Assembly: GCF_030813495.1 (NCBI RefSeq)
Contig: NZ_JAUSUI010000010.1
Span: 1 to 64,000 of the forward strand
Direction: 5' to 3'
Source: Ancylobacter polymorphus
GTDB lineage: Bacteria > Pseudomonadota > Alphaproteobacteria > Rhizobiales > Xanthobacteraceae
DNA length: 64,000 nucleotides
The notes under the pieces were generated by a model. It was not told the DNA's origin, did not search any database, and was given only the letters and a program-made list of their open reading frames with translations. Of this stretch, positions 1 through 64,000 are shown piece by piece. Position numbers and translations under genes: made by a program. The stretch's first letter is position 1. Each line of letters opens with the position of its first letter.

Positions 1-97
1 ACGCCATGTAGTCTTGCCGGTCCACCTTCGCCTCCTGCGTGCAGATCGCCAGCCTACCAAATCGGATCGTGCATAGCTAACGCGAATTGAGCCTTAA

Positions 98-676
98 AAA
101 AACTTCGCCCGGACCCTGAACGCTCATGTCGGGCATCTGCCGAAGGGCCAACGGATCGAGGTCTGGTTCCAGGACGAGGCTCGGATCGGGCAAAAGAACG
201 GGATCGTCCGACAGTGGGCGCGGCGAGGGACGAGACCCCGCCAGCCGGCCGATCAGCGCTACGAGAACGCCTATCTCTTCGGCGCGATCTGCCCGGCGCG
301 TGGCGTCGGCGCCGCCTTGGCGCTCCCCTACATTGGCACCGACGCCATGCAGATGCACCTCGACGAAATCTCGACCATGGTCGCCCGAGGAGCGCACGCC
401 GTGCTGCTGCTCGATCGCGCCGGATGGCACACCACGGGAATGCTCACGGTGCCGAAGAACGTGACGCTGATCTTCCTGCCGTCGCGATCACCGGAGTTGA
501 ACCCGGTCGAGCAAATCTGGCAGTACCTGCGCTCGAACTGGCTCTCCAACCGCGTCTTCGAGACCTACACCGACATCGTCGACGCCGCCTGCGATGCCTG
601 GCGCAGGCTCGTCGACAGTCCGGACGTCATCACATCGATCGGAATGCGCGACTGGGCACACATCGGTCAGAAATGA
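98..676 (+). pseudogene. IS630-family transposase, 3' part only
   Basis: This is the C-terminal part of an IS630-family DDE transposase, which moves TA-targeting insertion sequences. The frame opens after a TAA at 95-97. It holds the first acidic block EVWFQDEARIGQKNG from 158, the VLLLDRAGWH block from 401 and the closing LPSRSPELNPVE block from 476, so the catalytic residues are present. The helix-turn-helix N-terminus is missing, and the bases before 95 do not resemble the family. The matching N-terminal half appears to be the minus-strand remnant at 8901-9153. An A7 tract at 96-102 next to the stop may mark a frameshift. The fragment cannot transpose by itself. Confidence 0.85.
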
Positions 677-677
677 G

Positions 678-688
678 GGCCGTTGGTA
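678..688 (+). repeat. IS630 terminal inverted repeat, downstream end
   Basis: GGCCGTTGGTA lies directly after the transposase stop codon and recurs exactly at 9226-9236, beyond the start of the IS630 N-terminal remnant. One copy is downstream of the gene end and the other upstream of the gene start, both reading outward, as terminal inverted repeats should. A TA dinucleotide at the outer edge fits the IS630 target preference. Confidence 0.6.
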
Positions 689-700
689 TAAGCGCTGTTG

Positions 701-985
701 TCAGGCCACGGCCCTGAACTCGGGAGCCTGAATGTAGGCCCAGGGGAGGAGAGGTGCCGTCGATCTGGCTGTTGGGGTGGCCGTTGACGATCCTGGTGAG
801 CACGTCGGCGAGGTAGCCGAGCGGCTCGACGCCGTTGAGCTTGCAGGTTTCGATCAGCGAAGCGACGACGGCCCAGTGCTCGGCGCCGCCATCCGATCCA
901 GCGAAGAGTGCATTCTTGCGGTTCAGCGCGATCGGGCGGATCGAGCGTTCGACGGTGTTGCTGTTGATCTCGATGGTAAGCGATC
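701..985 (-). pseudogene. IS66-family TnpC transposase, C-terminal fragment
   Basis: Read on the minus strand from about 985 this gives IEINSNTVERSIRPIALN, then KNALFAGSDGG and LADVLTRIVNGHPNSQID, the well-conserved C-terminal end of IS66 TnpC transposases. One base is shifted near 735-740, after which the expected ending LLPWAYIQAPEFRAVA is read in another frame up to the stop at 701-703. The middle part of an IS66 transposase lies next door on the opposite strand (1046-1778), so the element has been inverted or two copies have recombined. It is not functional. Confidence 0.75.
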
Positions 986-1045
986 CATGTCGCCCTGGGA
1001 AGCCTGCTCCTGCGAAGAATCAGTCACTGAACGCATTCTCAAACG

Positions 1046-1778
1046 GACTCTGAGGACGTCAGCGAGGCCCTCGACATCGTTCCCGCCCTGCTGCGCGTGA
1101 TCCGCACGATCCGGCCCAAATACGCCTGTCGGGCCTGCGAGGCCCATGTAGTCCAGGCGCCGGCGCGCCCGCGGGTGATGGATGGTGGCATGGCGACGAC
1201 GGCGCTGGTGGCGCATGTGGTCGTCTCCAAGTTCGCCTGGCATCTCCCCCTCTATCGCCAGGCGCAGATCTTCTCGGGTTACGGCATCCATCTCGACCGG
1301 GGAACGCTCGGCGGCTGGGGTCGGACGGGCCACCGCCTGGTGGCTGAAACCGCTTTACGAGCGGCTGCTCGCCTTCATCCGCTCGCAGCCGCGGGTGTTC
1401 TGTGACGAGACGCCCCTTCCGCGGCTCGATCCGGGGCGCAAGCGCACGAAAGTCTGCCAATTGTGGGCGCAGGCGATCGATGATCGGCCCTGGCAGGGAC
1501 CGGCGCCGCCGGCGGTCGGCTATGTCTTTGCCGAAAGCCGCGGGACGGGAGAGATCGAGACGCAGCTTTCAACCTTCGGCGGCATTCTCCAAGTCGATGG
1601 CTATGCCGCCTACAAGAGCCTGGCCAAGCAGCGGCGCAAGAGCAATGCCGCACCCCTCAGGCTTGCCTTCTGCCTTGCACATGCGCGCCGCAAGTTCGTC
1701 GAGGTGGTCAAGACGACGAGCTCGACCGAGGCACTGGCGGTGGTCGCCGCTATTGCAGAGGTCTACCGGATCGAGGAA
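1046..1778 (+). pseudogene. IS66-family TnpC transposase, central fragment, frameshifted
   Basis: From 1046 the sequence reads EDVSEALDIVPALLRVIRTI and RPKYACRACE, the zinc-finger region of IS66 TnpC, and continues to HLDRGTLGGW. An extra G near 1316-1320 then moves the reading to the next frame, which continues AWWLKPLYERLLAFI, the DET(P) region near 1407, and FCLAHARRKFVEVV near 1669. At about 1779 the IS66 homology stops and an IS5-family sequence follows in frame. The first quarter of TnpC and its C-terminus are absent. This is debris of an IS66 element joined to another transposase. Confidence 0.75.
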
Positions 1779-2336
1779 CGCAAGCCCGCCAAGCTCGCCC
1801 AGAAGGACCGGGACGCCCGCTGGACGGTGAAGTACACCAAGGCCAAGCCGCGCGAGGACGGGAGCCTGCCTTCGGTCGACCTCGCCATTCCGGCGTTCGG
1901 CTACAAGAATCATGTCTCGATCGACCGCGGCTTCGGCCTGATCCGGAACTGGATGACGACACATGCCGCCGCGCACGACGGGGCGCGTCTCGAAGAGGTG
2001 CTGGATCGGACAAACACGGCCAGCGACGTCTGGGCGGACACGGCCTATCGGTCGGCGAAGAACGAGGCGATGCTGGCGCGGCGCGGGTTAGTCTCGCGCA
2101 TTCATCGCAAGAAGCCGCCGGGTCGGCCGATGCCCGATCGCATGCGCATCGCCAACGCGCGGAAATCGAAAGTCCGCAGCGCTGTCGAGCACGTGTTCGC
2201 CCATCAGAAGGGTCCGATGGGCCTCGTCGTTCGGACCATCGGCATCGCACGCGCCAGGGTGAAAATCGGCATGGCGAACCTGGCCTACAACATCCGCCGC
2301 TTCGTCTGGCTGAGGACGAAATACGCCGTCGCATGA
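1779..2336 (+). pseudogene. IS5-family transposase, C-terminal fragment
   Basis: After the IS66 part the same open frame continues as KPAKLAQKDRDARWTVKYTK, FGYKNHVSIDRGFGLIRNW, a DVWADTAYRSAKNE block and a C-terminal EHVFAHQKGPMGLVVRT block, typical of the second half of IS5-group DDE transposases. The Asp of VWADTAY and the Glu of VEHVFAHQ are in the usual catalytic positions. The N-terminal DNA-binding half and first Asp are missing. Because the joint is in frame, one open reading frame of 384 codons (1182-2336) spans parts of two unrelated transposases. Confidence 0.75.
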
Positions 2337-2551
2337 CCAAAAGGGCCGCGACGGCGGCCCATATCCGGGCCACGCTTGGACCCTGAACCGGTCCGCTCGA
2401 TGTTCCGAGCGCACGGAGCCGCCGCCACGCCGACAATCACCGCGACAAAACGCAGTTATTGGAGCTGTCCAGTCACCGTCAAGCAATTCCTTCTGGACGA
2501 TCGGAATAACGACTTGTCATTTACACGAATGTATTTGCGTATACTCGATAC

Positions 2552-2725
2552 ATGGCAAATACTGCGCCAACGCCAAGAGCATTGACCTTGACGTTGGGTC
2601 GACATGACGGTTCGCCGAACGGGATCTGCGCCCGCCCGGCCTGCCGGAATGGCGGCGCGGCCCGCGAGCGCGCCGGAAATGGCCTGTTAGGACCTCCGGC
2701 CGCTACGCGACGAACTCTTTTATGA
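2552..2725 (+). pseudogene. Possible remnant of a ParD-like antitoxin start, with an upstream inverted repeat
   Basis: The gap 2337-2768 holds no clear gene. One short frame starts MANTAPTPRALTLTLGRHDG, which vaguely resembles the first residues of ribbon-helix-helix ParD antitoxins; the rest of its 57 codons resembles nothing I know. Just before it, ATTTGC at 2533-2538 and GCAAAT at 2555-2560 form an imperfect inverted repeat over the start codon, as in autoregulated toxin-antitoxin operons. This call is weak. Confidence 0.2.
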
Positions 2726-2747
2726 AGCTAAACTTGCAAGTTTGGCT
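2726..2747. promoter_or_regulatory. Palindromic operator upstream of the MarR gene
   Basis: AAACTTGCAAGTTT (2730-2743) is a perfect 14-base palindrome, and the flanks AGC/GCT extend the symmetry to 22 bases with a single mismatched pair. It lies 21 bases before the MarR start codon at 2769. Size, symmetry and position suit a MarR dimer that represses its own gene and the efflux gene behind it. Confidence 0.65.
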
Positions 2748-2768
2748 GCTGCGGTGTAGCGTTATCTT

Positions 2769-3266
2769 ATGTCCGATGTCGATGATCCGCGAACGGTGCC
2801 CGAGGCTGACGCCGCCGCACTCTCCATGGCCGTGAGGCAGCTGTTTCGTCGCCTGAGAGCGGAGGCAGAGCCCGGCGCCTTCAATCTCTCCGAGGTCAGC
2901 ACGCTCGCCCGGCTGGACCTGCACGGCCCCGCCACCACGGCAAGCCTCGCGCGAGCGGAGGCGATGACGCCGCAATCGATGGGCGCCATCCTCGTCAGCC
3001 TCGAACGAAAGGGGCTGATCGAGCGCCGCCCGCACCCGACCGATCGCAGGCAGACACTGCTCGCGCTGACGGCCGCCGGCAGATGCGAACGGCAGCGGCG
3101 CAGCGCGGCGAAGCGGGACTGGCTCGTGGCCGCCATGGGACGCCTCGACGAGGCTGAGCGCCGCGCCCTCATCGCCGCGATCCCGCTGATCGCCCGGCTC
3201 GGCGAAAACGAGGGGCCGGCGGACAGCAGAGAAGCTCCGCCGCGCGCGGAACACACCGGTGGATAG
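2769..3266 (+). CDS. MarR-family transcriptional regulator
   Basis: A 165-residue winged-helix repressor of the MarR family, whose members dimerise and release DNA when they bind small phenolic or drug-like ligands. The recognition helix region TTASLARAEAMTPQSMGAIL (about residues 57-76) is followed by the wing IERRPHPTDRRQTLLALT, which carries the DRR motif typical of the family. The gene overlaps the efflux gene by 8 bases (3259-3266), so the two are translationally coupled. The palindrome at 2726-2747 suggests autorepression. The inducing ligand cannot be told, although aromatic acids from the neighbouring pathways are plausible. The family is clear and the target is inferred. Confidence 0.85.
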   Translation: MSDVDDPRTVPEADAAALSMAVRQLFRRLRAEAEPGAFNLSEVSTLARLDLHGPATTASLARAEAMTPQSMGAILVSLERKGLIERRPHPTDRRQTLLALTAAGRCERQRRSAAKRDWLVAAMGRLDEAERRALIAAIPLIARLGENEGPADSREAPPRAEHTGG

Positions 3267-4638
3267 CCGCCCGTCGCCAGTCGCCGGCCGGCTCGACGCC
3301 TCGGTGTGGAAGGTCGCCTTCGTCGCCATCCTCGGCACACTGCTCGCGCAGCTCGATGCGACGACGATCAACGTCTCCCTCGCGCAACTGGCGCGGGAAT
3401 TTCGCGTCGACCTGTCGGTGGTGCAATGGGTCACGACGGGGTATCTGCTGTCGCTGACCCTCGTGCTGCCGCTGAACGGGTGGCTGGTAGAGCGTGTCGG
3501 GGCGAGAACGCTCTACATCTTCTGCTTCGCTTCCTTCGTCGCGGCCTCCGCGCTCTGCGCCGTCGCATGGTCCGCGCCGTCCCTGATCGCCTTCCGGCTG
3601 CTGCAGGGAATGAGCGGGGGACTGCTCGCGCCGATGGCGCAGATGATGATCGCGCGCGCCGCCGGCGATCAGATGACGCGGGTGGTCGGTATCGTCGCTC
3701 TGCCGGTCATTTTCGCCCCCGTGCTGGGGCCGGTGATCGCAGGGTTCATCCTGCAGCACGGATCCTGGCGCCTGCTCTTCCTGGTCAATCTGCCGGTGGC
3801 GGCGCTGGCCTTCGCGCTGGCGCTGATCTGGCTGCCGGAAGATGAGCCGAGTGAGCGGCGCAGGCCGCTCGACTGGATCGGACTGGCGCTTCTGTCACCG
3901 GGGCTGGTGCTCGTGTTGATCGGCCTCGGCGACCTTGGCCGGACGGCCGGCTGGGCGATGCTGGCGGGGGCCTGCGTGCTGCTCGCCATGTTCGTCTGGT
4001 GGGCCGCCGACCGCGGCAGCCGCGCCCTGGTCGATCTCCGGCTCTTCAGGAGGCGCGGCTTCGGCAACGCGGCCATGACGCAGTTCCTGTCGAACGGCGT
4101 ACTGGTCGGCGGCCAGACCCTGATCCCGATCTATCTCATCGACGGCATCGGCCGCTCGCCGACGGAGATGGGATGGCTGCTCGCCCCACTCGGCCTCGGC
4201 ATGGCGATCACCTATCCGCTGCTTGGCAGGAGCGTCGGGCGCTGGGGCGTACGGGCCGTTTCCACGGCGGGCGCCTTGCTGGCGTTCGGCGGAACTCTGC
4301 TGTTGCTCCATCTCGCCGTTCACGGTTTCGAGCCCTCCGTGCTCGTACTGGCGCTCTTCATCCGGGGCATGGGTCAGAGCGCGGTCGGGCTCCCGGCGAT
4401 GTCGGCCGCCTACAGTGCCGTTGCCCGCGACGAACTGCCGATGGCGTCGACCTCGATCAACATCGCCCAGCGCCTCGGCGGGCCCACGCTTACGGCCATC
4501 TGCATCGTGTTCCTCGACTGGCGCATCGGCGCCGGCGGCGGTGCGGACGGCTTCGGCGCCTATGGCTGGGCCTTCCTTCTGCTGAGCGCGATGACGGCGC
4601 TGACCGTCGTCGCGGCCCTGCGTCTGCCCCGGAGGTGA
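3259..4638 (+). CDS. MFS transporter, DHA2 (EmrB/QacA-like) drug:H+ antiporter family
   Basis: An inner-membrane major facilitator of 459 residues, starting at a GTG inside the end of the MarR gene. Early motifs QLDATTINVSLAQLAREF and GWLVERVGARTLYIF (motif A, about residues 33-90) and the LGPVIAGFILQHGSWR stretch (motif C, about 155-170) mark the DHA2 drug efflux branch. Many hydrophobic segments follow, with a charged break near residue 200 between the two halves. It is coupled to the MarR gene and probably exports whatever induces that regulator. It could instead handle an aromatic acid of the gentisate pathway encoded convergently at 4718-8546; sequence alone cannot decide. Confidence 0.85.
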   Translation: MDSRPSPVAGRLDASVWKVAFVAILGTLLAQLDATTINVSLAQLAREFRVDLSVVQWVTTGYLLSLTLVLPLNGWLVERVGARTLYIFCFASFVAASALCAVAWSAPSLIAFRLLQGMSGGLLAPMAQMMIARAAGDQMTRVVGIVALPVIFAPVLGPVIAGFILQHGSWRLLFLVNLPVAALAFALALIWLPEDEPSERRRPLDWIGLALLSPGLVLVLIGLGDLGRTAGWAMLAGACVLLAMFVWWAADRGSRALVDLRLFRRRGFGNAAMTQFLSNGVLVGGQTLIPIYLIDGIGRSPTEMGWLLAPLGLGMAITYPLLGRSVGRWGVRAVSTAGALLAFGGTLLLLHLAVHGFEPSVLVLALFIRGMGQSAVGLPAMSAAYSAVARDELPMASTSINIAQRLGGPTLTAICIVFLDWRIGAGGGADGFGAYGWAFLLLSAMTALTVVAALRLPRR

Positions 4639-4717
4639 GCCGCTCCTCCCCTGCCCATGGCCTGGACCTCGGGACGGACCGGCATCCGACAGCCCCGGCG
4701 CCGGACGGGATCCGATG

Positions 4718-5293
4718 TCATGGCGGGTCGAGCAGATCGGGCGGAATGTCCGTTGCGCTGCCGCCGCAGTCGAGGTCGAGGGCGCGGCGCCAGATCTCCC
4801 GCGCGCGAAGAAGGGGCGTCTCGCGCACAGGCACCGCCACGCCGCCGGCCAGCGGTCTCACGCGGGCGCTCCAGCCGGGCGCGTCGAGGTCCCGCCATTC
4901 GACGTTCAGATGGACTTCCGCGTGGTGGAACAGATGGCGCAGTGCATGCGGGGGGAGCGTTGCGCCGAATTCCACGTCCTCGATCTGGTTCTCCGGCTCG
5001 GCGAGCTGCTCCCGGTCAAGGCCGTTGCGGGCGGCCTCGACAAGGCGGGCCAGCCCCCGCGCATGGTAGCCGACATGAGCGACCACATGCCGCCGGCTCC
5101 AGCCCGGAACGCGCGAGGGCAAGGCGAGGGCTTCGTCGTCGAGTTCGTTGAGCTTGCGGGCGAAATAGGCGGTGCCGCGTCGCGCCAGCAGGAGATCGCG
5201 TTGCGGCGCCGCCGGCGAATCATATCGCGCGCCGGTCCCCTGCCGCTCGCGCAGGCGCTCGTGCGCCCATGCCTCCTGAGCGGATCGATCCAT
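4718..5293 (-). CDS. DinB-fold maleylpyruvate isomerase family protein
   Basis: This 191-residue protein resembles the mycothiol-dependent maleylpyruvate isomerase N-terminal (DinB-like) family. It has a four-helix pattern, the segment RVPGWSRRHVVAHVGYHARG (about residues 47-66) with the conserved His residues, and HLFHHAEVHLNVEW near residue 120, whose His residues would complete a metal site. Start chosen at MDRSAQEAW, 11 bases after the stop of the gentisate dioxygenase gene, so it is the last gene of the gentisate operon. The operon also encodes a GST-type isomerase, so either both act on maleylpyruvate or this one has another role. Alphaproteobacteria do not make mycothiol, so any thiol cofactor must differ. 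Confidence 0.7.
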   Translation of the reverse strand: MDRSAQEAWAHERLRERQGTGARYDSPAAPQRDLLLARRGTAYFARKLNELDDEALALPSRVPGWSRRHVVAHVGYHARGLARLVEAARNGLDREQLAEPENQIEDVEFGATLPPHALRHLFHHAEVHLNVEWRDLDAPGWSARVRPLAGGVAVPVRETPLLRAREIWRRALDLDCGGSATDIPPDLLDPP

Positions 5294-5304
5294 GCGAGCA
5301 CCTG

Positions 5305-6405
5305 CTATGTCAGCGCGCCGGTGCCGACGATCTGGGTGCGGGCGAAGTGAAGCCGCTCCATGATCGGCGCATCCGAGAAGCGGAAGAGATCGAATTCGGT
5401 CTCGGCCCGGAGCGACCAGGCCACCCATGACGGCACGACGAAGAGGTCGCCTTTGTCGAGCTTCGTTTCTGAGCCGTTGAGTATCACCGAGCCGGCCCCG
5501 TCGAAGACCTGGAACACGGACGAGCCGACCTCGCGGCGTGGCGGGGTCGTCGTCCCGGCCCGCAGGCGATGGAACTCCGCCCGGATCGTCGGCATGATGT
5601 CGCCGCCGGTCGTGGGATTGACGTAGCGCACGGCAGCGTGGCCCTGCTCCACCGTGGCGGGCTGGCCCTCGTCCTCAAGCAGAAGCTGCTCGGTCAGCGC
5701 GCGGTCGGTGAACTCCCACCGATAGGCGCCGAGCGGCGAGCTGACGGTATTCTGCAGCGAGGAAAGCGGCCGGAGCCCCGGATGGGCCCACAGCCGCTCG
5801 CCGCGCGAGAAGCGGGGCGTGGCATAGTCCGTGACGCGGTCCGACCCGAACTCGAAGAAGCCGACGTCGTTCTGGTAGGAGAACGGGATGTCGAGGCCGT
5901 CGATCCAGGCCATGGGGTGATCGGTGTCGTTGTGGTGGCCGTGGAAATGCCAGCCCGGCGTCAGCAGGAGATCGCCCCGGCTCATGCGGACGGGATCGCC
6001 GTTCACCACGGTCCACACGCCCTCGCCCTCGACGACGAAACGGAACGCATTCTGCGCGTGCCGGTGCTCGGGCGCGGTTTCGCGCGGGCCGAGATACTGA
6101 ATCGCCGCCCACAATGTCGGCGTGACATAGGCTTTCCCGCCGAGGCCGGGATTGGCGAGGCCGATCGCCCGGCGCTCGCCGCCGCGCCCGACCGGCACGA
6201 GCTGCCCCGAGCGCTCCGCCAGGGGAAACAGCCGCGACCATTTCCAGACATGCGGCGTCGCCTTCGGATTGGGCATGACCGGCATGATGTCGTCGATCTG
6301 GGTCCAGAGCGGCATCAGATGCTCAGCCTCGAAATCCGCGTAGAGCTGGCGCAGCTCCGGCGTGTCGACCGGTTTCATCACGTTGCTATGGCTGGTATCG
6401 CTCAT
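5305..6405 (-). CDS. Gentisate 1,2-dioxygenase
   Basis: A bicupin ring-cleaving dioxygenase of 366 residues, close to the usual family length. It opens gentisate between the carboxyl-bearing carbon and the adjacent hydroxyl carbon to give maleylpyruvate. The N-terminal cupin has the family signature PEHRHAQNAFRFVVEGEG (from residue 112), with iron ligands probably His114, His116 and one His of GWHFHGH (151-157). A second, degenerate cupin follows near residues 270-345. It lies downstream of the maleylpyruvate isomerase gene in an operon reading toward lower coordinates. The gene itself looks intact, but the operon's first gene has lost its 5' end and presumably the native promoter. Confidence 0.9.
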   Translation of the reverse strand: MSDTSHSNVMKPVDTPELRQLYADFEAEHLMPLWTQIDDIMPVMPNPKATPHVWKWSRLFPLAERSGQLVPVGRGGERRAIGLANPGLGGKAYVTPTLWAAIQYLGPRETAPEHRHAQNAFRFVVEGEGVWTVVNGDPVRMSRGDLLLTPGWHFHGHHNDTDHPMAWIDGLDIPFSYQNDVGFFEFGSDRVTDYATPRFSRGERLWAHPGLRPLSSLQNTVSSPLGAYRWEFTDRALTEQLLLEDEGQPATVEQGHAAVRYVNPTTGGDIMPTIRAEFHRLRAGTTTPPRREVGSSVFQVFDGAGSVILNGSETKLDKGDLFVVPSWVAWSLRAETEFDLFRFSDAPIMERLHFARTQIVGTGALT

Positions 6406-6557
6406 GCGTTCCTCCTATGGCCCTGCCCGCTTCGGGGCTCGGCCCGGCTTGGTCTTCACGGCAGCCGATGCCGCGCCCCCGCCGCGGCCTTGTTTACGCC
6501 GGCTATCCGTTCCGGCGGCGCGAGCGGGCGTCCGTTCGCGCTGGCACTGGCCTCCCC

Positions 6558-7208
6558 CTATTCGGCGTCGGGCTGCCTTTCCGGCGCCGCATCGGCAAAG
6601 GCGGGAATGTCGGCGCACGCCTGGAAGATGCGCGCGATCGTGGGATAGGGATCCATGTCGACGCCGAAGCGCCGGTTGTTGACGACCTGAGCGTAGAGGC
6701 AGAGGTCGGCCAGCCCCGGCGAGCCGCCATGGCAGAAGCGTCCGGTTCTCGGGTCGCCGGCCAGCAGGGTCTCCAGCGGCGCGAAGGTCTCGTCGACCCA
6801 GTGCCGGAACCACAGCGACGTCGCCTCCTCGTCAGCGCCGAAGGCGGATTTCAACCGGGCCAGGACGCGCAGATTGTTGAGCGGATGGATCTCGCACGCG
6901 ATGGCATAGGCAAGCGCCCGGACCCGCGCGCGGTCGACGGCGCCGGCCGGCAGCAGCGGCGGCTCGGGATGGGTCTCGTCAATGTACTCGATGATGGCCA
7001 GCGACTGGGTGAGCACCGTCCCGTCCGCGAGCACGAGCGAGGGCACCAATCCCTGCGGATTGACCGTGAGGTAGCCGGCCGCGCGCTGCTCGCTCTTGCG
7101 CAGATGATGCGCCACGTAGGTGTAGCCCAGTCCCTTGAGATTGAGGGCGGCGCGCAGCGGGATCGAGGTCGAGGAACGGAAATAGTTGTGCAGCGTGAGG
7201 CCGGTCAT
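6558..7208 (-). CDS. Maleylpyruvate isomerase, GST zeta type
   Basis: A glutathione S-transferase family protein of 216 residues that would convert maleylpyruvate to fumarylpyruvate with glutathione. The zeta-class N-terminus is evident: LHNYFRSSTSIPLRAALNLK with the SS-T-S glutathione-binding serines near residues 10-13, then NPQGLVPSLVLADG and the QSLAIIEYIDE loop. The C-terminal helical domain carries NNLRVLARL and ends near GRFCHGGSPGLADLCLYAQV. The ATG overlaps the TGA of the preceding fumarylpyruvate hydrolase gene (ATGA), showing translational coupling. The gentisate dioxygenase gene follows after about 150 bases. Confidence 0.88.
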   Translation of the reverse strand: MTGLTLHNYFRSSTSIPLRAALNLKGLGYTYVAHHLRKSEQRAAGYLTVNPQGLVPSLVLADGTVLTQSLAIIEYIDETHPEPPLLPAGAVDRARVRALAYAIACEIHPLNNLRVLARLKSAFGADEEATSLWFRHWVDETFAPLETLLAGDPRTGRFCHGGSPGLADLCLYAQVVNNRRFGVDMDPYPTIARIFQACADIPAFADAAPERQPDAE

Positions 7209-7904
7209 CGCTCCGGCTCCCCGATCGTCGTGGTCAGAGTGCCGAGCCGTTCGATCTCCACCACGCAGACGTCGCCGGGCACCAGTGCGCCGACGCCGGC
7301 CGGCGTGCCGGTGTAGACGAGGTCGCCGGGAAGGAGACGCACGGCGCGCGACAGGATCGACAGGAGTTCGGGGATCGACCAGATCAGCTCGGCGAGGTCG
7401 GCGTCCTGGCGGACGGCGCCGTTGACGGACAGCCTGATGGCGCCGGTCTCCGCGCCGGCCGATTTCGGATGCCTTGTAGATCGGCCCGCAGACCGCCGAG
7501 TGGTCGAAGGCCTTGCCCCAGTCCCACGGGCGCCCTCTGTCGCGGGCCTCGAACTGCAGGTCGCGGCGCGTCAGCTCGTTGCCGATCGTGTAGCCCCAGA
7601 TCAGATCCCAGGCATCCTGTTCGGCAACGTCGAACCCCGACCGACCGATCGCGACGACAAGCTCCGCCTCGTGATGGAAATTCGCCGTGAGCGGCGGATA
7701 GGGCACGACGGCACCGTCGTCGACCACGGCATCGGCCGGCTTGGTGAAGAAGAAGGGCGCCTCGCGGGCAGGGTCCTTGCCCATCTCGCGCACATGGGCC
7801 TCATAGTTGCGGCCGACGCAGAAGATGCGCCGGACCGGGAAACGGGCGCCGTCGCCGTGCACCGCGACGCTCGGCGTCGGCTGGGGCTTGAATACGAAGC
7901 TCAT
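7205..7904 (-). pseudogene. Fumarylpyruvate hydrolase (FAH family), frameshifted
   Basis: The N-terminal 150 residues are a good FAA-hydrolase family sequence: RIFCVGRNYEAHVREMGKDP, EAELVVAIG with the metal-binding Glu pair, and WGYTIGNELTRRDLQ. After SEIG, near 7455-7470, the frame slips by one base. The proper continuation (GAIRLSVNGAVRQDADLAEL, ELLSILSRAV, LVYTGTPAGVGAL) is read in another frame and stops at 7205-7207, overlapping the next gene's start. As sequenced, the open frame instead runs on into the isomerase gene. The intact enzyme would split fumarylpyruvate into fumarate and pyruvate, the last gentisate step. A sequencing error cannot be excluded. Confidence 0.8.
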
Positions 7905-7943
7905 AAGGCGTTCCTCGTCGTTGTCTTGGCCGTCCCGGCTGCG

Positions 7944-8546
7944 TCAGGCCGCCGCCGCCGGCGGCAGGATGGAACCGCCGTAGAGCCAGCTCAGGCGGTC
8001 GTAATATTCATTCGGCGTCCACGACTTCAGGACCGAATTGCGCACGAGCGCCGCCGCCCCGCCGGGGTGATAGATGAACTTTCCGATCTCGCGGGAGCCG
8101 AGCTGCACCCGGGCCGTATGCGGTATCCGCAGCGCCTGGTAGGTCCGAAAGGCCTTGTCGATGTCGCCCGGATAAGCGGCGACCAGCTCGGCCAGCGTCA
8201 CCGCGTCCTCCATCGCCATGCAGGCGCCCTGGGCCAGGTACTGCAGCATCGGGTGCGCGGCATCGCCGAGCAGCGCGACCCGCCAGTCGATCCACCGCTC
8301 GACGGGTGTCCGGTCGCAGAGCACCCACAGCTTCCAGTTCGAGCCGTGCTCGATGACACGCCGGGCTCGCGGGTGGATGTGCTCGAAGCCCTGCATGACC
8401 TCCTCGACTGGCACCGGCTTGCTGACGACGGCCTCCTTGACGTCGTTGTGGTAGGTCACGACGAGATTGAAGACCTTCCAGCCTTTGAGAGGGTAGTGCA
8501 CGATGTGGCATTTCGGGCCGGCCCACAGAGTCGCCGCGTTCCAGCG
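7944..8546 (-). pseudogene. 3-hydroxybenzoate 6-hydroxylase-like FAD monooxygenase, 5' half lost
   Basis: About 200 C-terminal residues of an aromatic-ring FAD monooxygenase. ATLWAGPKCHIVHYPLKGWK is followed by WRVALLGDAAHPMLQYLAQG, the GD motif that contacts FAD ribose and covers the active site. The N-terminal GXGXXG Rossmann part is absent: homology stops abruptly at 8546, where an IS110-like end begins. The open frame runs to 8612 through IS sequence. Position upstream of fumarylpyruvate hydrolase and gentisate dioxygenase genes indicates that the original enzyme made gentisate, from 3-hydroxybenzoate or possibly salicylate. It cannot work in this form. Confidence 0.8.
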
Positions 8547-8616
8547 CCTTGCCTTCCTGACCCCATCATGCGGCGACCCTGCGTCGACCGCGAAGAGAAG
8601 CGAGTGACCCACGGGG
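8546..8616. repeat. IS110-family element end, partial copy
   Basis: About 70 bases here match 43434-43506 with few differences, including CCTGACCCCATCATGC and CCGCGAAGAGAAGCGAGTGA. The second copy lies beyond an IS110 transposase remnant, so this is the outer end of the same or a sister element. It replaces the 5' half of the hydroxylase gene. Only the end is present here, with no transposase. Confidence 0.65.
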
Positions 8617-8696
8617 CGACGCGATCCAAGACATCATCGCCGCCGTCAAGCGTGGGCACCAAGTGTTAGATTCCATCCACTAGGCTACCTGATCGT

Positions 8697-8903
8697 GCTT
8701 CGGTCGAGGAGGCTTTGGCTGCGCTGCCCGCCGGCTTGGACGAAGGCGCGCTTGCCGAAGAGCTGACGCAAGCCTTTCCGGGCTTTTCCTTCTCGGCCGC
8801 CAGCATCGACGATCCCTATTGGCGCGACACCCGGTCGGTCCTCGCGCCGGACGGCACCCGCATTGCCCGAGCTCCGACCGTGGATGACGGCGCAGATGGA
8901 GCC
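8697..8903 (+). pseudogene. 5' fragment of a homologue of the unknown gene at 44626-45717
   Basis: The plus strand reads SVEEALAALPAGLDEGALAE, then FPGFSFSAASIDDPYWRDTR and SVLAPDGTRIA, nearly the same as residues 17-70 of the 363-residue protein encoded at 44626-45717. An extra C near 8867 shifts the frame, after which ELRPWMTAQME, again matching, is read in the next frame. Homology ends at about 8900, where the IS630 N-terminal remnant begins. So a second copy of that unknown gene once existed and was cut by an insertion sequence. Confidence 0.7.
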
Positions 8904-9153
8904 GGGGTGGAGGCCCCTTCGAGCGAATGTCGCGCAGTCCGTCGGGCCCCTGTTGGTTGAAGCGATGGACCCAATCGCGCAGGGTCTGGCGATCCATCCC
9001 ACCGATCCGCGCCGCCTGCTCGCGGTCCATCCCGTCGAGCACCGCCGCCAGCGACAACAACCGTCGGCTCTGATTGGCGTGCTTCGATGCCGCAGCGAGC
9101 CGCCGCAGGTCCAAAGCCGAGTAGTCCGTCCGAAGCTTCACCGCAGCGGCCAT
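8901..9153 (-). pseudogene. IS630-family transposase, N-terminal part
   Basis: Starting at the ATG 9153, the minus strand encodes LRTDYSALDLRRLAAASKHA, RLLSLAAVLDGMDREQAARI and DRQTLRDWVHRFNQQGPDGL, the helix-turn-helix N-terminus of an IS630-family transposase. Homology ends at about GPPPRL near 8901, where the frame runs into unrelated sequence. The missing catalytic part is of the same type as the piece at 98-676, and both have the same terminal repeat next to them. The two are probably halves of one element type separated by rearrangement. Confidence 0.75.
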
Positions 9154-9225
9154 GGCGCGAATCCTCCCCGCGCCATGGAATCAGCGATCCGACCCCCCGA
9201 AAAGCCCGGAAGAGTCAGCCGCCGT

Positions 9226-9236
9226 GGCCGTTGGTA
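9226..9236 (-). repeat. IS630 terminal inverted repeat, upstream end
   Basis: GGCCGTTGGTA, identical to 678-688, lies 72 bases beyond the start of the IS630 N-terminal remnant and is followed by TT rather than the TA seen there. The binding-protein gene ends 39 bases further on, so the element sits directly downstream of that gene. Confidence 0.6.
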
Positions 9237-9274
9237 TTACGCTTCAACTCGGCTTCTTCCCCGTGAATTGCCTG

Positions 9275-10234
9275 TCACCGCGGAGGGATTTGGATGAGTT
9301 GGCGAATCTGGCCCGCATCCAGCGCGGCGGTGATGTATTTTTGCGAAACGGCATCTTCGATCAGCTGATCGATGCCATGGATCACATCGGGATCGAGTAC
9401 CGATTTGGGGAAGAATTGTTTGCGAATCCGCCGGGCATCGTCAATGCTGATGTGAGCGAATTCAGCGTAAATCTTCAATGCGTCATCGCTCTCATACATC
9501 CAGTCGATGGTCTCACGATAAGCAGATGCGAATCTCTCGATCTGATTCCTTTTTGCCAAGAGCGCGGGGAGATTTGCGATATTCACCCGACTGGTCCGTT
9601 CCTTCACTCCTCGAGCATCGTCACCCGTGAGAAGGATACGGATCTCCTTTCTATCGAGTTGTGCCAGACCAAAGGGCGGGGCGCTCCATCCCACGGCAAT
9701 CTGGCCTGAGAGGACTTGCGTTAGGGTGGCGGCCGCGCCGCCGGTCGCGACGGGTGTCGCCTTGAGGATACCGGTTTTGGTGAGCTCCATGACGACAGAA
9801 TGGGAAGAGGAGCCGTTTGCCGAGTAGGCGATGGTCTTGCCATTGATGTCGGCGAGCGATCTGATCGGAGAATCTGTTCTGACATACCAGAACAGATCGG
9901 CGGCCCCGGTTTGCTCGTTGCCAATGATGCGCACCGGAGCTCCTTTCGAAAAGGCGCCGAGCACGGCCATCACACCAATGGCCGTGCCCACATCGGCACT
10001 GCCAGACAGCACCGCTTGCAGCGTCTCACCGCCGCCATACGACCAGATGACGTTCACATCAAGAGCGTGTTTTTTGAAGATTCCGGCTCTCTGCGCTAGC
10101 TCGGCTACAGATGTGTCCCAGTTCCCCTGTTGGGTTGAGGCAACCGTCAATCTCCCGATTTGAGCCGCGGCAGGGCGGCCAATAGCGGCGCTCGCTATGA
10201 GAGCGCCACCAAGCATCTGCCGTCTATTGAGCAT
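9275..10234 (-). CDS. ABC transporter substrate-binding protein (NMT1/SsuA-like), Tat-type signal
   Basis: A periplasmic solute-binding protein of 319 residues from the nitrate/sulfonate/taurine-type ABC importer group. Start at MLNRRQMLGG rather than the in-frame ATG 15 bases upstream, which sits in the GGGAGGACC ribosome-binding site. NRRQMLGG followed by an Ala-rich stretch to AAAQ looks like a Tat signal. The body shares many blocks with the binding protein at 33667 (QGNWDTSVAE, AVLSGSADVG, SGQIAVGWSAPPFGLAQLDR and the ending RQLIQIPPR), so the two are paralogues with probably similar ligands. No permease or ATPase gene adjoins it. It is the last gene of the amidohydrolase/Rieske group on this strand. 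Confidence 0.85.
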   Translation of the reverse strand: MLNRRQMLGGALIASAAIGRPAAAQIGRLTVASTQQGNWDTSVAELAQRAGIFKKHALDVNVIWSYGGGETLQAVLSGSADVGTAIGVMAVLGAFSKGAPVRIIGNEQTGAADLFWYVRTDSPIRSLADINGKTIAYSANGSSSHSVVMELTKTGILKATPVATGGAAATLTQVLSGQIAVGWSAPPFGLAQLDRKEIRILLTGDDARGVKERTSRVNIANLPALLAKRNQIERFASAYRETIDWMYESDDALKIYAEFAHISIDDARRIRKQFFPKSVLDPDVIHGIDQLIEDAVSQKYITAALDAGQIRQLIQIPPR

Positions 10235-10324
10235 ATATGGTCCTCCCATGGACTTTGATTTTAGTTAGAATTCAATTTAGTTTTTGATATTGCATCACGA
10301 TATAAGGGCTTGGATTTGAGCAAT

Positions 10325-11575
10325 CTATTTTGCGACGACAGGTTCCGCGCTCCGGCTTTTGGCGGGGAAACGGTGGGAAATGTCGATGTTGAATATCTTC
10401 TGGGCGGTTCCGCCGAGAATGTTCTTTTTAGCTTCAGTGGTAAGAAACGGCAGATCCCAGATGGTGCTGGGTAGGTCCATGTCCCAATGAGGGTAGTCGG
10501 ACGCATAGAGGAGCTGCGTCGGCGCATTGATCATCTTCATGGTTAATTCGAGCGCTTCCCCATTACTAACCATTTCCATGGGCTGCGTCGTATAAAACAT
10601 CTCTCGCATGTATTCACTCGGAAGCTTCCTGAGCGCCGGCGCTTCAGAGGTACGCATGCGAAAGTCGTGATCTAATCGCTGCATCAACCAAGGAATCCAG
10701 GAGAGGCCGGACTCGATCCATATGACATTGAGTTTAGGAAAGCGTTCAGGAAGCCCGTTGATCACCCAGTTCGAGCAATGCACTGCATTGAAGAATGTAA
10801 AACCAAGAGCATGTGCGGTCAGGAAGCGATTACATTGAGAAATGATCTGATCGCTCCAGTGATATGATGCGTGAAAGGCGATCGGTACACCAAGTTCTTC
10901 GATAAGGGCGTAGGTTTTCATATATGCATTGTCATGAACTGGCTTGTACCGCGTGGATACTACCATGAAACCTGCGACGCCCTTCTTGCCGGCATGCTCT
11001 TTTACCACTGCATAAGTAGCTTCCGGATCGTTGAAGGGAAGGTACAGCATTGTTACGAGCCGCGGATTGGACGGTAAAAGAACCTCTGTCATCCACCGAT
11101 TGTATGCGCGCGCCATGAGGACTTCGACTTCGACCTGGGGGTGCAACCCGAGCAAAAGCATCGGTGTCGGAAACAGGCAGGCATAGTCGACGCTGAATGC
11201 GTCCATCCACTTGTGGGCCTGCTTTGCATCGCGCTCCGCTCCGGTCAATCCGAGGCGGCTTCCTTCACCTTTTCGCTCAAGATAGCGCGTCACGCGCCCT
11301 CCAACATCCTGATATCCCGGCTGATCAAAAAAAACGGCGCTGGCACCGCGGTAACGATAAGTGTTCAGCGCTACCTGCCGAAAGGCAGGATCATCAATCA
11401 TCTGTAAAATTGGTTCAAGGTTGTCGGTTTCATAGTGATGGCAATCTGCATCAACAATTAATATGTCGTCGAGTCCCCGCTCGATAGCCTGTTGCCGCGC
11501 GTTGGCAAGATGTAGGCTCGTGTCGAATGTTGGCGTATTAAGATCATATTTGGGATCGCTTGACTGAAAGCGCAT
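10325..11575 (-). CDS. Amidohydrolase family protein (ACMSD/decarboxylase-like, PF04909)
   Basis: A TIM-barrel metal-dependent hydrolase or decarboxylase of about 416 residues. The D-x-H-like metal motif is ILIVDADCHHYE (about residue 40), further ligands are likely in PIAFHASYHWSDQ (about 235), and the C-terminal Asp is in LLYASDYPHWD (about 360). This arrangement is that of the aminocarboxymuconate-semialdehyde decarboxylase group, which includes several aromatic acid decarboxylases. The start at MRFQSSDPK is favoured by GAAGGG about 9 bases upstream and by avoiding overlap with the preceding gene. Transcribed with the 106-residue protein and the Rieske ferredoxin; a decarboxylase or ring-opening hydrolase in an aromatic pathway is the likely role, but the substrate is unknown. 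Confidence 0.75.
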   Translation of the reverse strand: MRFQSSDPKYDLNTPTFDTSLHLANARQQAIERGLDDILIVDADCHHYETDNLEPILQMIDDPAFRQVALNTYRYRGASAVFFDQPGYQDVGGRVTRYLERKGEGSRLGLTGAERDAKQAHKWMDAFSVDYACLFPTPMLLLGLHPQVEVEVLMARAYNRWMTEVLLPSNPRLVTMLYLPFNDPEATYAVVKEHAGKKGVAGFMVVSTRYKPVHDNAYMKTYALIEELGVPIAFHASYHWSDQIISQCNRFLTAHALGFTFFNAVHCSNWVINGLPERFPKLNVIWIESGLSWIPWLMQRLDHDFRMRTSEAPALRKLPSEYMREMFYTTQPMEMVSNGEALELTMKMINAPTQLLYASDYPHWDMDLPSTIWDLPFLTTEAKKNILGGTAQKIFNIDISHRFPAKSRSAEPVVAK

Positions 11576-11595
11576 GTCCAATAACCCTTCGAAGC

Positions 11596-11916
11596 CTATT
11601 TTATGCCGGAGAATGACTGCCACATGCCAAGCTCAAATAGCTCAACATTAGCCGCCTTCAACAGCATTGTTGTTGTGATGAGAACATTTGTGGCGCTGAG
11701 CGACGGATCTACATAAGGTAAGGCCCGGCTGCCACGCTCAAATTTCCTTGCATACATCTTGATGATGTGCACGAAAGCCGCTTGTAATTCCTCATCGGAC
11801 ATGACCGCCGATCCGTCATCAACGTTGACCTCCAGATTCAGCTCGGAGAGCCTGTCGAGGCCGGCGTAAGGCGATGCTTGCGGGGCATCCGAAGGCCGAT
11901 CGTCAGACGACAACAT
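11596..11916 (-). CDS. Unknown 106-residue protein between Rieske and amidohydrolase genes
   Basis: I do not recognise this protein. From MLSSDDRPSD it has an acidic, Pro-rich start, then MSDEELQAAFVHIIKMYARK, a helical basic stretch, and a helical C-terminus TTTMLLKAANVELFELGMWQ. There is no signal peptide and no Cys-rich motif. A GGAG six bases before the chosen ATG supports the start; another ATG lies 12 bases upstream. Its 5' end overlaps the 3' end of the Rieske gene by 14 bases, and the amidohydrolase start follows 20 bases after its stop, so the three are one operon. It might be a small accessory subunit of the encoded enzyme system. Confidence 0.65.
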   Translation of the reverse strand: MLSSDDRPSDAPQASPYAGLDRLSELNLEVNVDDGSAVMSDEELQAAFVHIIKMYARKFERGSRALPYVDPSLSATNVLITTTMLLKAANVELFELGMWQSFSGIK

Positions 11917-12265
11917 AGATTGCTCCATCCCGCTCCTGGACAGGAAATACACGCAGCGACTTCGCTCCATCGCCGGCGCAGCGCCCCGTTTCGATGAGGA
12001 ATTCCCAACCATGCCAAGGGCAAACCAAGTGGAGATCATCGGTGTAGCGCATGCCCCGGTATTCGTGGCCTGCCCCGATAATTTCCTCGACCCGATGGAT
12101 CATCATGCCTTCGCAGACGGGCCCACCCTGATGCGGACAAACATTCAATATGGCTCTTAGGCGACCATTCGCTCGCAGCACTCCAATTTCGAGGCCACCA
12201 TGCTTTATGAGCTTACGCTCGCCTTCTCCCAATTCACTTGACTTCGCCACATACAATTCTTCCAT
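11903..12265 (-). CDS. Rieske [2Fe-2S] ferredoxin
   Basis: A soluble Rieske protein of 120 residues. The cluster ligands are Cys43 and His45 in CPHQGGP and Cys82 and His85 in CPWHGWEF, as in ferredoxins that feed ring-hydroxylating oxygenases. The insert between the two ligand pairs is longer than in BphF-type ferredoxins and more like that in small Rieske proteins found beside oxygenases or amidohydrolases. It is the first gene of the operon and faces the divergent LysR gene. No oxygenase catalytic subunit lies next to it, so its electron acceptor is not evident from the sequence. Confidence 0.85.
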   Translation of the reverse strand: MEELYVAKSSELGEGERKLIKHGGLEIGVLRANGRLRAILNVCPHQGGPVCEGMMIHRVEEIIGAGHEYRGMRYTDDLHLVCPWHGWEFLIETGRCAGDGAKSLRVFPVQERDGAIYVVV

Positions 12266-12301
12266 CTCGTTTCACCAGCCTGCGACAGTTTTACTTATAT
12301 T

Positions 12302-12312
12302 GGTGTAACACC
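12302..12312. promoter_or_regulatory. Candidate LysR operator in the divergent promoter region
   Basis: GGTGTAACACC is a palindrome (GGTGT, one central base, ACACC) lying 36 bases before the Rieske start and 148 bases before the LysR start. A second weak inverted repeat, ATAAG-5-CTTAT, lies at about 12384-12398. Divergent LysR promoters usually hold such sites, but no experimental motif supports this one. Confidence 0.4.
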
Positions 12313-12442
12313 GGTTGATACTTCTTCTAAGAAAACTATCAGCGGCCGAGATCGCGGCAAAACAACGAATTCTTGCCCCGACATAAGGAAAACTTATATA
12401 CGGAATTGGGCGCGCCGCCGTGGGCGAGACACTGATGGCCGT

Positions 12443-12452
12443 GGGGGGGGGG
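12443..12452 (+). repeat. Run of ten G in the ribosome-binding region of the LysR gene
   Basis: Ten consecutive G residues end 7 bases before the ATG at 12460. They take the place of a normal Shine-Dalgarno sequence, so the tract itself must pair with 16S rRNA or the gene is poorly translated. Such tracts are prone to slippage and to sequencing error. Confidence 0.8.
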
Positions 12453-12459
12453 AACCAGT

Positions 12460-13356
12460 ATGCGGACTTTAGTACCATCAATCAGCGCGTTGCGCGCATT
12501 CGAAGCGACAGCGCGCCATGGCAGCTTCACGCGCGCCGCCGCCGAGCTCAACGTAACCCAGGCCGCGACGAGTCAGCAGGTTAAAGGATTAGAGAGCTAT
12601 CTCGGAGTTACGCTGTTTATCCGATCCGGCAATGGCCTTATTCTGACCGATGCGGCGCAAAGATATCTTGTATCAGTCAGGAGCGCGATTGAACTTTTAG
12701 CGCAAAGCACAGAAGACCTCGTGCAGAGCGAAAACGATCATGTTCTTACGGTAAATTCCTTGGCGACCTTTACGTTTCGCATGCTTCTACCACATCTTGC
12801 GGACTTCAGGGCTCGTCATCCGGATATCGGACTTCGCGTGTCAGCAAGCGTGTCGCACGAGGAATTTGATCGTAAACCTCACGACGCGGCCATTAGGCTC
12901 GGTTATGGAGACTATCCTGGAATGCGCGTGGACCCGTTGTTCGAGGATCGAGTATTTCCAGTCTGCAGCCCCGTGCTTCTCGCCCGCTGGGGTGGGCTGA
13001 GCCATCCGGAGCAGCTTGCACGCCATGTTCTGCTCCGCAGCGGGTTCTCGTTTCTCCTCGCAGATGCGTGGCCGGCGTGGCTTCGTGCCGCTGGCGTTGC
13101 TCATATCCCCTTGAAGAACGAATTGGCGTTCGAGTTCGCGTTCGCCGCTCTGGATGCCGCGAACCAAGGGCTCGGCATAGCATTGGGACGCGGGCCATTT
13201 GTCCAGTGCGATTTGGCGGAAGGCCGCCTTATCAAGCCGTTCGATATCGAGGTATCGACGGGGCGAGCCTACTATTTGACCTCTCCAATCGAGGTCGCAA
13301 ATCGGCCGAAAGTAAAGCTGTTCCGTGAGTGGTTGCTGGAACGAGTTACCAGTTGA
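12460..13356 (+). CDS. LysR-family transcriptional regulator (GcvA-like)
   Basis: A 298-residue LysR-type regulator. The N-terminal helix-turn-helix reads FEATARHGSFTRAAAELNVT and QAATSQQVKGLESYLGVTLF (about residues 13-55), followed by a two-lobed effector-binding domain. The pattern SISALRAFEATARHGSFTRAA resembles the GcvA/AmpR subgroup. It is transcribed away from the Rieske-amidohydrolase operon, 194 bases from its start, and is the natural candidate regulator of that operon. The G10 tract just before the start codon may affect translation. Its ligand is unknown. Confidence 0.85.
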   Translation: MRTLVPSISALRAFEATARHGSFTRAAAELNVTQAATSQQVKGLESYLGVTLFIRSGNGLILTDAAQRYLVSVRSAIELLAQSTEDLVQSENDHVLTVNSLATFTFRMLLPHLADFRARHPDIGLRVSASVSHEEFDRKPHDAAIRLGYGDYPGMRVDPLFEDRVFPVCSPVLLARWGGLSHPEQLARHVLLRSGFSFLLADAWPAWLRAAGVAHIPLKNELAFEFAFAALDAANQGLGIALGRGPFVQCDLAEGRLIKPFDIEVSTGRAYYLTSPIEVANRPKVKLFREWLLERVTS

Positions 13357-13402
13357 CGATCCCGGCTATCTGGCGGTCTGACAGGCGCAAGGCGTGTGAC
13401 CT

Positions 13403-13506
13403 ATAGCGCTTCTGAGCGAAGTGGGTGTCGGTCGCGTGAGGAAAACGCGCCAAGCCAAAAAGTTGGAGCATTTCGGCGTTTCCGCGAAACGATGAAATGC
13501 TCTAGC
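13403..13506. repeat. Rhizobiales-type intergenic palindromic repeat
   Basis: The gap 13357-13764 holds no convincing gene. Its main feature is a repeat with GAGCGAAGTGGGTGTCGGT, then GAGGAAAACGCG, followed by a long hairpin: GAGCATTTC pairs with GAAATGCTC, and inside it GTTTC-CGC-GAAAC. I know near-identical units (GAGCGAAGTGG..CCGGTTCGCGTGAAGAAAACGCG) as a frequent intergenic element in Rhizobiales genomes. A small frame on the plus strand beyond it (about 13616-13861) has no support. Confidence 0.6.
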
Positions 13507-13764
13507 GGCCAGGGCGCTGTCGGCCAGTCGCCACCGATTCGCCAAGGCGATTGGTGATCGAGGCGACCAGCATGGATCATCTGCACGGCGGCGAGCCTGT
13601 TATTGTGTAGCGCTTTTGGCGCATCGGGTATTGAAGTACGTCGCTGTAAGGAGGCGTTCGGGCCGTGGCGAGATGGTTTGCCGAGGCAGAAGGCGACTGA
13701 TGCGAAACGGACTGGCTCTCCGACAGACCGGCTATCCGTTGGGATGGTTCGTAGACGGCGTGCG

Positions 13765-13971
13765 TTACCGGTTGCTTGCAGGCTCCTCGGGCGGTGGATT
13801 GTTCGCCGCGGCCGAGAGAATCGCGATCGTGTCCTGCTCGGCAGCGGCCGCACTCTTGTAGCGTGGTGTGGTCGTCACCAACGGCCGGTCAGCATCAGCG
13901 GGATAGTAGATTTCGAGCGCGTAGCGCCCGGAGGCCTGGTCCTCGACCGGTTCGATACGGATTACGGGCAT
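13765..13971 (-). CDS. Small conserved-looking hypothetical protein, 68 residues
   Basis: A short acidic protein, MPVIRIEPVEDQASGRYALE and on to a C-terminus ending PPEEPASNR. AAGGAG six bases before the ATG is a strong ribosome-binding site, and the sequence has a plausible beta-strand start and an Ala-rich helix (SAAAAEQDTIAILSAAA). No signal peptide or known motif. It stands alone between the LysR gene and the dihydrodiol dehydrogenase gene, about 77 bases downstream of the latter's stop on the same strand. I cannot assign a function. Confidence 0.55.
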   Translation of the reverse strand: MPVIRIEPVEDQASGRYALEIYYPADADRPLVTTTPRYKSAAAAEQDTIAILSAAANNPPPEEPASNR

Positions 13972-14048
13972 GACGTCTCCTTTGGGTGGGAGGGATACGA
14001 TAGTCGCAGGCTAGACTAAACTCTGATGCCAAGAGTACGTATTGAGGT

Positions 14049-15269
14049 TTACAGCCCGCCGCCAAGAACCGGGCCACGTGCTCGCTGATGGGCGAGCACC
14101 GTCTCGTTGCCGGACCTCGCAGATTCCAGAATCCCGAGGCAAATCTCCAGCGTCGCCATTCCCCACTCGCCCGAATGCAGCGGTGGTACGTTTTTCCTGA
14201 CGGCGGCATAGAGTTCGTCGATCACTTCCGCCCTTGGCACCGCGGGCTGGGGCAGCGGTTCGAGCCAGCGCTTGTCGTCGGCATAAATCATCACGCCGTC
14301 AGCCATCGGCCGCAAATCCGCCTTCTCGCACGACACGATAATGTGCCCGAAATGATTGTGCGCCGCCGGCCTCGCGAATGAGCCGATCGCGCTCGGCGCG
14401 ATTCCGTACGCACGGGTGTTCTTCAGCGCGGCCTCCTCCTCCGGCGTCGAGACTTTCGCGAGCGCACGCCGCGCCGCGCCATAGCTCTCGGGATTGCGCT
14501 TCCGTCCCATTTCGCCAAACCAGTTGAGCGCCTCGTCGCTGTCATAACGCCCATAGCCGCTATAGGTGAGGGTCGCACTCGCACCCTCGTCGAAGGTCAG
14601 GAAGGCCTGGTAGGCGCCCTCGGTCGGCCTCGATGGGTCGAAGCGCCCGGTCACTGCGCGCACCGACCGGGCGGCGGACGCCGCCAGCAGCCTGACCACA
14701 TCAACCTGATGCGCCGCCTGGCTGAACACCACGCCTCCGCCCTGCGAGGTGTCCAATTCCTCCGGCCGTCGGGGTCGGTACAGGAAATCGGTGTAGTTCG
14801 CCGCTGTGATCATGCGCGGCCGTCCGAACGATCCGGAACGGATGAGCATTGCCGTTCGAAGATACGGTGCGTCGAAGGAGTGGCTGTGCCCCACCATCAG
14901 GTGCACCGCGTTGCGGCGCGCGGCATCGATCATCGCCTGGCAGTCCTCGATGGTCAGCGCCATCGGCTTCTCGACCAGAATATGTTTCCCGGCCTGCGCC
15001 GCGAGCCGGACATGCTCGACATGGAACTGGTGAGGCGAGGCAATATAGAGCGCCTCGACCCTCTCGTCGGCGCACAGCTGCTCCAACGAAGCGTAGGCGC
15101 GGGCGGGAAGGTGCGGACGGGAGAAGTCAGCCTCGAACTGCCGGCGCGCTTCCTCCCGGGGATCGCTGGCGCCGACAAGGCGTACGAGCGGATGCTGCGC
15201 CAGCGTCGGCAGCATGAGCATGAAAGCGCGTCCGAGACCGACGACGCCCAATCGCAACGGATCTGTCAT
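14049..15269 (-). CDS. Phthalate 4,5-cis-dihydrodiol dehydrogenase (Gfo/Idh/MocA family)
   Basis: An NAD(P)-dependent dehydrogenase of 406 residues that would oxidise cis-4,5-dihydrodiol phthalate to 4,5-dihydroxyphthalate. The Rossmann start [20 protein letters not shown], the LVEKPMAL motif with the conserved Lys (about residue 100) and the [11 protein letters not shown] and [20 protein letters not shown] blocks match what I recall of Pht4/OphB from Pseudomonas and Burkholderia phthalate operons. It follows the phthalate dioxygenase reductase gene after 9 bases on the same strand, while the oxygenase subunit is divergent. Context and sequence agree; exact substrate specificity (ortho-phthalate or a substituted analogue) is inferred. 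Confidence 0.87.
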
Positions 15270-15278
15270 GGCGGTCTC

Positions 15279-16238
15279 CTAGAGATCGAGCACGAGCTCG
15301 GCCGACTTGGCACGAGACACGCAGATCATGATGTTGCGGGCGCGCTCATGATCGGAAAGCGCGAGATCGCGGTGATCGGCCTCGCCTTCCACGAGTCTGG
15401 TCCGGCACGTACCGCAGGTGCCGCTTTCGCAGGAGCTGGGCAGCGTCTTGCCGGCCTCGCGCAGCACCTCGAGGATCGACTTGTCGACGGGCACCTCGTA
15501 GCTCTCGCCGCTCTTCGCCAGGCGCACCACAAAAGGGGTGTTGTCCTCCGGCCGAGCCTTGGCCGCGCCGAAGTCCTCAAAGTGGACGGCCGCCGACGAC
15601 CAGTGCCCGGTCATATCGCGCACAGCCTCCATCAGGCCGCGCGGTCCGCAGCAATAGAGGTGCGCCCCTTTCGGCTCCTCGAGCACCGGCCAGAGATCAT
15701 AGGCCTTCTCGGGATCGCCGCAATCGTGATGGATGACCACCTTGCCGCGAAACGCGGGATCGCTGAACTCCTCACGGAACGCCATCATCGCCGGCGTGCG
15801 CGTGAAATAATAGAGCTTGAACGGCTTCCCCTTGGTAGCGATCAGATGCTTGATCATCGCCCGGATCGGGGTGATGCCGATGCCTCCCGCGATGAAAATG
15901 TAGCTCGACGGGCCGCTCTTCAGCTCGAAGTCGTTGCGTGGCGGCGTGACGGCGAGCTCGTCACCTTCCTTGGTCTGATCGATCAGGCTGACGGAACCGC
16001 CGCGGCCCCCGCGGTCCTTCTTGACGGCGATCATATAGCGATCGGTTTCATCGGGGTCATTGCACAGCGAGTATTTCCTGATCTCGCCGGTGGGCACCCG
16101 CACACTGAGATGCGCCCCTGGGGTGAAGGCGGGTAAGGGGCCTCCATCGGGTGCTCTCAACTCGAACAGGCAGATGTCCTCCGCAACCGGCTCCTTGGCA
16201 CTGATCCTCACCGTAAGCGTTTGATTTTCTTCTGTCAT
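15279..16238 (-). CDS. Phthalate dioxygenase reductase (FMN, plant-type [2Fe-2S])
   Basis: A 319-residue electron-transfer flavoprotein that passes electrons from NADH to the Rieske oxygenase. Domain order is that of phthalate dioxygenase reductase: an FMN-binding barrel with RKYSLCNDPDE (about residues 53-63), an NAD domain with GGIGITPIRAM (about 118), and a C-terminal plant-type ferredoxin domain with CESGTCGTCRTR and a last Cys in MICVSRAK. This class uses FMN and a C-terminal cluster, unlike reductases with an N-terminal ferredoxin. Divergent from the oxygenase gene across a 115-base gap containing a perfect palindrome. Confidence 0.9.
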   Translation of the reverse strand: MTEENQTLTVRISAKEPVAEDICLFELRAPDGGPLPAFTPGAHLSVRVPTGEIRKYSLCNDPDETDRYMIAVKKDRGGRGGSVSLIDQTKEGDELAVTPPRNDFELKSGPSSYIFIAGGIGITPIRAMIKHLIATKGKPFKLYYFTRTPAMMAFREEFSDPAFRGKVVIHHDCGDPEKAYDLWPVLEEPKGAHLYCCGPRGLMEAVRDMTGHWSSAAVHFEDFGAAKARPEDNTPFVVRLAKSGESYEVPVDKSILEVLREAGKTLPSSCESGTCGTCRTRLVEGEADHRDLALSDHERARNIMICVSRAKSAELVLDL

Positions 16239-16290
16239 ATCGTCGTCCGCCCGCTTCCCTCGACAAGGGCTTGAAACCAGAATAATCTAA

Positions 16291-16308
16291 TACTTAGATA
16301 TCTAAGTA
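16291..16308. promoter_or_regulatory. 18-base perfect palindrome between phthalate dioxygenase genes
   Basis: TACTTAGATATCTAAGTA is perfectly self-complementary and lies in the middle of the 115-base divergent promoter region of the reductase/dehydrogenase and oxygenase/aldehyde dehydrogenase operons. It is AT-rich in a GC-rich setting. Length and symmetry suit a MarR-type dimer such as the one encoded at 21212-21718, but a LysR or IclR regulator is also possible. Confidence 0.6.
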
Positions 16309-16353
16309 ATATGCGGCTGGCTAGCCCCAACCGCGCAACTGGAGGAACCACCC

Positions 16354-17691
16354 GTGCTGAACCATGAGGAAAACCAGCTTCTGTGCCGCGTCGAAGGCGA
16401 GGCGCCGATGGGACAGTTGATGCGGCGGCACTGGGTGCCGGCGCTGCTGTCGGAACAGCTCGTCGAGAATGATGGAGCGCCTGTGAAGATACGGCTGTTC
16501 GGCGAGGATCTCGTGGCATTCCGCGATACGGATGGCCGCATTGGCGTGCTGGGCGAGTACTGCCCGCACCGCAAGGCCTCGCTCGCCTTCGGCCGGAACG
16601 AGGAATGCGGCCTGCGCTGCCTCTATCATGGCTGGAAATTCGACGTTGACGGCAATGTGCTGGAGATGGTCTCCGAGCCGGCGGAAAGCGGCTTTGCCGA
16701 GAAGGTCAAGCACAAGGCCTATCCGACGCATGAGGCCGGCGGCTTCGTCTGGGTTTATATGGGCCCCAAGGAGCAGATCCCCGAGTTCGAGGCGCCGCCC
16801 TGGGCGCCGACGCCGGAGGCGAAAGTGTCGATCGTCAAGATCGACCTGCCTTGCAACTGGGCGCAGATCATGGAGGGGCAGATCGATTCCGCCCATTCTT
16901 CCAGCCTGCATTCCTCCGACATGAAGCCCGCCCGGGTCACCACGGCCGGCGCCACCAGCACCCACTGGACCCGACCCTCGACCGACAAGAATCCGCGCAT
17001 CCAGGTGCAGCTGACCAATTACGGCTTCCGCTATGCCGCGATCCGCCGGCCGATCGCCAACGCGCAGACGCACGATTATGTGCGGCTGACCACCTATGTA
17101 GCCCCCTTCACGGCGCTGATCCCGCCCAACGCCTCCTATAATGTCGCCACCGTGATCGTGCCCAAGGACGATGTGTCGAGCTATTTCCACTTCATCGCCT
17201 GGGGCAATGACGACTGCATCGACCAGGAGAGCTGGCGGAAGTTCTGCGTGGCGCAGGTCGGCATCGACCTCGACAAGAACTACAAGCCGGTGCTGCGGAC
17301 CCGCGCGAACAACTATCTGCAGGACCGTCAGGCGATGAAGCTCGGGAACTTCACGGGCGTACCCGGCATCCCGAACCAGGACATCATGATGTGGGAATCC
17401 ATGGGTCCCATCGCCGACCGCACCAGCGAGCGGCTCGGCGCCAGCGATATCGCCATCGTTCAGTTCCGACGCGTGATGATCGATGCAGCGCGCAAGCATG
17501 CCGCCGGCGGCGGCGCGATCGGTCTCCTCGCGCCTCATATTCCGCAGGCGAAACTGCGCTCCTACCAGGGGATTGTCCCCAAGAACGAGGACTGGCGAAA
17601 GCTCGGCGCCTCAAACGAGGAGATCGCCATGTTCGACGGTCTCGAGCAGGACGAGACCGAAGCCGAGATGGCGGCGGCGGCAAACAGCTGA
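16354..17691 (+). CDS. Phthalate 4,5-dioxygenase, oxygenase subunit (Rieske non-heme iron)
   Basis: The catalytic subunit, 445 residues, that adds dioxygen to phthalate to give the cis-4,5-dihydrodiol. The Rieske ligands are Cys70/His72 and Cys89/His92 (YCPHRKASL..CLYHGWKF). The mononuclear iron site shows the triad-type pattern MEGQIDSAHSSSLHSS with Asp178, His181 and His186. The N-terminus LNHEENQLLCRVEGEAPMGQ is characteristic of the phthalate dioxygenase (alpha-only) class. The start is a GTG with GGAGG eight bases upstream. Next to it are the matching reductase and dihydrodiol dehydrogenase genes, divergent, and the decarboxylase gene lies at 32596. Other meta-carboxylated aromatic acids are possible substrates. 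Confidence 0.9.
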   Translation: MLNHEENQLLCRVEGEAPMGQLMRRHWVPALLSEQLVENDGAPVKIRLFGEDLVAFRDTDGRIGVLGEYCPHRKASLAFGRNEECGLRCLYHGWKFDVDGNVLEMVSEPAESGFAEKVKHKAYPTHEAGGFVWVYMGPKEQIPEFEAPPWAPTPEAKVSIVKIDLPCNWAQIMEGQIDSAHSSSLHSSDMKPARVTTAGATSTHWTRPSTDKNPRIQVQLTNYGFRYAAIRRPIANAQTHDYVRLTTYVAPFTALIPPNASYNVATVIVPKDDVSSYFHFIAWGNDDCIDQESWRKFCVAQVGIDLDKNYKPVLRTRANNYLQDRQAMKLGNFTGVPGIPNQDIMMWESMGPIADRTSERLGASDIAIVQFRRVMIDAARKHAAGGGAIGLLAPHIPQAKLRSYQGIVPKNEDWRKLGASNEEIAMFDGLEQDETEAEMAAAANS

Positions 17692-17725
17692 GTGGCGCAA
17701 AGAACGGACAGCGAGGACGTATTCA

Positions 17726-19195
17726 ATGCACCATTCCTTTCCGGCGCCGAGCGGGCGCAGCCTTTATGTCGGCGGCGCCTGGCATCATCCGAGCGCGGGG
17801 CGTTACGTCGAAACCTTCAATCCCGGCCTCAACGAGCCGATCTGCGAGGTAGCAGACGCGACGGCGGCCGACATTGATGCCGCCGTGGCGGCGTCGCGAG
17901 CGGCATTCGGCGTGTGGCGGGACGTTGCACCGCTGGAGCGCGGACGAATCCTGAAGGGCGTCGCCGAAGTCGTGCGCAAGAATGCGCGCGAGCTCGCGGC
18001 ACTCGACGCGGCCAATTGCGGAAATCCGGTGAAGGAAATGCTGGGCGACGCGGCCATCGCGGCCGCCCAGCTCGAGTTCTTCGCCGGACTGGTGACCGAG
18101 ATGAAGGGCGACACCATTCCCATGGGCCCAGATGCGTTGAACGTCACGGTCCGCCAGCCCCTGGGGGTCGTCGCGCGCATCCTGGCCTTCAATCACCCCT
18201 TCATGTTCTGCGCCGGCAAGATGGCGGCGCCGCTCGCCGCGGGAAATGCGGTCATCATCAAGCCGCCGGAACAGGCGCCGCTGTCGTCGCTTCGTCTCGC
18301 GGAGCTGGTGCACGACCTGTTGCCAAAAGGCGTGTTGAGCGTGATCCCGGGAGGACGCGACGCCGGGGCGGCGCTCGCCTCTCATCCGGGTGTCGACAAG
18401 GTGGCGATCATCGGCAGCGTCGGCGCCGGACGCGCGGTGATGAAGGCGGCCAGCGATACGCTGAAGCCCGTCCTGCTCGAGCTCGGCGGCAAGAACGCCT
18501 TGCTCGCCTTTGCGGATGCCGATCCCGAGCAGATCGCCGATGCCATAATCGGCGGCATGAACTTCACCTGGTGCGGTCAGTCCTGCGGCTCGACCAGCCG
18601 GGCGTTCCTGCACAAGGACATCTACGAGGACGTCCTCGCCCGACTGCCGGAAAAGGCAGGGCGCTTCGTTCCGGGCATTCCGACCGACGACGCCACGACG
18701 ATGGGCGCGATCATCAGCAAGGTCCAGCATGATCGCGTCATCAGCTACATCGCCTCCGCCAGGGAAGAAGGGGCGCGGCTCATCACGGGCGGCGGCGTGC
18801 CCGCCGATCCGGCACTCCAGCGCGGGTTCTACATTGAGCCGACCATCTTTGCCGACGTAACGCCGACGATGCGGATCGCCCGCGAGGAGATATTCGGCCC
18901 GGTGCTGGCGGTTTCGCCATGGGACGACGAGGAGACGCTAGTGCAAAACGTCAACGCTCTCGAATATGGACTGACCTGCTCGATCTGGACGAATGATCTT
19001 CTGAAGGCGCATCGGACCGCCATGGCCGTCGAAGCCGGCTTCGTCTGGATCAACGAGGTTTCCAGGCACTTCCTCGGTGCCCCCTTCGGCGGATGGAAGC
19101 AGTCCGGCATCGGCCGGGAAGAATGCCTTGGCGAGCTGATCTCGTTCACCCAGGAAAAGAACATCCATATCAGCCTCAAGCCGAAAACGCGGTAG
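17726..19195 (+). CDS. NAD(P)-dependent aldehyde dehydrogenase
   Basis: A 489-residue enzyme of the ALDH superfamily. NHPFMFCAGKMAAPLAAGN and VIIKPPEQAP form the cofactor region, LLELGGKNALLAF holds the conserved Glu (about residue 255), and TWCGQSCGSTSRAFLH the catalytic Cys (about 285-290). EIFGPVLAVSPW is also typical. The ATG at 17726 follows the oxygenase stop by 34 bases, so it is cotranscribed. Aldehyde oxidation is not part of the standard phthalate to protocatechuate route. The gene may serve a side chain, for instance an aldehyde released by the ThDP enzyme encoded next. Confidence 0.88.
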   Translation: MHHSFPAPSGRSLYVGGAWHHPSAGRYVETFNPGLNEPICEVADATAADIDAAVAASRAAFGVWRDVAPLERGRILKGVAEVVRKNARELAALDAANCGNPVKEMLGDAAIAAAQLEFFAGLVTEMKGDTIPMGPDALNVTVRQPLGVVARILAFNHPFMFCAGKMAAPLAAGNAVIIKPPEQAPLSSLRLAELVHDLLPKGVLSVIPGGRDAGAALASHPGVDKVAIIGSVGAGRAVMKAASDTLKPVLLELGGKNALLAFADADPEQIADAIIGGMNFTWCGQSCGSTSRAFLHKDIYEDVLARLPEKAGRFVPGIPTDDATTMGAIISKVQHDRVISYIASAREEGARLITGGGVPADPALQRGFYIEPTIFADVTPTMRIAREEIFGPVLAVSPWDDEETLVQNVNALEYGLTCSIWTNDLLKAHRTAMAVEAGFVWINEVSRHFLGAPFGGWKQSGIGREECLGELISFTQEKNIHISLKPKTR

Positions 19196-19427
19196 GATAC
19201 TGCCGGCTCGATCAGATCGGTTGATCCGCATCGCCATCGGCACCTGTGCCGATCGGTGGCGCATCGCCGAGCCGCTCCCTGAACCCTCAGCTCACTCCCT
19301 CGCCCAAAGGGAGCGAGCTTTCTGCCAGACATATCTCATCGTTCCCGTCGCGACACGGCTGTGAGAGAACGCCGGCAACGCTGCGCCGAGCAGCACCAAG
19401 AAATGGCACGATGCGACGGAGGAAACC

Positions 19428-21215
19428 GTGACGAATTCTGCGATGTCGGAGATCGACGCTCCGCTGCCGTCGGGCGACAATGGAGTCTGGGGCAGCGACG
19501 TCGTCGCCGGGATGCTGCGCCTCCTCGACATTCCCTATGTCGCCTTGAACCCCGGATCGAGCTTCCGCGGACTCCACGACAGCATCGTCAACCATCTCGG
19601 CAACCAGCGGCCGCAGATGCTGCTGTGCCTGCACGAAGAGCATGCCGTCGCTGTGGCCCATGGCTATGCCAAGGTCACCGGGAAGCCGATGGGCGTGATC
19701 CTGCACAGCAATGTTGGACTGATGCACGGCGCCATGGCGATCTACAATGCCTGGTGCGACCGCGTGCCGATGCTGATCCTGGGAGCCACAGGACCGGTCG
19801 ATGCCGCCGAGCGCAGGCCCTGGATCGACTGGCTTCACACAGCGAAGGATCAGGGCGCCCTGATCCGCCCGTATGTGAAATGGGATGATCAGCCCGTCTC
19901 GGTTCCCGCCATGATCGAGGCGCTCATTCGCGCGGCGAACGTCACGCGCACGGCGCCGATGGCGCCGGCCTATGTGTGCCTGGACGTCTCCATGCAGGAA
20001 CAGCGTCTCGATGAACTGCCCGCACTGCCGGCTCCAGGGCGGTTCGCGGCCCCGTCCCCGTCCGTGCCGGGGCGAGCCGACGTCCGGTCGGCGGCGGACA
20101 TGCTCGCGCGCGCGGCCAAGCCGGTGATCCTGTTCGGGAGAGTGTCCCGCAGCGGCAGTGACTGGGCGCGCCGCGTCGCACTCGCCGAGAAGCTCGGCGC
20201 CTGCGTTCTGACGGATATCAAGGTCGGGGCAGCATTTCCGACCGATCACCCGCTGCACGCGGCAAAGCCAGGCTTCTTTCTCGACGAGGCGGCGGCGGCG
20301 ACGATCCGGAACGCAGACCTGATCCTCGCCTTCGACTGGGTCGACCTCAGCGGCACGCTGCGCCAGGCCGGCGATATCGCAGAAGCCCAGATCATCAACG
20401 TTTCGCTTGATCATCACCTTCACAATGGCTGGAGCATGGATCATCAGGCGCTGGCACCGGCACATTTGCATCTCGTCGGCGATCCCGATCTGGTCTTGCA
20501 TTTGATCGCGGACGAACTCGGTGCCGAGCCGGGCCTCGATCCTGCCGTGCTTCCGGCGGCGCCGGCCTTGAAATTGGCGGAAGACAGGCCGCTCGACATC
20601 GTCTCGCTGGCAGCCACAATGGGCGAGGCTTTCAGGGACCAGGTGATTTCCCTCGTCCGGCTGCCTTTGGGCTGGGCGGGCGACAGCTGGCATTTCCGCC
20701 ACCCGCTCGACTATCTGGGCACCGACGGCGGGGCCGGCATCGGCTCGGGGCCGGGCATGCTGGTCGGAGCCGCGCTCGCGCTGGCCGGATCCGAGCGGCT
20801 GCCGGTGGCGGTGCTGGGAGACGGCGACACGATGATGGGAATATCGGCGCTCTGGACCGCCGCGCACTACAAGCTGCCCTTCCTCGCCATCGTCGCGAAC
20901 AACCGCTCGTTCTACAATGACGAGATCCATCAGGAGCGTGTCGCCCTGACGCGCCATCGTCCCGTAGAGAACAAATGGATCGGCCAGCGGATCGACGAGC
21001 CCGATATCGATATCGCGGCGATCGCGCGTGCGCAGGGTCTGGTCGGGCTGGGACCCGTGTCGACGGCCGGTGAACTCGCGGCAGCGCTTGCCGAAGGGTT
21101 GAAGGCGGCTAGGTCCGGCTCACCGGTCGTGATCGACGCCCGGATTGTGCCCGGATACAGCCCCGCCATGGCCGCAGGCATGACGCGGCAAGGCGCGAGC
21201 CCGGTCGAGGCTTAG
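19428..21215 (+). CDS. ThDP-dependent enzyme (benzoylformate decarboxylase/acetolactate synthase-like)
   Basis: A 595-residue thiamine-diphosphate enzyme with the usual order: PYR domain (LHEEHAVAVAHGYAKVTGKP with the activating Glu, about residues 67-87), a central domain, and a PP domain with the ThDP/Mg motif AVLGDGDTMMGISALW and about 30 residues later NNRSFYNDE. GTG start with GGAGG 5 bases before it. Members decarboxylate 2-oxo acids or ligate aldehydes. Lying behind an aldehyde dehydrogenase gene, a benzoylformate-decarboxylase-like role (2-oxo acid to aldehyde, then to acid) is a reasonable guess. The central part differs enough from the known enzymes that I do not name a substrate. 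The 232 bases before it hold no gene. Confidence 0.8.
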   Translation: MTNSAMSEIDAPLPSGDNGVWGSDVVAGMLRLLDIPYVALNPGSSFRGLHDSIVNHLGNQRPQMLLCLHEEHAVAVAHGYAKVTGKPMGVILHSNVGLMHGAMAIYNAWCDRVPMLILGATGPVDAAERRPWIDWLHTAKDQGALIRPYVKWDDQPVSVPAMIEALIRAANVTRTAPMAPAYVCLDVSMQEQRLDELPALPAPGRFAAPSPSVPGRADVRSAADMLARAAKPVILFGRVSRSGSDWARRVALAEKLGACVLTDIKVGAAFPTDHPLHAAKPGFFLDEAAAATIRNADLILAFDWVDLSGTLRQAGDIAEAQIINVSLDHHLHNGWSMDHQALAPAHLHLVGDPDLVLHLIADELGAEPGLDPAVLPAAPALKLAEDRPLDIVSLAATMGEAFRDQVISLVRLPLGWAGDSWHFRHPLDYLGTDGGAGIGSGPGMLVGAALALAGSERLPVAVLGDGDTMMGISALWTAAHYKLPFLAIVANNRSFYNDEIHQERVALTRHRPVENKWIGQRIDEPDIDIAAIARAQGLVGLGPVSTAGELAAALAEGLKAARSGSPVVIDARIVPGYSPAMAAGMTRQGASPVEA

Positions 21216-21718
21216 GGATCGACGCCGTCGTCCCCGGTCGAAACTTCGGCCAGATTGCTCTGGACGGTGGCGAGATAGCGCAGGAAGCGGACCTTGTCCT
21301 CCGCGCTGAACCCGGCGGTGGCGCGTTCGACGACCTCGATCGCGAAGGGCATCATCACCTCCTTCAGCGCATGACCCTTCGCGGTGAGCAACACGTTCAG
21401 CTTGCGCCGGTCGGTGTCGTCGCGCTCGCGCGTGATCAGGCCGGCGCGTTCCATCGCGATGAGGGCTGTAAGGGTCGTCGGCTCCATCGTGCCGATCCGG
21501 CGCGACAACTCGCGCTGGGTCAAGCCGTCCTCCTGCCACAGCGCACGCAGGAAGTACCACATGCCAGGCGTCACGCCGTAAGGCTCGATCTTCGACTGGA
21601 GATAGCGCTGCGTGGCGCGGTTGGCCATGCGCAGCTGATAGCCGACGCTGCTTTCGAACGGGAGCTCGATCGGAGACGGCCTCCGCGGATTGTGGGCAGC
21701 CCTGCTTGTACCGGCCAT
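21212..21718 (-). CDS. MarR-family transcriptional regulator
   Basis: A 168-residue winged-helix protein. LTQRELSRRIGTMEPTTLTA is the recognition helix region and RAGLITRERDDTDRRKLNVL the wing with the DRR motif (about residues 72-115). Its gene ends 4 bases inside the end of the convergent ThDP-enzyme gene. It is the nearest regulator to the phthalate dioxygenase genes and a candidate for binding the palindrome at 16291-16308; no copy of that palindrome lies before its own start. The ligand is unknown, with phthalate or a pathway intermediate likely. Confidence 0.85.
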   Translation of the reverse strand: MAGTSRAAHNPRRPSPIELPFESSVGYQLRMANRATQRYLQSKIEPYGVTPGMWYFLRALWQEDGLTQRELSRRIGTMEPTTLTALIAMERAGLITRERDDTDRRKLNVLLTAKGHALKEVMMPFAIEVVERATAGFSAEDKVRFLRYLATVQSNLAEVSTGDDGVDP

Positions 21719-21990
21719 CAGTCTTCCAATTCGATTGCAGCTCCGCGGCCACTATAGCCGGTTGGGAGAGCATTCATCCACCATGGGCGGCATGGCTGGC
21801 CCACAGCCAAATGTTTGAGAGAGCAAGCGAGATAATCTTGGACCTCAAACGGTGGTCCTCGTACCTTCAGAACCAAGCAGGCCGCAACATGACAAGGGCC
21901 GCGTCTTAGGGAAGGTCGAATGCTGCCAGCCGACAGATGCCACCCAGGACCGGTGCGCTGGGCTCCACGAGGGAGCTCGGCACGCGGGCG

Positions 21991-22884
21991 ATGCCCATGA
22001 GCGACAGCAAGCCAGAGGACAACAGGGACATGCGTGCATCTTCTGCCAACCTGCGTCTCGCGCCCGCCGAGATCGCCGAGACCGACCTGATCATCGACGG
22101 CGTTTCGAAGCGCTTCAATACGCGGGAGGGCACGGTCACTGCGGTTGACGGCATGTCCTTCTCCATCGAGCGGGGAGAATTCGTCTCGATCATCGGCCCT
22201 TCTGGCTGCGGCAAATCGACGATCTTCAGTATCCTGGGAGGCCTTGTCCGCAGCTTTGACGGGCGTGTTACCGTCAATGGCGAGGAGATCTCCGGACCTC
22301 ACCCCGCGATCGGAATGGTGTTCCAGGAGGAATCGACCTTTCCCTGGCGCACGGTTATCGACAATGTCGCCTTTCCGCTGGAAGTGCAGGGCGTCGCCAA
22401 GGCCCAACGATACGAGATCGCGCGCCGATTCATCGACATGGTCGGTCTGGCCGGGTTCGAACAGCGCTATCCGTCCGAGCTCTCCGGAGGCATGCGCCAG
22501 CGCGTCGCCATCGCGCGTACGCTCGTGTTCGAGCCCAAGATATTGCTGATGGACGAGCCCTTTGCGGCCCTGGACGAGCAGACGAGGCTGCTCCTCGGCG
22601 ACAAGGTTCTCAAGATCCAGCAGGACCTGCGTCAGACCACGCTGCTCATCACGCACAACATTACCGAAGCGGTACAGCTTTCCGACCGCGTCATCATCAT
22701 GACGTTCCGTCCCGGGAGGGTGAAGCGTATCGTCGATATCCGCCTGCCTCGTCCGCGTCATGGCGATGTCGTCAGCAGCGAGGCCTTCGGTCGCTATGTC
22801 GCCGAGATCTGGAGTGATCTGCGCGAAGAGGCCTCGCGCGGCATGGCGGAAACAGAAGCCGGCGCTCGCCAGAGCAAGGCCTGA
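21991..22884 (+). CDS. ABC transporter ATP-binding protein (nitrate/taurine type)
   Basis: The ATPase of a nitrate/sulfonate/taurine-type importer, about 297 residues. Walker A is GPSGCGKST, the Q-loop is VFQEESTFPW, the signature is LSGGMRQRVAIART, and Walker B is ILLMDEPFAALDE, then THNITEAVQLSDR. Several ATGs (21937, 21991, 21997, 22030) could be the start; none has a strong ribosome-binding site, and homology begins near residue 30 from the one chosen. The permease gene follows after 3 bases. No binding protein is encoded with this pair, so it may be energised with one of the orphan binding proteins at 9275 or 33667. The 270 bases before it hold no gene. Confidence 0.87.
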   Translation: MPMSDSKPEDNRDMRASSANLRLAPAEIAETDLIIDGVSKRFNTREGTVTAVDGMSFSIERGEFVSIIGPSGCGKSTIFSILGGLVRSFDGRVTVNGEEISGPHPAIGMVFQEESTFPWRTVIDNVAFPLEVQGVAKAQRYEIARRFIDMVGLAGFEQRYPSELSGGMRQRVAIARTLVFEPKILLMDEPFAALDEQTRLLLGDKVLKIQQDLRQTTLLITHNITEAVQLSDRVIIMTFRPGRVKRIVDIRLPRPRHGDVVSSEAFGRYVAEIWSDLREEASRGMAETEAGARQSKA

Positions 22885-22887
22885 CAG

Positions 22888-23649
22888 ATGAGATACCTGA
22901 CCCTCCTACCCCTATTCTTCGGCTTGGCCAGCGTCGCCATCTTCCTCGGTTGCGTCGAGCTGCTGCTGACCTTCGGTCTCCTCAACCAGTTCGTCATCCC
23001 GTTTCCCTCGGCGGTGCTCGGCAGCTTCGGCCGGTTGTTCGCCGAGGAACAGCTTTTCCATCGTCTGGTGCTGACGGGCACGGAAGCCCTGGCAGCGAGC
23101 GTGCTGGTCAGCCTGTTTGGCATCTCCATCGGCGTGCTGCTGCACCGATGCCGGGTGTTGCAGCTCGCGACGGAGCCCTGGATTGCGGCCATTACCGCAG
23201 CTCCGATCGTCTTGGCCTATCCGCTCTTTCTGGTCATGTTCGGTCGCAGCGCCGTCACCATCGTGGCGATGGGTTTTTTCGCCGGCCTGGCGCCTGTCAT
23301 CCTCAAGACGCTTGAAGGCTTGAACGGGGTCCGGAAAAGCTTCATCAATGTCGGCCACAGCTACAAGCTGACGCCCGCGCAGCTTTTCTGGAAGATTGAA
23401 TTGCCGGCCGCCGTCCCGACGATCTTTGTAGGCGTTCGCCTCGGGTTGGTCTTCGCTCTCATCAACCTGATCGGCGTCGAATTCCTCATTAATTTCGGAG
23501 GCCTCGGCCAGCTCGTCAATGATCTCGCCGAGCGCTACGATCTGCCGGGCGTATTCGCGACGATCGTCTTCGTCATCCTTGTAAGTGTCGTGATCTTCTC
23601 GGCGCTGGAACGCATGGAGCGCTGGTTCCGGCCCGCGGACCGAAGCTGA
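22888..23649 (+). CDS. ABC transporter permease (nitrate/taurine type)
   Basis: An inner-membrane permease of 253 residues with about six hydrophobic segments. The cytoplasmic coupling loop, which docks on the ATPase, is around VRKSFINVGHSYKLTPAQLF with the following ELPAAVPTIFVGVRLGLVFA (about residues 148-190), the EAA-like signature of this permease class. Separated from the ATPase gene by 3 bases and from the following LysR gene by 19 bases. Its ligand is unknown, but the setting among phthalate genes suggests an aromatic carboxylate. Confidence 0.85.
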   Translation: MRYLTLLPLFFGLASVAIFLGCVELLLTFGLLNQFVIPFPSAVLGSFGRLFAEEQLFHRLVLTGTEALAASVLVSLFGISIGVLLHRCRVLQLATEPWIAAITAAPIVLAYPLFLVMFGRSAVTIVAMGFFAGLAPVILKTLEGLNGVRKSFINVGHSYKLTPAQLFWKIELPAAVPTIFVGVRLGLVFALINLIGVEFLINFGGLGQLVNDLAERYDLPGVFATIVFVILVSVVIFSALERMERWFRPADRS

Positions 23650-23668
23650 GGACGTTCGGTCTGGAACG

Positions 23669-24682
23669 ATGGCGACGCCGGCGGTCGATTGCCGAGCCGC
23701 CGCGTTGGACATCATAATGCGGACGGGCGAACCGTGCCGTCGGGAGGCCGCGATCAATCTGCGACAGCTTCGATATTTTGTCCGCATTGCCGAGGTCGGC
23801 AACATCACCAAGGCCGCCGAGGAGTTGAACGTGGCACAGCCCGCCCTCGGCCTGCAGATTCGCCAGCTTGAGCAGGAATTGCAGACCGGGCTGCTGGTTC
23901 GGCACTCGCGCGGCGTCGTGCTGACCGAGGCCGGAAAGCTCTTGCTGGAGAGGGCTCGACGCCTGCTGCAGGATGTTGACGATATCCGACGCGATGTCCT
24001 GGCGTTGTCCGACGTCGACCAGGAAGTGCTGTCCCTTGGCCTGACACCCAGCATCATGCTGCAGATCGGTCCGGACATGCTGCTCGACGCCAAGAATATG
24101 ATTCCGACGGTTTCTCTCAGTCTGGTCGAGGAGCTCAGCTACGGTCTCGTGCTCTCGCTCGAACGCGGAGAGGTCAACTACGCATTCGCCTATGGCGTCG
24201 ACCAGGCACGACCAGGGGTGGAGCGCCGGCCCATTCTGGAAGAGGAATTGCTCTTCATCCGGCCCGCGACCGACGCGGTCATCCCTGAGACAACCACGCT
24301 TGCCGAGGCATTGACGCATGAGCTGGTGCAGGCAGGGGAGCGGGACATGGTGCAGCAACTGCTGAGGACCGCGGCGGAAAAGTTCTCGTTGAGCCCCCGC
24401 ATCCTCTACGAGGCGCAGTCGATCCCGGCAATGCGGACGCTCGTCGTGCGGGGTGCCGCGGCAAGCTTCATGCCCTATGGGACGGCCGTTGAGGAACTGC
24501 GCACCGGCAAGCTGGTGATGCAAAGGATAACGGACGTACCCCTCAGGCGGACCCTCTATCTGATCAAGCCGACCAATGCTCCCGCCTTCAAGCAGCAGGA
24601 TGCCATCGATAGCTTCCTCGAGTCGGTCGTGCAGCGCCTGCTCGAATCTCTCGGAGCATTGGCGCGCCGCGTTGGTACGTGA
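23669..24682 (+). CDS. LysR-family transcriptional regulator
   Basis: A LysR-type regulator whose recognisable homology begins at NLRQLRYFVRIAEVGNITKA and AAEELNVAQPALGLQIRQLE, followed by RHSRGVVLTEAGKLLLERAR (total up to 337 residues). The N-terminal 28 residues before this are unusual; the true start may be the ATG at 23717 (MRTGEPCRREA). It lies 19 bases after the permease gene on the same strand. It is related to the LysR protein at 25990-26919: both share QIRQLE, TSRGV/HSRGV and V..GLTPS blocks. It may regulate the importer or the neighbouring dehydrogenase gene. Confidence 0.82.
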   Translation: MATPAVDCRAAALDIIMRTGEPCRREAAINLRQLRYFVRIAEVGNITKAAEELNVAQPALGLQIRQLEQELQTGLLVRHSRGVVLTEAGKLLLERARRLLQDVDDIRRDVLALSDVDQEVLSLGLTPSIMLQIGPDMLLDAKNMIPTVSLSLVEELSYGLVLSLERGEVNYAFAYGVDQARPGVERRPILEEELLFIRPATDAVIPETTTLAEALTHELVQAGERDMVQQLLRTAAEKFSLSPRILYEAQSIPAMRTLVVRGAAASFMPYGTAVEELRTGKLVMQRITDVPLRRTLYLIKPTNAPAFKQQDAIDSFLESVVQRLLESLGALARRVGT

Positions 24683-25073
24683 TGGCCGCCTGCGTTGATG
24701 CAGCCGCTTCAGCTGTCGAGCCTGCGGTTCGGAGAACCGACAGGATTCCCGTGATCGCAGGTCCGCCGCATCGTCTGGTCGACTTGTTGCAGACTCGGCC
24801 CTCCTCTCGCGATCGCTTCGGCGTGCTGGCGTTTTCCGCACAAGGCCCATTGTCGGAAACGCCGGTCGGGGCCGATCTGCGGCCTACGCGGGCGTTTCGA
24901 AATAGAAGGGTTGCTTGCGTGGTCTTGACGTTTCCTCGCCAGTTTGAGGGCGCGGCCTTGTACCCGACCGGGAGAGCTAGAAGAGAACTTGCTCGCGGGG
25001 CGCGGAAAATTGTCCTTCACCACATTTTGCTGCGGAATAACAATACAGAGTTCCAGTGTGGTCGAGCAGAACG
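24683..25073. other. Intergenic stretch, nothing recognised
   Basis: About 390 bases between a LysR gene and a dehydrogenase gene. Short frames exist on both strands but none has a ribosome-binding site or recognisable protein. The right part (24990-25060) is less GC-rich, with TTGCTGCGGAATAACAATAC, and may hold the promoter of the dehydrogenase gene. No clear palindrome was seen. Confidence 0.5.
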
Positions 25074-25982
25074 ATGATATCGCGTGGTGTGGATGTTCCG
25101 GTGATTGGTTTTCTCGGGCTAGGGGCCCTCGGGGCACCGATCGCCCGAAGGCTGGCGGGTGCGCGCTCGATCGTCGCCTTCGATCCGGCTCCTGCGCGGC
25201 TGTCCGGTTTAGCGACAGGGATAGAACATTTGGATTCGCCAAAGGATGTGGCGGATCGCGCCGACATTGTATTCGCGTGTCTGGTAGAGGAACGACACCA
25301 CCGCGACGCTCTCTTCGGAGGTAATGGAGTCCTGCATGGCCAGCGCTGCAAGCACTATGTCCACCTGGGGACCAGCGGTTCACCGTTCATCGAGGAGTTG
25401 GACAGACGGTTGTCAGCCGGAGGGATCGCGACGGTCGACGCCCCGGTAACCGGCGGCCCGCCAAAAGCCCGCGCGGGTGAATTGACGACCATCGTTTCGG
25501 GCGTCACCGGAAGCGTCGCCTTTGTAAGGGAAGCGATGTCCCGGTACAGCAGCAAGATCGTCGTCGCCGGCGACAAGCCGGGCCGTGCCCAAACCCTCAA
25601 GCTCGTCAACAATGCGATCGCGCTGACGAATCTGGTTGCGGCCTGTGAAGCCATGGTGATTGGCGCGAAGGCCGGCATCCCAGCCGATACGATGCTGGAC
25701 GTCATCAACAGCGGTAGCGGCCAAAATAGTGCGACGCTGGGCAAGCTTCCCCATCACATCCTGCCGCGCTCCTTTGATTTCGGCGCGACGCTGGCGGTCG
25801 TGATCAAGGATCTCGAATTGTTCCTGGCCGAACCGGCCGCTTGCGCGGCGACGCTGACCGACACCTGCCGCAGTGCCCTACAGGCCTTTCGGCGCGCAAA
25901 AGACGAGGGCGTCGAGATTGATGATCTGACCGCCGTGGTACGGCCAATGGAACGCCGCGCGGGCATCGAACTCGGGCGGTAG
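25074..25982 (+). CDS. NAD(P)-dependent beta-hydroxyacid dehydrogenase family oxidoreductase
   Basis: A roughly 302-residue member of the 6-phosphogluconate/3-hydroxyisobutyrate dehydrogenase family. VIGFLGLGALGAPIARRL is the Rossmann GxGxxG start, DAPVTGGPPKARAGELTTIV the substrate-binding signature (normally DAPVSGG), and LKLVNNAIALTNLVAACEAM holds the catalytic Lys (about residue 172). Start chosen at the ATG of MISRGVDVPV; a further ATG lies 18 bases upstream. It is convergent with a LysR gene 8 bases beyond its stop. Its substrate is probably a short 3-hydroxy acid or semialdehyde; a link with phthalate breakdown is not obvious. Confidence 0.82.
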   Translation: MISRGVDVPVIGFLGLGALGAPIARRLAGARSIVAFDPAPARLSGLATGIEHLDSPKDVADRADIVFACLVEERHHRDALFGGNGVLHGQRCKHYVHLGTSGSPFIEELDRRLSAGGIATVDAPVTGGPPKARAGELTTIVSGVTGSVAFVREAMSRYSSKIVVAGDKPGRAQTLKLVNNAIALTNLVAACEAMVIGAKAGIPADTMLDVINSGSGQNSATLGKLPHHILPRSFDFGATLAVVIKDLELFLAEPAACAATLTDTCRSALQAFRRAKDEGVEIDDLTAVVRPMERRAGIELGR

Positions 25983-25989
25983 CCGGGGT

Positions 25990-26919
25990 TCAGGCGAGCA
26001 TCAGAACCTCGCCCATACCCCAAGCCCGGGCAATTTCACGATAGACCGACAGAAACGTCGAGATCAGCAGGGTGTCGATGGCAGGATCGAGGTCCGTCGG
26101 GCGGATCGCGTAAAGGGTCCGGTCAAGCGCTGCATCGAGGATCCTGGATGCAGAGAGTTGACCCGCCACGACTTCGTCGTGGACACATCCCAGCGGCAGG
26201 ATGGCTAAGGCGAGACCGCGTGCGACCAGTTGCTTAATGGCGGTGATCGAGTGCACCTCATAGGCGACGTCGAGCGCGAGCGCTTCGGTTGCCGCCCGTT
26301 CCTCGATCATCCGGCGCACGACATCGCCGCGGTCCGGCATGGCGAACCGATTGCCCAGAGCTTCATGCAAGGCAACGGTCTTCGTCCGGCTGTCGGGGTG
26401 CTCCGGCCGGCGTATGAGGTAAAGCGACTCGCGCAACAGTGGGGTGCAGCGCAGCGTCGCGGAGGCATCAGGCTTGAAAGCGAAGATAATATCGGCCTTG
26501 CCCGATGCCATGCCCGCGACGATGACGTGGCTCAAACCCTCGGTCAGCTGCAGGTTTATCTTGATTGGCGAGCGGCCGACCGCTTCGATCAGGTCTGCGC
26601 CAAGCAGCAGCGTCAGACTGGGCGTCAGGCCGACAGTCACGATTTGTGGGGTATCATCACCGCGGAAAGCCGCCAGGTTTCGCTTGATCTCGTGCCTGCT
26701 ATCCAGGGTTCGCCGAACCCAGTCAAGAAATAGCTTGCCTGCCTCGGTCGGCTGTACCCCCCGGCTGGTCCGCATAAGCAGCGAGACACCCATCTCATCT
26801 TCGAGCTGGCGAATCTGGATGCCGAGCGCGGTTTGGGCGATGTTTAAAGCATTGGCCGCCTGGGTGATGCTGCCATGTGCGCAGACGTGAAAATAGCATT
26901 CGAGCTGCCGAAACCTCAC
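25990..26919 (-). CDS. LysR-family transcriptional regulator
   Basis: A 309-residue LysR-type regulator starting MRFRQLECYFHVCAHGSITQ, with the helix-turn-helix AANALNIAQTALGIQIRQLE and RTSRGVQPTEAGKLFLDWVR behind it. The effector domain follows from about residue 92 (TVGLTPSLTLLLG). It is divergent from the class II aldolase-like gene and importer operon that start near 27205, with a gap of about 285 bases, so that operon is its likely target. It is similar in length and motifs to the LysR protein at 23669. Confidence 0.87.
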   Translation of the reverse strand: MRFRQLECYFHVCAHGSITQAANALNIAQTALGIQIRQLEDEMGVSLLMRTSRGVQPTEAGKLFLDWVRRTLDSRHEIKRNLAAFRGDDTPQIVTVGLTPSLTLLLGADLIEAVGRSPIKINLQLTEGLSHVIVAGMASGKADIIFAFKPDASATLRCTPLLRESLYLIRRPEHPDSRTKTVALHEALGNRFAMPDRGDVVRRMIEERAATEALALDVAYEVHSITAIKQLVARGLALAILPLGCVHDEVVAGQLSASRILDAALDRTLYAIRPTDLDPAIDTLLISTFLSVYREIARAWGMGEVLMLA

Positions 26920-27204
26920 CGCGCTCGTCTCCCCTTCGGCACGTTGGACGATCGCATCAGACGCCAGATGCCGTTTACAGCCGCCCCGCCAAGCCGGATT
27001 CTAAACTTAGTGAGCGATTTTTCCGCTTGCGGCAAGGGGATTTTAGCGTTTCCCGGCACGCGCGCGATGCGCAATTGCTGAGGCACGTGGAAATAGGGGC
27101 GGCGAGGCTGACGGCGGCATGGACAGGACGATACAGACGGCGACCAGGTGGCGATGGCTTTCGCAGGTCAGTTGCTCGGGCAACACGAATTGGCAGAGCG
27201 AAGG

Positions 27205-27960
27205 ATGACAGCGTTGCCACGCACGGCCGTCGGAATCCCCGGTGAGATCCTTGACGGTGCGCTCGAGACCGTGCTGAACGATCTCGTCGCCGCCAACCGC
27301 ATCCTGGCGCGGGAAAACGTGCTCGACGGCTTCGGCCATGTCAGCGCCCGCCATCCGTCGAATCCCGATCGCTATTTCATTTCACGCTCGCGCAGCCCGG
27401 CCCTGGTTGAACGCGCAGACCTCGTCGAGCTCGACATGGACGATCAGCCAGTGGTGGAGACGCCCGTCAGGCTCTACGCCGAGCGGGTGATTCACAGCGC
27501 CATTTATCGGGCGCGTCCAGACGTCATGTCGGTCTGCCACCATCATGCGGCCGCCGTCGTCGCCTTCTGCATCGCAGGCGTCGACATCGTTCCCGTCTGC
27601 CATCTGGGTGCGGTGATCGGAAGCCGTGTGCCGATGTGGGACAGTCGCGAAGCGTTCGGCGACACCGACATGCTGGTGCGCACGATCGAGCAGGCAGAAT
27701 CCCTTGCGGCCACGCTAGCGGACAACTGGGTCGTGGCGATGCGACGCCACGGGGCGACGGTGGTCGGGCGCACGGTACGGGAACTGACCTTCCGCGCCGT
27801 GCATCTGCGCCTGAACGCGGAACTCCAGCTTCAGGCCGCCAGCCTGGGCACGATCTCTCCCCTGACCAGTGGCGAGACCGCACTGTCCAGCAGAGCAAAT
27901 CTCAACGAGGCCGTCGAAAGCCGAATCTGGGAGTACTGGACGGCCGGCATCGCCGGCTGA
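27205..27960 (+). CDS. Class II aldolase/adducin family protein, possible aromatic decarboxylase
   Basis: A zinc-dependent class II aldolase-fold protein of about 251 residues. GFGHVSARHPSNPDRYFISR is the substrate-phosphate loop region, and the metal site is VCHHHAAAVVAFC (about residue 96) with a further His in MRRHGATVVGRTV. The family includes sugar-phosphate aldolases and, in actinobacterial phthalate pathways, PhtC-type 3,4-dihydroxyphthalate decarboxylases. Its place at the head of an importer operon in a phthalate cluster favours a decarboxylase or hydratase role on an aromatic or hydroxy-acid intermediate, but this is inference. Starts at GTG 27148 or ATG 27154 are possible; I chose the ATG nearest the conserved domain. 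Confidence 0.75.
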   Translation: MTALPRTAVGIPGEILDGALETVLNDLVAANRILARENVLDGFGHVSARHPSNPDRYFISRSRSPALVERADLVELDMDDQPVVETPVRLYAERVIHSAIYRARPDVMSVCHHHAAAVVAFCIAGVDIVPVCHLGAVIGSRVPMWDSREAFGDTDMLVRTIEQAESLAATLADNWVVAMRRHGATVVGRTVRELTFRAVHLRLNAELQLQAASLGTISPLTSGETALSSRANLNEAVESRIWEYWTAGIAG

Positions 27961-28008
27961 ACATGCAGGCAATCCATTCGAAAAAAGAAAAGCGAGGGAG
28001 GAAAGACA

Positions 28009-28992
28009 ATGAGATTGAAGCACTGGTTTGAGTCGTGGCTGCCGGCACTGGCGCTGGCCTGCTGGCTCGGCATGCCGGCAGCGCACAGCGAGGAGATCGT
28101 CGTCAGCAACTACGGCGTCTCCGCCAGCGGAATGCCCTTCGCCATCGCCATGGAGAAAGGGTTTTTCGACGGCAAGGTCTCGGGAATCCTGTCGTCACAG
28201 GGAGGCGGCACGACGGTCCGCAATCTGCTTGCCGGGCAGATCGCCTATGCCGAGGTCAGCCCGATCGCCGCCGCCACGGCAATCCGGCAGGGTGCGCCGC
28301 TGAAGATCATCAGCAACAATGTCCAGACCGTGTCCGAATTCGGCTGGATGGTGAAGCCGGATTCGCCGATCAAGAGCATTGCCGATCTGAAGGGCCGCAA
28401 GATCGGCTATTCGAGTCCGCGATCGGTTAGCCAGGCCCTCGCGATGCTCATTGTCGAGAAGGCCGGACTCAAGGCCTCCGACGTCGAACTCGTCATGACC
28501 GGCGGCTTGGGCGAGGCGCTGGTCGCGCTCGACCTCGGCGCCATCGATGTCGCGCCTGCAACGGAACCGTTGCTTTCCAAGTATCGGGACAAGTACCGGA
28601 TCATCGCGACGGCGGACGAGTTGTTCCCCTCCATGAGCAATGTCGTGGGCGTGACCACGGACGCCGCCGCCGCCAGCCGGGGAGATTTCCTGCGCGGCAT
28701 CGTTACCGGCCGGGCAAAGGCCGTCGCCTTCATGAGCGACAATCCGGAGGAAGCGGCGCAGATCGTCGCCAAGGTCTACAAGCTTGATCCTCCCATCGTC
28801 CTGGAGGCCATCAAGCATCTGACCCGCAAAGGCGAGGGGCTGCCTTACTGGAGCACAGGCAAGTTCGACCTGGCCGGGCTCAAGGAAATGTGGCGGGCAC
28901 AGATCCTCGTAGGCGCCGCCGAGGGCGAGATCGACTGGACGAAGCTGATTGACGTAAGTTTCCTGCCTGAAGCCGAACGCAGCCTGAAATGA
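28009..28992 (+). CDS. ABC transporter substrate-binding protein (NMT1/SsuA-like)
   Basis: A periplasmic binding protein of 327 residues with a Sec signal (MRLKHWFESWLPALALACWL to about AAHSEE). The mature part begins IVVSNYGVSASGMPFAIAME and contains the usual GGGTTVRNLLAGQIAYAE and DLKGRKIGYSSPRS blocks. GGGAGG lies close before the ATG. Its stop overlaps the ATPase gene start by 4 bases (ATGA), and the whole set binding protein-ATPase-permease-permease (28009-31295) is one operon behind the class II aldolase-like gene. It is less similar to the binding proteins at 9275 and 33667 than those are to each other, so it may have a different ligand. Confidence 0.87.
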   Translation: MRLKHWFESWLPALALACWLGMPAAHSEEIVVSNYGVSASGMPFAIAMEKGFFDGKVSGILSSQGGGTTVRNLLAGQIAYAEVSPIAAATAIRQGAPLKIISNNVQTVSEFGWMVKPDSPIKSIADLKGRKIGYSSPRSVSQALAMLIVEKAGLKASDVELVMTGGLGEALVALDLGAIDVAPATEPLLSKYRDKYRIIATADELFPSMSNVVGVTTDAAAASRGDFLRGIVTGRAKAVAFMSDNPEEAAQIVAKVYKLDPPIVLEAIKHLTRKGEGLPYWSTGKFDLAGLKEMWRAQILVGAAEGEIDWTKLIDVSFLPEAERSLK

Positions 28993-29807
28993 ACATGGCG
29001 GCGAGAATTGCGGAGGCTCATGTCGGGCTGACCGGCGTGACGCGCGTCTTCGGCAGCGATCCGCAGACGCAGGTGAAGGCCCTCGGGCCGATCGAGCTGG
29101 AACTGCGCAAGGGGGAGTTCTTCGCGGTGGTCGGACCATCCGGCTGCGGCAAGTCCACGCTCTTCGACATCGTCGCCGGCCTTTCGCCGGCGACGAGCGG
29201 CAAGGTGACGTTCGAAGGACGGCCCCTGACGGGCAGCGCGGTGCCCGACGGCATCGGGGTCGTCTTCCAGGAGGATGCTTCGTTTCCGTGGCTGACGGTC
29301 GCGGACAACGTCGCCTTCGGCATCCGGCGGGCGGGGCTGAGCGAGGCGGAAGTTTCCCGCCGGGTCACCGCGACTCTCGCTTTGATGGGGCTGGCGGATT
29401 TCGCCAAGGCCTATCCTGCGCAATTGTCGGGAGGCATGCGTCAGAGGGTCTGCATCGCCCGGACGTTGGTGCAGCGGCCGCGGCTCATCCTGCTCGACGA
29501 GCCGTTTGGCGCACTCGATCAGCAAACGCGGCTGATCATGGGCGAAGAACTGCTGAAGCTCTGGCGCGAGACGGGTGCCACGATCCTGCTGATCACGCAT
29601 GCGCTCGACGAGGCGGCGATGTTGGCCGATCGGATCGGCGTCATGTCGGCCCGACCGGGTCGAATATTGGACATAGTCGAGACGCCCTGGGGGATCGAGC
29701 GGGATAGCCGCGTGGTGTCTGACCCGCGCTTCGGCGACATCACGGGTCGGTTGTGGTCGCGCCTGCGCGAGGAATCGATGGCGGCGCTCGCCACCGCGGG
29801 ACAATGA
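28989..29807 (+). CDS. ABC transporter ATP-binding protein (nitrate/taurine type)
   Basis: A 272-residue ATPase of the nitrate/taurine importer class: Walker A GPSGCGKST (about residue 55), Q-loop VFQEDASFPWLTV, signature LSGGMRQRVCIART, Walker B LILLDEPFGALDQ, then ITHALDEAAMLADR. It overlaps the binding-protein gene by 4 bases and is followed after 1 base by the first permease gene. It should power import by the two permeases encoded behind it. Confidence 0.9.
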   Translation: MNMAARIAEAHVGLTGVTRVFGSDPQTQVKALGPIELELRKGEFFAVVGPSGCGKSTLFDIVAGLSPATSGKVTFEGRPLTGSAVPDGIGVVFQEDASFPWLTVADNVAFGIRRAGLSEAEVSRRVTATLALMGLADFAKAYPAQLSGGMRQRVCIARTLVQRPRLILLDEPFGALDQQTRLIMGEELLKLWRETGATILLITHALDEAAMLADRIGVMSARPGRILDIVETPWGIERDSRVVSDPRFGDITGRLWSRLREESMAALATAGQ

Positions 29808-29808
29808 G

Positions 29809-30561
29809 ATGCGACACGCAGCTATCCTTCGCTTGGCCATCATCGCGGCGATCGTCGCTCTGCTAGAACTGCTGTCGCGCTCCGGCGTGATCTCGCGCTT
29901 CGTCGCGCCGCCGCCTAGCGAGATCGCGGTGGATCTCGTCCGTCTGCTGACATCGGATCGGGTTCAAGCCGCCATTGCGCAAACGCTCTCCAAGATCACC
30001 ATCGCCTGCGGTGCCGCAATCGTCGTCGGCACCGCGCTGGGCGTGCTCATCCACCGCTCGCGGGCATTGGCGCAGACGCTTTCGCCCTATTTCGGAGCCT
30101 ACTACGCCGTCCCGATCTATGCGTTCTATCCGCTGATGATTGCGATCTTCGGCATCGGCGAGGCGCCGCAGATCGTCATTGGCTTCATGCTCGCCATCGT
30201 CGCGGTGATCGTCAACACGATCAATGCGCTTGACCGGATTCCGCGCGTTCTCCGCAAGACCGTCGCCATCTATGGAATGGGATCGATCGAGGCATCGTGG
30301 AACGTCTATTTGCCCTATGCCGGCCCCTATCTGGCGACCGGCATCAAGCTCGCCGTCGCCTATTCCTTCATCGGCGTGATCGGGGCGGAGTTCATCATGT
30401 CCAGGATCGGCATCGGTCACGAGATCGTCTTTGCCTACAATAATTTCGACAATGAGGTCATGTATCCGCTCATCCTCTTTGTCCTGCTCGTCGCCGGCAC
30501 GATCAACGGACTGTTCTCTGCCTGGGAAAAGCGCCTGCTCGGCCGCAGGAGCCGTTCATGA
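29809..30561 (+). CDS. ABC transporter permease (nitrate/taurine type), first of two
   Basis: An inner-membrane permease of 250 residues with about six membrane spans. The coupling loop YGMGSIEASWNVYLPYAGPY and the ATGIKLAVAYSFIGVIGAEF segment (about residues 160-195) are typical of this class. Its stop overlaps the start of the next permease gene by 4 bases. Two different permease genes in tandem imply a heterodimeric channel, unlike the single-permease taurine and nitrate systems. Confidence 0.86.
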   Translation: MRHAAILRLAIIAAIVALLELLSRSGVISRFVAPPPSEIAVDLVRLLTSDRVQAAIAQTLSKITIACGAAIVVGTALGVLIHRSRALAQTLSPYFGAYYAVPIYAFYPLMIAIFGIGEAPQIVIGFMLAIVAVIVNTINALDRIPRVLRKTVAIYGMGSIEASWNVYLPYAGPYLATGIKLAVAYSFIGVIGAEFIMSRIGIGHEIVFAYNNFDNEVMYPLILFVLLVAGTINGLFSAWEKRLLGRRSRS

Positions 30562-31295
30562 CGAAGGATCTCCGGAATCATGTGCTCGTTCTCGTTGTGC
30601 TTCTGGTGCTATGGCAGGCGGTGTATCTCTTCGTCGGCGATCTTGCGTTGCGCTCGCCGCTGGATACGGCTCGCGCCGCCTTCGGCTTGGTCCGTTCAGA
30701 GGGTTTCGGCGCTCACCTGCGCGAGACCGCGACCGCCTTCGCAACCGCCTTGGCCATCGCCATCGTGCTGGGGGTCGCGATCGGCTTCGCACTCGGCATG
30801 AACAGGTTGGCCGGCGAGGTCGGCGAGCCCCTCCTGGTGTCGTTCTATTCCCTGCCGAAAATCACCGTCTATCCCATCGTCCTGCTAATCTTCGGCATAG
30901 GCATGCCATCCAAGGTGGCCTTCGGCGCCATCCACGGCATCATGCCCATTGCGATCTTCACACTCGGCGCCTTGAGGAATGTGCCCCCCGTCTTGATCCG
31001 CACCGCCAGGGTGCTGCGCCTCGGCGCATGGCAGAGCGCATGGTCGGTGCTTTTTCCGGCGGCCAGGCCGGAGATCTTTACCGGGCTGCGGCTCGGCTTC
31101 TCGCTGACACTCATCGGAACGCTTCTGGGAGAGATGTTCGCCTCGCAGCGCGGTCTCGGCTTTCTGCTGATGCAGGCCATCGGCTTGCACGACACCGATC
31201 TCATAATGGCTCTGACATCGCTGATCGTATTGTTCGCAGTGCTTGCAAGCATGATGCTTCTCGCATGCGATCGCGCGCTGCGGCACGGATCCTGA
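30558..31295 (+). CDS. ABC transporter permease (nitrate/taurine type), second of two
   Basis: A 245-residue permease related to the preceding one. The coupling loop ARVLRLGAWQSAWSVLFPAA and ARPEIFTGLRLGFSLTLIGT (about residues 150-190) are the class signature, and hydrophobic spans cover most of the chain. It closes the binding protein-ATPase-permease-permease operon; 128 bases without a gene separate it from the next. Confidence 0.86.
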   Translation: MTKDLRNHVLVLVVLLVLWQAVYLFVGDLALRSPLDTARAAFGLVRSEGFGAHLRETATAFATALAIAIVLGVAIGFALGMNRLAGEVGEPLLVSFYSLPKITVYPIVLLIFGIGMPSKVAFGAIHGIMPIAIFTLGALRNVPPVLIRTARVLRLGAWQSAWSVLFPAARPEIFTGLRLGFSLTLIGTLLGEMFASQRGLGFLLMQAIGLHDTDLIMALTSLIVLFAVLASMMLLACDRALRHGS

Positions 31296-31423
31296 ACAAT
31301 GGTTCACTTTTCCGATTGCGAGTCGCAACATCATGACAGACGACGGCGCGTCGGCGGGGGTCATGCCGGAAAGGAGGCGCGATTGCCGCATCGGGCGCGG
31401 ACACGATTTCCCGATATGGAATC

Positions 31424-32347
31424 GTGATCGACATGCTGGGCGAGGCGTTTGCGTTGGCGTCCGTGTTGTCCTTCTCCTTCGGGAGTATTGCCGTGTTCAA
31501 AGCGGCACAGGACGGCAGGAGCGGCGGCGGTGCCCTGCTTTCCGTCGTGATGACGGCGGCTATGGCAGCTGCGGTCTGGCTGCTGGTCGGATCGGGGCAC
31601 TCCGTGACCGGGCTCGGTGGGGACGGGTGGAAGGGCTTGCTGTGGTTCGCGGTGAGCGGCCTGTTGACGACGACGGTGGGGCGCTCTCTCTACTTTGTCT
31701 CCATCCGCGATCTGGGATCTGTGCGAGCCGCCGCCGTCAAGCGTGTGACCCCTCTGTTTTCGGTTCTGCTCGCTGTGGTCATCCTCGGTGAGATCCTCGG
31801 CGGTCGGACCGCGGCCGGGTTGGCCCTCGTGGCGGCGAGCCTTTTTCTACTCTTCGGCGATTCGATCTGGCAAACCAAGCGCGGACGGGGCCTGACAGGA
31901 GAAAATGGCGGCTCGCTCTGGCGCGGCTACGGATCGGGAGCATTATCAGGCTTTTCCTATGCCGCTGGCTTCGTAACCCGCAAGCTCGGTCTCGCCCTCG
32001 TGCCGGATGGTATCTTCGGAACGCTCGTCGGCGCCCTGGCAGCGCTGTCCTACTATGCGTTCCTCGCAGCTTGGGACCACGAGAAGCGGACAGCCCTGCA
32101 CGCCGAACTGGCCATGCGCAATTCCTGGCATTGGCTAGCGGCCCTGGCGATTTCCACCGGGCAGATCTGCATGTTCGTTGCCTTGCAGTTCACCACTGTC
32201 ACGCGGGTCGCGATCATCTATTCGCTGGAGGTGTTCGTCACCATGGTGTTCGCCATTGTCATCTTCCGAACCGAAGTGATGCCAGATCTCGTCACTATTG
32301 TTGCAACGCTTCTCGCCACAGTCGGAGTCATCATTATCGTGATGTGA
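31424..32347 (+). CDS. EamA/DMT-family membrane transporter
   Basis: A 10-span drug/metabolite transporter-type protein of about 307 residues made of two EamA repeats: the first about residues 5-150 (RTTVGRSLYFVSIRDLGSVR-like end TTTVGRSLYFVSIRDLG), the second about 175-305, ending TEVMPDLVTIVATLLATVGV. Start is GTG 31424 (GGA 3 bases before) or ATG 31433. It stands alone between the importer operon and the decarboxylase gene. It may export or import a metabolite; the substrate is unknown. The 248 bases after it hold no gene. Confidence 0.8.
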   Translation: MIDMLGEAFALASVLSFSFGSIAVFKAAQDGRSGGGALLSVVMTAAMAAAVWLLVGSGHSVTGLGGDGWKGLLWFAVSGLLTTTVGRSLYFVSIRDLGSVRAAAVKRVTPLFSVLLAVVILGEILGGRTAAGLALVAASLFLLFGDSIWQTKRGRGLTGENGGSLWRGYGSGALSGFSYAAGFVTRKLGLALVPDGIFGTLVGALAALSYYAFLAAWDHEKRTALHAELAMRNSWHWLAALAISTGQICMFVALQFTTVTRVAIIYSLEVFVTMVFAIVIFRTEVMPDLVTIVATLLATVGVIIIVM

Positions 32348-32595
32348 GCGTTAACCACGTCACTGTTCAATCAAAACATACACGATGCTGTCGTATGAAC
32401 CTGAATTGCGCCAAAATATTGTGAGGCGTGCTGTGACGCCCTTTGTCTAGAACTAAGTCCACGCTGACGCGCCGTTGGCGCTCCCATACAGTTCGCATCT
32501 CACTCCCATTTCGCGGAAGTCTTTGTCCGGGACGACCGGGGGTCTCATGATTGGCGCAGGCCGCGGCGTCCTCGAATGCGGCTCGGGAGGAATGA

Positions 32596-33588
32596 TTGTC
32601 CAATTTGCGCCTTTCCATCGCCATCGGCGACTACGACCGCAATCGGCCGCTGATCGACGGCGCCGTGCTGATCGACGGTGTGGATCCGGTCTTCATGAAG
32701 CTGGTGCCGGAGGAGATTTTCTTCCGGGCTTTTCGCCATGCCGAGTTCGACGTGTGCGAGGCGTCGCTCTCCAGCTTCGCCTTGAAGACGGCCCAGGGCA
32801 CGAACCCCTATGTCGGGGTGCCCGCTTTCGTTTCCAGGGCCTTCCGCCATACCGGGATCTTCATCAGAAACGACCGCGGCATCGACAGTCCCCGCGACCT
32901 CAAGGGCAAGCGCATTGGATGCCCGGAGTACCAGCTCACGGCCTGCGTGTGGATCCGCGCGCTGCTGGAAGAGGATTACGGCGTCAAGCCGTCCGACGTA
33001 ACCTGGGTGCGCGGCGGCATCGAGCAGCCCGGCCGGGCCGAGAAGATCCTGGTGGAGCTTCCCGCGGACATCCGCGTCGAGCAGGCACCATGCGATCGTT
33101 CACTCAATCAGATGCTGGTCGATGGTGACATCGACGGCTTCATCGGCCCCAGATCGCCCTCATCGTTCGACGCCGGCGACTCGCGGGTGATCCGCCTGTT
33201 TCCCGATCCGACCGCCGCGGCAGCGGACTACTACAAGCGAACCAAGATTTTCCCGATCATGCACGTCATCGGCGTGCGGCGGACGATCGTCGAGGCGCAT
33301 CCCTGGCTTCCGGCCGCTCTCCTGAAAGCGTTCGAGCGGTCCAAGGCAGCGGCCTTGACGAAGCTGGGCGATACCTCGGCGACGAAGGTGACGTTGCCGT
33401 TCGTCGAGGAACAGCTACAGGCTGCCCGCGCCCTGATGGGCACGGATTTCTGGTCATACGGCATTGGATCGAACCGGCATGTGCTGGAGGCATTCCTCAA
33501 GGCGCATCATTCGCAGGGGCTGTCGTCCCAGCCGCTGAAGGTCGAGGACCTGTTTCACGCATCGACCCTGGAGGTCTTCAAGATTTGA
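32596..33588 (+). CDS. 4,5-Dihydroxyphthalate decarboxylase
   Basis: A 330-residue protein that matches what I recall of Pht5/OphC enzymes, which turn 4,5-dihydroxyphthalate into protocatechuate. The start SNLRLSIAIGDYDRNRPLID and the blocks PEEIFFRAFRHAEFDVCEAS, GTNPYVGVPAFVSRAFRHTG and DLKGKRIGCPEYQLTA are family hallmarks. The chain pattern resembles a periplasmic binding protein without a signal peptide. Start is a TTG with GGGAGG five bases upstream; there is no better ATG. It lies before a binding protein-permease pair and the pca operon, linking the dioxygenase genes at 14049-17691 with protocatechuate cleavage. Confidence 0.88.
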   Translation: MSNLRLSIAIGDYDRNRPLIDGAVLIDGVDPVFMKLVPEEIFFRAFRHAEFDVCEASLSSFALKTAQGTNPYVGVPAFVSRAFRHTGIFIRNDRGIDSPRDLKGKRIGCPEYQLTACVWIRALLEEDYGVKPSDVTWVRGGIEQPGRAEKILVELPADIRVEQAPCDRSLNQMLVDGDIDGFIGPRSPSSFDAGDSRVIRLFPDPTAAAADYYKRTKIFPIMHVIGVRRTIVEAHPWLPAALLKAFERSKAAALTKLGDTSATKVTLPFVEEQLQAARALMGTDFWSYGIGSNRHVLEAFLKAHHSQGLSSQPLKVEDLFHASTLEVFKI

Positions 33589-33666
33589 TGCCCGCCAGGA
33601 GCTGAATTTCGTCTGGACGACAGAGACTAACAATAATCTCCACAAAAATACTTATGGGAGGACGTT

Positions 33667-34632
33667 ATGGGCAGGTTCACGTGGATGGTCTCGGCGATTG
33701 CCGGGGTAAGCTTGATGGTGTGCGCCGCCCAGGGCGTCGCGGCTCAGGACCGTCTTAAGCTCGCGGTCGGCCAGCGTGGGAACTGGGACACATCGGTTGC
33801 TGAGATCGGCAGCCGGCTGGGCATATTCAAGAAGCACAACCTCGAGCTTGAGATTCTCTATACCCAGGGTGGCGGCGAAACCCAGCAGGCCGTCCTGTCC
33901 AACAGCGTCGATATCGGCGTCGCGGGCGGCATCATGGGAGCGATGTCGGCCTTCTCCAAAGGGGCGCCGATCCGCATTATCGGTGCCGAGACGACGGGCG
34001 GACAGGATCTCTACTGGTATGTGAAGTCGGATTCGCCGATCAAAACCCTGAAGGACTTCGACGGCCGAACGATCGCCTACTCCACCAACGGCTCTTCGAC
34101 GCATGGCGTCGTGAATGCCTTCATCAAGGAGAACGGGTTGAATGCTCGCCCGACGGCGACGGGCGGTCCGGCAGCCACCTTGACGCAGGTGATGTCCGGA
34201 CAGATTGATGTCGGCTGGTCGGCTCCGCCTTTCGGCCTGGAACAGCTCGACCGAGGCGAAATCCGCGTCATCGCGACCGGCAACGATACCAACGCCTTCA
34301 AGAACCAGACGGTTCGCCTGCTCATCACCAATACCAGCGTGCTCCAGAACAAGAAGCCCTTGATCGACCGTTTCATGGCGGCCTATCGCGAGACGGTCGA
34401 CGCCATGTATGCCGGCGAAGACGCCATCAAGGTCTACGCCGCCTTCGTCGGCGTGCCTGAGGCCATTGCGCGGCGAACGCGGGACGAGTTCTTCCCCAAG
34501 CAGGCCTTGAATCCTGACCGCATCGTCGGGCTTGAGACGATTGTGCCGGATGCCGTGGCGCTCAAATACACCTCCCAGCCCCTGACGGAAGAGCAGCTCG
34601 CCCAGCTCATCCAGATTCCGCCGCGCAACTGA
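33667..34632 (+). CDS. ABC transporter substrate-binding protein (NMT1/SsuA-like)
   Basis: A periplasmic binding protein of 321 residues with a Sec signal to about GVAAQ (residue 26) and GGGAGG 5 bases before the ATG. It is a clear paralogue of the protein encoded at 9275 (GNWDTSVAE, GGGETQQAVLSNSVDIGVAG, SGQIDVGWSAPPFGLEQLDR, QLIQIPPRN). Followed by a permease gene 20 bases on, but no ATPase gene; the ATPase could be supplied from 21991 or 28989. Given its place between the decarboxylase and pca genes, phthalate uptake (compare the OphFGH importer of Burkholderia) is a fair inference. Confidence 0.87.
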   Translation: MGRFTWMVSAIAGVSLMVCAAQGVAAQDRLKLAVGQRGNWDTSVAEIGSRLGIFKKHNLELEILYTQGGGETQQAVLSNSVDIGVAGGIMGAMSAFSKGAPIRIIGAETTGGQDLYWYVKSDSPIKTLKDFDGRTIAYSTNGSSTHGVVNAFIKENGLNARPTATGGPAATLTQVMSGQIDVGWSAPPFGLEQLDRGEIRVIATGNDTNAFKNQTVRLLITNTSVLQNKKPLIDRFMAAYRETVDAMYAGEDAIKVYAAFVGVPEAIARRTRDEFFPKQALNPDRIVGLETIVPDAVALKYTSQPLTEEQLAQLIQIPPRN

Positions 34633-34652
34633 GACCGTGAGGGAAAGACATC

Positions 34653-35465
34653 ATGAGCGTCAGAGCAATTGCAAGCCCGGCTCGTCCCGCCTTGGCGTCC
34701 ATCAACGAAGATCGCGCGGTTCTCCTGACGCGCATTGGGATCATGGTGGTCCTTCTGGTCGGCTGGGAGGCTCTCGCACGTTCCGGTCTTCTCTATCGGG
34801 ACGTGGTGCCCTCCCTCGCGCTCATCGCCAGAGAACTCGCCTTTCTGCTGGTCGATCGCAGCTTCTATGCGAATCTGGGAGTGACGGCCGGCGAAGTGCT
34901 CCTGGCGATTGCCATTGGCGGCGGGACCGGCATCGCGGTCGGCATCCTGCTCGGACGGAACCGCTTCTTGGCACAGGCCTATGAACCGCTGCTTCACTAT
35001 CTCGGTCCGACGCCGAAGATCATTTTCTTCCCGATTCTGATCATGTGGTTCGGGGTCGGACCAAGCTCGAAGATCGCTATGGGGGCGCTGTCGTGCTTCT
35101 TCCCGGTCGCGATCAGCGTCGCGGGCTCCATGCGCGAAATCGATCAGGTCTTGATCCGTGTCGGCCTGAGCCTGCGGCTTACGCCCTCGCAAATGTTCAG
35201 GAAGGTCTACCTGCCGGCCATGCGCATTCCGGTGATCAACGGTATCCGCATCGGCCTCGGCGTCGCCATCGTTGGCACGCTTCTCGCGGAAACCAAGCTT
35301 GCAAATCAGGGGCTGGGTTACGCGATCATCCAGACCTATACGACATTCAACATGCCGCGCATGTACGCGTTGCTTATCATGGTTTTCCTGTTGGCCGTCG
35401 GCGTGAATATGGCCGTCGGGCGCTACACCGAAGCTCAGGCCAAGCGCAGGACATCCCATGACTGA
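34653..35465 (+). CDS. ABC transporter permease (nitrate/taurine type)
   Basis: A 270-residue inner-membrane permease: cytoplasmic N-terminus of about 30 residues, then about six spans; coupling loop LIRVGLSLRLTPSQMFRKVY and LPAMRIPVINGIRIGLGVAI near residues 165-205. Cotranscribed with the preceding binding-protein gene. The pca genes start about 100 bases later on the same strand and may belong to the same transcript. Confidence 0.86.
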   Translation: MSVRAIASPARPALASINEDRAVLLTRIGIMVVLLVGWEALARSGLLYRDVVPSLALIARELAFLLVDRSFYANLGVTAGEVLLAIAIGGGTGIAVGILLGRNRFLAQAYEPLLHYLGPTPKIIFFPILIMWFGVGPSSKIAMGALSCFFPVAISVAGSMREIDQVLIRVGLSLRLTPSQMFRKVYLPAMRIPVINGIRIGLGVAIVGTLLAETKLANQGLGYAIIQTYTTFNMPRMYALLIMVFLLAVGVNMAVGRYTEAQAKRRTSHD

Positions 35466-35561
35466 GCGGCGAGCCTGTGAACGCCCGTCGCGAGCGCGGC
35501 GGCTGTGTCGTCGGTTTCCGCTTGTCTAGCAGCGCCGATCAGCGATTCAAGGGAGCATTTT

Positions 35562-36269
35562 ATGAGCAAGATCTTCGGCAGCCCGGAAAGCGCTCTCGCT
35601 GGTCTTCTTTTCGATGGAATGACCATCATGTCGGGCGGTTTCGGCCTGTCCGGCAATCCGGAGAGCCTGATCCCGGAGATCCGCAGGTCCGGTGTCAAAA
35701 ACCTGACGGTCATCTCCAACAATGCCGGCGCGGACGGCTTCGGGCTGTGGATGTTATTGGAAACGCGCCAGGTCGGGAAGATGATCGCTTCCTATGTCGG
35801 GGACAACAAGCTGTTCGAGCAGCAGTACCTTTCCGGCGAGCTCGAACTTGAGTTGAACCCGCAGGGAACGCTGGCGGAGCGCATCCGAGCCGGCGGCGCC
35901 GGCATCCCGGCCTTCTTCACCCCGACCGGCGTCGGCACGGTCGTGGCGGAAGGCAAGCCCGTGGAGGAGTTCGAAGGCCGGCCTTATGTCCGCGAGACCT
36001 GGCTGCGCGCTGACCTCGCCATCATCAAGGCCTGGAAGTCCGACACCGCCGGCAACCTCGTCTATCGGCGCGCCGCGCGCAACTTCAACCCCAACATGGC
36101 GACTGCCGCCAAAGTCACGGTCGTCGAAGTCGAAGAGATCGTCGAGGCGGGCAGCCTCGATCCGGAAGCGATTCACACCCCAGGCATCTACGTCGACCGC
36201 ATCATCAAGAGCACGATCAATGAGAAGCGGGTCGAGAAACCGACGACCCGCAAGAGGGAGGCCGCGTGA
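35562..36269 (+). CDS. pcaI: 3-oxoadipate CoA-transferase subunit A
   Basis: The alpha subunit (235 residues) of the enzyme that moves CoA from succinyl-CoA to 3-oxoadipate. [20 protein letters not shown] is the CoA-transferase family I alpha signature, followed by [16 protein letters not shown] and [20 protein letters not shown]. Start at ATG 35562 with GGGAGC before it. It shares one base with the next start: its TGA overlaps the ATG of pcaJ, so the subunits are translationally coupled. First gene of an unbroken seven-gene pca operon. Confidence 0.92.
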
Positions 36270-36931
36270 TGGCGTGGACCCGCGAGCAGATGGCCGCACG
36301 CGCCGCGCGCGAGCTGAAGGACGGCTACTACGTCAATCTCGGCATCGGCATCCCGACGCTGGTGGCGAACTACATCCCGCCTGGCATCGAGGTTACACTG
36401 CAGTCCGAAAACGGCATCCTCGGCATGGGCCCCTTTCCCTTCGAGGGCGACGTCGACCCTGACCTGATCAACGCCGGCAAGCAGACGATCACGCTGCTAC
36501 CGACGACAAGCTTCTTTTCGTCCGCCGATTCCTTCGCGATGATCCGCGGCGGTCATATTGACCTCGCCATTCTGGGAGCCATGGAGGTCGCCGCCAATGG
36601 CGACATCGCCAACTGGACCATTCCCGGCAAGATGGTGAAGGGCATTGGCGGCGCCATGGATCTCGTCGCCGGCGTCAAGAAAATCGTCGTGGTGATGGAG
36701 CACGCCAACAAGCACGGCGAGGCGAAGATCCTCGAGCGCTGCACCCTGCCGCTGACCGGCACCGGCGTCGTCGACCTGATCATCACCGATCTGTGCGTCA
36801 TCGCCTGCGACAAGGTCAAAGGCGGGCTGACGGTCACCGAGCTTTCACCCGGCACCACGCTGGACGAGGTCGCCGCCAAGACGGGTGCCCCGTTCGCGGT
36901 TGCTTCCACGCTCAAGGGACAAGCAGCATGA
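36269..36931 (+). CDS. pcaJ: 3-oxoadipate CoA-transferase subunit B
   Basis: The beta subunit, 220 residues. [20 protein letters not shown] is followed by the active-site motif [13 protein letters not shown], whose Glu forms the CoA thioester. The C-terminal CDLxVTELxPG-like stretch reads [23 protein letters not shown] overlaps the pcaI stop, and its own TGA overlaps the pcaH start (ATGA). Confidence 0.92.
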
Positions 36932-37641
36932 CATTGATCCTTCCCTATGCCCGCGAGGATGGCGGCAACCCACCTTCGCTCTATCCCGATTATCGTTCCA
37001 CCGTGCTGCGCAGCCCGCGCCAGCCGCCGCTGCTGGTGCCGCCGACCCTGACCGAAGTGACCGGCCCGGCCGGCAATTGGGAGCGGCTGATCGGCCCGGC
37101 GATGACGGATTTGACCACCCAGCACAAGGGCACGCCACAGGGCCAGCGCATCGTCGTCACCGGGCGCGTCCTCGACGAGCGCGGCAGGCCGGTGCCGAAC
37201 ACCATCGTCGAGATCTGGCAGGCCAACGCCGCCGGCCGCTACATCCATTCCAAGGACGACTGGCCAGCGCCGCTCGATCCCAATTTCACAGGCGCCGGCC
37301 GCGTGGTCACCGACGAAGAAGGCAATTACCGCTATGTTACCATTCGCCCGGGCGCCTATCCGTGGGGCAACCACAAGAACGCCTGGCGTCCCGCCCATAT
37401 CCATCTGTCGCTGCTCGGGCCGGCCTTCGCCACACGGCTGGTGACACAAATGTATTTCCCCGACGACCCGCTGATCGAGATCGATCCGATCGCCAATGCG
37501 GTGCCACTGCCCTTCCGGCAGCGCCTGGTGTCGCGTTTCGACATCGGCACCACTGTGCCGAACTGGGCGCTCGGCTATCGCTTCGACATCGTGCTGAAGG
37601 GCCGTGAGCAGACGCCGTTCGAGGATGATCATGATGATTGA
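36928..37641 (+). CDS. pcaH: Protocatechuate 3,4-dioxygenase beta subunit
   Basis: The iron-bearing subunit (237 residues) of the intradiol dioxygenase that opens protocatechuate to 3-carboxy-cis,cis-muconate. [20 protein letters not shown] contains the first Tyr ligand region, and [15 protein letters not shown] and [14 protein letters not shown] provide the second Tyr and the two His ligands of Fe(III). It overlaps pcaJ by 4 bases and pcaG by 11 bases. Confidence 0.93.
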
Positions 37642-38329
37642 CGAGCTCGAGAGACGCGACGCCGCACCACGTCACGACAATCAGGACCCGGCGCTGTTCG
37701 GGCAGACCCCGTCGCAGACCGTCGGGCCGTTTTTCCATTACGGCCTGCCATGGAAGGGCGGCGCCGACCTCGTCGGACGCTCCGACCTCGGCGCGCGTCC
37801 CGACCTGATGCCGCCCGAGCACTATCTCTTGGGCACCTCCGGCGTGACCGGCACCCCGCAGGGCGAGGCGATCGAGATCGCCGGGTGCATCTATGACGGC
37901 AATGGCGCGCCGATTCCCGATGCTATGGTCGAGCTCTGGCAGGCCAACGCCGCCGGACGCTATGCCAGCCCCGACGACGGACGGCAGGAGATCGAGCTCG
38001 ATCCCCACTTCATCGGCTTCGGCCGCTCGGCGACCGACAAGGAGGGTGTGTTTCGCTTTCGCACCATCCGGCCGGGCCGCGTTCCCGGACCCGGCAACAG
38101 CCTGCAAGCGCCTCACATCGCCTTGTCCATCTTCGGCCGCGGCCTGCTCAAGCGGCTGGCGACCCGGCTCTATTTTGCCGATGGCGAAGGCAACGACACC
38201 GATCCGATCCTCGCGCTTGTTCCCGAGGAACGCCGCCGGACACTGATCGCCGTGCGCCGGCCCGACCATACGTGGTGGCTCGATGTGCATCTTCAGGGTC
38301 CCGACGAGACCGTGTTCTTCGACCTATGA
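37631..38329 (+). CDS. pcaG: Protocatechuate 3,4-dioxygenase alpha subunit
   Basis: The alpha subunit, about 232 residues, which lacks the iron ligands but completes the active site. TPSQTVGPFFHYGLPW at the N-terminus and [20 protein letters not shown], then SLQAPHIALSIFGRGLLKRL are typical. Three ATGs (37625, 37631, 37634) are possible; GAGG at 37621 favours 37631. The stop overlaps the pcaB start by 4 bases. Confidence 0.92.
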   Translation: MMIDELERRDAAPRHDNQDPALFGQTPSQTVGPFFHYGLPWKGGADLVGRSDLGARPDLMPPEHYLLGTSGVTGTPQGEAIEIAGCIYDGNGAPIPDAMVELWQANAAGRYASPDDGRQEIELDPHFIGFGRSATDKEGVFRFRTIRPGRVPGPGNSLQAPHIALSIFGRGLLKRLATRLYFADGEGNDTDPILALVPEERRRTLIAVRRPDHTWWLDVHLQGPDETVFFDL

Positions 38330-39471
38330 CCAGCCTGCTGCGGACGCGGCCAGCCACCACGCCGGCGATGGAGGCGGTGTTCGACGACGACACCGTGCTG
38401 CACCACGTGCTCGCCTTCGAGGCGCAACTGGCGTTGGCCGAAGCCGCGGAGGGAGTGATCGACCCGGCCGACGCGCGGATGATCGCCGATCTATGCGCGG
38501 AGATCGCACTCGATCCGGCAAGGATCGCCGACGAGGCCGCTCTCGCCGGCACCCTGGCCATACCGCTGGTCGCGCAATTGCGTATCGCCCTGCCCGAAAG
38601 CGCGGCGCAAGCAGTGCATCGCGGCGCGACCAGCCAGGATGTCGCCGATACGGTGCTGATGCTGCAGGTTCGCGCCGCTGAAGAACTGCTGCGCGCCGAT
38701 CTCGCCGCGACCGCCGCGGCGCTGGCGGCGCTGGCGCAGCGGCATGCGGCGACGCCCGCGATCGGACGCACCTTGCTGCAGGACGCGCTGCCGATCAGCC
38801 TGGGCCTTCGCTTTGCGCAGTGGCGGAAGGGGATCGCCGACGCGGCGGACCGGCTCGAACGGGAAGTGGCCGAGGGCGCCACCCTGCAATTCGGCGGTGC
38901 TGCCGGCGCCCGCTCGGGCCTCGCCGGTAAGGGGGAAGCCGTCGCCTCACGCCTTGCGCGTGCGCTGGGACTGCCGTCGAGCCCGCCCTGGCACGCCCGG
39001 CGCGGCGGAATAGCAGGCATCGCCGCCGCGCTCGCGATCGTCCTGGGGGCGCTCGGCAAGATGGCAAGGGATGTCTCGCTGCTCGCCCAGAACGGCATCG
39101 GCGAGGGGCGCGAGCCCGCCATTTCCGGTCGCGGGGGCTCTTCCGCCATGGCCCACAAGCGCAACCCCACCGGCTGCCAGATCGCCCTCTCGGCGGCGCT
39201 GCGTGCGCCCGGCCTCGTTGCCGGCATCCTCGCCGGCTTGCCGGCGGAGCAGGAGCGCGGGTTGGGAGGCTGGCAAGCCGAGGGACCGGTTCTGGCCGAG
39301 CTGTTCCTGATTGCCGCCGGCGCGGCCGCCGCCATGGCGGCGGTCGCGCAAGGGCTGGAGATCGACGAGGCCGCGCTCGCACGCAATCTTGCCGCCGCAG
39401 GCGTCGGCGACGACATCGGCGAGAGCGGGGCGATCGTTGTCTCCCTGCTGGCCGACCAGCAAAGAGACTAG
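38326..39471 (+). CDS. pcaB: 3-Carboxy-cis,cis-muconate cycloisomerase
   Basis: A 381-residue enzyme of the fumarase/argininosuccinate lyase superfamily that lactonises 3-carboxymuconate to gamma-carboxymuconolactone. VHRGATSQDVADTVLMLQVR and the signature GRGGSSAMAHKRNPTGCQIA (the flexible catalytic loop, about residue 265-285) are clear. Shorter than the roughly 450-residue Pseudomonas enzyme but like other alphaproteobacterial forms. ATGA overlap with pcaG; 3 bases to the next gene. Confidence 0.92.
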   Translation: MTSLLRTRPATTPAMEAVFDDDTVLHHVLAFEAQLALAEAAEGVIDPADARMIADLCAEIALDPARIADEAALAGTLAIPLVAQLRIALPESAAQAVHRGATSQDVADTVLMLQVRAAEELLRADLAATAAALAALAQRHAATPAIGRTLLQDALPISLGLRFAQWRKGIADAADRLEREVAEGATLQFGGAAGARSGLAGKGEAVASRLARALGLPSSPPWHARRGGIAGIAAALAIVLGALGKMARDVSLLAQNGIGEGREPAISGRGGSSAMAHKRNPTGCQIALSAALRAPGLVAGILAGLPAEQERGLGGWQAEGPVLAELFLIAAGAAAAMAAVAQGLEIDEAALARNLAAAGVGDDIGESGAIVVSLLADQQRD

Positions 39472-39474
39472 GCC

Positions 39475-40650
39475 ATGCCCTTCGCCGAGCGCGACGCAGT
39501 TCGCATCTACTGGAGGCTCGAAGGCGAAGCCGACAAGCCCGCGCTCGTGCTGCTGAACTCGATCGGCACCGACATGGCGTTGTGGGACCCTGCCGTGCCG
39601 CATCTGCTGCCGGCCTTTCGGCTGCTGCGGATCGATACGCGCGGCCACGGCGCCTCCGATGCGCCCGCTGGCGACTATTCGCTGGCGCTGCTGGCCGAGG
39701 ATGTGGTGGCGGTGATGGATGCGGCAGGCATCGACCAGGCAGCCATAGCGGGGGTCTCGCTCGGCGGCATGATCGCGATGGAACTCGCTCTCGCCTGTCC
39801 GGAGCGTGTGGCGGCACTGGTGCTGATCTGCACTTCCGCGACAATGGATGCCGGCGCCTGGCAGGACCGGATCGACAAAGTCAGGGCGGGCGGCACGGCC
39901 GCGATCGCCGATCTCGCCATGCAGCGCTTCCTCTCGCCGTCATTCGCGGCGGCCCAACCCGCGGTCGCGGAAAGCGTTAGACGCGGCCTCGTGAGCATGC
40001 CGGACAACGGTTATGCGGGAGCGGGCGCGGCGATCCGCGACATGCAGCTCGCCTCCCGGCTGCCTGAACTGAGGGTGCCTACGCTGGTCGCGGTCGGGGA
40101 CCGGGACGTCTCGACGCCCTTCGCCGCACATGGCGAATATCTTATCGCGGCGATCCCCGGCGCGCAGATGGTACGGCTTGATTGCGGTCATCTCGCACCG
40201 CTGGAAGCGCCGGTTTCGCTCGCCGCCGCGCTGCGCGGATTCCTGCATCCCAATGCGTCCGTCGGGGAGGCCGCCGCAACGCTGTTCGAAGCAGGTCTCA
40301 GGAACCGGCGCCGGGTGTTGGGCGACGCTTGGGTCGACCGCTCGCTCGCCAACCGCACGCCGTTCAACGCCGAGTTCCAGGCGATGATCACCCGTATCGC
40401 CTGGCAGGAAATCTGGAGCCGACCGGGACTCGACGACCGCACGCGGCGGCTTCTCGTACTGGCGATCACCGCCAGCCTCGGCCGGTGGGAGGAGTTCGCG
40501 CTGCATGTCCGGGCGGGCCTCACGCGCGGAGGCTTCAGCCGAGACGACCTCAAGGAAGTGCTGATGCAGACGGCGATCTATGCCGGCGTGCCGGCCGCCA
40601 ATACCGCTTTCGCCGAGGCCGGGAAGATCATCGCGGAGATCGACCGGTGA
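39475..40650 (+). CDS. pcaL: Fused 3-oxoadipate enol-lactonase and 4-carboxymuconolactone decarboxylase
   Basis: Two enzymes in one 391-residue chain. Residues 1-255 are an alpha/beta hydrolase (PcaD): LVLLNSIGTDMALWDPAVPH, nucleophile elbow AIAGVSLGGMIAMELAL, acid VGDRDVSTPF and base LDCGHLAPLEAP. Residues 265-391 are a CarboxyMuconoLactone decarboxylase (PcaC): FNAEFQAMITRIAWQEIWSR, RRLLVLAITASLGRWEEFAL and FSRDDLKEVLMQTAIYAGVP with its conserved His/Glu positions. The fusion joins two successive pathway steps; such PcaL fusions are known from Rhodococcus and other bacteria. Confidence 0.92.
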   Translation: MPFAERDAVRIYWRLEGEADKPALVLLNSIGTDMALWDPAVPHLLPAFRLLRIDTRGHGASDAPAGDYSLALLAEDVVAVMDAAGIDQAAIAGVSLGGMIAMELALACPERVAALVLICTSATMDAGAWQDRIDKVRAGGTAAIADLAMQRFLSPSFAAAQPAVAESVRRGLVSMPDNGYAGAGAAIRDMQLASRLPELRVPTLVAVGDRDVSTPFAAHGEYLIAAIPGAQMVRLDCGHLAPLEAPVSLAAALRGFLHPNASVGEAAATLFEAGLRNRRRVLGDAWVDRSLANRTPFNAEFQAMITRIAWQEIWSRPGLDDRTRRLLVLAITASLGRWEEFALHVRAGLTRGGFSRDDLKEVLMQTAIYAGVPAANTAFAEAGKIIAEIDR

Positions 40651-40731
40651 CCGGTGCAACGCACGATTTCCGAAAACCGAAACCGGCTCCGCGTCGCCGA
40701 TCCGAAACTATCGTCAGAAAGTTTTCCAAAC

Positions 40732-41940
40732 ATGTCCGAGGCCTATATCTGCGACTATATCCGTACCCCGATTGGCCGCTTCGGCGGGGCGCTCTCCTCG
40801 GTGCGCGCGGACGACCTTGCTGCGGTGCCGTTGAAGGCGTTGGTCGAGCGCCATGCTGGACTCGACTGGAATGCGCTCGATGAGGTGATCTTCGGCTGCG
40901 CCAACCAGGCCGGTGAGGACAACCGCAACGTGGCGCGGATGGCGCTGCTGCTCGCGGGTCTGCCGAAGGAGGTACCCGGTACGACGATCAACCGCCTCTG
41001 CGGCTCGGGCATGGACGCGGTCATCACCGCCGCGCGCGCGATCAAGGCCGGTGAGGCTGATCTGATCATCGCCGGCGGCGTCGAGAGCATGAGCCGCGCG
41101 CCGTTCGTCCTGCCCAAGGCCGAGAGTGCTTTCTCCCGCCAGACGGAGATTCACGACACCACCATCGGCTGGCGCTTCATCAATCCGCTCATGAAGCAGC
41201 AGTACGGCGTCGATTCGATGCCGGAGACCGGCGAGAACGTCGCCGCGGACTATCAGGTCAGCCGTGCCGACCAGGACAGCTTCGCGCTGCGCTCGCAGCT
41301 GAAGGCCGTGGCCGCCCAGCAATCCGGTCGGCTCGGCAAGGAAATCGTTCCCGTGGTGATTTCCGGCCGCAAGGGCGATCCGGTCACGGTTGCGAATGAC
41401 GAGCACCCGCGCGGTGACACCACCCTGGAGAAGCTCGCCAAATTGCCCACACCCTTCAGGAAGGAAGGTGGGAGTGTCACCGCCGGCAACGCCTCCGGCG
41501 TCAATGACGGCGCTGCCGCTCTGATCGTCGCCTCCGCAGCCGCGATCAAGCGCCACGGGTTGACGCCGCTGGCACACATCGTCGCTGGTGCTGCCGCCGG
41601 CGTGCCGCCGCGCGTCATGGGCGTCGGCCCGATCCCGGCCACGCGCAAGCTGTGCGAGCGGATCGGCCTAAGCCCCGGTGATTTCGAGGTGGTCGAGCTC
41701 AACGAGGCCTTCGCCAGCCAGAGCCTCGCCGTGCTGCGCGAGCTCGGCATCCCGGAGGACGCCGACTACGTCAATCCGAACGGCGGCGCGATCGCGCTTG
41801 GCCATCCCCTCGGCATGTCCGGGGCGCGCCTCGCCGGAACGGCGGCGCTCGAACTTTCGCTCGCCGGCAGGAACCGGGCGCTCGCCACCATGTGCATCGG
41901 CGTCGGCCAGGGAATTGCCATCGCCCTCGAAAGAGCCTGA
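40732..41940 (+). CDS. pcaF: 3-Oxoadipyl-CoA thiolase
   Basis: A 402-residue type II thiolase that splits 3-oxoadipyl-CoA into succinyl-CoA and acetyl-CoA. The acyl-accepting Cys is in TTINRLCGSGMDAVITAARA (about residue 90), then GGVESMSRAPFVLPK, the ELNEAFASQSLAVLRELG block, GGAIALGHPLGMSGARLAGT with the catalytic His, and CIGVGQG with the second Cys. Start at MSEAYICDYIRTPIG, 81 bases after pcaL; that gap shows no terminator. It ends the pathway and the operon. Confidence 0.93.
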   Translation: MSEAYICDYIRTPIGRFGGALSSVRADDLAAVPLKALVERHAGLDWNALDEVIFGCANQAGEDNRNVARMALLLAGLPKEVPGTTINRLCGSGMDAVITAARAIKAGEADLIIAGGVESMSRAPFVLPKAESAFSRQTEIHDTTIGWRFINPLMKQQYGVDSMPETGENVAADYQVSRADQDSFALRSQLKAVAAQQSGRLGKEIVPVVISGRKGDPVTVANDEHPRGDTTLEKLAKLPTPFRKEGGSVTAGNASGVNDGAAALIVASAAAIKRHGLTPLAHIVAGAAAGVPPRVMGVGPIPATRKLCERIGLSPGDFEVVELNEAFASQSLAVLRELGIPEDADYVNPNGGAIALGHPLGMSGARLAGTAALELSLAGRNRALATMCIGVGQGIAIALERA

Positions 41941-42611
41941 TGCGCCGGCCTTTCAGCCGAACGACGACCTGCTGCTCATCTACACGCAGGGTGCCCGGAG
42001 CATTCGGGTGGAATGGCGGTGCTTGCCTCCAACACGGCCGTCTCGCCGGTGACGCCGGAGATTCTTGCCGCGCAGGAAATGCGCCGCGGCACGGTGCAGC
42101 TCATCGAGGACATCGCACAATTTTGCCACCTCGCATGCCGCCGCTGTCCCGGAGCACCGGAGTCAACCGCGGCCCCATCGCCTTGGCGAACGCCGCGTCG
42201 ACCGCGATCTGGAGCCCGCCCTCGGCTGGCCCGCCAAGAGCGAGGCAGCGGCGGGGATCAGACTAGCTTCCGGCAGGTGGACTTGGCTTGGCGCCGACTC
42301 CTCCGAGCCCGTGCGCGTCATCTTTTTGACCCCCGACAATCTTCAGCCGGAAGGAGCGCATAGGCCATTCGACGTGGGTGGCGCGCGACGGATACCGTGC
42401 TCCCGGTCGTTGTGGGAATACGACGGAGTGAATGCGACAGGGAGGTAGATGCGATGAGAAACTGGTTCCAACGGCTGACCGATGTCTCCTCCCTGGCGCG
42501 CACCGAACAGATGGGGTGATTGGGGGTCTTAGCCGGAAGGTGGCTGCTCCATTCGAGATGTTGGAACGTGGTCCGTGTTGAGCGGCCACAAGCATCATGA
42601 AGGAGCAGCCA
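41941..42611. other. Gene-free stretch ending in IS110 leader
   Basis: No gene is supported. A frame from 42013 (MAVLASNTAVSPVTPEILAA) reads like the beginning of a protein but dissolves after about 45 codons, and I cannot name it. Another short frame MRNWFQRLTDVSSLARTEQM lies at 42454-42519. From about 42520 the sequence is the 5' noncoding part of the IS110 element (GGAGCAGCC before its ATG). The region looks like a breakpoint downstream of the pca operon. Confidence 0.4.
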
Positions 42612-43301
42612 TGAACCATTATGCCGGACTGGACGTGTCGCTGGAAGCAACGGCGATCTGCGTGGTGGATGAAGGCGGGCGGATCGTGAGAGAGGCGCTG
42701 GCGGCGAGCGAGCCGCAAGCGCTTGTCGCCGTCTTGCGGGAGATCGCTCTGCCTTTGGAGCGCATCGGGCTGGAGGCGTGTTCGCTGACCGCCTGGCTTC
42801 ACGATGGGCTGCGCGCGGCCGGCTTGCCGGCGATCTGCATCGAGACGCGCCAGGCCAATGCGGTGATGAAGACGATGCCGAACAAGACCGACCGCAACGA
42901 CGCCCGGGCCCTGGCGCAGATCATGCGCACCGGGTGGTAACGCCAGGTCCACGTCAAGAACCGGCAGTGCCGGCTGTGGCGCGCGCTGCTGGTGGCGCGC
43001 CGCACGATCCTGAACGAGATGCGATCGATCGAGAACGTGGTGCGGGCGCTGCTGCGGGAGGCCGGCCTCAAACTCGGCACACCGAGCCGCGCGGCCTTTG
43101 CCGGACGCGTCCGCGCCCTCGCGGATGGCGATGCTCTGGCGATGGAACTCGTCGAGCCGCTGCTGCGGATACTCGCCACCATGCCAAACGCCGTGCATGG
43201 CACGAGCGCGCGTCGCGGTCGCCCGTAAACTCGCCGTCATCCTGCATCGCATGTGGAGCGATGGGACGCCGTTCCGCTTCGGCACACAAGCCGCCGCCTG
43301 A
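42612..43301 (+). pseudogene. IS110-family transposase, nonsense mutation and internal deletion
   Basis: IS110 transposases use a RuvC-like DEDD domain and a C-terminal serine domain. Here YAGLDVSLEATAICVVDEGG and NKTDRNDARALAQIMRTGW are intact, then a TAA at 42938-42940 replaces an expected Tyr codon, after which the same frame continues RQVHVKNRQCRLWRALLVAR and on to NAVHGTSARRGRP. A shift near 43205-43230 then gives VARKLAVILHRMW and the end at 43299-43301. About a third of the usual 330-340 residues is missing between these pieces. It cannot be active. Confidence 0.8.
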
Positions 43302-43433
43302 GGCAACGTCCAGCTGGAGGGCCTCCACTCAAGCATGCGCCGGATCGTTCCCGTGGGGACGAGGGGCAAGGCGATCTCGCTGAGAGTCTCGAGCCGAGGG
43401 CGTAAGCCGCAAGGTCGCGAAACAGATTGAGAC

Positions 43434-43506
43434 GCCTTGCCCTCCTGACCCCATCATGCAGGCGGCCCTGCGCCGACCGCGAAGAGAAGCGAGTGACCCC
43501 AACGGG
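43434..43506. repeat. IS110-family element end
   Basis: This segment, about 130 bases after the transposase remnant, matches 8546-8616 (shared CCTGACCCCATCATGC and CCGCGAAGAGAAGCGAGTGA). It borders a decapitated LuxR gene here and a decapitated monooxygenase gene there, as expected from an element end or a recombination point between two copies. Confidence 0.65.
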
Positions 43507-43541
43507 AAACCCGATCCGAAACAAGCCATGGAGCAGCTTGA

Positions 43542-44210
43542 CCTACCTCACCCCAATCAGAGAAGACACTTAGGGAGGCGCTCGCGAAGTTGGTGCAGGA
43601 TCTTGGCTTTGATGCCTACGCCTATCTGAACGTCCAGCCGGTGCGCATCTTTGCGATCTCCAACTACGCCTCCGAGTGGCAGGTCCGATATCTCACACAG
43701 AACTATGCTGCGATCGATCTGGTCGTCTCGATGGCGAAGGAACAGATGAAGGCCTTCGCGTGGGCAGCCGCCGCGCCGCGCTCCCTTTCGAAGCCGCTGC
43801 GTCGCTTCTATTCGGAACCGGGTGATTTCGGAATCAGATCAGGAATCTCGATCCCTGTGCGGACGGCGTTCGGGCACCTGTCGATGCTGACATTAGCATC
43901 GCACAAGCCGTCGCTGAGCCTCGAGACCGACATCGATCAGATCGCGGCGGTGACGGCGGTCGCCCAGCTCCACGCGAAGATGGAGCAGCAGGACGCGGCA
44001 CCGACGGCCAGCGTGGAGATCGATCTCAAGGCGAAGCAGGCTCTCTGCCTGAAATGGTCCGCCGAAGGGAAGACAATGAAGGATATCGCGTCCATCGAGG
44101 GCATGTCGTTCGCGACGGTGAACTTCCACCTGAACAATGCTCGCAAGGCGCTCGATGCGGGAAGCCTGGCACAGGCGACGGCTCTCGCCACGAAGCTCAA
44201 GCTGATCTGA
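43542..44210 (+). pseudogene. LuxR-family quorum-sensing-type regulator, 5' end lost
   Basis: An autoinducer-binding domain followed by a GerE/LuxR helix-turn-helix. The frame opens at 43542 inside IS-derived sequence and becomes LuxR-like at LREALAKLVQDLGFDAYAYL; about 25 residues of the usual N-terminus are absent. The ligand domain shows AIDLVVSMAKEQ, FAWAAAA and GIRSGISIPVRTAFG, and the DNA-binding end is WSAEGKTMKDIASIEGMSFA and TVNFHLNNARKAL. No ATG start exists; TTG at 43590 could give 206 residues. No luxI gene is in the window, so the original was perhaps a solo regulator. Confidence 0.7.
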
Positions 44211-44334
44211 GCGGTCCGTCAGTACGAAGGCACCGCCGAGATATGTCCCAGTACGTCGAAGAAGGTCGATAGGAGTGCCTGCTACGCGCGCATGCCGATC
44301 ACTCCGGTGACATAGGCGGTGTGGTGGGGCCACA

Positions 44335-44511
44335 ATGTCACAACCGGCAACGGGCGGCCCCTTGCACGAAGACGTCGACGAGATCGCCGAAACGGCCGGC
44401 TGGCTGTGCTCACCGAGTGCGAGCTTCGTCACGGGCCAGACAGTGCTCGTCGATGGCGGCTACACGATGCTGGCAACCGGGTATGAAGCAAAACACTCCA
44501 CGACGAGTTGA
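44335..44511 (+). pseudogene. Short-chain dehydrogenase, C-terminal remnant
   Basis: A 58-codon frame: after MSQPATGGPLHE it reads DVDEIAETAGWLCSPSASFV and TGQTVLVDGGYTMLATGY, the ending common to SDR oxidoreductases (xWLxS..ASFVTGxxxxVDGGY). The Rossmann part and active site are missing. It lies between the LuxR remnant and the unknown gene at 44626 and is another gene cut by rearrangement. About 110 bases after it are without a gene. Confidence 0.6.
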
Positions 44512-44625
44512 GGCGTCCGATGTTTGCCTCCGGTCTGTCTCTCCTTTGTCGCCTCAGTAGATGAGCCGCGTCGCGCGAGGGAATTCGGTAGCAAGGGCGC
44601 TCCCGAGGTCTGAATTGTCCTGGCG

Positions 44626-45717
44626 CTAGAATCCGTATCGATGATCGGCCCAGCGCAACAGCACCTTGGCATCGTGATCTGGCAAGCGAATCCGCGCATC
44701 GCGGAGACCCTTTGCGATTGCCTCGCCGACGTCTGGATCGATCCGGTTGCCGTGCGTCATGAGAAAAAACCAGCCGAAGGGAAGTCCTGCCTCGCGATCG
44801 ATCGCCTCGATGCGGTCCATGAGGATATGGACGGACGCATCGCCAGCTTCCAAACGCTCTCCCGGCAGATGTAGCGGACGAGGAATGAACGCGAGCTCAC
44901 GTTCACCCTTGTGTTCGTAGTCCCGGATGTCGAGCGCCCAATGCGCGTGAACACGGCTCGCTCGCGCGCTCGATTCCTCCCAGTCCTGAAAGAAGCGAAC
45001 CTCGCGAGGCGTAAAATCGAAGTAGTTGGGCTGCATGTCGAGAAACGGCGTCCGCGTGCCGTCGGAGCCCACCCAGGCACGTCGTTCCAACTCCGGCCGT
45101 CGCGCCTCCCGCTTGTCGCGCTCGAGACGCGCGCAGCGGGCGAGGAAGCTGCGGACATGCACGATGCTGGTTCCCGACCTGCCGAGCAGGCGATAGAGCG
45201 GCCCCGCCAGGATCTTGTCGTCGGACATGGCATCGTGACTCAGCCAGGACGGATCGAGCAGCTCATCAGCGCCCCATGGCCGATAGTCTGGATTGACGAT
45301 CGGACCAGCGCGCCACTCGGTCTCGCGGCCGAGTGCAATCTGAACGTAGTCGGCAGCACCGGGTCCCGTCGGGGCAAACGCGAAGACGGCATTGCCGTGC
45401 CACTCGGCGAGCTCCATACCGCTGTCGCGCAGCGCGCTCCAAACAGCGTTGACGTCACCGGCGTGCTTTTCGATCTCTGCCGTCATCCACGGTCGAAGCT
45501 CCGCAATGCGGGTGCCGTCCGGCGCGAGGACCGACCGCGTGTCGCGCCAATACTGGTCGTCGACGCTCGCCGCCGAGAAAGCAAACCCGGGGAAGGGCTC
45601 ACCCAGCGCGGCGGCCAAGACGGTCTCGTCGGCGCCGGCCGGCAGACGCGCCAGGACGGCCTCGACCGAGCCGTGGTCAGGCAGTCTGGTAGGTGCGTTC
45701 TCCGAAATCTCAGCCAT
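44626..45717 (-). CDS. Unknown 363-residue protein downstream of abiEii
   Basis: I do not recognise this family. The protein is soluble-looking and rather acidic, without signal peptide or membrane spans. Conserved-looking blocks are FPGFAFSAASVDDQYWRDTR, SVLAPDGTRIAELRPWM, WHGNAVFAFAPTGPG, RDYEHKGERELAFIPRPLHL and the C-terminal HDAKVLLRWADHRYGF. It starts 12 bases after the ancestral end of the abiEii frame (45730) on the same strand, so it was probably translated from the abiE transcript. A fragment of a second copy, 65-70 codons long and nearly identical, survives at 8697-8903. It may be a third component of this toxin-antitoxin locus or an unrelated passenger. Confidence 0.7.
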   Translation of the reverse strand: MAEISENAPTRLPDHGSVEAVLARLPAGADETVLAAALGEPFPGFAFSAASVDDQYWRDTRSVLAPDGTRIAELRPWMTAEIEKHAGDVNAVWSALRDSGMELAEWHGNAVFAFAPTGPGAADYVQIALGRETEWRAGPIVNPDYRPWGADELLDPSWLSHDAMSDDKILAGPLYRLLGRSGTSIVHVRSFLARCARLERDKREARRPELERRAWVGSDGTRTPFLDMQPNYFDFTPREVRFFQDWEESSARASRVHAHWALDIRDYEHKGERELAFIPRPLHLPGERLEAGDASVHILMDRIEAIDREAGLPFGWFFLMTHGNRIDPDVGEAIAKGLRDARIRLPDHDAKVLLRWADHRYGF

Positions 45718-45788
45718 GTGACCACCCTATCATTTCAGGCCCACGCGGTCCTTGACTGGCTTCGCGGGATCTCCCGCTGCGCCGCTAT

Positions 45789-46817
45789 TTACAGAACGTT
45801 CGATCGTTTCAATCGACGCCATAATTTCCTCGAGCGAAGGAGCCGCGCCGAAATCATCGCCGTCATGTTCGAATAGTCGCGGATGAGGCCGGGAACCATC
45901 TTCGGAGTCGGCACGAGCGCGAACGAGCCGGCGACGGCAGAGGCGAGGTCGTAGTCGGGCCGGTTGAAAAACATTCGCGCATGTCGGACGCAATCGGCGC
46001 CCAAGTCCGCGTCCGCGAGGGCTGTCTTGCCGGCCTCGGACGCGAGGAGGCAATGCAGGTCGTAGAAGTGGCGCGAGATGCGCTGCCCTTCCTGCCTCAG
46101 TTCGCCGCGACGCTCGAACCAGCGACGCAAGCCGTGTGCGATCACGACTTTATCCCAAAAGGTGCGCGTTGCGTCGATCGTCGTGACGTTAGGCACCAAC
46201 AGATCGAGGTCTGCGGCTTCATCTGCAATGTAAGGACTGATGTCCGCAGGATGGTTCGGATCGAGTGCCGACTTCGCTCCCGATTCAATGCGCACCGCAG
46301 GACGCACATAAGCGTCGTCACGCGGCTCAACCTCCGGATACCAGATCAGAAGCGTCTGGGCGTCGGAATCGGCCTCATCAATCGTGACGCGTCCTCGTCC
46401 TCCCGTGGCGTCGGCAAGTTGTTCAGCTAGGAACGCATGAAGTGGGCCGGTGATGAAGCTACGACAGGCGTCTCGGATCGCATCCAGTCGAGCACGACGC
46501 TTCTTGTTCGAAAGCGCTTCGAGCTCGGCGACGGAAGCGGGCTCGTCGAGATCGTCGCGAAACACTGTGACGTCGATGTCTTCGGAAAAGCGCTCGATCA
46601 GCCCATGTGCCTTGGACAGAGACGTGCCGCCCTTGAACAGCAGACGCGGCCCTCCGGCTGGCCGCTCATGATAAAGAGCGTTGAGCGTCCAACAGACCCA
46701 AAAGTCCTTCTCGACGTTTCCGATCGGCGCCCCGAGCCGGTTTGCCGTCGTCAAGAAAAGATCGAGCCTCTCGTTGGCTGGCGCGAGGATGACCTCGTTA
46801 TAGGCGGCATTGCTCAT
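45789..46817 (-). CDS. abiEii: AbiEii-type nucleotidyltransferase toxin, C-terminus frameshifted
   Basis: The toxin of a type IV AbiE toxin-antitoxin/abortive-infection system, a nucleotidyltransferase-fold protein of 342 residues as it stands. Motif I is LLFKGGTSLSKAHGLIERFS with EDIDVTVFRDDL following, the GGTSLSK and SxDxD-like residues of the family (about residues 57-90); later DKVVIAHGLRRW and YDLHCLL are typical. ATG at 46817 overlaps the antitoxin stop by 4 bases. Near 45868 a T is missing: the expected ending MIFGAAPSLEEIMASIETIE and on to a stop at 45730 is read in another frame, so the last 45 or so residues are replaced by RLLRSRKLWRRLKRSNVL. Toxicity may be lost unless this is a sequencing error. 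Confidence 0.85.
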   Translation of the reverse strand: MSNAAYNEVILAPANERLDLFLTTANRLGAPIGNVEKDFWVCWTLNALYHERPAGGPRLLFKGGTSLSKAHGLIERFSEDIDVTVFRDDLDEPASVAELEALSNKKRRARLDAIRDACRSFITGPLHAFLAEQLADATGGRGRVTIDEADSDAQTLLIWYPEVEPRDDAYVRPAVRIESGAKSALDPNHPADISPYIADEAADLDLLVPNVTTIDATRTFWDKVVIAHGLRRWFERRGELRQEGQRISRHFYDLHCLLASEAGKTALADADLGADCVRHARMFFNRPDYDLASAVAGSFALVPTPKMVPGLIRDYSNMTAMISARLLRSRKLWRRLKRSNVL

Positions 46818-47485
46818 GCGCGAGTCTCTGGCGCAGCGTCGGCGGGTCCGAGCAAAGGTCTGAGAAAATCCTGCATCCAGATCGGCATTGCCGACAGGCC
46901 TGTGCGAAGATCGTTGCAGATCTCCTTTCCATGCTCGGGATTTTTGAACAGTCTGTCGAGGCCGTTCGTTATGGCCTCCCGATCGTTGTCTCCCTCCATC
47001 ATGGCTTGTATCCAATAAAGCGCTTGAACGACCCGCATGCCCGGGCGTCCAGCCCAATAGAGACGGCTCGGCGCCGCCGCTTTGAAATGGATGACCTGCT
47101 TTCCGAGCTTGATCGGTTTCAGGCGGGCGTCGACGAGAACCTCGATGCGCGCCGGCACGGCTGTCGTGAGACCAAGATCATTCGCGGCCGTCATTCCGTC
47201 GACCACGATGCGAACCTGGTCGCGACGTGCCACAGCTCTGATCACGGCGCGATAGTCGGGGACCGCCACCTTGCCCATCAGTTTGCTCATTCGCGGCCGG
47301 TCGTAGAGCCCGCGGTCGATGCGGCGTAACTCGCCAGCCGCGACGAGACGCTGCAGCGTCTTGTCGACGGCCGAACGACTGCCGAGATCGGCGAAATCGC
47401 TCGGCGTCCATACCTCTCCAGGAGGTGCCCCGTTGATACGGGCGAGGAGCCGCGGCCGGAGGTCTATGGTCGGTTTATCAAGCAT
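46814..47485 (-). CDS. abiEi: AbiEi-type antitoxin (DUF6088)
   Basis: A 223-residue antitoxin of the AbiEi/DUF6088 type. The N-terminal winged helix (WTPSDFADLGSRSAVDKTLQ and RLVAAGELRRIDRGLYDRPR, about residues 26-64) binds DNA, and the rest (VVDGMTAANDLGLTTAVPAR, VIHFKAAAPSRLYWAGRP) is the antitoxin domain. AbiE antitoxins act as transcriptional repressors and do not bind the toxin. The ATG at 47485 sits at the edge of an inverted repeat (47485-47513), with an extra copy upstream. Another ATG 18 bases earlier would add MHHISD. Confidence 0.87.
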   Translation of the reverse strand: MLDKPTIDLRPRLLARINGAPPGEVWTPSDFADLGSRSAVDKTLQRLVAAGELRRIDRGLYDRPRMSKLMGKVAVPDYRAVIRAVARRDQVRIVVDGMTAANDLGLTTAVPARIEVLVDARLKPIKLGKQVIHFKAAAPSRLYWAGRPGMRVVQALYWIQAMMEGDNDREAITNGLDRLFKNPEHGKEICNDLRTGLSAMPIWMQDFLRPLLGPADAAPETRA

Positions 47486-47553
47486 GTCCGAAATATGATG
47501 CATTTTTCGGACACAGGCAAGGGGAGTCCGATCGATGCTGCATTTTTCGGACA
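47485..47553. promoter_or_regulatory. AbiEi operator: inverted and direct repeats
   Basis: TGTCCGAAA at 47485-47493 faces TTTCGGACA at 47505-47513, and the 15-base word TGCATTTTTCGGACA occurs twice, at 47499-47513 and 47539-47553, exactly 40 bases apart. The set overlaps the start codon and promoter region of the abiE operon, where known AbiEi proteins bind inverted repeats to repress their own operon. Confidence 0.7.
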
Positions 47554-47628
47554 ACATCCTTGCAATCCCAGCCCCCGCCGGTTCCCTCCCGGGCGGAGGA
47601 TAGCTGCAATTGACTCTCCCTCGAATTA

Positions 47629-47643
47629 GAACAAATATAGAAC
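47629..47643 (+). promoter_or_regulatory. LexA (SOS) box upstream of the imuA remnant
   Basis: GAAC, 7 bases, GAAC (the complement of GTTC-N7-GTTC) ends directly at the ATG of the imuA remnant at 47644. This direct-repeat form is the LexA operator of alphaproteobacteria and is expected before imuA-imuB-dnaE2 cassettes. Confidence 0.75.
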
Positions 47644-48070
47644 ATGCCCAATGCGGAGAGCGTTGCAAAGGACATGAGTACGTCCGCCACCCGATCTGTC
47701 GTGTCCGAGCTTCGGGTACGCATCGCCCGGCTAGAGGGTAGGGCCGTGCATCAGCGCGCGGTCCTGCCCTTCGGCCTGGCGGCGATCGCCCGGATTTTCC
47801 GGAAGGAGGGCTGCTGCGCGGGGCGCTGCATGAGGTCGCGGGCGGCAGCAACGACGCCGTGATGGCGCGGCCGCCGCCCTGTTCGCTGTCGGTGTCACAG
47901 CGCGCAGCGGCGGCAAGGTGCTGTGGTGCGTGACGCGGCCCGACCTGTTCGCGCCGGCTCCAGCTCGCGGCCGAGGCTTCCGGTACGCTCGGCCTCGCGG
48001 TCCGGCGCTGGCGGCGGCAGACCAATGTGGAAGCTCGCCTTATGCGCCGCCATCCGTTCGCGCCTTGAGT
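47644..48070 (+). pseudogene. imuA: imuA (SOS mutasome protein) pseudogene
   Basis: ImuA is a RecA-like partner of ImuB and DnaE2 in damage-induced mutagenesis. The start reads VSELRVRIARLEGRAVHQRA and VLPFGLAAIAR. Then frameshifts scatter the rest over other frames: RGALHEVAGGSNDAV near 47820, GGKVLWCVTRPDLFAPA near 47913, and LQLAAEASGTLGLAVRRWRR with QTNVEARLMRR near 47960-48055. The part between DLFAPA and LQLAAEAS is deleted. imuB and dnaE2 are not in the window. The SOS box in front is intact, so transcription would still be DNA-damage inducible. Confidence 0.75.
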
Positions 48071-48110
48071 CGGAAGGGGTCATTCGCGGTTCGAGGCAAC
48101 GACCCGGGCA

Positions 48111-48323
48111 ATGATACCCTCCGGACACGAATACGATCTGGCGATCGGCGATCACATCCGGTTCCTGCGCCGCTTCGATGAACTCAGGGTTGTCAATGTG
48201 TTGATTTCCGGAGGAGTGACCCTGGAAGAGGATCCGCCTGTGGTGATGCTCGACGGCGTGAACCCAATGTCGCCTTCTGGCACTTGGACCATTGAACCCA
48301 AACGACAAGGATCAGGGCCGGCA
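48111..48323 (+). other. Possible relaxase/helicase (TraA-like) fragment, uncertain
   Basis: A frame here reads GHEYDLAIGDHIRFLRRFDE, LRVVNVLISGGVTL and then drifts into the end of the histidine kinase gene on the other strand. The GDxIRFLRR..xVxN pattern recalls a beta-barrel segment in TraA-type conjugative relaxases (GDRIRFLR..GVxNG). The match is short and I hold it loosely. Nothing else is recognised between the imuA remnant and the kinase gene. Confidence 0.25.
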
Positions 48324-49682
48324 TCACGACCATGTCGTCACCTCGACCTTACCCGTGGTTGCGAACCTGACGCTGGCTTCGAAGCCCGATTGCCTGCCGG
48401 GCCTCGGCGAGCGAAGCGTCAGCGGGCTGCCTATGCGCTCGGCGATGGTCGAGACGATCGACAGGCCGATCCCGCTGCCGCGAGCCGAGGTTCCGGCGCG
48501 CTCGAACCGGCCGGCGAGTTTGGCCAGCGTCTCGGGCGGGACGACGGGGCCGTCATTCGACACCGTCAGCAGCCCGCCGGGGTCGAGGGTCACTTCGACG
48601 GGCGATGACGGGCTGCCATGGCCGAGGGCGTTCTCGACGAGGTTGCGGCACACGATCCCGGCGGCGTCGGGATCGATGTCGGACATCACGGGGGTCTCGG
48701 GCACGCGCAGGGACAGCCTTTCCTCAGGCACGCTCCTGTGCATGTCGTCGATCACGAGCCGCAGGGCGTCGCGCAGGTCCGACGTCCGGTCGAGCCGAAG
48801 CCGGCCGCCCTCCGCGCGGGCGAGCTGCATGAGGCGCTCGGCGCGCGCCGTCAGCCGCTTGAGCGTGGCCTCGATGTCGGCTCCCCGCCGGGCGATGTAA
48901 GGCTCCCCGGTCTCCTTCTGGATACGCTGGGCCTGGGCGATCGCCCCGGCGAGCGGGTTCCGGAGCTCATGGGCGGTGTTGGCGGCGAGGCTGCGTTCCG
49001 ACTCGAAGGCCGCCCTGAGCCTGTCGAGCAGCGCGTTCAGCGTGGCGGCGAGCGGGGCGACCTCGCTGGGCAGGTCGTCGGAGGCGACGGGCGCGAGATC
49101 CCTCTCACTGCGGGTCTCCAGCCGTTCCCGGAACGCCCGCAGCGGCCGCATGCTCCGGCGCACCGCGAGGATGACGGCGGCGAAGGCGGCCGGGATGACC
49201 AGGAGGATCGGCAGGCCGAGGCCGATCTGGATCTCCCGCGCGACCCCGGCCTCATGGGCGAGCGGCTCCGCCACCGTGATGCGCACCGTGCCCTGCAGGG
49301 CCTCCTCGCTGTACAGGCGGTGCGTCGCGGTCCGGCCGAATCCGGGACCGCCATAGGGCGGGAAGACCGACAGGTCGGCGGCATGGGACTGGAGCAGGAC
49401 CTTGCCCTTGTCGTCGCGGACCACATAGGTGAAGAGCTCGTCATGGCCGTGGATGGCGCCGAGCCGCTGGCTGGCGACATCTCCCTCCTCGCGGCCGACG
49501 ATGTCCATGACCGCGAGGGGAAGCAGGCGCTGCGCCGTCTCCTGCAGGGAGGAATCGAAGACCTCGCCGATCTCGTGCCGCAGCAGCACGGCGGTCGTCC
49601 ATGCCGCGCCGACCCAGATCACCAGCAGCACCGCCCCGAGCGAGAGCAGGAGCCGGCCCTGGAGGCTTCGCGGGCGCCTCAT
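48324..49682 (-). CDS. Two-component sensor histidine kinase
   Basis: An inner-membrane sensor kinase of 452 residues. TM1 is near residues 11-32 (LLSLGAVLLVIWVGAAWTTA), a periplasmic sensing loop of about 130 residues follows, then TM2 (LGLPILLVIPAAFAAVILAV, about 163-183), a HAMP region, the H-box SLAANTAHELRNPLAG with the phosphorylated His, the N-box NLVENALGHG and the G-box GSGIGLSIVSTIAERI. ATG overlaps the stop of the response regulator gene (49679-49682), so the pair is one operon. The layout resembles QseC/PmrB-type kinases that often stand beside PepSY genes, and the divergent PepSY gene set is its likely target. Confidence 0.88.
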   Translation of the reverse strand: MRRPRSLQGRLLLSLGAVLLVIWVGAAWTTAVLLRHEIGEVFDSSLQETAQRLLPLAVMDIVGREEGDVASQRLGAIHGHDELFTYVVRDDKGKVLLQSHAADLSVFPPYGGPGFGRTATHRLYSEEALQGTVRITVAEPLAHEAGVAREIQIGLGLPILLVIPAAFAAVILAVRRSMRPLRAFRERLETRSERDLAPVASDDLPSEVAPLAATLNALLDRLRAAFESERSLAANTAHELRNPLAGAIAQAQRIQKETGEPYIARRGADIEATLKRLTARAERLMQLARAEGGRLRLDRTSDLRDALRLVIDDMHRSVPEERLSLRVPETPVMSDIDPDAAGIVCRNLVENALGHGSPSSPVEVTLDPGGLLTVSNDGPVVPPETLAKLAGRFERAGTSARGSGIGLSIVSTIAERIGSPLTLRSPRPGRQSGFEASVRFATTGKVEVTTWS

Positions 49683-50338
49683 GCCGCGGCCAGCCGGTAG
49701 CCGAGGCCGCGCTCGGTCTCGATCAGGTCGGCGCCGAGCTTCTTGCGCAGCCGGCTGACATGGACCTCGATCGTGTTGCTCTCCACCTCGGCATCGAAGT
49801 CGTAGAGCTTTTCCTCGAGCTGCGCCTTGGAGAGCACCTGGCCCGGCCGCGCCAGGAATGCCTCCAGCAGCGCCCATTCGCGGGCCGTGAGCTGCACCGG
49901 CCTGCCCTCCCGGCGCACGCTCCGGCGGGCGATGTCGATGTCGAGCGAATGATGCCGGATGATCGGGTTGGGATTGCCGGAATAGCGGCGGGCGACCGAG
50001 CCGATGCGCGCCGACAGTTCGTCGAGGTCGAACGGCTTGACCAGGTAGTCGTCCGCCCCGGCGATCAGGCCCTCGATCCGGTCCGACACCTGGTCGAGCG
50101 CCGTGAGGATGATGACGGGCGTGACGTTCCCCGCGGCCCGCAGGGCGCGCAGGAACACGATCCCCCTGCCGTCTGGGAGCATCAGGTCCAGCAGGATCAG
50201 GTCGTAGACGGCGCCCGCCATGGCGTCGCGGGCCGCGTCGATCCGCATGACCCAGTCGGCGGAGTGACCGTCGCCGACGATCTGGTCCCGCACGGCCGCG
50301 CCCAGCACACCGTCGTCCTCTATCAGCAGGATTCGCAT
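49679..50338 (-). CDS. Two-component response regulator, OmpR family
   Basis: A 219-residue regulator: receiver domain with the acidic pocket MRILLIEDDGVLG, phospho-acceptor Asp in DLILLDLMLPDGRG (about residue 51) and the Lys of DDYLVKPFDLDEL; then a winged-helix DNA-binding domain with LTAREWALLEAFLARPGQVL and ESNTIEVHVSRLRKKLGADL. It starts 142 bases from the divergent PepSY gene. TCAG-type direct repeats in that gap (50416-50443) may be its binding sites. Confidence 0.9.
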   Translation of the reverse strand: MRILLIEDDGVLGAAVRDQIVGDGHSADWVMRIDAARDAMAGAVYDLILLDLMLPDGRGIVFLRALRAAGNVTPVIILTALDQVSDRIEGLIAGADDYLVKPFDLDELSARIGSVARRYSGNPNPIIRHHSLDIDIARRSVRREGRPVQLTAREWALLEAFLARPGQVLSKAQLEEKLYDFDAEVESNTIEVHVSRLRKKLGADLIETERGLGYRLAAA

Positions 50339-50415
50339 CGTGGTTCGCCTTTCGCGGCTCCTGCTTCCTTGACGGTCTTTCCTTACGCGGCGCTGAAGCG
50401 GATCGCATGCGAGCT

Positions 50416-50443
50416 TCAGGATGCCGTCAGCTTCGCCCTCCAG
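50416..50443 (+). promoter_or_regulatory. Candidate OmpR-type direct repeats in the divergent promoter
   Basis: TCAG words at 50416-50419 and 50427-50430 and a variant CCAG at 50440-50443 recur at 11 and 13 bases within CTTCAGGAT, GTCAGCTTC and CCAGGCTT. OmpR-family regulators bind direct repeats about one helical turn apart. The evidence is only spacing and position between the regulator and PepSY genes. Confidence 0.3.
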
Positions 50444-50480
50444 GCTTGTCGCAGATCAAGGTGGAAGGAAGCTCCGGCCC

Positions 50481-50795
50481 ATGCGGCTCGCTCTGACAAT
50501 TCTCGCATGTATCGCGATCCTCCCGGTGGGGCAGGCGCTCGCCGACGACGACTGCTTCGTGCCGATGGCGGACTGGAAGCCGAAGGAGGCCGTCGCCGCC
50601 CTCGCCGCCCGGAACGGCTGGACGGTGCGCCGGATCAAGATCGACGACGGCTGCTACGAGATCGACGGCACGGACGCCGAAGGCCAGCGGATCGAGGTGA
50701 CGGTCCATCCCTCCACCCTCGACGTCCTCGAGATCGAGCGCAAGGACGGCTCCGGCCGCCGGCGCCGCGACGGGGAGGATCGCGGCGGCGATTGA
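50481..50795 (+). CDS. Exported PepSY-domain protein
   Basis: A 104-residue protein with a Sec signal (MRLALTILACIAILPVGQAL to about ALA, residue 21) and one PepSY_2-type unit: MADWKPKEAVAALAARNGWT, VRRIKIDDGCYEIDGTDAEG and VTVHPSTLDVLEIERKDGSG. Two Cys (CFVPM and GCYEI) could form a disulfide. The C-terminus is Arg/Asp-rich. Start at the ATG before the signal. Such proteins are commonly divergent from a two-component system and precede membrane PepSY flavoproteins, as here. Role unknown, perhaps a sensor or inhibitor at the periplasmic face. Confidence 0.82.
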   Translation: MRLALTILACIAILPVGQALADDDCFVPMADWKPKEAVAALAARNGWTVRRIKIDDGCYEIDGTDAEGQRIEVTVHPSTLDVLEIERKDGSGRRRRDGEDRGGD

Positions 50796-50837
50796 GCAGC
50801 CGCCGGCCGGCCCGGCCCCCGCACGGAAGACCGATCC

Positions 50838-50864
50838 GGCCCCGTCTCTCGGCGGGGCCTTTCG
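50838..50864 (+). terminator. Rho-independent-type hairpin after the PepSY gene
   Basis: GGCCCCG at 50838-50844 pairs with CGGGGCC at 50853-50859 over an 8-base loop and is followed by TTTCG. It lies 43 bases past the stop at 50795. The T run is short, so termination may be partial, leaving expression of the following genes reduced but possible. Confidence 0.6.
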
Positions 50865-50961
50865 ATTCCTGACGGCAGGCTGAAGCAGAAAATCCGTTTG
50901 CGTCAGGAACGGATCAGGCAGGGCGCCCAGAACGGCTTCAGCAGAGAAAGGAGACCCTGCC

Positions 50962-51300
50962 ATGAGAAAGACCCTTGCCATCCTCTTCGCCTCGACCGCC
51001 CTGACCGCCGGGATCGGCTTTCCCGCCTGGAGCGCGATGCACGAGGCCGCCCGCTTCGAAGGGCTGCGCGACGCCGTCCTCGATGCCGGCCGGGATCTCG
51101 GCGTGGTGCTGGCCAGCGACGATGACGACGACCGCGACCATGGACGCCAGCTCCGGCATGGGGACGACGACGAAGACGACGATGACGACGACGATTTCCA
51201 CGGCGGCAGCGTCTCCGCACCGGCTCCGGCGGGCAGCGTCGCTCCCCCGAACAACGGCCTCTTCGGCAACGGCGCGACGCCCAAGGCGCAGGTGAACTGA
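50962..51300 (+). CDS. Exported aspartate-rich small protein
   Basis: A 112-residue protein with a Sec signal (MRKTLAILFASTALTAGIGF to about WSA). Residue groups DDDDDRDH and, after RQLRHG, DDDEDDDDDDDF give a highly acidic centre with interspersed His, followed by a Pro/Ala/Ser linker and NNGLFGNGATPKAQVN. AAGGAG lies a few bases before the ATG. The acid-rich stretch could bind cations such as Fe, Cu or Ca; no family is recognised. It lies between the PepSY and DUF2271 genes in the same orientation. Confidence 0.75.
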   Translation: MRKTLAILFASTALTAGIGFPAWSAMHEAARFEGLRDAVLDAGRDLGVVLASDDDDDRDHGRQLRHGDDDEDDDDDDDFHGGSVSAPAPAGSVAPPNNGLFGNGATPKAQVN

Positions 51301-51342
51301 GCCCACCGCCCTTCATCCATGCCCGATCGAGAGAACCCGACG

Positions 51343-51813
51343 ATGAGAAGCATCCTCGCCGCCCTGGCGCTGACCACGGCGCTCACGCTTCCCGGCATCG
51401 CCATGGCGCGGCCGGTGACCCTGACCACGACGCTGAAGAACTATGGCGGCAACGGCGCCTACCTCGCCATCTACGTCACCGATCCGAAGGGGGCCTATGC
51501 CGGCAGCCTGTGGATGGCGGGCACCAAGTCCAAATACTACGGGCACCTGTCCGACTGGTATCGCGCGACCGGCGGCAACACCGCCGAGATCAACGGCATC
51601 ACCGGGGCGAGCGTCGGGGCGGGCCGCCAGCTGGCGATCACCCTCGACCTCGCCGATGCGCTCTTCGACGCCGGCTACACGCTCCATGTCGATGCGGCGG
51701 TCGAGGACATGCGCGACAGCCCCAACGAGATCGCCGTGCCGCTGACCGCGAAGGGCGCGGGACAGCCCGTCCAGGGCCGCCGCTACATCGCGAATTTCAG
51801 CTACGGCATGTAG
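51343..51813 (+). CDS. Exported DUF2271 protein, candidate flavinylated electron carrier
   Basis: A 156-residue protein: signal peptide MRSILAALALTTALTLPGIA then MARPVTLTTTLKNYGGNGAY, LAIYVTDPKGAYAGSLWMAG and HLSDWYRATGGNTAEINGIT-GAS, the DUF2271 pattern. The motif ITGAS (residues 86-90) resembles the S/T-G-A-T/S sites to which ApbE attaches FMN, and an ApbE gene lies two genes downstream. It is therefore a candidate periplasmic flavoprotein receiving electrons from the membrane PepSY reductase encoded next. The stop is 10 bases before that gene. Confidence 0.8.
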   Translation: MRSILAALALTTALTLPGIAMARPVTLTTTLKNYGGNGAYLAIYVTDPKGAYAGSLWMAGTKSKYYGHLSDWYRATGGNTAEINGITGASVGAGRQLAITLDLADALFDAGYTLHVDAAVEDMRDSPNEIAVPLTAKGAGQPVQGRRYIANFSYGM

Positions 51814-51822
51814 GGGACGAGC

Positions 51823-54030
51823 ATGCTCCGCGCCCTCCATCGCTGGCCGGGCCTGCTGGCCCTCGCCCTCGTGACGCTGCTCGCGGTGAGCGGCGCGGCG
51901 CTGTCCGTCTTCCCGGCGGCGGAACGGATCGCCGCGCCGCAGGCGGAGGAGGCCATGAGCGTGGCCGACCTCGCCACGCGCATCCGGTCCGCCCATCCGG
52001 GAGTCGAGCAGATCAGGCGCGCGCCCTCCGGGCGCATCACCGCCTACTGGTTCGACGGCGGCACGCCGGGTTCCGCGGTCATCGACCCGGCGACCGGAGC
52101 CGGCGTGGCTTCGGCCGATCCCAACCCGCTCCAGCGCTGGCTCACCAATCTGCACCGCTCGCTGTTGCTGGACGATGCCGGCCGCATCGTCATGGCGGCG
52201 GGGGCCGCGGCGATGCTCGTCCTCGCCGTCTCCGGCCTTGCGCTGGTCGCGCGGCGCGTGGGCGGATGGCGACGCTGGCTGGCGCCGCTGCGCGGACCTC
52301 TGGCCGGGCGTGTCCATGTCGAGCTTGCGCGGGCCGCCGTGCTCGGCCTCCTGCTGACGTCGGCGACGGCGCTCTGGATGACGGCCTCGACCTTCGGCTT
52401 CCTTCCCGACGAGGGCCCCCCTCCGGAACTGCCTTCTGCGGTGAGCGGGAGGGTCGGCGCTCCGCTGGCCTCCATGCCGCGGCTCGCCGCGACGCCCGTC
52501 TCGAACCTGCACGAGCTGAGCTTCCCCTATCCCGACGACGCCACCGACGTCTTCACGCTCAAGACCGGCGACGGCGTCGGCTATCTCGACCAGGGCACCG
52601 GGGCGACGCTCGGCTGGGCGGAGCCGAGCGGCTGGGAGCGGATCTCGGAGACCGTCTACATGCTCCACACCGGGCAGGGCGCCCCGCTTCTCGGCCTGCT
52701 GCTCGGGCTCACGGCGCTCGGCGTCCCGGCGATGGGCGTCACGGGGCTCTCCATCTGGCTGGCGGGCCGCGCCGGTCGCCCCAGGATCCGCGACAACGCC
52801 GCGCCGGGCCGCGCGGAGACGATCATCCTCGTCGGCAGCGAAGGCGGCAGCAGCTGGGGATTCGCCGCGACGCTGCACGCGGCGCTGACCCGCGCCGGGC
52901 AGCGCGTCCATGCTGCGCCGATGTCGGCGTTCGACCCCGCCCGCTTTTCCGGGGCGCGGCGCTACCTCGTGCTGGCCGCGACCTATGGCGACGGCGACGC
53001 ACCCGCTTCGGCCAAGGGATTCCTCGACCGCCTGGACCGGCTTTCCGCCGTGCCGGCCGCGCCGGTGGCGGTGCTGGGCTTCGGCGACCGGAGCTTTCCG
53101 GCCTTCTGCGCCTATGCCAAGTCGGTCGCCGCCGCGGCGGAAACCAAGGGCTGGCGGCTCCTGCTGCCCTTCGAGACGGTGGACCGCCAGTCGCCGCAGG
53201 AATTCGCGCGCTGGGGCCGCGCGCTGGGCGAGGCGCTCGGCATCGCGCTGGAGCTCGACCACCAGCCCGTCCGGCCCGCGACGAGCACGCTCACCCTCAT
53301 CTCACGCCGCGACTATGGCCACGACGTCCAGGCTCCCACCGCCATCCTGCGCTTCGCGCTGCCGCGCCTCTGCCTATGGCAGCGCCTGACGGGGCAGGGA
53401 TTTGCCCGCTTCGAGGCCGGGGACCTCATCGGCATCGTGCCGGAGGGATCGCCCATGCCTCGCCTCTATTCGCTCGCCTCGGGCCGCCGGGACGGCTTCG
53501 TGGAGATCGTGGTGCGCAAGCATGTCGGCGGCCTCTGCTCGAGCGCGCTCACGACGCTGGAGCCCGGCGGGACGGTCGCCGCCTTCATCCGCCGCAATCC
53601 CGGCTTCCACGCGGCCCGCGACCGCACGCCCCTGATCCTGATCGGCGCCGGCACCGGAATCGGGCCGCTTGCCGGCTTCATCCGTGCGAACGCCTCGCGG
53701 CGCCCGATCCACCTGTTCTTCGGCATGCGGCATCCCGACAGCGACTTCCTCTATCGCGAGGAGCTGGAAGGCTGGGCGGCCGGGGGCCGGCTCCGCCATC
53801 TGTCCACGGCGGTCTCGCGCGGAACCCGGCCGCGCCATGTCCAGGATGCGCTCGTCGCCGACCAGCCCGAAATCGTCCGCGCGATCCGGGAAGGGGCGCG
53901 TGTCATGGTCTGCGGCGGGCGGCAGATGGCGGCAGGCGTCGCCGAGGCGATGACGCGGATATTGCAGCCGCTCGGCCTGTCTGCCGAAATCCTCAAGGCG
54001 GAGGGACGCTATGTCGAGGACGTCTACTGA
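51823..54030 (+). CDS. Membrane PepSY protein fused to flavodoxin and FAD/NADPH reductase
   Basis: A 735-residue fusion. Residues 1-320 are a PepSY-TM region: a first span LLALALVTLLAVSGAALSVF, periplasmic loop, and further spans including LLGLLLGLTALGVPAMGVTG. About 330-465 is a flavodoxin-like FMN domain (ILVGSEGGSSWGFAATLHAA, VLAATYGDGDAPASAKGFLD, VLGFGDRSFPAF). About 500-735 is a sulfite-reductase/P450-reductase-type FAD and NADPH module (PRLYSLASGRRDGFVEIVVR, LIGAGTGIGPLAGFI, MVCGGRQMAAGVAEAM). It would carry electrons from cytoplasmic NADPH through FAD and FMN to the membrane PepSY part and on to periplasmic acceptors. It overlaps apbE by 20 bases. Confidence 0.88.
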   Translation: MLRALHRWPGLLALALVTLLAVSGAALSVFPAAERIAAPQAEEAMSVADLATRIRSAHPGVEQIRRAPSGRITAYWFDGGTPGSAVIDPATGAGVASADPNPLQRWLTNLHRSLLLDDAGRIVMAAGAAAMLVLAVSGLALVARRVGGWRRWLAPLRGPLAGRVHVELARAAVLGLLLTSATALWMTASTFGFLPDEGPPPELPSAVSGRVGAPLASMPRLAATPVSNLHELSFPYPDDATDVFTLKTGDGVGYLDQGTGATLGWAEPSGWERISETVYMLHTGQGAPLLGLLLGLTALGVPAMGVTGLSIWLAGRAGRPRIRDNAAPGRAETIILVGSEGGSSWGFAATLHAALTRAGQRVHAAPMSAFDPARFSGARRYLVLAATYGDGDAPASAKGFLDRLDRLSAVPAAPVAVLGFGDRSFPAFCAYAKSVAAAAETKGWRLLLPFETVDRQSPQEFARWGRALGEALGIALELDHQPVRPATSTLTLISRRDYGHDVQAPTAILRFALPRLCLWQRLTGQGFARFEAGDLIGIVPEGSPMPRLYSLASGRRDGFVEIVVRKHVGGLCSSALTTLEPGGTVAAFIRRNPGFHAARDRTPLILIGAGTGIGPLAGFIRANASRRPIHLFFGMRHPDSDFLYREELEGWAAGGRLRHLSTAVSRGTRPRHVQDALVADQPEIVRAIREGARVMVCGGRQMAAGVAEAMTRILQPLGLSAEILKAEGRYVEDVY

Positions 54031-54985
54031 GCTCGCCCGGCACGCTCTCAACGGCCCGACGATGGGGACCCGCTGGTCCGCGCTCTTCCACGCTCCCGCC
54101 GGCTTCGACGCCGGGACCGTTCGGTCGGCCCTGCAGGCGGCGGTGGACGAGGTCGATGCGCAGATGTCGACATGGAAGCCCGACAGCGAGCTGATGCGCC
54201 TGAACGGGACTCCGGCGGGGCAATGGGTGAGCGTTCCGGCACGCCTTCTGGATGTGCTCCGGCTGGGGCTGGCGATCGGTCGCGCCTCCGGCGGCGCATT
54301 CGACATCGGCATGGGCGACGCGGTCATCGCGTGGGGCTTCGGCGCCGCGCAAGCGAGCCCGAACCGCATCCGCAGCGCAATAAAGGCCCGGCGCGTGCCC
54401 GCCCATGACGCGCTCGAAATCGATGGAACGAGGGTCCGCAAGCGCGTGCCGATCACGCTCGACCTCAACGGCATCGCCAAGGGATATGGCGTGGACCGTC
54501 TCGCCGGCGTGCTCGGCAGCTTCGGCATCCGCGACGGGCTCGTCGGCATCGACGGCGAGATGCGCGCCATGGGCCTGAGGCCCGACGGCGAGGCCTGGAC
54601 GGTCGCGGTGGAGCAGCCGGACCCTGAGCGTCGCGCCCCGCATTCGCTGCTGTCGCTGGAGGATTGCGCCGTCGCCACCTCCGGCGACTACCGCCACTGG
54701 ATCGACGTTCAGGGCCGGAACCTCTCCCACACCATGGACCCCGCCCGCGGCGCCCCGCTTGCGCAATCTCCGGCTTCGGTCACCGTGCTCGCGCCGACAT
54801 GCGCGGAAGCCGATGCCTGGGCGACCGCGCTGATGGTGCTCGGCGCCGACGACGGCGGGGAACTCGCCCGGCGGCTGGGGATCGATGCCCTGTTCCTGCT
54901 TCGCGGCGCCTGTGGCATCCGTTCCTGTGGGACCGGACGCCTGTTCGGGGACGTAACGATGGCGGTTCGGGCGTGGGGAGGTTGA
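54011..54985 (+). CDS. apbE: FAD:protein FMN transferase (ApbE)
   Basis: A 324-residue ApbE-type enzyme that attaches FMN from FAD to Thr or Ser in partner proteins. GPTMGTRWSALFHAP is the N-terminal motif, SGGAFDIGMGDAVIAWGFG follows, LDLNGIAKGYGVDRLAGVLG is the core flavin-binding signature, and DYRHWIDVQGRNLSHTMDPA is the metal and substrate region. No lipoprotein or Sec signal is evident, so it may act in the cytoplasm or be an unusual form; ApbE proteins are normally exported. It overlaps the flavoprotein gene and probably modifies the DUF2271 protein. Confidence 0.9.
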   Translation: MSRTSTELARHALNGPTMGTRWSALFHAPAGFDAGTVRSALQAAVDEVDAQMSTWKPDSELMRLNGTPAGQWVSVPARLLDVLRLGLAIGRASGGAFDIGMGDAVIAWGFGAAQASPNRIRSAIKARRVPAHDALEIDGTRVRKRVPITLDLNGIAKGYGVDRLAGVLGSFGIRDGLVGIDGEMRAMGLRPDGEAWTVAVEQPDPERRAPHSLLSLEDCAVATSGDYRHWIDVQGRNLSHTMDPARGAPLAQSPASVTVLAPTCAEADAWATALMVLGADDGGELARRLGIDALFLLRGACGIRSCGTGRLFGDVTMAVRAWGG

Positions 54986-54988
54986 ACG

Positions 54989-55237
54989 GTGGTGGAGCAT
55001 TCGAACGGGGACAGGCTGAAGATCGCTCTGCTGCTGGTGGGGCTCGGCGGCCTCGTGACCGGCCTCGTCCTCCATGTCGCGGGAAGGCCGGATCTCGCGC
55101 AGACTGTCTGGTTCGCGGGCGTCGTTCCTATCCTCGCCGCGCTGCTGGTGGAGATCCTGCGCAGCCTTGATACGTCGCCATCCGCATTGGCCCCTGCCGC
55201 CACGCAAACCAGCCTTCCAGGAGTGCATCCGAAATGA
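54989..55237 (+). CDS. Small membrane protein, resembles the N-terminus of a P1-type ATPase
   Basis: An 82-residue protein with two hydrophobic segments (LLLVGLGGLVTGLVLHVAGR and TVWFAGVVPILAALLVEILR). The pattern GRPDLAQTVWFAGVVPILAA followed by LLVEILRSL is what I remember from the first two spans of some heavy-metal translocating P-type ATPases, but the chain ends where the rest of such an ATPase should follow. It may be a truncated ATPase or a small protein in its own right. Starts with GTG, 3 bases after apbE; the stop overlaps the next ATG by 4 bases. Confidence 0.5.
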   Translation: MVEHSNGDRLKIALLLVGLGGLVTGLVLHVAGRPDLAQTVWFAGVVPILAALLVEILRSLDTSPSALAPAATQTSLPGVHPK

Positions 55238-55935
55238 GCCGTCTTTCGCATTCGGAAATCCATATGATCCACCGGATCGGCTGGCTCCGCGCCGCGGTGC
55301 TCGGTGCCAATGATGGGATCGTCTCGACGTCAAGCCTCGTCGTCGGCGTGGCGGCGGCCGGATCGGGATCGACCGAGATCCTGATCGCGGGACTGGCCGG
55401 CCTCGTGGCGGGTGCGATGTCGATGGCCGCCGGTGAATATGTCTCGGTCAGCTCCCAGACGGACGCCGAGAACGCCGACCTCGCCCGCGAGAGACGCGAG
55501 CTTGCCGAGATACCCGATGCGGAGCTGGAGGAACTGACGCAGATCTACGTCGACAGGGGGCTCGACCGCACGCTGGCGGAACAGGTCGCCGCGCAGCTGA
55601 CGGAACGCGACGCCTTAGGAGCCCATGCGCGTGACGAACTCGGCATCTCCGAGACCGTCGCCGCCCGCCCGGTACAGGCGGCCATCATCTCGGCGCTCAC
55701 CTTTGCGGCGGGAGCGGTCGTGCCGGTGCTCGTCGCCCTGGTGTCGCCCGCCGAAAGGACAAGCGTCCTGGTCGCGGCCTCGACGCTCGTGGCGCTGGCC
55801 ATCCTGGGCGGCCTCGGCGCCACCGCCGGAGGAGCCGGCGTGGTGCGCGGGGCCCTTCGCGTCACCTTCTGGGGTGCGCTCGCCATGGGCGTGACCGCCG
55901 CGGTCGGGATGATCTTCGGGGTTCAGGCCGGATAG
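55234..55935 (+). CDS. VIT/CCC1-family Fe2+/Mn2+ transporter
   Basis: A 233-residue member of the vacuolar iron transporter family. WLRAAVLGANDGIVSTSSLV and VVGVAAAGS form the first span region, GAMSMAAGEYVSVSSQTDAE the second, then a cytoplasmic helical domain rich in Glu (ERRELAEIPDAELEELTQIY) that binds metal, and three C-terminal spans. Eukaryotic relatives store iron and manganese; bacterial ones are thought to export or handle these metals. It overlaps the previous gene by 4 bases, so it belongs to the apbE-containing transcript. Confidence 0.88.
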   Translation: MSRLSHSEIHMIHRIGWLRAAVLGANDGIVSTSSLVVGVAAAGSGSTEILIAGLAGLVAGAMSMAAGEYVSVSSQTDAENADLARERRELAEIPDAELEELTQIYVDRGLDRTLAEQVAAQLTERDALGAHARDELGISETVAARPVQAAIISALTFAAGAVVPVLVALVSPAERTSVLVAASTLVALAILGGLGATAGGAGVVRGALRVTFWGALAMGVTAAVGMIFGVQAG

Positions 55936-56055
55936 CGAGCCTTCCGTCCACGACCTCGTCCCTCTCGCATGGTCGCCTCCGCCTTGAGGCCGCTCAATGC
56001 GGCAGGCAGGCGCCGGATGTCTGTTTCGCGAGCCTACCCGAGGAAAGTCGAAGAC

Positions 56056-57411
56056 ATGCGACACATCAAGCTGGCGCTTTTGGCCATCCTCGTCCTCATC
56101 TCCGTGCTGTGGATCGCGGCAGAGCCGGAGGTGTTCCGGTCGAGCGGCTTCTTCGCGGCGCGAGCGGCCGCCGTGCAATATACCGGCGCCCTCGCGATCA
56201 CGGCCATGAGCGTGGCGATGCTGCTCGCGCTGCGCCCGCGCTGGCCCGAACGCTGGATGGGCGGGCTCGACAAGATGTACCGCCTCCACAAATGGCTCGG
56301 CATCACCGCGCTCGTCGTCGCCATCGTCCATTGGCTGTGGGCGCAGGGGCCGAAATGGGCGGTGGGCTGGGGTCTTCTGGAACGGCCGGTACGCGGCGGC
56401 CCCCGCCCGGTCCCCGCCAACCCGGTGGAAGCCCTGTTCTCGAGCCTGCGCGGCACTGCCGAGGGCATCGGCGAATGGGCCTTCTATGCCGCCGTGGTGC
56501 TGATCGCGCTGGCGCTGATCCGCGCCTTTCCCTACCGCTGGTTCTACAAGACCCACCGCCTGCTGGCCCTCGCCTATCTGGTGCTGGCGTTCCACGCGGC
56601 GGTGCTGCTGGATTTCGCCGACTGGATGACGCCGCTCGGCGTGGCGACGGCCCTGCTCCTGGCCGGCGGCGCCTATGCGGCCGGGATCGTGCTGCTGCGC
56701 CGCGTGGGCGCCGGGCGACAAGTGACGGGGCGGATCGCCGAGTTCAAATACTATCCGGGCGTGAAGGCGCTCGAAACCATCATCGATGTGCCCAGGGGCT
56801 GGCCAGGGCATCGGGCGGGCCAGTTCGCCTTCGCCATGTCGGACGCGTCCGAAGGCGCGCATCCCTACACCATCGCCTCCGGCTGGCACCCTGACCATCC
56901 GCGGATCGCCTTCATCACCAAGGAGCTGGGCGACCACACCGGCCGACTGCGCGAGAAGCTGCGCGCCGGCCAGGAGGTGCGGGTGGAAGGACCCTATGGC
57001 TGCTTCACCTTCGACGACGCTTGCCGCCGCCAGATCTGGATCGGCGGCGGCATCGGCATCACGCCGTTCATCGCCCGGATGAAGCACATGGCCCTGCGCG
57101 GCGACGCGCCCGACTGGCCGGAAGGCCAGACGGCGGACCTGTTCCATACCACCACCGATGTGGACGAGGTCGCGCTGGCGAAGCTCGCGCATGACGCGCG
57201 GGCCGCCGATGTGCGCCTGCATCTCCTGATCAGCGCCCGCGATGGCCGGCTCACCGGCGCCCGCATCCGGGAGGAGGTGCCGGACTGGCGCGAGGCGAGC
57301 ATCTGGTTCTGCGGTCCCGCCGGCTTCGGGGCCGCGCTGCGGCGGGACTTCGCCGCCCAGGGCTTTCCGGTCGAGGAGCGCTTCCATCAGGAACTGTTCG
57401 ACATGCGGTGA
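56056..57411 (+). CDS. Ferric-reductase-like transmembrane flavocytochrome
   Basis: A 451-residue FRE/NOX-type membrane oxidoreductase. A signal-like first span is followed by a ferric-reductase domain with heme-ligand His candidates in KMYRLHKWLG, VAIVHWLWAQ, YKTHRLLALAYL and AFHAAVLL (about residues 75-190). Then comes an FAD domain with HPYTIAS and an NAD(P) domain with IWIGGGIGITPFIARMKHMA and the end WFCGPAGFGAALRRDF. Start at the ATG of MRHIKLALL. It moves electrons from NAD(P)H across the membrane, probably for metal reduction. It lies about 120 bases after the VIT gene in the same direction. Confidence 0.87.
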   Translation: MRHIKLALLAILVLISVLWIAAEPEVFRSSGFFAARAAAVQYTGALAITAMSVAMLLALRPRWPERWMGGLDKMYRLHKWLGITALVVAIVHWLWAQGPKWAVGWGLLERPVRGGPRPVPANPVEALFSSLRGTAEGIGEWAFYAAVVLIALALIRAFPYRWFYKTHRLLALAYLVLAFHAAVLLDFADWMTPLGVATALLLAGGAYAAGIVLLRRVGAGRQVTGRIAEFKYYPGVKALETIIDVPRGWPGHRAGQFAFAMSDASEGAHPYTIASGWHPDHPRIAFITKELGDHTGRLREKLRAGQEVRVEGPYGCFTFDDACRRQIWIGGGIGITPFIARMKHMALRGDAPDWPEGQTADLFHTTTDVDEVALAKLAHDARAADVRLHLLISARDGRLTGARIREEVPDWREASIWFCGPAGFGAALRRDFAAQGFPVEERFHQELFDMR

Positions 57412-57903
57412 ACGACCGGTTCTCAGTGACTGGTAACGTCCGCAAATGGCGCATCGCCCTCGGGCCTGACAGGGAATGACCCAACTCGGTCATCTGTCAC
57501 GTTCGAGTCTGCCCCTCGGCGGCAACTGGCGGGCCGCGCAGGGCAGCGATGAGAACTACGTGTCCTGCGAGCTTTCGCGCGTTCTCGCGGATCACAGATC
57601 TCGTCGCCCGTCGATTTTGTTTGGGTGCCACTCCTCTGACCTGCGAAAATGGGAATAGTCCCCCGCAGTACCGTTCCCAGTCCATGGACGATGTTGTGGC
57701 GCGAGCGACGGCCGATCCGAATTCAATTTCAACGAGGCCTCCGGCGCTTGATCTCAGTCAAGGCACCGATCTGACGCTTCGATAATATCGGGAACAAAAG
57801 ATTGCGGAGGCGGATATCTCGGCAGCGCCATCCGCACCCCCGAGGATGAAGGCAGGGCGCTCGGCGCTCATTCACGGATCGGTTGAAGAGGCAGAAGCGG
57901 GGC
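57412..57903. other. Intergenic stretch before the copper gene set, nothing recognised
   Basis: About 490 bases with several short frames on both strands, none with homology I can see. AT-richer parts (57600-57660 and 57720-57800, with CTTCGATAATATCGG) may hold the promoter of the copper genes. No repeat or RNA gene was recognised. Confidence 0.45.
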
Positions 57904-58305
57904 ATGGTCCTTCGTCGGCATCTCGCCCAATGGCTCAAGGGATTGCTGGCCACCTTGGTCGCGATCGCCTTTGTCCTTGCGCCGATTGCCAGCGCGCAAA
58001 CCGAATCCTGCCATGGCCTGCTGCCTCATCACCAGGATCACGACGGCTCTCGCCATGTCGCCGCGATCGAACAATCCATCGCGGCTTCCCTGCACCAGCA
58101 AGGTGATGTGGCCCCGGAGCACAGGCCCGCAGGTTCCAAGACTTGCTGCGCCAGCTCCTGCAGCGCGTGCCAGGTGGTTCTTGCCAGGGAAACCGTCGCG
58201 ATCACGCACGGCCTGATGACCCATTCCGGCTTTGAATGGATCGATGAGGCCGGCGCGGGTGTCGCTGTCGCACCCATCCTCGGTCCTCCCCGTCTCCCGG
58301 TCTGA
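57904..58305 (+). CDS. Small exported Cys/His-containing protein of the copper gene set
   Basis: About 133 residues: a hydrophobic signal (WLKGLLATLVAIAFVLAPIA to about ASAQ), a His-rich stretch CHGLLPHHQDHDG, and SKTCCASSCSACQV with four Cys, then a hydrophobic tail ending LGPPRLPV. The layout recalls small DUF2946-like proteins found before multicopper oxidase genes in copper resistance operons, but I cannot assign it firmly. A TTG 21 bases upstream is an alternative start. The Cys and His suggest a periplasmic metal-binding role. Confidence 0.6.
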   Translation: MVLRRHLAQWLKGLLATLVAIAFVLAPIASAQTESCHGLLPHHQDHDGSRHVAAIEQSIAASLHQQGDVAPEHRPAGSKTCCASSCSACQVVLARETVAITHGLMTHSGFEWIDEAGAGVAVAPILGPPRLPV

Positions 58306-58307
58306 GC

Positions 58308-58335
58308 GATCCGTCGCGCCGAAGGCGCGCGGATC
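58308..58335 (+). terminator. GC-rich hairpin between small protein and multicopper oxidase genes
   Basis: GATCCGTCGCGCC and GGCGCGCGGATC pair over a GAA loop with one bulged base. No T run follows, so it may be an attenuator or an mRNA-stability hairpin and not a true terminator. Confidence 0.35.
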
Positions 58336-58403
58336 ATGGGGCACGCCCGGCGCGCCCTGACCGATTCATCGGCATTGCCGATCGGGACACAAGGACTGAA
58401 GCC

Positions 58404-59909
58404 ATGAACCGTCGTGATTTTCTTCACGGCCTGATGACCGGCGCCGCGGCGCTCGGCACATCGGCCGCCGCTTTTCCAATCCGCTCATGGGCGCAAGCCG
58501 GCGCCCCGGACCGCTCCATGGAGCCGCTGGCACTGCCCCGGCGTCTCGCCATCGTCCATCGCACGATCGAGGTCAGTGGCAAGGCTGCGCGCGTGTTCGG
58601 CCTGACCCAGCCGGACGGGACGCCGGGCCTGACGCTCGACGCCGGCAGCAGCTTCGATGTCGCGCTCACCAACGAGATCGACGAGCCGACCCTGATCCAC
58701 TGGCACGGCCTGACGCCGCCTTGGGCGATGGATGGCGTGCCGGACAATCCGGCGGCGCTTCTGCGCCCTTCCGAAGTGCGCCGCTACAGCTTCCCGGTTG
58801 GAGCCGGCGGCACGCACTGGATGCACGCCCATACGCTGCAGGAGCAGAATCTGCTCGCCGCCCCGATGATCGTGCGGACGGCGGAGGAGATGCGGCTCGA
58901 CGAGCAGGAGGTTGTGATCCTGCTGCACGACTTCTCCTTCACGCCCGCGGAGGAACTGCTGGCCAGCCTCAAGGCGGGCACTTCCTCGACCGGCGGGATG
59001 CTGATGGACCATGGCGCCATGGGCCACGGCGAGGTGATGCCAGCGATGGGCATGCAGCAAACGATGCAGGGTGGCATGCCCGGCGCGTCGATGCCCGGCG
59101 GCGCCATGGCCGGGATGGATCTCAACGACATCGACTACGATGCCTACCTCGCCAACGACCGCACGCTCGACGATCCTCAGGTCGTGACGGTCGAGAAAAG
59201 CGGCCGCGTGCGTCTGCGCCTCATCAATGGCGCGACCGCCACGGCCTTCACCATCGATACCGGGAGCCTCTCCGGCCAGCTGGTCGCGGTTGACGGCCGG
59301 CTGGTGCAGCCGCTCGGGGGCCGATCATTCCCGATCAGCATGGGCCAGCGGCTGGATATCCGCCTGACGCTGCCTGCGGCGGGCGGCGCGCATCCCATCC
59401 TTGCACTGCGTGAAGGCGGTTCGGAGCGGACCGGCATCATCCTCGCCTCCGCCGGAGCGCGTATCGGCAAGGTCGCCACGGTCGGCGAGCAGAAGGGACC
59501 GGTCGTCGGGCTCGATCTGGAGCCGCGGCTGCGCGCCGTCGCTCCGCTAGCGGAGCGCAACGCCGCCCGCCGCTTCGCGCTTGTGCTGAGCGGAAACATG
59601 GCCGGCTACAGCTGGGGGATCGGCGGCGCCGATGCTCTGGCCGTGAAGCGTGGCGAGCGCATCGAGATGCTTCTGCGGAACATGTCGATGATGGCGCATC
59701 CGATGCACCTGCACGGCCATCATTTTCAGGTCGTCGACATCAACGGGACCAGGCTCGCCGGCGCCGTGCGCGACACGGTCGTGGTGCCGCCGATGGCAGC
59801 CGTGACCATTGCCTTCGACGCCGACAATCCCGGGCGCTGGCCGCTGCACTGCCACCACCTCTACCACATGGCGACCGGCATGATGGCCTTCGTCGGCTAC
59901 GCGTCCTGA
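58404..59909 (+). CDS. Multicopper oxidase, Tat-exported (copper-tolerance type)
   Basis: A 501-residue three-cupredoxin multicopper oxidase. The N-terminus MNRRDFLHGLMTGAAALGTS is a Tat signal. Copper ligands are seen in IHWHGLTPP, GTHWMHAHTLQEQ, MAHPMHLHGHHFQVV and WPLHCHHLYHMATGMM, the four type 2/3 segments and the type 1 site. A Met/Gly/His-rich insert HGAMGHGEVMPAMGMQQTMQ with more Met behind it (about residues 195-235) resembles the methionine-rich segments of CueO/CopA that take up Cu(I). It would oxidise Cu(I) in the periplasm. Confidence 0.9.
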   Translation: MNRRDFLHGLMTGAAALGTSAAAFPIRSWAQAGAPDRSMEPLALPRRLAIVHRTIEVSGKAARVFGLTQPDGTPGLTLDAGSSFDVALTNEIDEPTLIHWHGLTPPWAMDGVPDNPAALLRPSEVRRYSFPVGAGGTHWMHAHTLQEQNLLAAPMIVRTAEEMRLDEQEVVILLHDFSFTPAEELLASLKAGTSSTGGMLMDHGAMGHGEVMPAMGMQQTMQGGMPGASMPGGAMAGMDLNDIDYDAYLANDRTLDDPQVVTVEKSGRVRLRLINGATATAFTIDTGSLSGQLVAVDGRLVQPLGGRSFPISMGQRLDIRLTLPAAGGAHPILALREGGSERTGIILASAGARIGKVATVGEQKGPVVGLDLEPRLRAVAPLAERNAARRFALVLSGNMAGYSWGIGGADALAVKRGERIEMLLRNMSMMAHPMHLHGHHFQVVDINGTRLAGAVRDTVVVPPMAAVTIAFDADNPGRWPLHCHHLYHMATGMMAFVGYAS

Positions 59910-60029
59910 CCACGGGTTGACGCCCAGCACGAGCCCCCCGGCTAGCCGATAGCGCCCGTTCAAGGGCGATCAACGCCATTCCAGACGAGAGAGCGGTTCC
60001 GGCCGCGTCATGAGAGGAGCAGCCATATC

Positions 60030-60623
60030 ATGACCAAGTTTCGCAAGCTGATGACGACCGCCGCGCTCGGCGCGGCCCTGATCGCGTCCGCGTCCGTCCG
60101 CGCCGAGGATGCGCACCATCCGCCGGGCGCATCTTCGCCCGTTCCCCAGTCCGACGCTCCGATGGCCGCGCCGCAGCCTCCTGCGGCGCCCCCGGCGCCG
60201 GATTCCCCACAAGGGATGATGGGACCAGGCATGATGGGTGGCGCCAGCCCCATGGGCATGATGGGGCAGATGATGGCCCCGGCTCGCATCCAGGGCCGCA
60301 TCGCGTTCCTGCGAACGGAGATCGGTATCACGACCACGCAGCAACCGCTGTGGGATGCCTTCGCCGATGCCCTGCGGGCGAACGCCCGCAGTATGGCGGG
60401 AATGATGTCCGCCATGCAGGACCAGATGATGTCCGGACAGGCTGCGTCGGCTCCCACCCTTCCGCAGCGGATCGAAGCGTACGAACGCATGCTCGCCGGG
60501 CGCCTGGAGGCGCTGCGCAAGATGAAGGCGGCGCTCGATCCCCTTTACGCGGCGTTGGACGACGCCCAGAGGCGCGCGGCCGACCAACTCCTCATGCCCA
60601 TGCCGATGATGGGGCTGATGTGA
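60030..60623 (+). CDS. Spy/CpxP-family periplasmic protein, Met-rich
   Basis: A 197-residue exported protein (signal to about VRAED). A Pro/Ala linker and Met-rich segment GMMGPGMMGGASPMGMMGQM lead to a helical LTxxQ-like region: RIAFLRTEIGITTTQQPLWD, then AGMMSAMQDQMM and RIEAYERMLAGRLEALRKMK. Spy/CpxP proteins act as periplasmic chaperones or metal-responsive factors, and the Met clusters suggest copper binding. It lies 120 bases after the oxidase gene. Confidence 0.8.
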   Translation: MTKFRKLMTTAALGAALIASASVRAEDAHHPPGASSPVPQSDAPMAAPQPPAAPPAPDSPQGMMGPGMMGGASPMGMMGQMMAPARIQGRIAFLRTEIGITTTQQPLWDAFADALRANARSMAGMMSAMQDQMMSGQAASAPTLPQRIEAYERMLAGRLEALRKMKAALDPLYAALDDAQRRAADQLLMPMPMMGLM

Positions 60624-60657
60624 ACGGATCCGAACGACCTGTCCAGGAGAGCCCACC

Positions 60658-60960
60658 ATGTCCATGCACCATGACGCGGCCCATCCTCCCGCGGGCCGGA
60701 ACGACGATCGCGATCGGAACGGCGGGGGGCCGTCCTCCGGGTTCCTGCGTTCGAGGGGAGGACTCGTCGCGATCGGTTTCCTCCTCGTCGCAGCCTTCCT
60801 GCTCTTCTCCGAGCATCGCGCCCATGTGCTCGGCTTCCTGCCGTTCCTGCTGCTGCTCGCCTGTCCGCTGATGCATCTCTTCATGCATCGCGGCCATGGC
60901 GGCAATGGACATGGTGGTGCCTCGGGTGCTGCGAGCCAATCCGAGGGAGGCCCGCGATGA
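60658..60960 (+). CDS. DUF2933 small membrane protein
   Basis: A 100-residue protein with two spans: [20 protein letters not shown] and [20 protein letters not shown], separated by a short EHRAH turn. Flanks are His/Gly-rich ([11 protein letters not shown] and [12 protein letters not shown]). This is the DUF2933 layout that usually accompanies heavy-metal ATPase genes. GGAGAG precedes the ATG. Overlaps the next gene by 4 bases. Confidence 0.82.
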
Positions 60961-61626
60961 ACGGATCGCCCGCCTACGGTCTCTGGAGCCTGGTGATCAT
61001 CAACTCGGCGGTGTTCATCCTGTTCGCCGCGAGCTTTACCCGCCTCGACAGCAAACGGGACTGGCGCTCGCTCGGCGCCTTCTCGGCCTTCATCGTTGCG
61101 CTGTTCACCGAGATGTACGGGTTCCCGCTGACGATCTATCTGCTGTCGGGATGGCTCGGGCGGCAATTCCCGGGCATCGACTTCTGGTCGCACGACGCCG
61201 GCCATCTCCTGGAGATGATGTTCGGCTGGCGGGTGACCCCGCATTTCGGCCCGTTCCACATCCTCAGCTACGTCCTGATCTTTGGTGGCTTCTGGCTGCT
61301 CGCGGCGAGCTGGCATCGGCTCTACGCAGCCCAACGCGACCATCGCCTCGCCACCGAGGGATCCTATGCCCATGTCCGGCATCCCCAGTATCTGGCCTTC
61401 ATCGTCATCATGGTCGGGTTCCTGTTGCAGTGGCCGACGCTGGTGACGCTCCTGATGTTCCCGATCCTGGTCATCGTCTATGTGCGGCTGGCCCGAAGGG
61501 AGGAGACCGCAGCGCGGGCCGAGTTCGGCACAGCCTGGGACGCCTATGCACGCTCGGTCCCGGGCTTCATCCCCCGGCTCGGGCACGCCCCCTCGGCGAA
61601 GTTTCCGACGCAGGGAGGTGCGGCTC

Positions 61627-61634
<8 letters not shown>
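60957..61634 (+). CDS. Isoprenylcysteine carboxyl methyltransferase-family membrane protein
   Basis: A 225-residue membrane protein with about five spans and the C-terminal ICMT/PEMT motif [20 protein letters not shown], which binds S-adenosylmethionine, then [20 protein letters not shown], ending [10 protein letters not shown]. Bacterial members of this family are frequent in metal resistance clusters, where their substrate is unknown since bacteria lack prenylated proteins of the eukaryotic type. Coupled to DUF2933 (ATGA) and overlapping the ATPase gene by 8 bases. Confidence 0.85.
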
Positions 61635-63753
<2,119 letters not shown>

Positions 63754-63814
63754 GAACCTCGCCCACTTGCTATTCATCGTGGTCGCCGGCGAGCCGCGTG
63801 TGGGCCTATGCGGT

Positions 63815-64000
63815 TCAATCGCCAACGATCGTGCAGCTCTCATCCTTCGCCCAATCGGCGAAACTGAGATAATAGGCGCGCACGTCGTCATAGCCGGCCC
63901 GGGCCGCCGCTGCCGCCGCGAGCGCGGCACGGCCGCCACCGTCGCAATGGGTGACGATATGGTCGTCGGGCCGGAAGCCGGCCTGCGCCAGGAGGTCGTG
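63815..64000 (-). CDS. Rhodanese/sulfurtransferase, C-terminal part (runs off the window)
   Basis: The last 61 codons of a thiosulfate or mercaptopyruvate sulfurtransferase-type protein reading from beyond 64000. The active-site loop is VTHCDGGGRAALAAAA with the persulfide-forming Cys, followed by YDDVRAYYLSFADWAKDE and the stop at 63815-63817. The start and any first domain are outside the window. Convergent with the copper ATPase gene, 61 bases away. Confidence 0.75.
   Translation of the reverse strand, partial: HDLLAQAGFRPDDHIVTHCDGGGRAALAAAAAARAGYDDVRAYYLSFADWAKDESCTIVGD

Follow-up and report, generated by a model that had tools for sequence, protein, structure and literature searches.

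A DUF2271, PepSY reductase and ApbE locus of Ancylobacter polymorphus with a divergent two-component system and an ApbE without a recognizable export signal

A stretch of 64,000 nucleotides of Ancylobacter polymorphus (contig NZ_JAUSUI010000010.1, genome size 4.71 Mb), here called the window, was analyzed. Pfam matches and inspection of the open reading frames revealed that positions 51343-54985 contain the genes for a leader-bearing DUF2271 protein, a reductase with PepSY_TM, flavodoxin and FAD/NADPH parts, and ApbE (Table 1). The three-gene module proposed by an earlier sequence-only reading was thus borne out by Pfam matches to all three, and its co-occurrence in other genomes was also found: in 80 related loci, i.e., the closest 80 of 399, the reductase was near DUF2271 in all cases and ApbE in 77. 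The conserved unit is larger than these three genes. It also contains the kinase, the regulator, the PepSY_2 protein and the Asp-rich protein, and often an ATPase, a VIT transporter and a ferric-reductase-type protein. Further downstream in the window lie the genes for a multicopper oxidase (58404-59909) and for a P-ATPase of the CPH type (61480-63753), both outside the conserved unit.

Table 1. Features of the locus, with positions in the window.
Feature	Position	Strand	Basis
Sensor histidine kinase (2CSK_N, HAMP, HisKA, HATPase_c; QseC/PmrB-like)	48324..49682	-	Pfam (HAMP 24.7 bits, just under cut-off 25); NCBIfam (QseC 153.5 bits, under cut-off 475)
OmpR-type response regulator (PmrA/QseB-like)	49679..50338	-	Pfam; NCBIfam (PmrA 199.5 bits, under cut-off 330)
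Putative operator TTCAG-N6-GTCAG, regulator/PepSY_2 gap	50415..50430	+	Site there in 72/77 loci
Small exported PepSY_2 protein	50481..50795	+	Pfam, 86.2 bits; 79/80 loci
Second putative operator, before Asp-rich/DUF2271 genes	50869..50884	-	Site between PepSY_2 and DUF2271 in 69/77 loci
Small exported Asp-rich protein, conserved C-terminal tail, putative metal binder	50962..51300	+	Leader, run of Asp
DUF2271 protein, Sec-type leader, predicted FMN carrier	51343..51813	+	PF10029, 122.5 bits (cut-off 27.3)
TGAS flavinylation motif, residues 87-90, Ser90 predicted FMN site	51601..51612	+	Sequence reading, relatives
PepSY_TM membrane domain (two hemes predicted) fused to flavodoxin and FAD/NADPH reductase	51823..54030	+	Pfam, model
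ApbE (FAD:protein FMN transferase), no recognizable export signal	54011..54985	+	PF02424, 255.2 bits (cut-off 25.6)
N-terminal remnant of P1B-type metal ATPase (internal deletion)	54989..55234	+	Identity, blastn
VIT-family Fe/Mn transporter	55234..55935	+	PF01988, 226.8 bits
Second membrane reductase, Ferric_reduct domain and FNR-type C-terminal part	55969..57411	+	PF01794, 68.6 bits; FNR-type NCBIfam matches under cut-off

Read from the start at 51343, the DUF2271 protein has 156 amino acids, and the leader as well as the TGAS motif were present, in agreement with the exported protein with ITGAS at residues 86-90 described before. A leader with an AxA site was seen in all 78 relatives scored by hydropathy and by eye. 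The motif alone is weak evidence, because [ST]GA[ST] arose by chance in 4.3% of 200,000 shuffles of the mature sequence. All 80 relatives carry it, which is strong evidence for the predicted flavinylation site, though these were the closest 80 of 399; a lack of conservation, which would have spoken against the site, was not seen. FMN had been expected on Ser90 or Thr87. Ser90 is preferred, as it is the last S/T of the motif and presumably the FMN target by analogy with NqrC-type sites.

In the 735-aa reductase, PepSY_TM (PF03929, 116.1 bits), Flavodoxin_1 (47.1 bits) and NAD_binding_1 (49.3 bits) were detected, and the FAD_binding_6 match was under the cut-off (18.1 versus 21.1). Structural comparison of the predicted structure (735 aa, mean pLDDT 86) gave match lists filled by the P450-reductase domain, and residues 326-735 matched human P450 reductase 3qe2 with Z 30.3 and rmsd 4.8 over 392 aligned residues. 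The cofactor motifs were kept across 38 aligned reductases. The features of a diflavin reductase, i.e., a flavodoxin and an FAD/NADPH module with cofactor motifs, were therefore found. The protein shares FMN, FAD and NADPH domains with NADPH-cytochrome P450 and sulfite reductase diflavin enzymes; unlike these, it is fused to a transmembrane PepSY domain.

In this membrane part His6, His111, His165 and His282 were invariant in 77 of 77 reductases. The best PDB sequence match was FoxB (7abw), with an E-value of 4e-4 overall and weak values of 0.8 to 1 per stretch; His6, His111 and His282 aligned to histidines of 7abw, and His165 stood opposite no histidine. The four histidines would fit a FoxB-type two-heme core. 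The electron path proposed earlier, from NADPH via FAD and FMN to the membrane PepSY part, agreed with the reductase domains but had to be amended, in that the membrane step should use two hemes. Heme-ligating histidines in the PepSY_TM core are also described, in the available parts of the reports, for FoxB, HiuB and CrpH, which are presented there as siderophore or putative copper reductases (PMC13001220, PMC13038864, PMC11334425). In contrast to these, the PepSY_TM core of the window is joined in one chain to a P450-reductase-type module and has DUF2271 as its partner.

Of the 80 related loci, 75 have a kinase gene on the minus strand no more than 7 kb away, and 77 have the response regulator. 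At both promoters lies a direct repeat with 11-bp spacing, TTCAG-N6-GTCAG. A longer form of it is present at exactly two places in the genome of the window, both at this locus, and six control spacings yielded 2-18 sites versus 214. The exact repeat was missing at the type B loci L057, L219, L223, L253 and L254, and it was absent from 32 type A loci (407 kb), the types being compared by this operator alone. Because the repeats are conserved at both promoters, the control by the divergent two-component system that had been proposed gained support.

A relative of the Asp-rich protein, which had no Pfam match, was found in 65 of the 80 loci, and its tail was visible in 13 rows. The small exported PepSY protein near a kinase and a regulator is a layout like that of DbfQRS of Vibrio cholerae, where such a gene lies beside the kinase/regulator pair; unlike the window locus, DbfRS controls biofilm, and the available text describes no redox operon (PMC12714742). 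By analogy, the PepSY_2 protein is probably a periplasmic modulator of the kinase.

The ATPase remnant is 52.5% identical to the first 59 amino acids of the full ATPase of the related locus L052, and against L058 the region gave two blastn blocks that skip about 1.7 kb. Contig ends lower the counts for an ATPase, found near 38 of the 80 loci, and for VIT, found within reach at 36; a relative of the second membrane reductase was present in 19. TPCPL and QE[VAL]ID were found in all 34 ATPases of relatives that were read, and TPC(P) and QExxD are membrane motifs of the P1B-5 class. The ATPase of L058, however, scores 455.7 for the NCBI cadmium family TIGR01512, above the cut-off of 313.5, and this match speaks for Zn/Cd over Fe. 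A VIT domain is also present in MbfA.

The core machine of PepSY, DUF2271 and ApbE is of an already known kind. Méheust 2021, in its available text, describes gene clusters in which a PepSY_TM protein, in many cases with an NAD-binding domain, is encoded together with ApbE and with DUF2271 proteins that carry [ST]GA[ST], reports VIT1 for part of the clusters (167 of 3220), and shows flavinylation of an A. ursilacus DUF2271 protein by ApbE in experiment (PMC8238504). The window likewise has PF03929 beside PF02424 and a DUF2271 protein with [ST]GA[ST], so that the earlier view of a DUF2271 system with covalent flavin and a membrane reductase of the NADPH/FAD/FMN type is supported as a member of this class. 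Unlike the Méheust system, the window locus has a divergent two-component system of its own together with a conserved operator, the small PepSY_2 and Asp-rich proteins, a P1B ATPase at roughly half of the related loci, plasmid occurrence and a linked ApbE without a recognizable leader, and no DUF4198 was found among the nine window proteins scanned with Pfam. What seems to be new is the dedicated sensor system and an ApbE that apparently stays inside the cell though its substrate is exported.

As a whole, the locus is likely to be a metal-responsive transmembrane electron relay, for which we infer the following heme, flavin and electron flow. The kinase/regulator pair, probably tuned by PepSY_2, would act at the conserved repeats and turn on the operon. 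The reductase would take electrons from NADPH via FAD and FMN at the cytosolic side and pass them across two bis-His hemes in its PepSY_TM part to periplasmic DUF2271, which on grounds of homology and conservation would carry covalent FMN on Ser90. In the weakest step, the reduced flavin would pass its electrons to a metal in the periplasm, most likely Fe(III), with the VIT transporter, the Asp-rich protein and, if it is intact, the P1B ATPase as the setting. Of the Fe(III) and Cu(II) suggested earlier, iron is weakly favored as the acceptor. The limited counts of VIT and ATPase near the related loci, the broken ATPase of the window, the cadmium-family match of the L058 ATPase, the weak per-stretch match to FoxB and the type B loci that lack the exact repeat or a linked ApbE weigh against this overall picture.

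Alternatively, the system might be an iron-uptake ferrireductase like Caulobacter crescentus CCNA_03155-03159, with regulation alone differing; this is possible, but we regard it as rather doubtful. The Caulobacter locus encodes the same protein classes (DUF2271, ApbE and a sulfite-reductase-like flavoprotein/PepSY-like system), and the available texts implicate it in periplasmic iron reduction and describe it as a Fur target whose mutants suffer under EDTA (PMC12004947, PMC3751524). FoxB-type PepSY proteins are also described as ferri-siderophore reductases in the part of PMC13001220 available. However, the Caulobacter locus differs from that of the window in being Fur-regulated and in having DUF4198, and the operator was not found in the 32 type A loci. 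The neighbors here are VIT and a P1B ATPase; PfVIT is described as an Fe2+/H+ exchanger and MbfA as an iron exporter, and the available text of PMC4932525 describes Nia as a Ni/Fe transporter. No TonB receptor was present among the entries in the annotated plasmid loci, for which the tables are incomplete.

The genes for ApbE and the reductase share 20 nt (54011-54030). The protein matched PDB 5mgy with an E-value of 2.2e-57, and G15, M18, T20, W55, G154, K157, D162, D181, G225, Y227, H240 and D268 were identical in 77 of 77 rows and T272 in 76; the catalytic residues presumably lie among these positions. An in-frame stop lies at 53951, and the residues ahead of the fold include no hydrophobic stretch. 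A recognizable export leader, judged by hydropathy and by eye without a trained predictor, was absent in all 77 linked ApbEs. The highest hydropathy before the conserved GxTMGT was 1.05, versus a lowest value of 1.67 in the DUF2271 leaders; exactly 14 residues precede GxTMGT in 75 of the 77, and 61 have an in-frame stop five codons ahead of the start. Leaders were seen in 18 of 20 other ApbEs sampled from genomes with such loci. The linked ApbEs share one clade of 56 rows (support 100/99), and the leader label changes 3 times on the ApbE tree versus 25.2 times in shuffles. The genome of the window has one ApbE and one DUF2271, and a search of it for FMN_bind, NqrB/RnfD and DUF3570 gave no match. 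The same was found in seven other genomes: in all eight the linked ApbE is the only ApbE found, and DUF2271 is the only one of the four substrate families searched that is present. The missing leader, which bears on the site of flavinylation, had not been part of the sequence-only reading.

The leaderless ApbE most likely adds FMN while DUF2271 is still in the cytosol, ahead of Sec export. Going further, we propose, tentatively and with slightly less than even confidence, that the whole DUF2271-linked ApbE clade flavinylates its substrate in the cytosol and that Sec exports the FMN-loaded protein, that this would bypass periplasmic FAD delivery, and that it serves here a two-component-controlled metal relay that also travels on plasmids. 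ApbE may instead reach the periplasm by an unrecognized route and act there like ordinary ApbEs, its leaderlessness having no mechanistic meaning, which we consider unlikely. Most characterized ApbEs are secreted, according to the available text of a 2025 review (PMC12052999). At five type B loci that lie outside the class (L224, L225, L251, L252, L255), no linked ApbE was found. Nine genomes that lack one hold 13 ApbEs, of which the 11 examined all have leaders; DUF2271 can therefore presumably be flavinylated in the periplasm too. Against this route stand the uniform lack of leaders, the fixed distance to GxTMGT and the upstream stops in the linked ApbEs, and the leaders kept by the sampled paralogs. 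The same review, as far as available, describes a cytosolic Klebsiella ApbE without signal peptide that acts on fumarate reductase, i.e., a soluble cytoplasmic enzyme in contrast to the exported substrate here, and calls the FAD route to ApbE outside the cytosol obscure (PMC12052999). If cytosolic attachment is true, the leaderless clade and its exported substrates suggest a direct answer for these systems: the flavin is attached inside and the finished protein is exported.

That copper or another oxidized periplasmic target is the acceptor instead of iron appears improbable. The multicopper oxidase and CPH-type ATPase genes downstream would fit copper, as would the PepSY_TM protein CrpH, a proposed copper reductase in the available text of PMC13038864; however, these genes fall outside the conserved unit, and no copper-named gene was present among the entries in the annotated plasmid loci (incomplete tables). 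It is very improbable that the substrate of the cytosolic ApbE is the reductase itself, at TGAT259, or that this ApbE only supplies FMN to the flavodoxin domain of the reductase: the two genes overlap, and the window reductase has TGAT at about residue 259, as do 12 of 77 relatives, L058 included, but any [ST]GA[ST] was found in just 18 of 77 reductases and at differing places, versus 80 of 80 DUF2271 proteins.

Relatives of the locus were also found on plasmids; one of them lies on a plasmid of Raoultella, near a resistance integron. The operator was found in none of the type A loci examined and marks a separately regulated branch that is present on plasmids as well, and the inducing metal is therefore worth finding.

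Pfam matches confirmed that the DUF2271, reductase and ApbE genes, from which the sequence-only reading had assembled its flavin pathway, were correctly placed. In the reductase fusion the FAD_binding_6 score was slightly under the cut-off.

Pfam results for the three genes of the proposed flavin pathway
Gene	Position	Result
DUF2271	51343-51813	passes cut-off; product 156 aa
PepSY_TM-flavodoxin-reductase fusion	51823-54030	cut-offs passed except FAD_binding_6
ApbE	54011-54985	passes cut-off

The predicted FMN site lies in the motif TGAS, residues 87-90 of the DUF2271 product. A [ST]GA[ST] motif arises by chance in 4.3% of shuffled sequences of the same composition, so it is weak evidence alone and only conservation gives it meaning. 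A scan of named genomes, run with patterns that left out the motif, yielded 399 DUF2271 relatives. The best 80 were kept, and the sample therefore leans to close alphaproteobacterial relatives. The covalent flavin had been made dependent on conservation of the motif, and TGAS was retained in 80 of these best 80 of 399 relatives. No DUF2271 relative was found among viral contigs. In comparisons with the PDB, DUF2271 had no match better than E 0.15 by sequence and none at 0.001 by fold (best E 0.019).

The surroundings of the gene were also conserved among the best 80 of 399. The reductase was present in 80/80 loci, PepSY_2 in 79/80, ApbE in 77/80, an opposite-strand response regulator in 77/80 and a kinase in 75/80; the Asp-rich protein (65/80), a P-type ATPase (38/80), VIT (36/80) and a second membrane reductase (19/80) were less frequent, and several of these counts are depressed by contig ends. 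ApbE was not found in locus L106, loci L118 and L134 stop within the reductase, the reductase of L120 is split, and a gap of 2.6 kb separates reductase and ApbE in L127. The nearest of the 80 was L058 of Ancylobacter dichloromethanicus (DUF2271 96%). Loci of the window kind are called type B, and type A designates the Caulobacter-like loci, in which ApbE and the reductase are more distant; this division was made in the present analysis. The exported Asp-rich protein (50962-51300) and its relatives have an acidic run followed by a C-terminal tail, PAPAGxVAPPxNGLFGxGAxPxVQVN, that is kept in most of 13 rows.

The core of this system is already known; new are the two-component control, the carriage also by plasmids, and an ApbE without a recognisable leader. 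In the window, ApbE has 14 residues ahead of the conserved GPTMGT, and a stop codon at 53951, 20 codons before the ATG, excludes a misannotated start that masks a leader. Exactly 14 residues precede the motif at this position in 75 of 77 linked ApbEs. A misannotated start is unlikely also in the relatives, given that a stop lies 5 codons upstream of the start in 61/77 and within 20 codons in 67/77, and that the ten ApbEs with a longer upstream open frame have nothing hydrophobic within 60 aa. The maximal hydropathy before the motif was 1.05 across the 77 linked ApbEs; it was scored only upstream of the motif because the ApbE of L095 reached 2.12 within its first 45 residues in a stretch inside the fold, after GETMGT. 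The DUF2271 leaders, in contrast to ApbE, had values of 1.67 to 2.46, and an AxA site was present in 78/78. Tat export of DUF2271, which would reconcile it with a cytosolic ApbE, was rejected, since RR occurred in the first 12 residues in 0/78.

Leaders were likewise absent from the linked ApbEs of 14 other DUF2271 loci within the Alphaproteobacteria, 13 of type A plus L051, with L045 and L046 borderline; at L047 ApbE had no match. Linked ApbEs were also leaderless in 13/14 type A loci from other classes (that of L245 is a lipoprotein) and in 12/12 further type B loci; L229 gave no matches whatsoever. As a control, other ApbE copies in genomes with such loci were inspected, and 18/20 had a Tat-, Sec- or lipoprotein-type leader; these 20 paralogues were hand-picked from a larger listing (L177 had no leader, L179 was left out). 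In nine genomes with DUF2271 and no linked ApbE, a leader was present in all 11 examined of 13 ApbE copies (L268 and L269 were left out). In a tree of 83 ApbEs all 52 linked copies and four others formed one clade (support 100/99). The leader label changed 3 times on this tree, versus a mean of 25.2 in shuffles, with unsure labels for L045 and L046 (entered as leaderless) and L179 (entered as having a leader). In the parts of the literature consulted no report was found that describes an exported DUF2271 together with an ApbE lacking a leader; the supplementary tables of Méheust et al. (PMC8238504) could contain it unremarked.

A search of 42 type B genomes, with that of L063 left out, revealed a single ApbE match in seven (G280, G385, G389, G404, G408, G410 and G416), for one of which a completeness figure exists (G280, 99%); G420 had one ApbE plus a 61-aa fragment. 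The window genome also had one match. FMN_bind, NqrB/RnfD and DUF3570 had no match in the window genome and these seven. Thus, in eight genomes the leaderless ApbE is the sole ApbE found, and, of the four substrate families looked for, only the exported DUF2271 is represented. On the simplest reading FMN is attached to DUF2271 before export, and a putative passage of the FMN-bearing chain through Sec is plausible. This order of events is the element that deserves experimental attention.

The reductase would supply the electrons. Histidines 6, 111, 165 and 282 (window numbering) were invariant in 77 full-length reductases. A fold search with the full-length protein (mean pLDDT of the model 86) did not have FoxB among the matches listed because the P450-reductase domain filled the list, and the membrane part was compared by sequence profile instead. 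Its best PDB match was FoxB (7abw), with an overall E of 4e-4, although single stretches on their own reached no better than 0.8 to 1. Three of the four invariant histidines (6, 111 and 282) have a histidine opposite them in FoxB, and 165 has none. In the model comparison residues 326-735 matched human P450 reductase (3qe2; Z 30.3, rmsd 4.8, 392 aligned), and the FMN, FAD and NADPH motifs were kept across 38 aligned rows. From these motifs, histidines and matches, a flow of electrons from NADPH to the periplasm is predicted, through FAD, FMN and then two haems. TGAT259, considered as a further flavinylation site within the reductase, was rejected because it is not conserved: TGAT occurred at 258 or 259 in 12/77 and any [ST]GA[ST] in 18/77. 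L225, a locus from outside the class, has the kinase, regulator, PepSY_2, a ferric-reductase-type protein and DUF2271 and no PepSY reductase match, which suggests that DUF2271 can work with the second membrane reductase as well. The window genome has a second PepSY_TM gene with a stronger Pfam match (219 bits; G000:C4:153276-154388), on a contig apart from ApbE and DUF2271. On a Ponticoccus plasmid (L053, 8459-10663) the PepSY reductase is interrupted by a stop codon and no CDS is listed.

Iron is weakly favoured as the metal. All 34 ATPases read (34/34) have LVVATPCPLILAVP and QE[VAL]ID, which we take to be P1B-5 marks; the ATPase of L058 exceeds the NCBI cut-off for the cadmium family TIGR01512, which counts against this assignment. 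Nia, the sole studied P1B-5 pump, is tied to Ni and Fe (PMC4932525), Fe2+/H+ exchange is ascribed to PfVIT (PMC5309874), and Méheust et al. take VIT1 as an uptake partner (PMC8238504). In the window the P1B-type ATPase is a remnant (54989-55234) with VIT directly after it; an internal stretch is gone, the blocks matching the full-length protein of the nearest relative, L058, omitting about 1.7 kb. Just downstream (58404-63753), the genes for a multicopper oxidase and a CPH-motif P-type ATPase are likely to form a copper-resistance cluster.

The gap between regulator and PepSY_2 contains a conserved element, the core of which is the direct repeat TTCAG-N6-GTCAG with 11-bp spacing. Of 77 loci, 72 have it in this gap and 69 have it in the stretch from PepSY_2 to DUF2271. 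In 1.48 Mb there were 214 sites, 191 of them between regulator and DUF2271; six alternative spacings yielded 2 to 18 sites, and 32 type A loci (407 kb) had none. The window contains two sites at the operon and none elsewhere (expected 0.10; 1 of 100 shuffles also gave two). Across the entire window genome the extended version, CTTCAG-N2-TGCCGTCAG, has two exact occurrences, both at the operon, and one with a mismatch; the reversed pattern, used as a control, gave one match. Outside the class, the exact TTCAG-N6-GTCAG site was present in L224, L225, L251 and L252 and not found in L057, L219, L223, L253 and L254. The distribution of this putative operator speaks for a dedicated regulator and separates the type B branch from the Caulobacter locus (CCNA_03155-03159), which is under Fur control (PMC3751524, PMC12004947).

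A DUF2271 relative was present in 97 plasmid records, 71 of them typed conjugative; Pseudosulfitobacter alone accounts for 38 of the 97, and the plasmid loci extend to Cupriavidus, Marinobacter, Klebsiella, Citrobacter and Raoultella. On Klebsiella, Marinobacter and Raoultella plasmids (L251, L252, L255) the set comprises kinase, regulator, ferric-reductase protein, PepSY, DUF2271, PepSY reductase and VIT, with no linked ApbE and with adjoining phosphonate-transport genes. Phosphonate dehydrogenase is listed for the Klebsiella and Raoultella loci, and near the latter lies a class 1 integron that carries resistance genes. In the window, 45789-47057 on the minus strand encodes an AbiEii-type nucleotidyltransferase toxin, of the type IV toxin-antitoxin family by Pfam.
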